From: Candidatus Kapaibacterium sp.
Lineage (GTDB): Bacteria; Bacteroidota; Ignavibacteria; Kapaibacteriales; UBA4661
Length of the DNA: 33,880 bases
Reading direction: 5' to 3'
Assembly (NCBI GenBank): GCA_004292595.1
Contig: RDXM01000117.1
Coordinates: forward strand, 1 to 33,880
Shown: positions 1 through 33,880 of the stretch, piece by piece
Layout: every line of letters starts with the position of its first letter
Position numbering within the stretch: position 1 is the first letter of the stretch
Program-made: the position numbers and the translations under genes
Notes under the pieces: model-generated
Databases searched by the model: none
What the model was told of the DNA's origin: nothing
The model's input: only the letters and a program-made list of their open reading frames with translations

Positions 1-37
1 GGGTGCGACCGTTTTGAAGCAAGCGGGCTTAAAATAA
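1..37 (+). CDS. hicA: 3' end of HicA-family mRNA interferase toxin (partial)
   Basis: Reading from base 2, the window opens with codons for GATVLKQAGLK followed by TAA at 35-37. A tail of the form S/TxLKQAGL(K) is the usual C-terminal helix of HicA toxins, small double-stranded-RNA-binding-fold ribonucleases that cleave mRNA. A HicB-like gene begins 32 bases downstream, which is the normal hicA-hicB order. Only about 11 codons are visible, so neither the catalytic histidine nor the start can be checked. The call rests on the tail plus the neighbour. Confidence 0.6.
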   Translation, partial: GATVLKQAGLK

Positions 38-69
38 ATCAATGTTGCACTTTATCCTTGTAAAGTATT

Positions 70-345
70 ATGCAAGAATATCTTATTGTCATTGAAAATG
101 CTGGTGCGAATTTTTGTGCCTATTCTCCAGATGTACAGGGGTGCATTGCCACTGGCGCGAGTATTGAAGAAGTTACCCAAAATATGCGCGAAGCATTAGA
201 ATTTCATCTTGAATCCATTATCGAAGACAATGAAGAACTGCCGATAGCGCAAGGTTTGAAGTATTATCTGAGCCAAAAAGAGCAAATTTCCTCGCCGAGT
301 GCTTATTTAACAAATATACGAGTCAATATCCCACAAGCCGCTTGA
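70..345 (+). CDS. hicB: HicB-family antitoxin
   Basis: This 91-residue protein has the HicB partial RNase H-like fold signature: a YLIVIE first strand, then YSPDVQGCIATGASIEEV and a helix with NMREALEFHLE (residues about 4-50). HicB antitoxins bind and neutralise HicA and usually autoregulate the operon. This one is short and has no obvious C-terminal HTH or ribbon-helix-helix extension; the tail after about residue 70 is a weak match to anything. The ATG at 70 is the only reasonable start and lies 32 bases after the hicA stop, so the pair is probably co-transcribed. The 83 bases between hicB and proB show no clear terminator. Confidence 0.85.
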   Translation: MQEYLIVIENAGANFCAYSPDVQGCIATGASIEEVTQNMREALEFHLESIIEDNEELPIAQGLKYYLSQKEQISSPSAYLTNIRVNIPQAA

Positions 346-428
346 CATCAGGCATTGAAGCAATGTGAACAATGAAATTGTAATATCTTAAACGTAGAAT
401 TTCCATCGTTAGACAATATCGTTCGATA

Positions 429-1505
429 ATGAATACTCCGCAAAAACTCGTCGTAAAAGTTGGTACAAACGTCCTATCGCTCGACAATGGATTGCTCGAC
501 CTTTCAGTAATGGAGCAGCTTGTAGCAGATATTGCCGCGCTTCGCGCTTCGGGTGTGCAAGTTGTCTTGGTTTCGTCGGGAGCGGTGGGTTCGGGGCGAG
601 CGGTAGTTAAATTGCCAGAGAAAACCCCGACCGTTACGGCGCGTCAAGTCTTGGCGGCAGTTGGGCAGGTACGCCTGATGAAAACGTATTCAAGCCTTTT
701 TGAAAAGCATGGGCTGTTGTGCGCACAGGTTTTGGTAACGAAGGAGGATTTTCGCGGTCGGCAGCATTATTTGAATATGCAAAATTGCTTGGAAGGGCTG
801 CTCACGCAAGGAATTGTGCCGATTGTGAATGAAAATGATGTCGTTTCGGTGACGGAGCTGATGTTTACCGACAACGACGAACTTTCTGGTTTAATTGCCT
901 CCATGCTGCAAGCAAACGCGCTCGTCATTCTCACCAATGTTGATGGCGTGTATGATGGTAACCCTTCTAATCCCGCATCAAAGCTCATCTCCACGATTGA
1001 TACGCGCAAACTCAAACTTGATTTTATTGCACCAGAAAAATCATCCTTCGGACGCGGCGGAATGCTCACAAAAGCGGGAATAGCGCATAAACTCTCGCTT
1101 GTGGGGATTAGCGTCAAAATTGCGAATGGAAAAAAGCCACATATTTTGTCGGCAATCGCTCGTGGTGAAGCCGTTGGAACAACGTTTATTCCGCACAAGC
1201 AAGCCTCTGGCGCGAAACGCTGGATAGCGCACACCGAAGGCTTTGAGAAAGGAACAGTTGTTGTGAATGAAGGTGCTGCTCAAGTGCTACTTTCCCAAGA
1301 AAAAGCTGCAAGCGTCCTACCAGTGGGCATTACAGCGATTGAGGGAGAATTTCAAAAAGGTGATATTGTGAAAATTAGTAGCCAAGACGGTGTTTCGCTC
1401 GGCTACGGCATGGCGCAATACGATTCTGCCTTAGCAAAAGAGCGCGTTGGTAAATCAGGTCAGAAGCCGCTTATTCACTATGATTACTTGTTTTTGAAAC
1501 AATAA
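429..1505 (+). CDS. proB: Glutamate 5-kinase (proline biosynthesis)
   Basis: The 358-residue protein is full length for ProB. It phosphorylates L-glutamate to gamma-glutamyl phosphate, the first committed step to proline, in the cytoplasm. The amino-acid-kinase domain (about 1-255) shows the phosphate-binding KVGTNVL (10-16), SSGAVGSG (49-56), NENDVVSVTE (134-143), TNVDGVYDGNP (169-179) and FGRGGMLTKAGIA (207-219). A C-terminal PUA domain follows (about 272-340), as in the E. coli-type enzyme; the PUA part modulates activity and proline feedback but is not essential for catalysis. The partner proA is not adjacent. The gene converges on the OmpA gene at 1524 with only 18 bases between the stops, and no terminator hairpin is evident there. 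Confidence 0.96.
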   Translation: MNTPQKLVVKVGTNVLSLDNGLLDLSVMEQLVADIAALRASGVQVVLVSSGAVGSGRAVVKLPEKTPTVTARQVLAAVGQVRLMKTYSSLFEKHGLLCAQVLVTKEDFRGRQHYLNMQNCLEGLLTQGIVPIVNENDVVSVTELMFTDNDELSGLIASMLQANALVILTNVDGVYDGNPSNPASKLISTIDTRKLKLDFIAPEKSSFGRGGMLTKAGIAHKLSLVGISVKIANGKKPHILSAIARGEAVGTTFIPHKQASGAKRWIAHTEGFEKGTVVVNEGAAQVLLSQEKAASVLPVGITAIEGEFQKGDIVKISSQDGVSLGYGMAQYDSALAKERVGKSGQKPLIHYDYLFLKQ

Positions 1506-1523
1506 ACTCATGCAAACAATTTA

Positions 1524-3686
1524 CTACCGAACTTCAACGACACCACCACCATTGTAAAAACGCGCCTCAGGATTTGTCGGCTCATAAAGCGGTTTCTGCA
1601 CAATTTTTTGCGAAATATTTGCGGCGGCTTTCTGCCCTGCACCTGCCGTCAATGCTTGCGTGATGCCATTTGCAACGTCTTTCGATTGTGTCCGAATCAC
1701 CGCTTTTGCATTCGCGCCTTGCATTGCAGGAATAAGCGTTTTCACAAGTGGTGATGCGCCTTGCAGCACGACTGCTGATTGCAGCGTTCCATTTTGTGCG
1801 GCTTCTTGCACCTTCACCGACATAATTGGCGATTCAAATTTATTATTCGCAACGTCATCAATGGAAAGACGAATGGCGATGTCCTCCGCAGAAACAGGTG
1901 GATTCTGGCGAAAATCAACAACGTACTTTTCAGGATAATTCGCACCGCCAGTAGCAGAGCCAAGTGTAGCCACTTCCAAACCGTTGCTTTGCGAAACATC
2001 CAAATCCCATTGCTTCAAGCCCTGCCCCGCCGCTATTTGCAGACCAATTTGCAAGCCAGGCGGCGTTACAATCCGCTTCTCGCCTTGAATCTGCACCGCA
2101 TCAAGAATTGCCGCCTCATTTGAACTAAACTCTACACGGCGCATATCTACTTCATTTCCTTTTGCCTCCGCGCCCGTTGCAACGCGGCTTGTCGTCGTAA
2201 TGCGGTTCGCGTTGATGCGCCAATTGTCCTGCAAATAGTTCGAGACCGCCTGCGCACGCCGTGCTGCCAAAGCATCCGCCATAAAGCTACCATCTTGCTC
2301 TTTTTCCGTCGCAACGCCCGTCAGCGTAATTTTCGCATTCGGATTTGCTTGCAAACGCTTTCCAACAATATTCAGCAGTTGATAATACGCATTCAAAGGA
2401 TTTTTTTGAATAGCTGCCAGCGTGGAAGGCGCGTCAATACTGAACTTGGAGGCATCCGACGCAACCACCGTTTTATAGCGCACGGGGAAGACGCTGGAAT
2501 TTTCATTAAAAAAGAACATCGGCAATAGCTCAATCGCTTGTTTGTACGCCACTTTCTGCACCGTTAGCTCAAATTGGTCTAACGACAATTTTGCCGCAAT
2601 CGCACCACCAATATTTTGCTTTGCGCTGTCTGCTGGCGAGCCATCTTCATCATCAAAAAAGACAGGGCGCACATTATTGATTTTTGCGTCAAGCTGTTTC
2701 TTTTTTGCCTCCTTCGCATCCGCCAACGCCAGCGCAGTTGCTTCTTTGGCAATGCGAATGCTATCCTGATATTTTTCCTCAACTTCTTGTGCGGTGAGGT
2801 CGGTGGTTCTATTCGGCGAAAAGCGCAAGGACAAGCCCGCACGAACCGAGTTAATGCGCCAATTCACCCCGCTTACAGGGGAATTGAGCGCGTAGGTGTA
2901 AAATGCTTCCAACGTTGGCAAGATAGTGCCGGCGCGGGTTACAGGCAATTCGTAGGAAATGCCGCCCACAAGCGCGAGTTGTAAGGGACTCATATTCGGG
3001 ATATTTCCCGTTTGCTCATTGCGGCTTGTTTTGTCATTTTCAAACACGATATTATTTGGCGAAAGAATGCGCTCTTCGTAGGAAAACGAGCGTTGAAGCC
3101 ATGTTCCCGCTTGAATCCCCGCATACAATGAAAGCCATTTCACCAGACGCAAGGTTACAAGCGGCTCAAGACTAATGGTTGAAAGCTGAGGATTGAAGCG
3201 GTGTTCAATGTTTGCTTTGATGATATTGCTTCCACCAGCGCCGCGAATATCCACATCCGTATTCGCTCGCAAATTTGCCCCAAGACCGCTCACATACTGC
3301 GCTCGTGCAGCAAAACCGAAGGTCGCGCTTTCACCTAATTTGACAAGCGGAAATTCCGCCAACGCGCCAGCGTACCAGCCCTGCGAGGTCGTATTTTGGT
3401 AATCTCTATCGCAGCAGCTTGGCAAGCCCTCCAACTTCGTAAAGCCTACCTGATGCTGATTCCACATATAGCCGCCATACACGCCATAGCGAATGGCTTT
3501 GGGGTCGGGAGATTGAGCATTGGTGCGGCTTACAAAGGAAAACAGACACAATAAAATACAAAGAGATTGTATCGCCATTAGTGGCACAAACATTCTTGTC
3601 TGTGGTATCCACCCAAAACTCGCACGAATACTCACAGACAAGAATGTCTGTGCTACTGCACATTGCTTTTTACCAATAAAAATCAT
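1524..3686 (-). CDS. OmpA-family outer-membrane barrel protein (paralogue 1, degenerate peptidoglycan-binding site)
   Basis: This 720-residue protein pairs with the one at 8524-10962. Visible parts are a signal peptide (about 37-57, ending NAQ), an N-terminal beta-barrel-like region (about 65-290) with a vicinal Cys pair at 91-92, an Ala/Lys-rich linker (about 300-335), an OmpA-like domain (about 388-520), and a second, eroded OmpA-like unit at the C terminus. In the first OmpA domain the peptidoglycan-contacting Asp is Thr460, while Arg477 remains. The C-terminal unit lacks the D...R pattern seen in the paralogue but keeps the ending PEARFYN...VVEVR. The start at 3686 overlaps the upstream stop as ATGA and has GGAG seven bases upstream, so translational coupling is likely. 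Residues about 10-36 are then encoded by a 78-bp repeat. ATG37 at 3578 is the alternative start and gives a conventional signal peptide. Confidence 0.82.
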   Translation of the reverse strand: MIFIGKKQCAVAQTFLSVSIRASFGWIPQTRMFVPLMAIQSLCILLCLFSFVSRTNAQSPDPKAIRYGVYGGYMWNQHQVGFTKLEGLPSCCDRDYQNTTSQGWYAGALAEFPLVKLGESATFGFAARAQYVSGLGANLRANTDVDIRGAGGSNIIKANIEHRFNPQLSTISLEPLVTLRLVKWLSLYAGIQAGTWLQRSFSYEERILSPNNIVFENDKTSRNEQTGNIPNMSPLQLALVGGISYELPVTRAGTILPTLEAFYTYALNSPVSGVNWRINSVRAGLSLRFSPNRTTDLTAQEVEEKYQDSIRIAKEATALALADAKEAKKKQLDAKINNVRPVFFDDEDGSPADSAKQNIGGAIAAKLSLDQFELTVQKVAYKQAIELLPMFFFNENSSVFPVRYKTVVASDASKFSIDAPSTLAAIQKNPLNAYYQLLNIVGKRLQANPNAKITLTGVATEKEQDGSFMADALAARRAQAVSNYLQDNWRINANRITTTSRVATGAEAKGNEVDMRRVEFSSNEAAILDAVQIQGEKRIVTPPGLQIGLQIAAGQGLKQWDLDVSQSNGLEVATLGSATGGANYPEKYVVDFRQNPPVSAEDIAIRLSIDDVANNKFESPIMSVKVQEAAQNGTLQSAVVLQGASPLVKTLIPAMQGANAKAVIRTQSKDVANGITQALTAGAGQKAAANISQKIVQKPLYEPTNPEARFYNGGGVVEVR
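3580..3657. repeat. 78-bp palindromic repeat, copy A
   Basis: The element has 25-bp arms at 3580-3604 and 3633-3657 that are inverted copies matching at 23 of 25 positions, around a 28-base loop. Each arm contains a nested palindrome of the form CAGACATTCTTGTCTG. The same length and architecture recur at 10835 and 22553. On the - strand the element is open in the frame of the OmpA gene it overlaps and would encode the N-terminal leader before the signal peptide. It resembles REP/MITE-type non-autonomous elements, but no transposase is in the window. Confidence 0.85.
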
Positions 3687-3697
3687 TTAAGGACTCC
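3683..3697 (-). promoter_or_regulatory. ATGA stop-start overlap with ribosome-binding site, giant protein 1 to OmpA 1
   Basis: Read on the - strand, the giant protein gene ends in TGA, which shares bases with the ATG of the OmpA gene (ATGA, 3686-3683). GGAG (3697-3694) lies seven bases before the ATG. This arrangement typically gives reinitiation or coupled translation. It decides in favour of the long OmpA start that includes the repeat-encoded leader, although an internal start at 3578 cannot be excluded. Confidence 0.6.
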
Positions 3698-6600
3698 GAT
3701 TCGTTGTTGAAGTTGTTCGCGTGGTGTTTGAAGAATGAGCGTGTAGATTCCGTCTGGTAAGCCCGTCACATCGAGTGTTTCGGCATATTCGCCAGAAGAT
3801 TTCGCGCCATCAAAATAGGTGCGGACGCGCTGTCCAAGAACGTTCACCAAATACATTTCTGTTTGCGCGGTTTCCAAGAGTGTAAATTTCACCGACACGT
3901 GATGTGATGCTGGATTCGGGGCAACCGCAGTCAAAGAATTTGCATTCCCAATTTTGATAAGCCGCGTTCCGCCCGCAGAGCAGCTTACAAACGCAACCGA
4001 ACTATCCACAACGCTTTGGAGGATGCGGTTTTCCGTGCCATCGTTCCATTGAAAATTGAGAAATTCTACCACCGTCGACGTAGCATTGCCCAAAAGAGCA
4101 ATCGCTGGTATTTCCGCCAGAACACCAGTTTTCATGCCGCTTGTACGGGGAATATCGCGGAGTTCAATCGTTTTTCCGCCATTGCCCAAAAAGACGTTGT
4201 TCGACAAATCTTGCGGGAACGTCAGTGTTGGTGCGGCTGCCAGCACCGTTTCATTGCGAATTTTCAAAAGCGCGTTGAAAGTTTGTGCTTTGTTGCGATT
4301 GCGCAAGGTGTCGAGATTGCGCGATTCCGTCAGCACAACGCTGATTTTAAGCGTGTCTCCAGCCGTCGCATTGCTGCGGTCGGTGCGCACGGCGACTTTC
4401 GTAAAAATGGCGGTGGAATCAGGTTCTATGCCTTCTCCAATAATTTGTACGCGGTGCGTATCTAGCGGAGAAACAAGCACCAAAATTCCACGAATATCGT
4501 TGGAAAGGCGCGTTGGCTTGAAATCAAACGTGATAAATTCTGTAACATTCGTGCGCAAATCAAGCGGAAACTGGTCTTGCCGCAAGGAAAATGCGGCATC
4601 GCTGCCCGCTTGCCAGAAAGCGCGTGAAATGGCGGTGCGAGCCGAAACGCTCCGAATCGTGAATACGCCGCGCTGCGTTTGCCCCACAAAGCCGCTTACT
4701 TGCACGGGTTCGGGGGAATTGCGAATGCGTTGCGAACTGCGTACCGTTTCAAAACTCCAAACGGACGACCACTCGCTGGAAGCAGTGAGCGAGCGCGATT
4801 TCACTCGCCAATAGTAGGTTGTGTTATTGAGTAAATCTCCTGTCGGTGAAAACGCGCTTGAACGCAAGTTGCGCTGTTCAAAATCAATGCTGCGGAAACT
4901 GCTATCGCGCGAGATTTGAAGTTCATACCCAAGTGCTTCGAGGACATTCCGCCACTGCAAAACCGTTGTTACAGGCGTATTGATGCGCCCATTGAACGGT
5001 GAAATCGGCACTGGTGCGGCAAGAAGCGGTACGCCGCTTCCCACAAGCGCAATGCGTTCATTGCCAACACTTGTTTCAATAACAAGCGCGGCTCTCGCAA
5101 AACCAAGCGTTTGCGGTACAAAGCCAATGTTAAGCGCAACCGATTCGCCCACATTCACACGCTGCCCTTGTGCGGGAATTGCCTCAGAACGCAGGAAGAA
5201 TGCGCCTTCTGGCTCAATACGAATACGTTGAATCGTAACGGGAAGATTGCCCGCGTTCGTGATGCCAAGCGTTGCACGAGTTTCCTGACCAACGCTGGAA
5301 GAGCCAAATTCCAAAAGCTGCGTACTTGCGCGGAGAATCGCTTGCAAGCCAGTTCCCACGAGGCGTACAGCGTATATGGTATCAAACGCTCCTTCGCGCA
5401 CACGAAGTTGCAGTTGTCCTTCAATTTCACCAATCGTGCGCGGAATAAATGTGATGGGAAGCCGCACACTTGCTTGTGCTTGAAGCTCTTGCGATGTGGT
5501 GATATTTGCCAATACGCGAAAGCCGCCAAAGCGCGTCGTATCTTGCTGCACAAGCTGCGCGGAAACCGTTCCTTTCGCAACGCCTGTATTCGTGATGCGC
5601 AGCGTGTCTCGCCCAATCGTGCCGACATTTACGCCGCCAAAATTTAGGCTTTGCGGCTCGAAAGCAAGCACAGGACGATTGATGCCAAAGCCCACAAGCG
5701 CGACGGTCGAAGAAGCAAAAGCAGTAGAAAGTTGCAAGAGACTGGTGAAATTACCGTCGCGGTTAGTCTGCAAGCGAACAGTGATGGTAGCTTGCGTACC
5801 AGTGAGTGCGTTGGGTTGAAGCTGGATTTGTTGTTGATTGCGCTGAGAGCCATACTCCAACACCGTACCCGTCGGAGCAGTAATGGTCAGGGCTTCAAGC
5901 AAATATTCTGCCGAAACAGTGAGCGTCCGCGCAACAACTTCATTCACAGAAATGCGCCCAAAGTCCAGCGATTCAGTATTGGTGCGGATTTGCGGGGTAA
6001 AGCCGCCATTTTTTGTTGTAAGAATTTTTCCATACACCCCACCAATAAAGGCTTGCACAGGGCTTGCAAAGCCAATCGTGAGCAAATCATCGGTTGTGCC
6101 AGATTCTTGATTTTCCCACGTCGCACCGCCATTTTTCGTTGCAAGAATTGTCCCGCCCTGCCCCACAGCGTAGCATACTTGCGGGTTGAGAGCAAAAACA
6201 CTGTACAAAATATCGTCGCTGGGCGCGAGCTGTCGTCGCCACGTCGTGCCGCCATCGCTGGTTGCAAGAATCATCGCGGATTCAAACGTTCCACCGACGG
6301 CAAAACCTTGCAACGGATTTACAAAATGCACGGCATGAAGCGTGATGCGGGTTGTGCTGCGCTGCGCTGTCCATATGCTGCCGCCGTTAGTTGTTTTTAA
6401 AATCACGCCACCTTCACCAACAACCCAGCCAATTTGGTCATTGATGAAGAACACGCCATTTAATGCGACATCTGGCGTACCGACTACGCCAGTTCTCGGC
6501 GTTTGGAGTGTCCAGGTGCGCCCTGCGTTGGTGGTTTTGTAAATAACATTTGGACCAGCATCAGAGCCGAAACCATGCTTCAAACCTACAATCCAGCCCG

Positions 6601-7966
6601 TTTGCTCATTGATAAAATGAATGCCGAGCAGACTATCACTGCGTCGTGGCTCGGTGAGCGAAAGTGCTTGCCACGTTTTTCCGCCATCTTCCGTTTTTCC
6701 AACGCGGCTGTAGTCGCCACACGTGTAGGCAAGCCCTTTGCGCGGCGAAGAAAGGTAGTAATACAACTGCGCTGTTCGTGGTGCAATCGCCGTATCTGGC
6801 TGAACGTAGCCAACGTCCCAGTTCGCACCGCCATTCGATGAGCCGCCCATCACATAATCACCCGAAAAGATGAGGTTTTGTGCGTCGTTCACGGCAAGTC
6901 CGTAAATGCCGCTTACGTTGTCGCTGCGCAGTTGTCGCCACGTTCTGCCGCCATCGCTTGTTTGCCAAATGATACTGAAATAGCCGTATAAATCATCTTC
7001 TTGCGAAATTCCTGTCGTAATTGCCCAGCCCTGATTTTCATTCAAGAAAAAGACATCTTGCAAAAATCCTTCCGAAACAAGCTCTGAAATTTTTGTCCAC
7101 GACGTACCGCCATTGCTGGTGCGCCAGAATACAAAGTTTTCGTCAGCAGCAATACCAGTATTGTCATTGAAAAACTGAATATACTCCACATCCAGTATCG
7201 GCTCTTGTGTTGAGAGGCGTTGTTGTGTCCAGAGTATGCCACCGTTGTTTGTTGCGAAGATTTGCCCCTCTGCACCACGCGCCCAGCCACGCTGCTGGCT
7301 CACAAACTGTATTTGATATAACGAATTATCCGATTCAAGCTGCTGCGTCCATGTCGTGCCGCCATTATTGGTGCGAAAAATGCCATCGCTCCCGCACGCC
7401 CAGCCGAGTTGCGGCGTGAGAAATACAACATCCGAAATAGCATTATTCGTTGGTAATTCTTGGCGCATCCATGTCGCTCCGCCATCCTTCGTTACAGAAA
7501 CAGCATTGCCTCCTGTCGCAATCCAGCCATTTTGTTCATCAAGAAAAAAGAGGTTATCGCCAATCGCGTTTTGGGAAATGGTTGTCCACGTATTGCCTCC
7601 ATCCCGCGTGGTTGCTAGTCCGCCGCGCCCTCGGTCTATGAGCGCCCAACCGCGTTGGGTATTCAAAAAGAACACATCGTAAAATTCGCCCAGCAAACCG
7701 CTTTGTTTCGGTTGCCACGTCACGCCGCCGTCGCGCGTAACGACGATATTTCCTTTCTCGCCCACGGCGCAGCCCAGTTGCGGACTGGCAAAGCGGACGC
7801 TTCGGAGCAGTGTTCCGCGATAGTCATACAGCGAATCGGGATTGCTTTGAGGCAGTGGATTTTGCTGCACCCAAGGTCGGAGAGCCGATGATTGCTGGGC
7901 TGTAGCCCATTGTGGCACAATCCAACTTGCCACAAGAATGCAAAGGAGAAGATTGACCCGTTTCAT
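3683..7966 (-). CDS. Giant secreted Asp-box/YCF48-type propeller protein with Ig-like modules and a T9SS sorting domain (1)
   Basis: From the ATG at 7966 the protein has 1427 residues and begins with MKRVNLLLCILVASWIVPQW, a clear signal peptide. The open frame runs back to a GTG at 8026, but ATG with AGGA nine bases upstream is preferred. About 14 copies of a (S/T)xxGGxTW motif follow over roughly the first 680 residues, enough for two seven-bladed propellers. Next come three or more choice-of-anchor/ASPM-SPD-2-Hydin-like modules (LxFGxxxVG...NTG), a fibronectin III-like module (TTYYWRVKSRS), a conserved pre-terminal module, and a final T9SS type A-like domain (APNPASHHVSVKF...NVLGQRV...LPDGIYTL). 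It is probably exported by T9SS and surface-bound; its ligand is unknown. It sits between dut (63-base gap) and the OmpA gene (4-base overlap). Confidence 0.85.
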   Translation of the reverse strand: MKRVNLLLCILVASWIVPQWATAQQSSALRPWVQQNPLPQSNPDSLYDYRGTLLRSVRFASPQLGCAVGEKGNIVVTRDGGVTWQPKQSGLLGEFYDVFFLNTQRGWALIDRGRGGLATTRDGGNTWTTISQNAIGDNLFFLDEQNGWIATGGNAVSVTKDGGATWMRQELPTNNAISDVVFLTPQLGWACGSDGIFRTNNGGTTWTQQLESDNSLYQIQFVSQQRGWARGAEGQIFATNNGGILWTQQRLSTQEPILDVEYIQFFNDNTGIAADENFVFWRTSNGGTSWTKISELVSEGFLQDVFFLNENQGWAITTGISQEDDLYGYFSIIWQTSDGGRTWRQLRSDNVSGIYGLAVNDAQNLIFSGDYVMGGSSNGGANWDVGYVQPDTAIAPRTAQLYYYLSSPRKGLAYTCGDYSRVGKTEDGGKTWQALSLTEPRRSDSLLGIHFINEQTGWIVGLKHGFGSDAGPNVIYKTTNAGRTWTLQTPRTGVVGTPDVALNGVFFINDQIGWVVGEGGVILKTTNGGSIWTAQRSTTRITLHAVHFVNPLQGFAVGGTFESAMILATSDGGTTWRRQLAPSDDILYSVFALNPQVCYAVGQGGTILATKNGGATWENQESGTTDDLLTIGFASPVQAFIGGVYGKILTTKNGGFTPQIRTNTESLDFGRISVNEVVARTLTVSAEYLLEALTITAPTGTVLEYGSQRNQQQIQLQPNALTGTQATITVRLQTNRDGNFTSLLQLSTAFASSTVALVGFGINRPVLAFEPQSLNFGGVNVGTIGRDTLRITNTGVAKGTVSAQLVQQDTTRFGGFRVLANITTSQELQAQASVRLPITFIPRTIGEIEGQLQLRVREGAFDTIYAVRLVGTGLQAILRASTQLLEFGSSSVGQETRATLGITNAGNLPVTIQRIRIEPEGAFFLRSEAIPAQGQRVNVGESVALNIGFVPQTLGFARAALVIETSVGNERIALVGSGVPLLAAPVPISPFNGRINTPVTTVLQWRNVLEALGYELQISRDSSFRSIDFEQRNLRSSAFSPTGDLLNNTTYYWRVKSRSLTASSEWSSVWSFETVRSSQRIRNSPEPVQVSGFVGQTQRGVFTIRSVSARTAISRAFWQAGSDAAFSLRQDQFPLDLRTNVTEFITFDFKPTRLSNDIRGILVLVSPLDTHRVQIIGEGIEPDSTAIFTKVAVRTDRSNATAGDTLKISVVLTESRNLDTLRNRNKAQTFNALLKIRNETVLAAAPTLTFPQDLSNNVFLGNGGKTIELRDIPRTSGMKTGVLAEIPAIALLGNATSTVVEFLNFQWNDGTENRILQSVVDSSVAFVSCSAGGTRLIKIGNANSLTAVAPNPASHHVSVKFTLLETAQTEMYLVNVLGQRVRTYFDGAKSSGEYAETLDVTGLPDGIYTLILQTPREQLQQRIGVLK

Positions 7967-8029
7967 ACCTATCAATCCTAGAAAATGAAAAATATTTTTG
8001 TTCAATTTGCTAAATTTCTGATACACAAT

Positions 8030-8476
8030 TCAAAGTTTTCCCGTACTGCCAAAACCACCCGTACCGCGCTCTGTGCTTGGCAGTTCTTCCACAATGCTCC
8101 ATTCTACGCGCTCAAAGCGAGCAACGACGAGCTGTGCAATACGCTCGCCACGCTGCACAGTGTAGGTCGTCTGACCAAAATTTGCAAGAATAACGTGAAT
8201 TTCACCACGAAAATCGCTATCAATCGTGCCGGGCGCGTTCAAGCAAAAAATACCGCTTTTCGCTGCCAAGCCGCTCCGCGAGCGCACTTGCATCTCGAAA
8301 CCTTCGGGAATAGCACACGCAATGCCTGTTGGAATCATTGCCACTGCGCCTTGTGGAATGGAGATTGGTTCGGAGATTGCAGCACGAACATCCATTCCGG
8401 CTGCGCCAGAACTTGCAAAGCTCGGCAGTTCAATATCGTCAAAGCCAGATTTGGTGCGAGTTATTGGGATATTCAT
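8030..8476 (-). CDS. dut: dUTP diphosphatase (dUTPase)
   Basis: This is a trimeric-type dUTPase of 148 residues, normal length. It hydrolyses dUTP to dUMP and pyrophosphate, keeping uracil out of DNA and feeding dTMP synthesis. All five motifs are visible: AAGMDVRA (25-32), RSRSGLAAKSG (65-75), NAPGTIDSDFRGEI (80-93, with the probable catalytic Asp86), RGERIAQLVV (109-118) and the glycine-rich C-terminal RGTGGFGSTG (137-146), which closes over the nucleotide. The motif III aromatic is Phe89 where Tyr is usual; this should be a mild change. The gene lies 47 bases after OmpA 2 and just before giant protein 1, so a housekeeping gene is embedded in an envelope-protein operon with no terminator on either side. 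Confidence 0.96.
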   Translation of the reverse strand: MNIPITRTKSGFDDIELPSFASSGAAGMDVRAAISEPISIPQGAVAMIPTGIACAIPEGFEMQVRSRSGLAAKSGIFCLNAPGTIDSDFRGEIHVILANFGQTTYTVQRGERIAQLVVARFERVEWSIVEELPSTERGTGGFGSTGKL

Positions 8477-8523
8477 GTCGAAAAATACTTGTTGAAAAAT
8501 TATTGAAAATATGCTGTATGAAG

Positions 8524-10962
8524 CTACCGAAGCGGCGTACGCACATCCACCTGAACATAGCGATTGTAGAAACGTCCTTCTGGCAAGCGATTATCGCTCA
8601 AGTTCGTAACGCCAATACCTTTGACATCGGCACCCGCAAATCCAATAAGATTTGCCACGCTTTGCGCTCGCTGTCCCGATAAACTCAGATTTGTAGCGGG
8701 ATTGCCGCGCGAATCCGAATATCCGCGCACAACTACCGTCGCGCCTACTTTCAAGGTTTGCTTGATTTGCTGAATAATACGCAACGCATCAGAATTGCCC
8801 GAAAGCGGAGCATTTGTGCCGTAGGCAAACGAAAAAAGCGTGTAGGAATCAACGCGCTCATCGGGAACTTTATTGCGTAATTTATCTTCCACCGACACAA
8901 GCTGCACAGGAATTTCCGTGCGAATATCGACAATATTTGTATCCCCGCGAAGGCTGATATTTACTGGGTTTCGGGAAACTGGTTGATGTTTCGGATTCGT
9001 TACATCCCACTCTGCAAGAACCTCTCCAGCCGCATCGGGACTGGTGTTTGGAGGACGGAAAAGTTCTTGTGTTTTTTCTGTCCACCCATCGTCATTGACA
9101 AGTTGTGTGGCGAGAAGCGTGTATTTATCAGGTGTTCCAGCATTTGGAACAGTGTAGCGAATGCGCAATTTGGGTGGCTCGACGGCACGAATTCGATACT
9201 CAAAGCGCAACTCTTCCAAAACTTCGGGAGAATTGCTGCATTGTATTTCTACGCGGCGTTGTTCCTCGCTTTCCAAGATTTCATCGCCATTGATTGCGCT
9301 TGGTGTCCGCGACAGACCAACCTTCGTGAGAATGCGCTCTGGCGATATTCCCCAGATAGAAAGCAAGTACGCCCGCACTACTTCTGCACGCGATTTTGCC
9401 AATTCTTTATCGTTCTTTTCTTGCAACGCATCGGCAAATCCAGTGAGCGTAAGAACGGCGTTTGAATGAGTATTCATGCGCTGTCCAATGATATTTAATA
9501 CTTGGTAGTAGATGGGCAAAATTTCCAAGTCCGCTAAATCTTCCAAGTAAAACTGTCCGCGCTGGTCTTTCTCCAAACGCTGATACCGCGCATCTAATTG
9601 GGAAGAATTTGGTCCAAAAAAGATATTATTCAGCACATAGCGTGAGCGCGACGCGAGCGTCTCTACAACCTGAATTGGCGCGGCTTCCCGACCATTTGCG
9701 GAATCGCGCAGAAAATTTTCTGTGATTGCAGAATTGCTGCGCTGCCCCGTAATGCTCACAAATACTGGCTTTGCGGGAACAGGCACAGAAACCTGATTTG
9801 ATGAGCTTTCCACCGTTTTCTTTTCTGGAACAATGTTCTCCACTTTGGGGAGAGTTTGCGCAGGAGGAGGAGGATTGACATTGCTCGCAAGCCTTGTAGA
9901 ATCAGGCGTTGCGGGAATAATTTCCTGTTTTTTTGCTGGAAGAGTTTCCGTGCTGGCTTCAGGCGAAGCAGGCGCGAGACGCAAGGAAAATCCACCTTTC
10001 AAGGCAATCATTGTCCAAAACCCCTGATTTTGTCCGCCATTTGCGGCTCTTGCTCTTAAAAACTCTGGCGCAATGAGGCTTCCAAGCGGCAGATGGGCAA
10101 ATATTTCTGGTGCAATCAAAAGTGCAGAATTGCCAAGCGTTGCAAGAGGAATCTCGTAGCCCGCACCAATACTTGCTGTTGGCAAAAAGCCCGCAATGCC
10201 GTTGATACTGCCTTTTGCCTCATTGTATGGAAAAGTAGCCCAATTTACATTTGGCAAAGGAGGCAAAATAAATTGTTCGTATTGTTCAAAGGCACTGGCA
10301 AGCGCAATTTTTCCACCAACTCCCGCTTGCAGAAACAAGGCAGGAAGCGGTCGGAAGACGAAATATGGTTCAATATCCAACCATAAAAAAGAGGTTTGCA
10401 AATAGTATCCGACAACGCCCGGTATTGGGCGTACTCCCCCACCAAAAACAAGTGAATCTTGTTGGAAGAAAGAAGCGGAAAGCCCCGTTATTCCTAGTCT
10501 CGCGGCAATACTTGCTTGCGGAAAAATTGGTATTTCGCCGAACACACTTGCGGAAAAACCCAAACGTGGCGTAATCACATAATTTTGTGAGCAACAGGAA
10601 ATACGCGAGGCATCTAGCAGCGCGAGTGCGCGAAACTGTGCGCTGTGCAAGCCCCAGAGCGCGTGACCGCTTATGCCGAAGCGCATTCCTTCTTTCAAGG
10701 ACGTTTCAGAACGCAAGGAATCAAGCGGCTTCTGGGCGAATACTCCTTGAAAAATGTACAAACTGAACATCCACGCAAAAATCCCCAAACGGAGGACAGA
10801 ATACCATTTCTTAGATTCGATACAATGAAACCTCAGTGGCACAAACATTCCTGTCTGTGTTTTGCACTTGAACATAGCACCAATACTCACAGACAAGAAT
10901 GTCTGTGCCACTGCTGAGAGCAGAACGCGCATTAAGCGTAGCAAAGCAGAAAGATATCTCAT
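8524..10962 (-). CDS. OmpA-family outer-membrane barrel protein with two OmpA domains (paralogue 2)
   Basis: This 812-residue paralogue of the 1524-3686 product has a hydrophobic signal segment (about 53-77, ending VFAQ), a barrel-like region (about 92-330) with vicinal Cys123-Cys124 at the position of the pair in paralogue 1, a Pro/Ser-rich linker (330-410), a first OmpA-like domain (442-575, Asp511 and Arg525 present) and a second at the C terminus (about 705-808) with a good peptidoglycan-binding pattern, GYSDSRGNPATNLSLSGQRA (Asp750, Arg765). It probably anchors the outer membrane to the cell wall. The ATG at 10962 overlaps the upstream stop as ATGA and has GGAGG upstream. The next in-frame ATGs (10932, 10875, 10848) lie before or inside the 78-bp repeat, and no ATG stands between the repeat and the signal peptide, so the repeat supplies coding sequence. 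Confidence 0.85.
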   Translation of the reverse strand: MRYLSALLRLMRVLLSAVAQTFLSVSIGAMFKCKTQTGMFVPLRFHCIESKKWYSVLRLGIFAWMFSLYIFQGVFAQKPLDSLRSETSLKEGMRFGISGHALWGLHSAQFRALALLDASRISCCSQNYVITPRLGFSASVFGEIPIFPQASIAARLGITGLSASFFQQDSLVFGGGVRPIPGVVGYYLQTSFLWLDIEPYFVFRPLPALFLQAGVGGKIALASAFEQYEQFILPPLPNVNWATFPYNEAKGSINGIAGFLPTASIGAGYEIPLATLGNSALLIAPEIFAHLPLGSLIAPEFLRARAANGGQNQGFWTMIALKGGFSLRLAPASPEASTETLPAKKQEIIPATPDSTRLASNVNPPPPAQTLPKVENIVPEKKTVESSSNQVSVPVPAKPVFVSITGQRSNSAITENFLRDSANGREAAPIQVVETLASRSRYVLNNIFFGPNSSQLDARYQRLEKDQRGQFYLEDLADLEILPIYYQVLNIIGQRMNTHSNAVLTLTGFADALQEKNDKELAKSRAEVVRAYLLSIWGISPERILTKVGLSRTPSAINGDEILESEEQRRVEIQCSNSPEVLEELRFEYRIRAVEPPKLRIRYTVPNAGTPDKYTLLATQLVNDDGWTEKTQELFRPPNTSPDAAGEVLAEWDVTNPKHQPVSRNPVNISLRGDTNIVDIRTEIPVQLVSVEDKLRNKVPDERVDSYTLFSFAYGTNAPLSGNSDALRIIQQIKQTLKVGATVVVRGYSDSRGNPATNLSLSGQRAQSVANLIGFAGADVKGIGVTNLSDNRLPEGRFYNRYVQVDVRTPLR
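10835..10912. repeat. 78-bp palindromic repeat, copy B
   Basis: Arms lie at 10835-10859 and 10888-10912 (23 of 25 positions pair) around a 28-base loop that differs from copy A except near its right end. One further C-G pair extends the stem outward. As in copy A, the - strand is open in the OmpA frame (78 = 26 codons), so both copies encode a peptide of the form AVAQTFLSVSI...FVPL. The copy occupies nearly the same place relative to its OmpA gene as copy A does. Confidence 0.85.
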
Positions 10963-10974
10963 TTTACCACCTCC
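10959..10974 (-). promoter_or_regulatory. ATGA overlap with strong ribosome-binding site, giant protein 2 to OmpA 2
   Basis: On the - strand GGAGGTGG (10974-10967) lies four bases before the ATG at 10962, and that ATG overlaps the TGA of the giant gene. The SD-like run is also coding for the last residues of the upstream protein. It supports coupled translation starting upstream of the repeat. Confidence 0.6.
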
Positions 10975-13900
10975 ACGCGGTAAGGAATACGTTCAAAAGG
11001 AGTGCGCAAGACAAGGAAATACGAGCCTGTTGGGAGTTCCGTGCAAGGAAAATCCACACGATACTCGCCAAGCGCGTAATTATGTTGGAATGTAGTCGCA
11101 ATGCGCTTTCCAAGCGAATTTATGAGGTCAATTTCTATCGGCATTTCTTTTCGGACAACCACGCTAAAACTCACCGTTCCCGAAAGCGGGTTCTCCGAAT
11201 GCAGGAATAATGCGGCTTTGGAGTTCTGCGCTCCGTGCAGTGCCGTTGTGAGTGATGTTCCTAGCCGCACAGAATCTGGACACGTGTTTACGCGCATTCT
11301 GAGGCTGTCTGGCGGCGAAAAAGTGTGCATATTCGGCACGACACCATCGTTTTCATCGCGCCAAATCGGGTCGGCGGCAAGAAAGAACACGGAGCTATCA
11401 AGCGCGGTATTTCGTGATGTTCCAAAATTGCGCAAACTCGCTGTCGCCAACACAGGAATTTCCGCCAAGACCGCATCACGAGCGGCATTCAGAGGACGTT
11501 CAATATCAATGCTGATTAACGCATCTTGCCGTTCTCGCCCGCCTCCGCGCCTGACGGGTTGCGGGAAAACCCGCACTGCCTCTGCTTCACGCCCTTTCGC
11601 GGGTGTGCCTGTGCGCAAGGTTGGAGAAATGACGGACAGCGAAGAATTGTGAACGCCAATGTGTAGTTGCACACGGCGCAAACGCGGCTGTATTACTTGT
11701 GCGGCGGCATTTATTTCTCGCAAACGCACTTGTAGCAAAAGCGGCTCGCCGACGAGAAACTGTCCATTGACGGAGCTAGTGTTGATGCCGCTTGGTGAAT
11801 TTGCTCGCACAAGACGCAGTTCAAAACTGGCTTCGGGGCAAGAAAACATCGGCATTGGCGGCGATTGACAGATAATTCCGCTTCCTCGCAAAGGAATGCT
11901 CCACTCGTACAGGCGTGTTGGCTCTTGCACACTCAGTACTGCTCGACCCGCATAATTTCTTGCTTCTTGAGGAATAAAACTGAGCGACAACGGATATTGC
12001 GCAAGGTACTCAATGCTGCTTGGAAGCGGCGCAAATCCCAAAATATCACGCGGACGAGCAGAAATGCGGAATGCAGCCGTATCGCCTAGAATGGTCAAAT
12101 TTTGAAGGAGAATACTGTCTCTCGGAACACCTAGCATCCCCACACGCTGCCGCTCGCGTTCCAGTGCTGTTTCGCCAAAATCCAAGCCCGAAAGCTGCGC
12201 GACCGCAGGAGGAATTTGTGCAAAGGTATGAAAGAATGCGGCTTCTTGCCAGTCGCTCACAACAAGCGTGTCCTGCGAAGCGGCATCCAACTTTACCGAG
12301 CGCACCGACCAGTGATAGCTCATGTTCGACGTGAGCATCAGCACGGCACTTGTCGCCGATTCAGCATTTTTGCGGCTTGCGAGAAGTTGCGCAATTTGAT
12401 TATTCCACAGCCATTCGTAGCGGTCAGCATTGGCGACGTTTTGCCATTGTAAGCGAGCTATCGTGCCGCTTACAAAGCCTGTATTTGTCGGGCTTGGAAG
12501 ATTTGCACTGGCAAAAGAAAGATTGTTTGGCTGAAGAATTTCGGGCGGCGGCAAAACATTTAGCACAGCCCGAACACTGATATTTCCTTGCGTTGCGGGA
12601 AATTGCGTTACGAGCTGCAAACGAGACTCAACGCGCTCTTCAAGGCTTGAGCGCGACGACAGTTGTTGAATTGCGGGACGAACCTGCAAGGTCAGCGTTG
12701 TTGATTGACCTGCTGCAAGCCGCATGGGGGCTGCGTTTGCAAGCGCGAAAACCCCTTGTTTGTCGAATTGTACACCGCGAATTTCTTCCTCGACCGTGCC
12801 TGTATTGCGCACCGTTACTTGTTCTGTCGGAAAACTACGACGTTGGCGAACATACGCTGCTGTTGAAAAAAGAATCTCGTTTTTAGCAAATTCAAACCGA
12901 GCTTGACCACCTTCGCCCTTGAAATCAAGACGCGCTGAGGCTGCTCCAACAAGCTGAACACTTCCCTCTTCCACGCCAAATTGCTGCGGAGAATACGAGA
13001 CAACAAGCATTTGTACGGCGTTTGCGTCAAGTGTGAAGGTGGAAGGTTCGACGCGAAAGGCTGAGTTTACTGCGCTTGTCTGGGAAGTATTTTGCACAAC
13101 ATTCACTACAAAAGAAAGCGGCGAAGGATTTACAACTCGCACCATTGCTTGCGTTGTCGAGCCAACGCGGACGCGGCGAAAATCAATGCTGTTTGACGAA
13201 GAAATTTCTAAGGCAAGCACGTTCAAACTACCGCGCAGAGGAATTTCTCGCAGAAAAATACGTTGCCTACCGCTCAGAACACGCACCGTTCCTTGTGTTG
13301 CTGTGAGATTTATAGGAAAATCTGCTTGTGGAAAAAACCGCACCGCTACGCGGGTTGGGAGAATTTGATTTGTGCTAGTCATTGGCAAAATCCGCAATGA
13401 ATCCGACGACCACACTCCACTATTCAAGGCAAGCTGAAAGCCGCGCGAAACCTGAAGAAGAACGCCGTTTGGCGCATTCGTCGCAGAAAGGACAAACTCT
13501 TGCACATCGGAAGGAAACGTGCGATATGCCCGAAACTCTTGCAACGACGCGGTTTCCATGCCAAGCACTGGCGGCGTTTCGGGGCGCTCCACGACGCGCA
13601 GTGCAAAGGAGGCTCGTTCATTCGTCATGCGATTGCGAATCTCAATTTGCCGTGTACCCAGCGTGTTTACAAGGCGCAGAGGTATTGCAAGGCTAATGCG
13701 TGTGCCAGTATTGCTCGTTGGTGTGAGTTCTTCCGTGTTCACCGAAACCGCACAGTTACTGAAGTTCAGCCCATTCAGCGTGATTACTTCGGGTTCATTC
13801 ACAAAAAGCGAATCTGGTTGCACGGAAAGCAGTACTGGTGCGGTGCGAGAGACATCCAAAACGCGGAAAAGTGTATTTGCTTGTTGGCTCGGAATGCTCC

Positions 13901-16253
13901 CGACGGCAGGATTGATAAGGCTAAAAATGATGTCGCCAATATTTGCAAAAAAACTGCTCTGCAAAGTACATCGCACTTCGACTGCCGATACAATACGCAC
14001 CATCTCTGGCGCGACGGGCAGTCCGCCAAATTCTATCTGCATATTTTGTGCAAAGTTTCTTCCACGAACAATGACCTCACGCATCGGTGAGCCAACGATG
14101 GCACTATCGCTACTGAGGCTTGTAATCACGGGCGCAGAGGCAGTTCTTGGCGGCAGAGCAGTCGTGAAAAAACTGTTATCCGCCGTGCCGAGCGCGAGCG
14201 CGGTATCGGTGTCGGCAAGCGTCAAAACATTGCGAATGGTGCTTGGTGAAATGCGACTCCACGTGCGCCCGTTGTCGCTGGAACGATAGATTCCAAGCGA
14301 TGTTGCGGCGTAAAATGTGCCTTGCCGTTCCAGAAAAGCATTCACTGTGCCAAGGTCGTTTGAATTCGGCTGCAAAAGCCACGTCGCGCCATTATTGCTG
14401 GAACGGTAGATTCCTTGCGGTGTTGCGGCGAGAAGCGTTTCAGATTCCCATGCCGCTCCGAGTGCGGAAATTGCGAGCTGCGATGTCCAACGTGGCGCAG
14501 GAACTAAGCTCCAACGGTCGCCATTGTTGATGCTTTCTGCCAAGCCAGAATTTGTTCCTGCGAAAAGGCGTTGCCCAAAGGCAAGAATGCTATTCACACT
14601 TGCAGTAAAATCAGTTTGAACGCGCATCCACGTTGCGCCGTCGTTACTGGAGCGGATAACTACCCCATCTTTCGCACCAGCATAGAAGCGTCCGCTCCCA
14701 GAAGCCGCTTGCGTACTTGCTTGCACGGCAAAACTCGTTATTTCTGTGCCTGAGGTTTCTCCATCGGCGGCTTTCCACGCAAGATTTGGTGAGCTTTGCG
14801 AAGGAATTGGCGTGGTAAAAATTCCTGTTTGCGTTGTGAGAACAAAACGATTTTTTCCTGAGAAAATGCGCGGCGGCACAACGGCTGTTTGATTAGGATT
14901 GATGCGGCTGAGAGGCAAATTTACACCGAGATTTTGAAGACTTTGATTATCCGCAACAAAATGTGCTTGCGCCGACGAAAGCGATGCACGGAAAACGCCT
15001 TCCCGCGCCTGCACGGCAGCAAGCGTGTTCCCTTCCGAAGCGAGTGAAAATGAAGACGCGGCAATGCTTGAAAGACCAGTATTTATCGGCTGCCAGAGGT
15101 TTCCAGTGTTTTGATTTCCCCCAGTTTGATTTCCTCCATTCTCGGCGAAGCGAAAAACTCCTTGTCCACTCAGTAACAAAAGCTGCGTTGCGGCAGAATT
15201 TGCCGACGACGAAAACTCTGCAAACTGTATCACTTCGTCGTTTGCAGTGATGCCGTCCACGTCCACGCGCACCCAGGAGGAATCCTTTGTTTGTTCATTC
15301 GGTTTCCATTCCATGAGTCCCATGTTTGTTGCGGCAAAGAGACGATTTTGCCAGCGTTTGAAGGCATTTGCTGTTTGCGTTCCGCGATTCATTTCCAAGC
15401 CTTTGTTAATGGCTGTCCAACTCAACCCCGCATCATTGCTGGTGTAGATACCGTGATTGGTGGAAAGATACAACACATCTTCCTGAGAGGCATAGAACGC
15501 CAGCACCGTAACGGTCTGGCTGGGCGCGGAAAAGCTGACTTGCTGCCAGTTCGAGCCGTTATTGGTCGAGCGGAAAAGTCCGAGTCCGTTTGAACCGCCA
15601 AAGAGTGCTTTATTACTGGGGTTTCGGGGAGATTGATAGGAAACAATCGAATTGATAGAATTGCGCGATTGCTGAATCTGCGCCCACGACACGCCGGCAT
15701 CAATGCTGCGATAAAACAAGGTCGGAACACCAGTACCAATGCCCGTTCTGGCAAGTAAGGTATCTTGTCCCGATTCGACGATATGCGTAAACCCTTGCGC
15801 AACGCCCGTCGGCACAGTCCACGTGCGACCACTACTCACCGAGCGGAGAAGTTTTCCATTTCCCGCGCTTGCGTTGTACATCAGTAGTAGTGCGGGCTGC
15901 GTGGAATGTGCAATGGGAAAAAGCGTTTGGATATTGGTAGAATCGGGAACGCCTGTAAGGCGCACCCAGACTGAATCTTGAGGCGAACGCTGGAACATTC
16001 CGCTTTTTGTGCGCACGTCTTGATTGCTCGACACTATACCTACAAACAGCGTACTTCCTGAGCGCACGAGTGTTTTGGGAATGCCAGAAAAAGGACCGTT
16101 TGCGGGAAAAAATTGCGCCAGTTCAGAGAACTGTTGAGCGCGAAGATGAAGCGAAAACAAGGTGAATGAAGAGATAAGAAATAGTGCTGCAATGATGCTT
16201 GTGGGCATTTTTTTGAATGCCCAATGCAGCCTCAATCCCCTAGAATTGTGCAT
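10959..16253 (-). CDS. Giant secreted propeller/IPT/Ig-module protein with a T9SS sorting domain (2)
   Basis: This 1764-residue protein shares the plan of the product at 3683-7966. It has a signal peptide (either from the ATG at 16253 or, with a shorter n-region, from the ATG at 16208), ending LHLRAQ, and at least eight Asp-box-like (S/T)xxxGxxW blades spread over the first 690 residues. It then has two IPT/TIG-like domains (about 705-890, VIVRGRNF and ITLNGLNF), choice-of-anchor-like modules (SIDFRRVRVGS...), a fibronectin III-like domain (MSYHWSVRSV), another anchor-like module, a pre-terminal module with VLAEIP shared with giant protein 1, and a T9SS-like C terminus (NPLSGTVSFSV...NSLGKRI...LPTGSYFLVL). 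Surface display by T9SS is inferred; binding or adhesion is a guess. It is the first gene of the cassette operon, after a 224-base gap that contains the terminator of the preceding gene. Confidence 0.84.
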   Translation of the reverse strand: MHNSRGLRLHWAFKKMPTSIIAALFLISSFTLFSLHLRAQQFSELAQFFPANGPFSGIPKTLVRSGSTLFVGIVSSNQDVRTKSGMFQRSPQDSVWVRLTGVPDSTNIQTLFPIAHSTQPALLLMYNASAGNGKLLRSVSSGRTWTVPTGVAQGFTHIVESGQDTLLARTGIGTGVPTLFYRSIDAGVSWAQIQQSRNSINSIVSYQSPRNPSNKALFGGSNGLGLFRSTNNGSNWQQVSFSAPSQTVTVLAFYASQEDVLYLSTNHGIYTSNDAGLSWTAINKGLEMNRGTQTANAFKRWQNRLFAATNMGLMEWKPNEQTKDSSWVRVDVDGITANDEVIQFAEFSSSANSAATQLLLLSGQGVFRFAENGGNQTGGNQNTGNLWQPINTGLSSIAASSFSLASEGNTLAAVQAREGVFRASLSSAQAHFVADNQSLQNLGVNLPLSRINPNQTAVVPPRIFSGKNRFVLTTQTGIFTTPIPSQSSPNLAWKAADGETSGTEITSFAVQASTQAASGSGRFYAGAKDGVVIRSSNDGATWMRVQTDFTASVNSILAFGQRLFAGTNSGLAESINNGDRWSLVPAPRWTSQLAISALGAAWESETLLAATPQGIYRSSNNGATWLLQPNSNDLGTVNAFLERQGTFYAATSLGIYRSSDNGRTWSRISPSTIRNVLTLADTDTALALGTADNSFFTTALPPRTASAPVITSLSSDSAIVGSPMREVIVRGRNFAQNMQIEFGGLPVAPEMVRIVSAVEVRCTLQSSFFANIGDIIFSLINPAVGSIPSQQANTLFRVLDVSRTAPVLLSVQPDSLFVNEPEVITLNGLNFSNCAVSVNTEELTPTSNTGTRISLAIPLRLVNTLGTRQIEIRNRMTNERASFALRVVERPETPPVLGMETASLQEFRAYRTFPSDVQEFVLSATNAPNGVLLQVSRGFQLALNSGVWSSDSLRILPMTSTNQILPTRVAVRFFPQADFPINLTATQGTVRVLSGRQRIFLREIPLRGSLNVLALEISSSNSIDFRRVRVGSTTQAMVRVVNPSPLSFVVNVVQNTSQTSAVNSAFRVEPSTFTLDANAVQMLVVSYSPQQFGVEEGSVQLVGAASARLDFKGEGGQARFEFAKNEILFSTAAYVRQRRSFPTEQVTVRNTGTVEEEIRGVQFDKQGVFALANAAPMRLAAGQSTTLTLQVRPAIQQLSSRSSLEERVESRLQLVTQFPATQGNISVRAVLNVLPPPEILQPNNLSFASANLPSPTNTGFVSGTIARLQWQNVANADRYEWLWNNQIAQLLASRKNAESATSAVLMLTSNMSYHWSVRSVKLDAASQDTLVVSDWQEAAFFHTFAQIPPAVAQLSGLDFGETALERERQRVGMLGVPRDSILLQNLTILGDTAAFRISARPRDILGFAPLPSSIEYLAQYPLSLSFIPQEARNYAGRAVLSVQEPTRLYEWSIPLRGSGIICQSPPMPMFSCPEASFELRLVRANSPSGINTSSVNGQFLVGEPLLLQVRLREINAAAQVIQPRLRRVQLHIGVHNSSLSVISPTLRTGTPAKGREAEAVRVFPQPVRRGGGRERQDALISIDIERPLNAARDAVLAEIPVLATASLRNFGTSRNTALDSSVFFLAADPIWRDENDGVVPNMHTFSPPDSLRMRVNTCPDSVRLGTSLTTALHGAQNSKAALFLHSENPLSGTVSFSVVVRKEMPIEIDLINSLGKRIATTFQHNYALGEYRVDFPCTELPTGSYFLVLRTPFERIPYRVEVVK
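16202..16223. other. Perfect 8-bp hairpin over the internal ATG of giant gene 2
   Basis: TGGGCATT and AATGCCCA are exact inverted copies separated by six bases. On the - strand transcript the downstream arm contains the alternative start codon at 16208. If translation used that ATG the hairpin could mask it; if it starts at 16253 the hairpin is simply inside the signal-peptide coding region. It may be chance. Confidence 0.4.
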
Positions 16254-16406
16254 AGATTACCCCGCAAAGTTAAACAGAGAAATAATGTGAACGAAGCCAG
16301 ACTGTACACCAAATGGAAAAATAATGCTTGCAATCAGCTTGCCTTGAGAGGCTAATTTGCACAAAACTTTGTGAATTCGCAAGTATTTGTCGTCGAATTT
16401 TTCGGT

Positions 16407-16424
16407 AAAAAAAATGCCCGTAGA
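16407..16424 (-). terminator. Intrinsic terminator of the glycan-tailoring operon (T-tract and 3' stem arm)
   Basis: ATGCCCGTAGA at 16414-16424 pairs perfectly with 16432-16442 (11 bp, 7-base loop). On the - strand the stem is followed by a run of eight T (complement of the A run at 16407-16414). It lies 36 bases beyond the stop of the membrane protein gene at 16478, so it terminates transcription arriving from that gene and separates it from the giant-protein operon. Confidence 0.85.
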
Positions 16425-16477
16425 GCTTGATTCTACGGGCATTGTGGTCGTTTTTCTTTTTGTTCATCGGTGAAACT

Positions 16478-18247
16478 TTAGGCAGATTTTCGCTTCAATA
16501 GAGTTTTCATGCCGTTGCGGACGCGCTCGGTTGCTGGAAGTGGCGCGGCATTTATCATGGTTGTTCGGGAGAATTGCAGGATAGAATCTAGTTGCGGTGC
16601 GCCGTGCGTGATATGTGTGAGCGAGGATTTGCCCGTAAATTGGTCGTATTCATACCACCATAATTTATCGTTAATTGGTCGTTTCATAATGCCCGTAAGG
16701 TTGCCAACCAGCACAGAATCTTGGTTTGGAGAAATTGCACAGAAAAAGCGCGTCGAATCATTCGCGGGAGCTTCTTTGTTGATATTCACGACCTGTCCCA
16801 TTTCTACACGTCCATTTGTCTTCATGCGCAGTCCACCGCCAAAATCAAAACGATAGGCAAAGACCACTTCGTTGTTGAAATTCTTGTTTGCATAGACAGG
16901 CACATTTCCAATGATATATGCCGAATCTATGCGCTCTCCACGCTTTTCTGCTGCGTATAATTTTGTGGTGCAATCATTCAACACTTGTTCTTGAATTGAG
17001 CGATTTGCCACATAATTTCCCGCTTGAATCTGGAACGACCAATACACGCACACAAGTAAAAACCCGCCCAACATCGCACCAATCCTTGCAAAACGAACAA
17101 TCGCACCAGCAAGCAACACCGAAAGCATAAACCACGTAGAGCCAAGAAAGCGGTTTTCAATGCCTTCGACGCGCATATTTATTCCAGAAAGTACAGAAAG
17201 GACGGAACAAAAAATAAGCGTTAGTGCAATCATACTATAAAACAGCGATGTATTGGTCAAAACGCCGACAATCTTTTTTCGCACAATCTCGCTCGTTTGC
17301 GCTTGAGCAAATGTTCGCAGACACAGCACAAATACTAGCACGGCAGCAATCAACATCCAAAATTCAACACGAATAAAAAGGCTTCTTCCTTCGTGCAAAA
17401 GCGAGGAAAACAGCATCAAAGGCGTATCAACACACACGGAAAAAAGCCATCGCGCGAAAGAGCGCAACATATCCCCCAGTGGTCGTGCGGACAGGCGCGA
17501 CAAGGTAATCCCGTACAAAGGAACAATGAGCTTCTGAAAAACTGAAATCGAAGCAATCACCGCAACAATAGGAAGTCCAAACGTGAGAAGGTCGCCGCGA
17601 AGCGTGTTCCAAAGCTGTTTTGGAGACGTTTGATTTTGTCCGTTCTGATTTTTATGTATTGCATTGTGCAATAGCGGCAATAATGCTGTCAAAAGAAGCA
17701 ATGGTGCGATAACTTCGTAAATAAGCAAGGCACAAATCAAAAGAGCGTAGCTGAGAACAAAAAAGAGCTTTTGCCCTGAACGCAAGTATTTATGCAACAA
17801 AGCCAGTGATAATGCCCATAAAAAGAGGTTTGATGAGCCAATAATCATAGTGACTGGCTCAAATATCGTGCTGGAAGCAATCGTCGGAACGGCAGCCAAA
17901 GCCACGAACCACCATGAAACGTGTTCCCCACAATACTCCGCCACAATGCGGCGGAAAAGTAGCACCGAAGCCAGCCATAGTGCGGTATTGAGCAGAATAT
18001 AACCAACAGGATTATCGCCAAATATCGCGGGAGTCAGTGCGAAAAAGAAGGACGCGAGCGGGCGCATACCGCTTCCGCCCTCAACATTCCAGTAGCGAAA
18101 TGTTTTCCAAAAACTTCCTTGAAAAAACGCGGTGCTGCGAATTTGCCAATCATCTATCATAAAACTGCCGCCGCCCCAAATGTAGGGCAAATACGCAAAT
18201 GCTATGAGCAATCCAACAGCAAGAATGAGATATGTGCGAGTTTTCAT
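16478..18247 (-). CDS. Polytopic membrane protein, probable GT-C-type glycosyltransferase
   Basis: The 589-residue protein has about ten or more membrane segments in its first 420 residues and a soluble C-terminal tail. After the first segment comes an acidic pair in MIDDWQ (Asp32-Asp33), then GMRPL (60-64). An acidic motif in the first extracytoplasmic loop is the hallmark of GT-C enzymes of the PMT/ArnT type, which use lipid-phosphate sugars outside the membrane. The next genes upstream (a GtrB/DPM1-like synthase and two methyltransferases) fit: one makes a polyprenyl-phosphate sugar and this one could transfer it. I cannot assign a named family from motifs alone. It is the last gene before the terminator at 16407-16424. 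Confidence 0.6.
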   Translation of the reverse strand: MKTRTYLILAVGLLIAFAYLPYIWGGGSFMIDDWQIRSTAFFQGSFWKTFRYWNVEGGSGMRPLASFFFALTPAIFGDNPVGYILLNTALWLASVLLFRRIVAEYCGEHVSWWFVALAAVPTIASSTIFEPVTMIIGSSNLFLWALSLALLHKYLRSGQKLFFVLSYALLICALLIYEVIAPLLLLTALLPLLHNAIHKNQNGQNQTSPKQLWNTLRGDLLTFGLPIVAVIASISVFQKLIVPLYGITLSRLSARPLGDMLRSFARWLFSVCVDTPLMLFSSLLHEGRSLFIRVEFWMLIAAVLVFVLCLRTFAQAQTSEIVRKKIVGVLTNTSLFYSMIALTLIFCSVLSVLSGINMRVEGIENRFLGSTWFMLSVLLAGAIVRFARIGAMLGGFLLVCVYWSFQIQAGNYVANRSIQEQVLNDCTTKLYAAEKRGERIDSAYIIGNVPVYANKNFNNEVVFAYRFDFGGGLRMKTNGRVEMGQVVNINKEAPANDSTRFFCAISPNQDSVLVGNLTGIMKRPINDKLWWYEYDQFTGKSSLTHITHGAPQLDSILQFSRTTMINAAPLPATERVRNGMKTLLKRKSA

Positions 18248-18281
18248 GCGATCTGTGGAGTTTTTGTTTGAGATGGCGGCA

Positions 18282-19085
18282 TCATATTTTTTTCAAGACA
18301 ATACTGCGTTGCAACGCAAACGTATTTTTTGACAGGCGAATAAGGAGCAAATCCAAAGCCTTCACACACGCTAAAGCCCAGTATGGAAGCGGTATGTAGG
18401 GTGTTTTTGCTGTTACGCCGCCAGAATTGAAAAAAAGCAGAAATTCGCTGTAGTCATCGCGCTCAATGCGGAAAGTTGGTACGTTGGAATGAAATTGTGC
18501 TGGCGAATCAAAAAGAAGATTTGGTATGGCTGCGTTTGCCGCCCAAGGATTGGTGGGGTCGCTGAGGATTGCGTTTTCATCAAACACATTGACATCGTAG
18601 GAATAGCCTTCTTTTCGCATCAGATGCAGCACTAAGCGCATGAACAATGAGCAATTCACTTCTTGCACCAGCAAATACCCGCCAGGCTTGATAATACGGT
18701 GCATCTCGCGCAGAAACTTCATGGGGCTTGGCAGGTGATGAATCATGTTGCTGCACAGGACGAAATCAAGCTCCGCGTCGTGAAATGGCGTGTTCATAGC
18801 ATCAATGTTGGTCATATCCAGCCAGTCGTATTCGCCAAAGTCGGTCATTTTCAAGGATTTTGCTTTGACAAATTCGCCCGTTATGCCAATTCCGCACCCA
18901 ACTTCCACGCCAACATCGCTTGTAGGCGTGATGTAGTCTTGCATCCACGCAAAACGATTTCTCAAAAGATAGAGCAGATTTTTCGAGGGTTTTTCGTAAA
19001 AAATCCGACGCGCTTTTACAACATCGCCATCATTTTCGTAGCGATTATCTTCGGGACGCGGAAAATAGGGCTTTCCAAGCAACAT
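18282..19085 (-). CDS. Class I SAM-dependent methyltransferase (Methyltransf_11 type)
   Basis: The 267-residue protein has the SAM-binding motif I VGVEVGCGIGITG (58-70), an acidic region after it, a motif IV region DFVLCSNMIHHLPSP (107-121) and a post-motif IIKPGGYLLVQEVN (131-144). These are typical of Methyltransf_11 small-molecule or sugar methyltransferases. The C-terminal third (about 180-267) is an extra segment without recognisable motifs. The gene lies 34 bases upstream of the GT-C-like gene and 67 bases downstream of the FkbM gene, all on the same strand, so a glycan or lipid-linked substrate is inferred, not shown. Confidence 0.85.
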   Translation of the reverse strand: MLLGKPYFPRPEDNRYENDGDVVKARRIFYEKPSKNLLYLLRNRFAWMQDYITPTSDVGVEVGCGIGITGEFVKAKSLKMTDFGEYDWLDMTNIDAMNTPFHDAELDFVLCSNMIHHLPSPMKFLREMHRIIKPGGYLLVQEVNCSLFMRLVLHLMRKEGYSYDVNVFDENAILSDPTNPWAANAAIPNLLFDSPAQFHSNVPTFRIERDDYSEFLLFFNSGGVTAKTPYIPLPYWALACVKALDLLLIRLSKNTFALQRSIVLKKI

Positions 19086-19152
19086 TTGTTTGTGGAAGTA
19101 ATGAGAAAAGGCAGCAATTATTCACAAGATACTCTTCGTCAATCACAAGGAT

Positions 19153-19968
19153 TTATGCGGCTTTCGGGCGTTCTCCGTACATCACGCCGCGATAATGATT
19201 GTTTTGCACTGTTTTCACTGCAAATCCAACATCACGCAAAAGCTGCTCCAACGACTGAGGATTGTAGCCCTTTTCAAGCTGCACAGGTGTTGGTTCGTGG
19301 TATTCCAGCACGATTCTATCAACATTTTGGAGCGCGTCTTTTCCTGCAAATAAGATGTCGTACTCCGCACCTTCGCAATCAACTTTCATCAAATTGCAGC
19401 GTGAAATGCCATTATCAGCAAAAACTTTTTGCAAAGGAATTGTTTTCACAATATGCTTCTCGCCCGCTTCAGCAAAGGATTCCTTGTACAAAGAATTTTG
19501 CGCTTGATTGATAGTATTCACGAAAAAACTCGTTTCGCCAACTTTATCGCTAATGGCGGTATTGAAGGCGTGAACATTCGGAACGTTGTTATCACGCAAA
19601 TTTTTTTGCAACTGCTGGTATGTTCCCTCAAATGCTTCGTAGGTGAAAATTTTCCCGCGCGAAGCCTTCCGCGATGCCATAATGCTGAAACTGCCGATAT
19701 GCCCGCCAATGTCGATAATCACATCATCGGGATAAATCGGACACATTTCGTATTCGCCGTCGTGCAGCACCTCAAAAACAATCATCACATCAGAAAGTTT
19801 ATTGGTAAAGGTTGCCGTGCGGATATTCATGGTGTAGTCGTGGAGCTGAATTTTCGAGCGATGTGCGGTCAGCCAAAAACTCAGCCAATCACCAAATGAC
19901 CAGGCTTTGAGGGAATTGAGCAATAAACGAAAGAAGATTTTGAAGCGTTCAACCCAGCGTAAAAGCAT
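19153..19968 (-). CDS. FkbM-family methyltransferase
   Basis: From the ATG at 19968 the protein has 271 residues; the open frame extends to a TTG at 20016 but the ATG is preferred. FkbM-type features are DVIIDIGGHIGSFSIMASRK (82-101), an acidic residue ending the next strand (TYEAFEG), and KVDCEGAEYDIL in the second half, the family's characteristic motif. FkbM proteins O-methylate sugars or polyketides using SAM. The neighbouring glycosyltransferases and second methyltransferase suggest methylation of a surface glycan. The basic, amphipathic N terminus (residues 1-35) could associate with the membrane. Confidence 0.88.
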   Translation of the reverse strand: MLLRWVERFKIFFRLLLNSLKAWSFGDWLSFWLTAHRSKIQLHDYTMNIRTATFTNKLSDVMIVFEVLHDGEYEMCPIYPDDVIIDIGGHIGSFSIMASRKASRGKIFTYEAFEGTYQQLQKNLRDNNVPNVHAFNTAISDKVGETSFFVNTINQAQNSLYKESFAEAGEKHIVKTIPLQKVFADNGISRCNLMKVDCEGAEYDILFAGKDALQNVDRIVLEYHEPTPVQLEKGYNPQSLEQLLRDVGFAVKTVQNNHYRGVMYGERPKAA

Positions 19969-20095
19969 TGCATTCAAGCAAAAGTGAAAAAAAATAAAAT
20001 AGCCTTTAATATACAACTTTTCACGGACTTTTTGTAGGGAGAATTTCAGATTGGATTGCAGAAAACATCATCCCCTAAAGCATTCACCCTTGAAT

Positions 20096-21160
20096 TCAAG
20101 ACCCTTTATCCGAGGCGTTTTCAAAAAGGATTTCTACTTCATGCAGATAATTCCGATAATTCAAGCGCGGCACAAAAAGCTGGTGGGAACGATTGCTGAG
20201 AACCACAAACACGAGCAAAGCAGAGAAAAACACGGCTTGAAATAATAATCCAATGAGACCAATCGTTACATTGGAAGCCCATCCCGACACAACGAGGTCT
20301 GTCGCCAAACGCAAGGCAAATACGAAGCCGATGCCCACAATGGAAAATATCATCAGCACAATAGACCAGACCAGAAGCCGCGTAGCGACAACTTCCAGAT
20401 GCACCGACACAGCACCTAAGCCGTGCAGAAGCAAGGAAACAAAGTTCATTTTGGATTCCCCCGCCAAGCGCTTTCCACGCTCTGTGGGAATGGTGTCATG
20501 CGGAATGCGCGATTTGATAATCCCTGCGGCATAGTGCGTCCAAAGTTCAGCAACAGCTGTAGCCCGCATCATCAATTCTTTAGGAATGATACTAAAATTT
20601 CCAAACGAAATCGGCGCACCCGTTAAAACACGATAAAAACGTTTGTAGATTTGGTAAAAGAAGCGAAAGGACAGGCTTTCTGAGCGTTTTTCACGTTTTG
20701 CAAAGATGATTTTGCGTGAATTATCAAGGCTTGCTTTGATAAGCACGAGTATATCTTCTGGCTTATCTTCCCCATCGGAATCCATCACGATAACCGCATC
20801 ATTGCTGGTGTTTTCGGCAATATGGCAGAGACCAATGGCGATTGCTCGTTGGTGTCCAAAATTCCGCGTCAAATGCACAACGCTCACTCTGCGAATACAG
20901 CGCAAATGCTGAAACTCCGACCGAGAATAATGAATTTCCTGTGTTGAACCGTCATTGATGGCAAAAACATCTATCGTAATTCCGCTTGAAGCACAGGTTT
21001 CATCAATGGCGCGGAGAAGGAGGGAAAAAGAGTGCCAATCATTAAAAACTGGCATAATGATGGAGATGGTACGGTTTGGGAACAAAAACATTGAGAACAG
21101 TTTGAAAATTCGTGTTAAAAATTCGTGTGTACGTGAATCATTGCTTGAAACAATCATCAT
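20096..21160 (-). CDS. GT2 glycosyltransferase, DPM1/GtrB-like, with two C-terminal membrane helices
   Basis: About 354 residues from ATG 21160; the frame opens with GTG at 21166, and ATG 21091, just before the first conserved strand, is also possible. The GT-A domain begins ISIIMPVFNDWHSF and continues with INDGSTQEI, LTRNFGHQRAIAIGL and the metal-binding VMDSDGEDKPEDI. The pattern NFGHQxAIxxGL is typical of DPM1/GtrB enzymes, which load glucose or other sugars onto polyprenyl phosphate. Two hydrophobic helices near the C terminus (LLVWSIVLMIFSIVGIGFVF and IGLLFQAVFFSALLVFVVL) match the GtrB/ArnC topology. It opens the tailoring block and likely supplies the donor for the GT-C-like protein at 16478. 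Confidence 0.88.
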   Translation of the reverse strand: MMIVSSNDSRTHEFLTRIFKLFSMFLFPNRTISIIMPVFNDWHSFSLLLRAIDETCASSGITIDVFAINDGSTQEIHYSRSEFQHLRCIRRVSVVHLTRNFGHQRAIAIGLCHIAENTSNDAVIVMDSDGEDKPEDILVLIKASLDNSRKIIFAKREKRSESLSFRFFYQIYKRFYRVLTGAPISFGNFSIIPKELMMRATAVAELWTHYAAGIIKSRIPHDTIPTERGKRLAGESKMNFVSLLLHGLGAVSVHLEVVATRLLVWSIVLMIFSIVGIGFVFALRLATDLVVSGWASNVTIGLIGLLFQAVFFSALLVFVVLSNRSHQLFVPRLNYRNYLHEVEILFENASDKGS

Positions 21161-21212
21161 TTGCACTGCGAATATACGGTTTTTCTCAGGTTTTTGCGAA
21201 CGGCTGTTTATG

Positions 21213-22511
21213 TTATAGCGAAATCACAATTTCACTTTGTGCCACAGCATTCACTGTAGAAGATTCAGTCATATTTTCCAGCATCGAATTTTCCTTCTTC
21301 TCTGCACATTTTTCTATCGCAAAGAGGGTAATATCGTCATCGTAGGAGTTGCTACCACGCCAAAGCCTGATTTCTGCGGCAAGCTCGGCAATAATTTCAT
21401 CTAGCGGCAATGTGGCATAGTTAGTAAGTGTTTCAATGAGGCGTTCTTGCGAAAATTGCTCTCCAAAACGGTTTTCGCATTCGGTAATGCCATCAGTATA
21501 GAAAAATAAACGGTCATTCAGATTGAGCGTGATTTCAGTTTGGTCATAGACCATATCGGGAAGCATTCCAATCGGTACACCGCCAGCTCCTTCGACGAGT
21601 TCAGCAGAGCCATTTGCACGAAGTAGAATTGCTGGTGGATGCCCTGCTTGTGCCAACGTGATGTGTGATGTCCGTACATCCATTACGCCGTACATCATGG
21701 TAAAATAGTTCATTGCATCATGTTCATTTTGCGAAGCGTTATTGAGTTCGTAGAGTGCCTCTGCGGGCGGGCGGATGTACACGTGTGGCATGAAGGAAAT
21801 ATCGTCTTTCAGCAATCCCGCTTGACCATTAGCGGCAGACAAGGTTTGATGTAACATTACCGAGGTCATCGCAGAGGGAATACCATGCCCAGCAACATCA
21901 ACAATATAAAAACCAGCATGATTATTATCTAATCGCAAAAAATTGATACTATCGCCACCAATGAATGCTGCTGGAACATAGAGCCAATCATAGCGGTACC
22001 CTTGCGCCAAAAATGGTTGGGATTCCTTTTTATCTGGCAATAAACTCTTTTGCAAACTCGCTGCTGCCCGTAAGTCTTTCTGTAATGATTCTTGTGCTTC
22101 TCGGAGTTTTTTATTGCGCTCTTCTAAAATTTTTTCTAGCTGAATCACGCGCTCTCCCGCACGAATACGCACCCGTAACTCTTCTTTATTGAACGGCTTG
22201 CCCATAAAATCATCCGCACCAGCTTCCATGCCTTCTACCAAATCTACTTGGTCACGTCGCGCCGTGAGCAAAATCACGTACACATAACGGTCGAAATAAT
22301 CATCTTCGCGCAAACGACGGCAAAACTCAATACCATCCATCAACGGCATATTCCAATCGCTGACAACAAATTGAACTTGGTCATTTTCTTCTAAAATATG
22401 CCATGCTTCGGCACCGTTTTGAGCCAGAACAACGTCATGCCCCCAGTTTTTCAAAAACTGCATGAGCAACAGGCGCATATCTTCATTGTCGTCCACAACC
22501 AAAATTTTCAT
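21213..22511 (-). CDS. Response regulator fused to SpoIIE/PP2C-type serine phosphatase (RsbU-like)
   Basis: The 432-residue protein starts with a receiver domain (1-120): acidic pair Asp7-Asp8, phospho-acceptor Asp52 in SDWNMPLMDG, Thr83 and Lys105 in GKPF. A coiled coil follows (about 122-158), then a SpoIIE/PP2C domain with IGGDSINF (184-191), DVAGHGIPSAM (205-215), FYTDGITE and a late SYDDDITLFAIEK. These metal-binding Asp residues are intact, so it should be active. Enzymes of this build dephosphorylate anti-sigma-factor antagonists in partner-switching systems; no anti-sigma or antagonist gene is visible here. The last 30 residues are a nonconserved tail. It lies downstream of the polysaccharide genes and, like the Hpt and kinase genes at the other end, suggests phosphorelay control. 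Confidence 0.9.
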   Translation of the reverse strand: MKILVVDDNEDMRLLLMQFLKNWGHDVVLAQNGAEAWHILEENDQVQFVVSDWNMPLMDGIEFCRRLREDDYFDRYVYVILLTARRDQVDLVEGMEAGADDFMGKPFNKEELRVRIRAGERVIQLEKILEERNKKLREAQESLQKDLRAAASLQKSLLPDKKESQPFLAQGYRYDWLYVPAAFIGGDSINFLRLDNNHAGFYIVDVAGHGIPSAMTSVMLHQTLSAANGQAGLLKDDISFMPHVYIRPPAEALYELNNASQNEHDAMNYFTMMYGVMDVRTSHITLAQAGHPPAILLRANGSAELVEGAGGVPIGMLPDMVYDQTEITLNLNDRLFFYTDGITECENRFGEQFSQERLIETLTNYATLPLDEIIAELAAEIRLWRGSNSYDDDITLFAIEKCAEKKENSMLENMTESSTVNAVAQSEIVISL

Positions 22512-22552
22512 ATGCCTTCCAAAATACAGAAGTATTACTAAAATTAGGCTTC

Positions 22553-22630
22553 AGTGGCTTGAGACTTCATATCTGTGTTTGCAGTCGAAGTACTGCACCA
22601 ACACTCACAGACAAGAAATCTCAAGCCACC
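22553..22630. repeat. 78-bp palindromic repeat, copy C (diverged arms, pairing kept)
   Basis: Arms lie at 22553-22577 and 22606-22630 (21 of 25 pair) around a 28-base loop, the same geometry as copies A and B. Outer arm positions 7-9, 11 and 12 differ from A/B, and both arms changed together, so pairing survives. The inner motif CACAGACAAGAA is retained on the right arm. This copy is intergenic, between the barrel gene and the regulator gene, and has stop codons on the - strand. The loop carries its own small hairpin (GCAGT/ACTGC). Confidence 0.8.
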
Positions 22631-22656
22631 ACTTGATATTTTTGTATGGTGCAAAG

Positions 22657-23748
22657 CTAAAAAACGAAACTCCACGAAAGCGACAACGTGCCGTCGAGTA
22701 AGCCTTTGAGCTTTGCATTGCTAGGATTCCAAGGAAAGCGACCACCGACATGGTTATTGTATTGCACCGAAAGTGTGTAGGGATGCCAATCAAAAAAGCC
22801 AATACCATATGTGAAATCGGGATCCCATGGTTGCTGCTGTCCATGAATTGGATACCAAAATACGGTAAAATTTGCGTAAATCTGCTCATAAATTGTGTAT
22901 TTCGTCGAAAAACTGAGTGCAGTTTTCCAATAGCCTAGCTCATCATGTTTCGCGCCTTGAATACGATACTGCGGATGGATATTCAAATGCAAGCTATGAC
23001 CAATGCCTCCACTTGGATGCACGACGCACAAATGCTCAATAAGTTTGGCAGATGGAAATTTCCAACCGAGTGAAAAGTTCCCTTCCCAAAAGCGTGTAAC
23101 GACTTCCCCACTGGCAATACTTGGAAAAAGGCGATTGCCTTGATGATTAGAATACACAAAGCTAAAAGTATACGGATGCCAATCGTTGTAGCCGAAACTG
23201 TAGGTAAAATCAGGATTCCAGCTTTGTTTTTGGCTCGGAAAAAAATAGCGCATCACCGAGACACTCACAAACCAATAGGAAATTGGCTTGTAGGACAGTG
23301 AAAGCCCTAACACCGCCGATGACAAGGCAACACCTTGCGAATTACTACCATTCTCTGGCTGAGAAGCGGCATCACTTAATGGGTAGGTAGCAGTAATACC
23401 TCCGCTCAAACCATCAACATGATTGTTTTTCAGAAAATCTTCAAACGGAAATTCAAACGATGTTTTCATGTTCGACCAGATATTTTCCCATGTTTCGTCT
23501 TCTCGTACATCTGGCTCTGCGGGAATAGATTTCACTGCTTTTGGTCCTGCGCCATCAAACTGCGACTGAAGCCCACCGTACTTGTTGATAGAACGAATTG
23601 TTGATGCTGAAGGAGAAGATTGTGCAGGAGAGCTGCTCACAGTCGTATTTGGCGTGGAAGATTTTTGCTGACAGCGCAGAGAAATAGGAAGGATTCCAAA
23701 CGATAAACAGAATCCTACAACGGCAAGATATGGAAAAACAAATCGCAT
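22657..23748 (-). CDS. Putative outer-membrane beta-barrel protein with internal duplication, polysaccharide locus
   Basis: I do not recognise a named family. The 363-residue protein has a signal peptide (about 1-27), a low-complexity Ser/Thr region, and two homologous units at about 147-231 and 279-361. Each carries W(N/D)PDFTYxxGxxDWHPYTxSxxYxNHxGxR inside alternating aromatic/hydrophobic strands. It ends in SLSWSFVF, and a C-terminal Phe on a final strand is the usual beta-barrel assembly signal. An export pore or outer-membrane docking role for the neighbouring synthase is inferred from location only. A strong SD, AGGAGG, precedes the ATG. It is 29 bases downstream of the GH16-like gene. 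Confidence 0.65.
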   Translation of the reverse strand: MRFVFPYLAVVGFCLSFGILPISLRCQQKSSTPNTTVSSSPAQSSPSASTIRSINKYGGLQSQFDGAGPKAVKSIPAEPDVREDETWENIWSNMKTSFEFPFEDFLKNNHVDGLSGGITATYPLSDAASQPENGSNSQGVALSSAVLGLSLSYKPISYWFVSVSVMRYFFPSQKQSWNPDFTYSFGYNDWHPYTFSFVYSNHQGNRLFPSIASGEVVTRFWEGNFSLGWKFPSAKLIEHLCVVHPSGGIGHSLHLNIHPQYRIQGAKHDELGYWKTALSFSTKYTIYEQIYANFTVFWYPIHGQQQPWDPDFTYGIGFFDWHPYTLSVQYNNHVGGRFPWNPSNAKLKGLLDGTLSLSWSFVF

Positions 23749-23753
23749 AATAA

Positions 23754-23759
23754 CCTCCT
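23754..23759 (-). promoter_or_regulatory. Strong Shine-Dalgarno for the barrel gene
   Basis: On the - strand AGGAGG lies five bases before the ATG at 23748. Most genes of this window show no SD this good, so this gene may be translated at a higher level than its neighbours, and the start is well fixed. Confidence 0.75.
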
Positions 23760-23777
23760 ATATTCAAGTCTTGTTGC

Positions 23778-24830
23778 TTATTCCGACCGATAGATAATTT
23801 TTTTGATAACCACTTCGATTGGCTTGTTATCAATCGGTGTACCCGCACACCACAGACGAAGGCGCAGTGTATTGGTTGGTGTTGGTTCAGGGACAGTTAT
23901 ACCTGTGGCAGGCGAAGCGGAAAAATCCCATAATGCCGCTAAGTATTTACTCGGTAAACCATGGTCGTGGTAGCTTGCAAACTCACAGCTACGACGCTTC
24001 CACGTTATGGCGTGTGTGGAAAATAAGCCTCCCATTCTAAAAGGCTCATCTGAACGAAAGACTTTTTCTTTGCGCTCTACCACAAGATTCTGCTCACTAT
24101 TTGCAACAAGATAGCGAAGCGGCGAGAGAGTTTGCTCGTATAATCTTGTGCATTGCAAAGCAAGCATTGGTGCGGTATAGGAATCCATCGCTCTATCGGG
24201 CGTTATCGAAAATTCAAAATGCACATTGGGTGCAAATTCATCAAATTTTGTTTCTGCAAAAAAGGCATATGTGCCGTACCCAAAACTGGTATCAGCAGCA
24301 ACATCAACACCATACCACGAGCCATCACGCTTGTTGATGACTACATGCAGCTTGTTTTGCTCATCAACAAAAATTTCTGTTGGCTTGCCAGAAAAGAGAG
24401 TATTGAAAGGTTCGCCGCGCTCATTGGTATTACGGGCAATCCATCGTATTCCGCCAAAAAATACTGTATCTGGAGGCAGAGCGTTGGTGCTAGGCTTCGA
24501 TTGTGTTTCGCCACTGCCCTCTTCGTCATGGCGAAGAATAATTGATTGCGCCTCAGACTCGCCTTCTTTTTCTTGTTCTTTTTGTTGTTCCTTTTCCTTG
24601 CGCAAACGCTCATCAACCGCCTTTTGCATTGCTGGTGGCAAAGGCGGCAGCACACGTTCTTTCGAGAGTGGAATTTTCTTTGGTTGTTTGGATTCCGAAT
24701 TACCTGTGCCGCCTGTTTGATACTGCGCAAAAGCGATACTTGCTTGCAGCAGCAACAACAAGCACAAATATCCCACAATCTTAATTAGATTTTTTAAGCG
24801 GGAAACATTTTTTGAGGAGCTTAAATTCAT
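23778..24830 (-). CDS. Secreted GH16/laminarinase-fold protein lacking the catalytic ExDxxE motif
   Basis: From ATG 24830 the protein has 350 residues: signal peptide (about 13-36, LCLLLLLQASIAFAQ), a charged Lys/Glu/Gln-rich spacer (about 50-115), then a concanavalin-like domain (about 124-350). The order GGIRWIARNTNERG, KLHVVINKRDGSWYGVDV, FGYGTYAFFAETKFDEFAPNV and ITWKRRSCEFASYH matches GH16-type glucan hydrolases. Where GH16 enzymes carry ExDxxE this protein reads NVHFEFSITPDRAMDS, so catalysis by the usual mechanism is unlikely and glycan binding is more plausible. The start overlaps the upstream DUF3131 gene by 50 bases. The frame is open back to an ATG at 24956, but that gives no signal peptide at the N terminus. 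Confidence 0.65.
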   Translation of the reverse strand: MNLSSSKNVSRLKNLIKIVGYLCLLLLLQASIAFAQYQTGGTGNSESKQPKKIPLSKERVLPPLPPAMQKAVDERLRKEKEQQKEQEKEGESEAQSIILRHDEEGSGETQSKPSTNALPPDTVFFGGIRWIARNTNERGEPFNTLFSGKPTEIFVDEQNKLHVVINKRDGSWYGVDVAADTSFGYGTYAFFAETKFDEFAPNVHFEFSITPDRAMDSYTAPMLALQCTRLYEQTLSPLRYLVANSEQNLVVERKEKVFRSDEPFRMGGLFSTHAITWKRRSCEFASYHDHGLPSKYLAALWDFSASPATGITVPEPTPTNTLRLRLWCAGTPIDNKPIEVVIKKIIYRSE

Positions 24831-26187
24831 CACGGAGATAAATGCGGTAAAGGTCGTCTTCTTCGTGGGCTTGCTCATACAGCCGCCCCGATTTTTTAAA
24901 CATGAGGGATTCCAAAACAATAGCATTTGTTTGACAAGTAAGTGTGCGCACTGCATCGCCAGTTTTCTCTAAACGCCCTTCGTACCAGCCACGAGCAGGG
25001 TCGAAAAGCGAACTCGTGATAAGCATGAGCAAATCGGTGTAGGGTGTTTTGAATGCTGCCCACATTGCAAAAGCGGCTTTTGTGGAAACAGCCGAATGTT
25101 GAGGGAAATAAACACCAGAACTTGAAATGGTTGTCCATTTGTAGCCGTTAGAAAATACAGCATCATACACGGTGAATGGCTCTGTTGATACTTCATGTTT
25201 TGCCCGCGCCGTAAAAATATCCTCGCGCTCATGCCGTCGTTTCTGAACTTCATACACATTCAAAATCTGTTCGTAGTAGCGTTTATCCAGAGAAAGATAC
25301 GGAATGTTTTCCCAACCAAATTCCAATAACGTGAGGAAATATGGCATACTCGTTACTGCATTGTTGCTATTACTTGCACGCTCATCATTACCATCAAAAT
25401 AGATTTCAATATCGTTTATGCGAATTGTTTCAACGGGGTCGATAGTTGAAGTGGCTTCCATGTCGAATCCCCATGCTTTGAAACTGCGAGCAGTGTATTC
25501 CTTCAGTCCGTGTTTAGCGTCCAAAAATTTTGCTGCTTTTTCATTCACATTGACTGCGCTGTACAAGTTTCCTTCTCTATCAACACAATTACAGAATGAC
25601 CAACGCAAAATCACTCTATCAACGTACTCGCCATAGTAAGCATATTTATTGCGCAGAAGGCGCAGCACCGTCATCAAACGTCCAATATGATGCACTTGCC
25701 AGCCGATAACTCCTGGCTTTGCGGCATAGTTGAGGGCTTGCATATTGACCGAATGATAATTCACATTTGGTAGCTCGCCAAATGCTAATTTCATTGTATT
25801 CAAAAACCCAAACACCAAACTTAAACGTCTATCAAATTCATGCTTACCAATCACGTCTAATTCCCGCGCTGCCATCAGCGCAACAATATAATCGCCAATA
25901 CTTTCCATCGTTACCACTTGTGAAGCATCTTTCGCATTTACTAAGCCAGTTTGTGGGTTATAGTTATTTTCAAAATACTTCCATGCAACCTTTGCCCACA
26001 ACTGCTCTTCGTCGCTTAAACGCCCACGCCGCCCTTCTTTGAACACATTCACCGCTTTTTCCGTACCTTCATCTATGGAACGAACAATTACCCCACACGA
26101 ACACACAAACACAAGACACAGAACGGCACACAAAGAATATATTTGCCGAAGAACGTGTGTTTGTGAAGAGTGAGAAGGCTGTTTCAT
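24781..26187 (-). CDS. DUF3131-family lipoprotein, divergent paralogue
   Basis: The 468-residue protein is the third and most divergent of three adjacent paralogues. It has a lipoprotein-type signal (VFVCSC, lipid-attachment Cys31 predicted) and then the family domain from about residue 57: DEEQLWAKVAWKYFENNY, TGLVNAKD, ELPNVNYHS, VYDAVFSNGYKW and FDPARGWYEGRLEKTG. The other two have TMWD, GR(I/L)GYEEY and SExYxLDGxE at matching places; here these read TMES (93-96), HGLKEY and SMPYFLTLLE. The lost acidic residues suggest a binding or structural role. DUF3131 proteins are predicted helical-barrel proteins found beside glycan synthases; no activity is established from this sequence. It follows the second paralogue by 18 bases. 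Confidence 0.8.
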   Translation of the reverse strand: MKQPSHSSQTHVLRQIYSLCAVLCLVFVCSCGVIVRSIDEGTEKAVNVFKEGRRGRLSDEEQLWAKVAWKYFENNYNPQTGLVNAKDASQVVTMESIGDYIVALMAARELDVIGKHEFDRRLSLVFGFLNTMKLAFGELPNVNYHSVNMQALNYAAKPGVIGWQVHHIGRLMTVLRLLRNKYAYYGEYVDRVILRWSFCNCVDREGNLYSAVNVNEKAAKFLDAKHGLKEYTARSFKAWGFDMEATSTIDPVETIRINDIEIYFDGNDERASNSNNAVTSMPYFLTLLEFGWENIPYLSLDKRYYEQILNVYEVQKRRHEREDIFTARAKHEVSTEPFTVYDAVFSNGYKWTTISSSGVYFPQHSAVSTKAAFAMWAAFKTPYTDLLMLITSSLFDPARGWYEGRLEKTGDAVRTLTCQTNAIVLESLMFKKSGRLYEQAHEEDDLYRIYLRDEFKLLKKCFPLKKSN

Positions 26188-26205
26188 AAATGTACCGATG
26201 CTCTA

Positions 26206-27636
26206 TCATTGCTTTAGTGCGCTTTCAAGCGGCTTTCGTTGTCGTTCGTAAATATAACTATTTTTGGGTTCTTCGCGGTTGCGCAATGTTTTATCCCATT
26301 TACTATCGCGCCCAGAAAAACGGACGAGTTTGCCTTGCATTTTATACAGCAAGGTTTCGAGCATAATTCCGTTGTTGTTCATCGTAAAGGCTTTGATAAG
26401 GTCATGTCCCTTACGTTCAAATATGCCTTCGTAGTAGCCTTTTTCAGGGTCGTAAGCATTTTTGATATAATTAAAGAGAGAATCCGTATATTTTGTCTGC
26501 CAGAGAGACCATAGCCCCAATGCGCCCTTCAAGGCAACGGCAGAATACTGCGGAACGTGTTTTCCCGTTTCAGTAATCGTATTCCAAGGATAACCATCGG
26601 TAAAAATTGCATCATAGACAAAATACGGGTCGCCGTCAAGTTGATGCTCCGTGCGAGCAGTCATAATGCCTGTTCTGCGGAATCGCTCCTCTTGCACTTT
26701 GTAAATGCGTTGTGCAAAATCAGCAATAACTTTATCGGTATGCTCGTCGTCGCGCGAGATTCTATCAAAACCAGAATCCCAGTTTAATTCAATTCCATCA
26801 AGCACATAGCTTTCCGAAACGACGTAGTTATGTGCGCCTAGCTCACGCGGGTCGCGTGTGTCGTAGGGAATTTCGATACCGTTAATAGTGCGCGTGTCGT
26901 AGGGTTCTGCTTTGGCTGCCATTCCAGTTTCAAAGCCCCACAGCTGAAAACATTTTGCGGAGTATTCTTCATACCCTAAACGCCCTTCCTGCAAATACTT
27001 CACTACTTTTTTTACTTTACCATCTTTATCTTTTTTATCCTCCAGTGAAGCACCGTACAGAATACCAATACTGTCAATAACGTTTTTAAACTTCCACCGC
27101 AAAACAACATCATCAATGCGGTCGCTGTGCTGCTCGTAGCGTTCTTTAATAACTTTAGACCACAGCAAAAAGCGTGCTAAATCAATCGCCGAAAAGCCAA
27201 TTTCCATTGGTTGATTGCCATAATTGACCTTTTGTGCCGTAATTGTATTGTAGCATTTGTTCGGCAGTTCATCACGAAACAAGGAAACTTTCTGAAATGT
27301 TGCAAACATTTTCGTAATACGCACATCGAAAAGCTCTGGTGTGATAATGCCCATCTCCCGCACCGCGACAAGTGCCGCCATATAGCCCGCGATATCCCAC
27401 ATCGTTGTGGAAGGATATTTATCTACCGCATTGACAAGCCCCGTTGTATCTTGATAATTGCGCTCGAAATACTTCCATGCGCGGCGAGCCATCGTCATTT
27501 CCTCTTCCGTTAATGCGCCACTTCTGCCTGGATGCCGCCCGTAGTCTCGCTGCGGAAGCTGTGCAGAAAGCGAATCTGCGAAAAAGAATACACTGCAAAC
27601 AAGCAGAAACCCAGATATGATGCGATATGTAAGCAT
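26206..27636 (-). CDS. DUF3131-family secreted protein, motif-intact paralogue
   Basis: The 476-residue protein has a cleavable signal peptide (1-26, DSLSAQ) and then the family domain from about residue 42: TEEEMTMARRAWKYFERNYQ, TGLVNAVDKYPSTTMWD (65-81), ELPNKCYNT, GRLGYEEYSAK, SESYVLDGIEL, FVYDAIFTDGYPW and YDPEKGYYEGIFERKG. The conserved Asp/Glu residues and the aromatic-rich barrel pattern look like those of an (alpha/alpha)-barrel carbohydrate-active protein, but the reaction is not known to me. A lysine-rich insertion (KDKDGKVKKVVK) in the middle is absent from the other two. It should be periplasmic or surface-exposed. It lies 78 bases after paralogue 3 and 18 before the lipoprotein. 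Confidence 0.82.
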   Translation of the reverse strand: MLTYRIISGFLLVCSVFFFADSLSAQLPQRDYGRHPGRSGALTEEEMTMARRAWKYFERNYQDTTGLVNAVDKYPSTTMWDIAGYMAALVAVREMGIITPELFDVRITKMFATFQKVSLFRDELPNKCYNTITAQKVNYGNQPMEIGFSAIDLARFLLWSKVIKERYEQHSDRIDDVVLRWKFKNVIDSIGILYGASLEDKKDKDGKVKKVVKYLQEGRLGYEEYSAKCFQLWGFETGMAAKAEPYDTRTINGIEIPYDTRDPRELGAHNYVVSESYVLDGIELNWDSGFDRISRDDEHTDKVIADFAQRIYKVQEERFRRTGIMTARTEHQLDGDPYFVYDAIFTDGYPWNTITETGKHVPQYSAVALKGALGLWSLWQTKYTDSLFNYIKNAYDPEKGYYEGIFERKGHDLIKAFTMNNNGIMLETLLYKMQGKLVRFSGRDSKWDKTLRNREEPKNSYIYERQRKPLESALKQ

Positions 27637-27714
27637 ATTTTTGGAAAAATATTGAGGTAGTTCTTGAGCGCGAAGACCATTTCGTTCTTTAGGAAGTTCA
27701 GGAAGAATAAAGGT

Positions 27715-29064
27715 TTAATTCAACAATTTCAAATGTGGTCCAAATTTTTTATAGCACAATGCTTCCAAAATAATCGCGTTGGTATTACACGTAATTGCCT
27801 TGTTTGGCTTGCCTGTTTTTTCGTATAAGCCTGAATACCAGCCTTTTTCAGGGTCATACAAAGAAATTGTCTTTTCAAGAAGTTTTTTTGTATAGGGAGT
27901 TTGATACAACGAATACCATCCAAAAACGGCTTTCGTACTCATGGAGCGGAATTGCGACACGTCTTCACCTTTATCGGTAATACAGCTCCACTGCTTGCCT
28001 GCTGTAAAGACGGTATTATAGACAAAATATGGTACTGTATCGATATTATCCTCGCTCACCGCCGTTAGAATACCTGTACGATTGAAACGCTCCTCCTGTG
28101 CGCGATAGACACGATAGGCAAACTCACGAGAATAATTATCAAAACCATATTCCAAACCATCCAGAATGTACGGTTCGCTAACCACGTAATTAAAAGCCTT
28201 GTAGCGGTCTGGTGTGCGGCTGTCGGTAGGAATTTGTACGCCGTAAATGTTTTCGTATTGCAAGAAGTCATCGTACTTTAATGCGCCAAAAACATCTGTA
28301 CCCATGATAGAATAGGATTTTGCAGCATACTCTTCATACCCAATGCGTCCTTCCTGCGGATATTCCGTGCGATTGCTATCGCCGACGACCGCGCCAAACA
28401 TAATACCACCCTGAACAACGTGCGAAAAGCGAAAACGCTTGATAACGCCTCGCACTTGCCCTGCAAATTCAGGATATTCCCACGTCAGAATATTCATTGG
28501 AACGAATAACCGCCCTACGTCAATGGCAGACCAGCCAATACCGCGTGGCGAGGGCGTATTGTCGTAATTTGCCATTTGCTTGGTTTTCGTATTATACGAT
28601 TTATTTGGCAATTCTTTGTCATACAACGGCAATCCAGCGAGGGCTTGTAAACACGTACTGATGCGCTTTTGGAATACTTCTTCCGGAATAACGCCCAATT
28701 TGTATGCAGAAATCACGCCCATTAAATACGACCCTGTGTCCCACATCGTCGAAGCTGGATATTGGTCCACAGAGTTCACCAAGCCCGTTTGTTCTTGATA
28801 ATTTCGCTCGAAATACCTCCATGCAATACGCGCAAACTCTTGTTCCTGCGGCGTTAAATCGCTCGACGGAGGCGCGGGGATGCCTTTGGAGGTGTCCACC
28901 AAAAAGACATTGCCAGATGTAGTGAGACCACGCAAAAGACGTTGGTTTTTTGCAATCGTCAAATCTGACGAATCAATACCAACAATTATTCCCACCGATG
29001 TAAGCAATCCGAGAATAATCACAATGCGGCTTCTGGCAGCTTTGAGACCTTGTGTGAAGTTCAT
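27715..29064 (-). CDS. DUF3131-family protein with N-terminal membrane anchor, motif-intact paralogue
   Basis: The 449-residue protein has one hydrophobic helix (13-30, IVIILGLLTSVGIIVGID) and no obvious cleavage site, so it is probably tethered to the inner membrane facing the periplasm. The family domain starts near residue 70: TPQEQEFARIAWRYFERNYQ, TGLVNSVDQYPASTMWD (93-109), ELPNKSYNT, GRIGYEEYAAK, SEPYILDGLEYG and YDPEKGWYSGLYEKTG. It is clearly closest to the paralogue at 26206. Being first after the synthase gene (69-base gap) and membrane-tethered, it is the one best placed to act on the nascent polymer; that is inference. Confidence 0.82.
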   Translation of the reverse strand: MNFTQGLKAARSRIVIILGLLTSVGIIVGIDSSDLTIAKNQRLLRGLTTSGNVFLVDTSKGIPAPPSSDLTPQEQEFARIAWRYFERNYQEQTGLVNSVDQYPASTMWDTGSYLMGVISAYKLGVIPEEVFQKRISTCLQALAGLPLYDKELPNKSYNTKTKQMANYDNTPSPRGIGWSAIDVGRLFVPMNILTWEYPEFAGQVRGVIKRFRFSHVVQGGIMFGAVVGDSNRTEYPQEGRIGYEEYAAKSYSIMGTDVFGALKYDDFLQYENIYGVQIPTDSRTPDRYKAFNYVVSEPYILDGLEYGFDNYSREFAYRVYRAQEERFNRTGILTAVSEDNIDTVPYFVYNTVFTAGKQWSCITDKGEDVSQFRSMSTKAVFGWYSLYQTPYTKKLLEKTISLYDPEKGWYSGLYEKTGKPNKAITCNTNAIILEALCYKKFGPHLKLLN

Positions 29065-29133
29065 GAAGATTCAAAAATAGGTGATAGATTCGTTGTATTC
29101 TTCCTGTACTCTATGACGGGAAGACGAAAAAAA

Positions 29134-30927
29134 TTAGTTTTCTTGCGGCTTCCAGAGTGCAGCCATTACAATTCCGCTCATAGCGAAGATGTTCACGCCG
29201 CCCCAAAAACAATTAGTAATGAAACCAGAATAGTTACTATTTTTTCCCAGAGCAAGCATTATTCCTGCGTACAATAACCCAGCAAGCGTAAGAACAATAA
29301 TGACTAATTGCGGAATAACAAGACGCAAAAAATTTCCTTCTTGGCGGCTTTTGGGCGTTACGGGAAATTTAATTTTTTCACCACGCAGAACCGTCCAGAT
29401 AGCGCGGAGATTCACAGGAAAGAAGGAAAGATAACTTGCCATTCCCTGCCAGCCCGGTACGCCCCACGTGCCAACTAAAAAAGCGCATTCTGTCGCTATA
29501 ATAAACGGAAGGAAATGCACCGCAAACGCCATAGAATCAGCATTGACGGGCGAAACGCCGCTAAATAAATAGATAATGGGCGATAGCAAAAAAATGATAT
29601 TCCATAAGCCTGCCAAATATGAAAAAAATGTCGCAAAGTACATCATTCGCTGCGCCCACGAAAGATTGCTCCGACGGAAAAGCGGATTGTCGCGCAAGAA
29701 AATATCCAGTGAGCCGCCTGCATACTTGAATCGCTGAATTGTCCACGACAATAGGTCTTGCGGCGAGAGCATTTTCGATTCTACGTGCGGATGATAGACC
29801 GATTTCCAGTTGCGTTCTTTGTAGGAATGAAGGACGATAGACGTGTAAATATCTTCCGAAACGTGGAATTTATACGGCACAACTTCCGTTTCCAATGCAA
29901 GTTCTTTACGCATCACATCGGCAAGATTTGTGCGCAATTCTTCGCTTTCAATGTCGCTAGTCATCTTGCGAATATGCCCATCAATAGCATCAGAATACGT
30001 CTGCATTGCCGCTTGCATCACAGCCTCGCGCCGATGCACCGACCCAGCACCACAGCAAAAAGACGCATTTGCCCAGTTTCGACGACGTTGAATCACATCA
30101 AAGAACATTTGCGGGTCGTTCACAAATACATCATTCCCAACACGAATTTCTCCAAGAACCGCTTCAATGCTTGCACCAACGGCATAGCCTGGAAACCACA
30201 AATACCGTTTGAGCCAATGCTTGAGCGGGATGCCTTCGGTCAAATCAAAAAACCATTGTGGAGTTTGAACCCACGCCACGTCTGGGTCGCGGAAGTAGCC
30301 AAGCGTATGCTCAAGAAGCGTTGGAAAGGGACGCGTATCGGCATCGCAAATCACGATAAAATCTCCGTGCGTCTGCTCCATCGCATTGCGCAAATTTCCT
30401 GCTTTGAAGCCGAGATTATTATCTCGCGTAATGTAGTTTACGCCTTCTTCTTCGGCTACGCGGCGCATTTCCTCGCGTTTGCCGTCGTCCAACACATGAA
30501 TCACAATTTCGATTGGATGGGAGTAACGCATATTTTTCGCATCACGTATTCCAAGCCGCACCAAATCTACTTCTTCATTAAACGTTGGAAAAAAAACATC
30601 AACCGAAATACATCCCTCTGGCATTTTTTCGCGCACACAATCATTGATAAGGCGCGGTGCATCTTGCACTGGCGTATCTTCGACCTTCCATAAATTAAAT
30701 GCAAAAATCGCTAAACCAATATACGATATTGTTTCAGCACACAACAACGGCAAAGAAAACCATACTGCTTTCCAGTTGATACTGTGCATCCATCGCCACG
30801 AAATATACCACGCACCTAAACTAAGAGCAACCGTCGCCAAAAACTGCCAGAGCAGTTCTCTCCCAACCGAATGCGGAATCGGCGGTGGTGGTGTGCGATG
30901 TTCAAAAGGTGTAAAATAATGTTGCAT
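29134..30927 (-). CDS. Processive GT2 polysaccharide synthase (cellulose-synthase-like)
   Basis: From ATG 30927 the protein has 597 residues; the frame is open to a TTG at 31008. Two N-terminal membrane helices (about 24-44 and 55-80) precede a cytoplasmic GT-A domain, followed by about four C-terminal helices. Synthase motifs are FFPTFNEE (112-119), DDG (147-149), DAD (195-197), QTPQ (221-224), FCCGAGSVHRR (290-300) and SED (357-359, TED in BcsA). The acceptor-site motif normally QxxRW reads QRFKY (398-402). No PilZ domain follows, so c-di-GMP control through the protein itself is not expected. The product is unknown; cellulose should not be assumed. The gene lies upstream of three DUF3131 genes and 84 bases after the Hpt gene. 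Confidence 0.87.
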   Translation of the reverse strand: MQHYFTPFEHRTPPPPIPHSVGRELLWQFLATVALSLGAWYISWRWMHSINWKAVWFSLPLLCAETISYIGLAIFAFNLWKVEDTPVQDAPRLINDCVREKMPEGCISVDVFFPTFNEEVDLVRLGIRDAKNMRYSHPIEIVIHVLDDGKREEMRRVAEEEGVNYITRDNNLGFKAGNLRNAMEQTHGDFIVICDADTRPFPTLLEHTLGYFRDPDVAWVQTPQWFFDLTEGIPLKHWLKRYLWFPGYAVGASIEAVLGEIRVGNDVFVNDPQMFFDVIQRRRNWANASFCCGAGSVHRREAVMQAAMQTYSDAIDGHIRKMTSDIESEELRTNLADVMRKELALETEVVPYKFHVSEDIYTSIVLHSYKERNWKSVYHPHVESKMLSPQDLLSWTIQRFKYAGGSLDIFLRDNPLFRRSNLSWAQRMMYFATFFSYLAGLWNIIFLLSPIIYLFSGVSPVNADSMAFAVHFLPFIIATECAFLVGTWGVPGWQGMASYLSFFPVNLRAIWTVLRGEKIKFPVTPKSRQEGNFLRLVIPQLVIIVLTLAGLLYAGIMLALGKNSNYSGFITNCFWGGVNIFAMSGIVMAALWKPQEN

Positions 30928-31011
30928 AATGACATTGTGAATGTGGATGCAGATTTCAGGAAAAATACTGCACAAAGTATGTGAGTGTACGTTTGCAGCA
31001 CGGCACAAAGT

Positions 31012-31329
31012 TTATTCATCAATAAACTCAATTTTCACTGTGTTAATGTATTGTTCTAGCTCATACAACTGCCCCTCAATACTTATTCCATCCGATTCTT
31101 TGGCAGCATTTTCAAAAGATTTTCCAATTTCTGTGATATACTGAAAACCATACGAAGCTCCTGTTCCCTTCATTGTATGTCCAATATTTCGTATTTCCTC
31201 AAATTTACCGCTCTCAAGTAATTCTTTGATTGTCGCAATATCTTTCTTTCGATTGGAAAAATAACGTTCCAGAAGTGGCTCAAGATCGCGGGAAACTTGT
31301 GCGAAATATTGAGGAGAAGAAGTGTTCAT
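31012..31329 (-). CDS. Stand-alone histidine phosphotransfer (Hpt) protein
   Basis: From ATG 31329 the protein has 105 residues; the frame is open to a TTG at 31428, but that extension is not Hpt-like. The helical bundle carries the phospho-acceptor motif GHTMKGTGASYGF, with His51 and the usual HxxKG spacing. Hpt proteins shuttle phosphate between receiver domains. It is encoded directly downstream of a hybrid kinase with two receivers, so it is probably the kinase's relay partner, and upstream of the polysaccharide synthase. A candidate acceptor is the receiver-phosphatase at 21213. No Shine-Dalgarno sequence is clear. Confidence 0.87.
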   Translation of the reverse strand: MNTSSPQYFAQVSRDLEPLLERYFSNRKKDIATIKELLESGKFEEIRNIGHTMKGTGASYGFQYITEIGKSFENAAKESDGISIEGQLYELEQYINTVKIEFIDE

Positions 31330-31590
31330 GGCGGAGTCTACCGAAAACAGGTTGTAAGAAAATTTGGGTAAAAAGTTGTTGTGGACAAGAGGAGAAATTC
31401 TGTATTGCGAAAGACCTACCTTAGCCAATATTTCTATATTTCCTAGCTATAGAACAAAAAAAGCGTACTACTACATTGTTTAAGAGCATTTTATAGCTAG
31501 AGTTGTAGTCCACCTCAGAGGTGGACTACAACTGCGACTTACAACAACGTTATAACAAAATGAAACTATAAAAATTAACTAAACAATGTA
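31330..31590. other. 261-base AT-rich spacer with nested inverted repeats
   Basis: No gene is seen. CTAGCTATA (31443-31451) is inverted at 31492-31500, immediately followed by a 33-bp perfect palindrome. TACATTGTTTA near 31471 is inverted in TAAACAATGTA near 31579-31589, so the palindrome is bracketed by short inverted repeats about 100 bases apart. This could be a small MITE-like element or an mRNA-processing or attenuation structure between the kinase and Hpt genes. Confidence 0.5.
31501..31533. repeat. Perfect 16-bp-arm palindrome between the kinase and Hpt genes
   Basis: AGTTGTAGTCCACCTC (31501-31516) and its exact inverse complement (31518-31533) flank a single A. The strict symmetry and lack of a T run on either strand argue against a plain intrinsic terminator. 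A REP-like element, a protein-binding palindrome or an RNA stabilising structure are the options. Confidence 0.75.
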
Positions 31591-33880
31591 CTACTTTTTG
31601 TTACCGCCTTTTTGAGTGGAAACAACGTTTTCTTGCGCGGCAAAATACGCTCTCAAATCAGCAGCGACAGTACGAATGGTCTCTAATCCTTCCTTCGTAT
31701 AGCATTTTGTACATCCAACGTCGAGAGTGCGTTGTATTTCTTTTTCACCATTGTGTCCGGTCATTGCAAATATAGGAATTGTGCGCCCTTTGGGCATTTG
31801 TCGTAATATGCGCGTTGCTTCATAGCCATTGATAATCGGCATTTCCATATCCATAATAACAGCATCAACATCATGTTCTTGGAACAATTCTATCGCTTCC
31901 TGACCGTTGGAGGCGAGCAGAAGATGATAGCATTGTTCCTTCTCAAGTTGTAGCTGTAGCACAAGACGAAAATCCTCGCTGTCATCAACAAGAAGAATGT
32001 TGGTGCGTTGTTCAAGCCATTTTTCAATCATATCATTCAGCTGTTTTTTCTTCACGGGCTTGGCAAGGTAATCGTTCATGCCGATTGCAAGGCACTTTTC
32101 ACGATAATGTTCCATGACGTGCGCCGTGATTGCAATAATAGGAACACGCGGATTGTTATGGATTTTTTCTTGTTCACGAATTACTTTGGTAGCCTCAAAA
32201 CCATCCATAACTGGCATTTGAATATCCATCAATACAAGGTCGAATGGTATTTGGGCTACACGCTGTTCTTCAAAGCACTGCACCGCTCTTTCCCCATTTT
32301 CAGCAAATGAGAGATGATACGACAATGAAGGATTTGAAGAATGAGAAAGAAACGTTTCTGCAAGATTGCGATTGTCTTGGTCATCATCAACCACTAAAAT
32401 ACGAATATTTTTTCTTGGATGTTTATTTTCCACGACATTTTTCTGCGCATTTTCAGGGAACGTACTGCTCTGAATAGCGGATGATACGTTACTTGCTGAG
32501 TCATCATGTACATTAATTGCGTGAGCAGTTTTAGGCAAGGCATCCTCTTCTCGCTCTTCTCGTGAAGAATCTTTTTGTATTGACGAAGATGGCGAAAAAG
32601 ACATTTCTGCTTCGTTTTGCAGCTCTGAACCGTCGTCAATAGCTAGGAATATATGAAAAACACTCTTTTTTTCCAAATCTTGTTCCAACCAAAGCAAACC
32701 ACCCATTTTCTGGACAATCCCACGCAGCAAGGTAATTTGCAAACCCGCCGGGTGGAATATTTCTTTGTTGGAATGCTCATCCATAAACGGCGCAAATACT
32801 TTTCTCTGCACATCCTGCCGCACTGTGCCATTCAGAATATACAACGACAAGGATAATCCGCTATTTCCAGCGTATTTTTCCAAAAACTCAATATCAATGT
32901 GCAATGTACCGCCTTCGGTAAATTGCATTAAATTTTCGCAGAGATTCAAAACAATTTGATACAAGCGAACTGGGTCGCAATACAGCATTTGCGGTGTGTG
33001 TGGGGCAAATTGAATATGCAACTCCGTTCCCTTTGCAAATAATCGGTATTGCAGCACTTCAGAGATATTATTCATTAAAATACTGAGGTCGGCATTGGTA
33101 TTTTGAATTTCTAATGCGCCACTTTGAATTTTTGAATACTCCAGAATATCGTTGATGAGTGTCAGCAGCACGTCCGATTTCGACTGCGCAATTTCCAGTA
33201 TCGAACGCTGCTCTGCATTCAGCTCCGAATACCGTAAAATCTCAATCATTCCCATAATGCCGTGAAGCGGAGTACGCATTTCATGGCTCACACGCGAGAT
33301 AAAATCTTGCTTTATCTGCTCCAAATGCTGAACATCGCTGACATCCTGCGCCGTAAAGAGCAAGCCCGTGGCTGCACCAGCACTATCTTTGAGCAAGCGG
33401 ATGCGCATATCGGCAGACACCGTGCCACCATGCTTTTCTCGAAAGGTAGAGCGTTGAATATAATTTCCAAAATGCTCTGCTGTCAAAAAAAAGGTCTCAA
33501 GGTCGCCTGCAATCTCTTTCCCGAAGGATTGCAGCAGCGTTTTTTTCTTTTCGTATAAGTCGTCCAGCGTAAAAAAATCCGTGATGTTTTTTTCACCAAT
33601 CACTTCATCTGCCGTATAGCCGAGCATATATTCGGCGGCATTGTTGAAAACAGAAATTATACCGTGAAGGTCGCAGGAAATCACAGCAGAAGAGATATTT
33701 TCTAATACAAGAGAATGTAGCGACAAAAGCTCTTCCAAATACTCCTGTATTTCCTGACGCTCGGTTACATCCCGCGCAATTCCCAAATATCCCACAAACA
33801 TTTCGTTGTCGTAGAGCTTCGTAAAGCTCTGCTCTACCCAGCGCGTCGTACCATTGGCATTCACAATCGGAAAATTCATG
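31591..33880 (-). CDS. Hybrid histidine kinase with two PAS, degenerate ATPase domain and two receiver domains (5' partial)
   Basis: The visible 762 residues are cut by the window edge inside a PAS domain (NANGTTRWVE...GIARDVTERQ, 7-42); the edge Met is probably internal. A second PAS follows (about 55-180), then HisKA with SHEMRTPLHGIMG (His199), a HATPase-like region (about 300-410), receiver 1 (491-620; Asp552 in MDIQMPVMDG, Lys607) and receiver 2 (627-745; Asp677 in MDMEMP, Lys729). The N-box keeps Asn316 (NLCENLMQFT), but the G1 box reads YILNGTVRQD instead of DxGxG and the G2 box reads PAGLQIT instead of GxGLGL. ATP binding is therefore doubtful. The stand-alone Hpt gene lies downstream, so this may be a relay scaffold acting with another kinase. 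Confidence 0.88.
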   Translation of the reverse strand, partial: MNFPIVNANGTTRWVEQSFTKLYDNEMFVGYLGIARDVTERQEIQEYLEELLSLHSLVLENISSAVISCDLHGIISVFNNAAEYMLGYTADEVIGEKNITDFFTLDDLYEKKKTLLQSFGKEIAGDLETFFLTAEHFGNYIQRSTFREKHGGTVSADMRIRLLKDSAGAATGLLFTAQDVSDVQHLEQIKQDFISRVSHEMRTPLHGIMGMIEILRYSELNAEQRSILEIAQSKSDVLLTLINDILEYSKIQSGALEIQNTNADLSILMNNISEVLQYRLFAKGTELHIQFAPHTPQMLYCDPVRLYQIVLNLCENLMQFTEGGTLHIDIEFLEKYAGNSGLSLSLYILNGTVRQDVQRKVFAPFMDEHSNKEIFHPAGLQITLLRGIVQKMGGLLWLEQDLEKKSVFHIFLAIDDGSELQNEAEMSFSPSSSIQKDSSREEREEDALPKTAHAINVHDDSASNVSSAIQSSTFPENAQKNVVENKHPRKNIRILVVDDDQDNRNLAETFLSHSSNPSLSYHLSFAENGERAVQCFEEQRVAQIPFDLVLMDIQMPVMDGFEATKVIREQEKIHNNPRVPIIAITAHVMEHYREKCLAIGMNDYLAKPVKKKQLNDMIEKWLEQRTNILLVDDSEDFRLVLQLQLEKEQCYHLLLASNGQEAIELFQEHDVDAVIMDMEMPIINGYEATRILRQMPKGRTIPIFAMTGHNGEKEIQRTLDVGCTKCYTKEGLETIRTVAADLRAYFAAQENVVSTQKGGNKK

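Follow-up and report, generated by a model that had tools for sequence, protein, structure and literature searches.

Several described systems resemble the locus analyzed here. In BcsABZC, a BcsA synthase works with a periplasmic (alpha/alpha)6 enzyme and an outer membrane pore, and cyclic beta-glucan synthase (NdvB/Cgs) is one protein with synthase, GH189, and GH94 parts. BgsA, of the Sinorhizobium mixed-linkage glucan system, is described as a BcsA-like synthase without a recognizable c-di-GMP domain (PMC5567048). In Klebsiella pneumoniae, "block 3b" contains a cellulose synthase, three DUF3131 proteins, OpgC, a hybrid kinase, and an anti-sigma factor with its antagonist (PMC12974863, 2026). 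By its description, this block is the module that we analyze, listed there for content without a function. The first-pass annotation of our sequence had called the locus undescribed, which holds for function but not for gene content, the Klebsiella version having been listed. A search of the open-licence literature found no functional study of DUF3131 (PF11329, IPR021478) or of parts of the module.

In the window (the whole 33,880-nucleotide stretch analyzed), nine adjoining genes form a row on the minus strand. At its upstream end lies a hybrid histidine kinase (PAS-HisKA-HATPase-REC-REC; positions 31591 to 33879) that belongs to the module; the contig breaks inside the gene, removing the N terminus, and the protein has 1071 residues in sister genome G005. 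There follow an Hpt phosphotransfer protein (31012 to 31329; motif HTMKG; start at an internal ATG at 31329) and a GT2 beta-glycan synthase (29134 to 30927; likely start at internal ATG 30927). Three DUF3131 paralogues come next, a (27715 to 29064), b (26206 to 27636), and c (24781 to 26187), then a GH16/concanavalin-like protein (23778 to 24956; true start probably at 24878 or later), a beta-barrel (22657 to 23748), and a receiver-SpoIIE/PP2C phosphatase (21213 to 22511). Every gene of the previously annotated same-strand run was thus recovered in the stated order, and Pfam confirmed the Hpt protein, the GT2, all three DUF3131 proteins, and the receiver and SpoIIE/PP2C domains, as well as identifying the kinase. 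The true block reaches upstream to STAS, RsbW, and GH2 genes in relatives. Single-query probing of the other contigs of the source genome located STAS, RsbW, and a UDP-glucose-pyrophosphorylase-like DUF4301 gene in collinear order at the edge of contig C142; RsbW was identified in the source genome itself and STAS by homology, with Pfam run on the sister-genome copies.

This row of genes is a genuine, conserved arrangement. Its order, from the kinase (with the Hpt gene optional) through to the receiver-PP2C, is repeated in six relatives, intact or across contigs, and the same core accompanied by STAS and an RsbW-like ATPase occurs in Gamma-, Beta-, and Alphaproteobacteria, Desulfobacterota, and Acidobacteriota. 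Conservation across phyla rules out a chance neighborhood; GT2, DUF3131, and barrel genes, whose adjacency had been proposed as the check on the first-pass annotation, are neighbors in different phyla. Among the 80 best-matching loci, counting genes kept by the ORF caller, DUF3131 was present in 77, GT2 in 74, receiver-PP2C in 64, the barrel in 60, RsbW in 55, STAS in 50, GH2 in 45, a sugar nucleotidyltransferase in 36, an OpgC-type acyltransferase in 27, GH9 in 17, and GH16 in 12, frequencies that are inflated because the loci were picked as best DUF3131 matches. DUF3131 is missing from two genomes of the same genus as the source, G002 and G004 (the latter 86% complete). The Enterobacter module did not turn up in a search of complete E. 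coli genomes that reached near matches only. That DUF3131 might be of viral or mobile origin was considered and set aside: a protein query, able to reach close relatives only, found no relative on viral contigs.

The synthase carries the motifs LDDGK, CDAD, FCCGAG, SED, QRFKYAGG, and FPVTPK, and Pfam detects no PilZ domain in it. Its closest solved chains are those of BcsA, the FxVTPK gating-type motif is retained, and lichenase-like GH16 and GH9 endoglucanase genes occur among the neighbors; in three genomes (G003, G006, and G009) the sole GH9 beta-glucanase sits within the module locus. These features favor a reading in which the product is a cellulose-like or mixed-linkage (1,3;1,4)-beta-glucan exopolysaccharide and the DUF3131 proteins act simply as endoglucanases, trimming the chain in the way that BcsZ trims cellulose. 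Against it, the GT2 scores 223.5 bits where the curated BcsA cut-off is 699.1, and module synthases, BcsA, and BgsA form separate clades in the GT2 tree, each with 100/100 support, although the long branches call for caution. The QxxRW motif was found in 0 of 78 module synthases, 77 of which have QRFKY or QRYKY at that position. BcsB (PF03170) and BcsC (PF05420), absent according to the first-pass annotation, were found in none of five genomes (the source and four relatives) with an E. coli control positive, and DUF3131 resembles beta-1,2-glucan enzymes more closely than it resembles BcsZ/GH8. The sub-cut-off score, separate clade, missing partners, and altered motif exclude a cellulose synthase proper. 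The synthase does not group with a known synthase, an outcome that would have counted against the first-pass annotation; the broader reading of a cellulose-like or mixed-linkage product we retain as a tentative alternative.

The three DUF3131 paralogues score 495, 411, and 323 bits in Pfam, where the cut-off is 20. Read from sequence, they show the three anchoring modes noted earlier: an uncleaved N-terminal helix predicted to anchor a in the membrane, a signal peptide by which b would be secreted, and a lipobox (FVCSC) marking c as a predicted lipoprotein. In most relatives the start of DUF3131a overlaps the GT2 stop. The fold, of the (alpha/alpha)6 type, matches GH189 at Z 34.5, GH144 and relatives at Z 27 to 31, and GH162 at Z 24 (23.7), with families beyond these at Z 21.4 or below. 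Profile comparisons agree: hmmsearch relates DUF3131 to 8wy1 at E 7e-6, and in hhalign it matches GH189 at E 3e-7 and GH144 at 5e-6, values comparable to the E 2e-7 at which GH144 and GH189 match each other. By nearest fold and sequence relationship, DUF3131 belongs with the SGL superfamily (GH144/GH162/GH189 and relatives). The periplasmic "handling" role once given to these proteins is thereby sharpened to kinship with these enzymes, and DUF3131, if these models and profiles are right, is an uncharacterized branch of the beta-1,2-glucanase superfamily.

Residue mapping distinguishes the paralogues. Paralogue b keeps all mapped catalytic glutamates (E224, E283, E330, and E403). The acid that is invariant in GH144 aligns with E224, which maps to the equivalent of E239 of XcSGL (whose clan residues are E239, F286, and Y367; PMC12102758), does not vary among the 92 b paralogues (92 of 92), and, by way of the GH144 alignment, was mapped to the GH189 acid/base E1356. 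E283 maps to the GH189 E1400 position (TiCGS numbering). E330, a glutamate in 86 of those 92 paralogues and an aspartate in the other 6, was assigned to the GH189 nucleophile E1442 by eye rather than through a significant C-terminal alignment, and hhalign restricted to the C-terminal halves returned no usable match. An initial reading had E283 as general acid and the GYYE glutamate as nucleophile; in the light of TiCGS residue spacing and the GH144 alignment, these roles were reassigned to E224 and E330, respectively. Paralogues a and c each depart characteristically from b, and c has a lysine at the position mapped to the nucleophile.

Because DUF3131 is nearest to the cyclization domain of cyclic glucan synthase, the product might instead be an osmoregulated periplasmic or cyclic glucan, with a backbone made by the GT2, cyclized by DUF3131, and acylated by OpgC, the product remaining in the periplasm and the barrel serving only as a pore for release or re-uptake. 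The OpgC-type acyltransferases of the 27 loci, and a further one elsewhere in the source genome, favor this reading. We consider it unlikely, given that the GT2 has no significant blast similarity to OpgH and that the presence of the barrel in 60 of the 80 loci suggests more than incidental leakage.

The barrel model has 12 strands, and the sequence, which ends in phenylalanine, contains WNPDFTYxFGY..DWHPYT.S..Y.N..GNR twice, bearing out the duplication noted earlier. The nearest solved sugar porins are NanC/KdgM and VhGalP, all at Z 12; autotransporter barrels share this Z of 12, and the Foldseek and VIA lists point to no single family. At the level of fold alone, the modeled barrel fits the 12-strand oligosaccharide porin type of NanC/KdgM. 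It is no less similar to uptake porins than to exporters, and its role could be import or leakage. An uptake or turnover locus, in which the barrel imports oligosaccharides, DUF3131, GH2, and GH9 degrade them, and the GT2 serves another purpose, would suit a second-look alignment that puts NanC, KdgM, and VhGalP among the nearest barrels, the GH2 and GH9 neighbors, and the PTS cellobiose genes flanking one Pantoea copy, but is improbable with a GT2 almost as constant as DUF3131 and usually overlapping DUF3131a, and with no inner membrane sugar importer among the conserved neighbors named.

The GH16-like protein is limited to the Kapaibacteria versions of the module. The earlier description of a GH16 fold stripped of catalytic residues is weakly supported: there is no Pfam match, and an hhalign comparison with the lichenase-type GH16 of sister clusters, in which EIDIE is replaced in the module protein, stands at E 0.01 and 4% probability. 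For regulation, the hybrid kinase, Hpt protein, and receiver-PP2C support the phosphorelay control first proposed. The PP2C of the source contig co-occurs with STAS and RsbW-type ATPase genes on C142, and the whole resembles a partner switch of the PP2C/STAS/RsbW kind that takes its input from the phosphorelay. No sigma factor is among the conserved neighbors named.

Taken together, these data suggest that the module is a synthase-dependent beta-glucan assembly and secretion system, a reading based on sequence and structural models to which we assign a probability of roughly 0.62. From the system role first proposed, the synthase-based locus, envelope processing proteins, outer membrane barrel, and phosphorelay all stand. 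The BcsA-like GT2 would polymerize and extrude the glucan, probably from UDP-glucose, and membrane-anchored DUF3131a, translationally coupled to it in most relatives, would take over the chain. Periplasmic DUF3131b may then cut, transglycosylate, or cyclize the chain by a GH189/GH144-like mechanism, while lipoprotein DUF3131c, altered at the mapped nucleophile, would hold or guide it at the outer membrane, to be crossed through the 12-strand barrel if transport is outward. The kinase/Hpt phosphorelay would drive the receiver-PP2C, which may dephosphorylate a STAS protein held by the RsbW-like kinase and so turn the system on. Glucan as the product is suggested by DUF4301, NTP-transferase, OpgC, and lichenase-like GH16 neighbors, and the position of the sole GH9 beta-glucanase of G003, G006, and G009 within the locus also favors the main reading; the neighboring hydrolases vary between versions (GH9, GH16, and GH2) and so do not fix the linkage. 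A bolder form of the secretion model, which we regard as doubtful, is a "split" glucan synthase: free-standing GH189-type DUF3131 enzymes would cyclize or re-link the product of the BcsA-like GT2 in the periplasm, and the resulting acylated cyclic or re-linked beta-glucan would leave through a dedicated 12-strand pore under partner-switch control. If true, this secretion route would be widespread and of a kind with no described precedent. The module occurs in Enterobacterales (by description including the Klebsiella accessory block), in Vibrio and Shewanella, and in a number of further phyla, and placing DUF3131 with beta-1,2-glucan enzymes points to a specific class of candidate substrates and to candidate catalytic residues. 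Should the secretion model hold, it would represent an additional synthase-dependent pathway for polysaccharides, equipped with dedicated processing enzymes, a pore, and a switch.

The module follows the logic of BcsABZC in its BcsA-like GT2, periplasmic (alpha/alpha)6 enzyme, and outer membrane pore, but it lacks PilZ, BcsB, and BcsC, has QRFKY in place of QxxRW, uses a 12-strand barrel without TPRs, and has partner-switch regulators rather than a PilZ c-di-GMP site. It differs from BgsA/BgsB in the separate clade of its GT2 and in having no HlyD-type partner, no HlyD gene being present in the source module or among the conserved neighbors named. All three protein types of an RsbU/RsbV/RsbW switch accompany it. 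DUF3131 shares a fold and a general-acid motif (GYxEA versus GYEEY) with the endo-beta-1,2-glucanases GH144/GH162 (clan GH-S) but is tied to a synthase and a barrel instead of a degradation cluster. Besides fold and profile similarity, it has in common with the GH189 of cyclic beta-glucan synthase the mapped position of the acid/base glutamate and, probably, those of E1400 and E1442. Both lie next to a membrane glucan synthase, and OpgC-like acylation genes are near many module loci. In contrast to that single protein, the module is built of separate genes at a locus without GH94, with a separate BcsA-like GT2 and three stand-alone DUF3131 paralogues, secreted or anchored, in which HH becomes N-N or T-N.

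The gene row proposed by the first-pass annotation was confirmed. Nine genes lie in order on the minus strand of the window from 33879 to 21213: a hybrid histidine kinase truncated where the contig stops, Hpt, GT2, three DUF3131 paralogues, a GH16-like gene, a barrel gene, and a receiver-PP2C. The outer coordinate proposed earlier, 31329, is likely the Hpt ATG, and the hybrid kinase further out extends the row to 33879. The three DUF3131 proteins score far above the Pfam cut-off of 20.3 bits, at 495, 411, and 323 bits. The proposal of a GH16 fold lacking catalytic residues held only in part: when aligned with the lichenase-type GH16 proteins of sister clusters, the protein has its catalytic EIDIE stretch replaced, but the fold call is weak, with an alignment E value of 0.01 and no Pfam match. 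Downstream of PP2C lie a GT2 of another kind and methyltransferases, which were ruled out as module members because the flanks differ in the relatives G003, G006, and G009; in G005, a near relative, homologues of two post-PP2C genes do adjoin the block. Elsewhere in the window, two giant secreted proteins (3683-8026 and 10959-16253) with BNR/Sortilin and ASH-type Ig repeats, one bearing a Por_Secre_tail sorting domain, alternate with two OmpA-domain proteins.

DUF3131 was found in 7 of the 41 genomes searched (the window's genome counted), with three copies in each. The order kinase-Hpt-GT2-a-b-c-GH16-like-barrel-PP2C, where a, b, and c denote the predicted membrane-anchored, secreted, and lipoprotein DUF3131 paralogues, is intact in G003, G005, and G006 and divided over contigs in G001 and G007. 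G009 keeps GT2, a, b, c, GH16-like, and barrel in the conserved order, but no match to Hpt was found. Relatives carry additional upstream genes for STAS, an RsbW-like ATPase, and GH2 (loci L023 and L043), and in G005 a DUF4301 protein as well. In the window's own genome, RsbW stands at the start of a second contig, C142, and the STAS and DUF4301 orthologues are collinear with G005, a layout showing that an assembly gap interrupts the module. Only a distant match to GH2 was found in this draft genome, consistent with such a gap. GH9 lies within the locus in G003, G006, and G009, as the sole GH9 of each genome; none was found in the window's genome. In G009 (L044 15580-17601), DUF4301 is fused to STAS and weakly matches the UDP-glucose pyrophosphorylase family, which suggests an enzyme that supplies sugar nucleotides and is controlled by STAS. 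A DUF4301 protein also adjoins STAS at L167 5754-7427.

A survey of one genome per species yielded at least 574 related stretches, from which 80 loci were fetched, drawn from Vibrionaceae, Shewanellaceae, Ferrimonas, Enterobacterales, Burkholderiales, Desulfoluna, Electrothrix, Thermoanaerobaculia, and others. Because these loci were picked as the best DUF3131 matches, the following frequencies are upper estimates: DUF3131 77/80 (the other 3 were missed by the simple ORF caller), GT2 74/80, receiver-PP2C 64/80, barrel 60/80, RsbW 55/80, STAS 50/80, GH2 45/80, nucleotidyltransferase 36/80, OpgC 27/80, hybrid kinase 25/80, GH9 17/80, and GH16 12/80. The adjacency that the single-locus reading called for was borne out, with order kept in relatives and the set recurring in the best 80 loci across phyla. 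Among 74 neighboring pairs, 64 have the DUF3131a start ahead of the GT2 stop, commonly by 4, 11, or 14 bases, although some overlaps are exaggerated by ORF starts called too far upstream. In 51/87 loci each of the three paralogues occurs exactly once, which marks them as an old set. Annotated plasmid copies carry the same gene set plus OpgC. Sulfitobacter plasmids (L040 3337-9137) encode a different two-gene pair, a 1,088-aa glycosyltransferase and an 845-aa DUF3131 protein.

An AlphaFold model of paralogue b (mean pLDDT 92) was compared with solved structures. Rows 1 to 15 were all β-1,2-glucan enzymes or uncharacterized relatives labeled "putative glucoamylase," with Z scores of 34.5 for the cyclization domain of the cyclic glucan synthase TiCGS, 29 to 31 for NdvB/Cgs, 27 to 31 for GH144 and relatives, and 24 for GH162; the next enzyme beyond this group scored 21.4. 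A DUF3131 profile search retrieved the cyclic glucan synthase structure 8wy1 at E 7e-6, and hhalign linked DUF3131 to GH189 (3e-7) and GH144 (5e-6), GH144 and GH189 themselves being linked at 2e-7. The main text of the paper defining the SGL clan, to which GH144 and GH162 belong, names no DUF (PMC12102758). TiCGS residues E1356, E1400, E1442, and H1536 (PMC10834661) were assigned by residue spacing to E, E, E, and H in a CGS domain and do not vary among seven such domains. E1356 corresponds to the acid of the GH144 motif GYSEA, paired by hhalign with DUF3131 GYEEY (E224); E1400 and E1442 were mapped by eye to E283 and E330. All 92 paralogue b sequences keep E224, E283, and E403, and their position 330 is E or D. 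In paralogue a, position 403 is mostly S, A, or T and position 224 mostly E or Q, and paralogue c is variable at 330 (K in the window copy). This pattern suggests that b may be the full enzyme and a and c specialized or partly inactive.

The barrel was modeled with 12 strands (pLDDT 74, good past residue 110). Foldseek ranked FapF and NanC at the top, VIA-align gave Z 12 for NanC, KdgM, and VhGalP, with autotransporter barrels similar, and the C-terminal residue is F in 44/68 sequences. The barrel is a predicted outer-membrane pore. A relative of it lies on a plasmid of Edwardsiella tarda FL6-60 (L037 10737-11609; CP002155.1 15736-16608) amid phage tail genes, beside a Lom-type gene and a tail fiber gene.

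The kinase, Hpt, and PP2C-linked receiver plausibly form a phosphorelay, and PP2C, STAS, and RsbW would form a partner switch. No sigma factor was found among the named conserved neighbors, so the switch may act on the synthase itself or on something more distant. In a Salmonella plasmid copy, the DUF3131 and hybrid kinase genes are separated by a small globin gene (L036 8546-8980); several other copies have genes of similar size, and one alphaproteobacterial copy adjoins a gene for a heme-NO-binding domain (L038 13235-13777), positions hinting at oxygen or NO sensing.

The GT2 retains the motifs LDDGK, CDAD, FCCGAG, SED, and FPVTPK. Whereas cellulose synthases carry QxxRW, the module GT2 has QRFKYAGG at that place, and QRFKY (QRYKY once) is found in 77/78 relatives. 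It scores far under the BcsA cut-off, shares 26% identity with the E. coli protein BcsA, and has no significant similarity to OpgH. Many E. coli plasmids carry a gene annotated bcsA. The synthase did not cluster with a known synthase: module synthases form one clade (100/100) separate from the BcsA plus BgsA-like clade (100/100), with long branches as a caveat and the divergent Nostoc row falling outside. Rhizobial rows were named BgsA, the mixed-linkage glucan synthase, by position and HlyD neighbors.

No functional study of DUF3131 was found among open papers mentioning it. Brucella BMEI1837 we take to be a cyclic glucan synthase gene. It has been tabulated as a "DUF3131 domain-containing protein" (PMC6382750), and Klebsiella block 3b appears in a content list as cellulose synthase, three DUF3131, OpgC, and regulators (PMC12974863). 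The architecture-level reading of the locus was upheld and sharpened. We conclude that the module, with linkage, cyclization, export, and control as we infer them, works like a synthase-dependent secretion system but belongs to neither the Bcs nor the Bgs systems.
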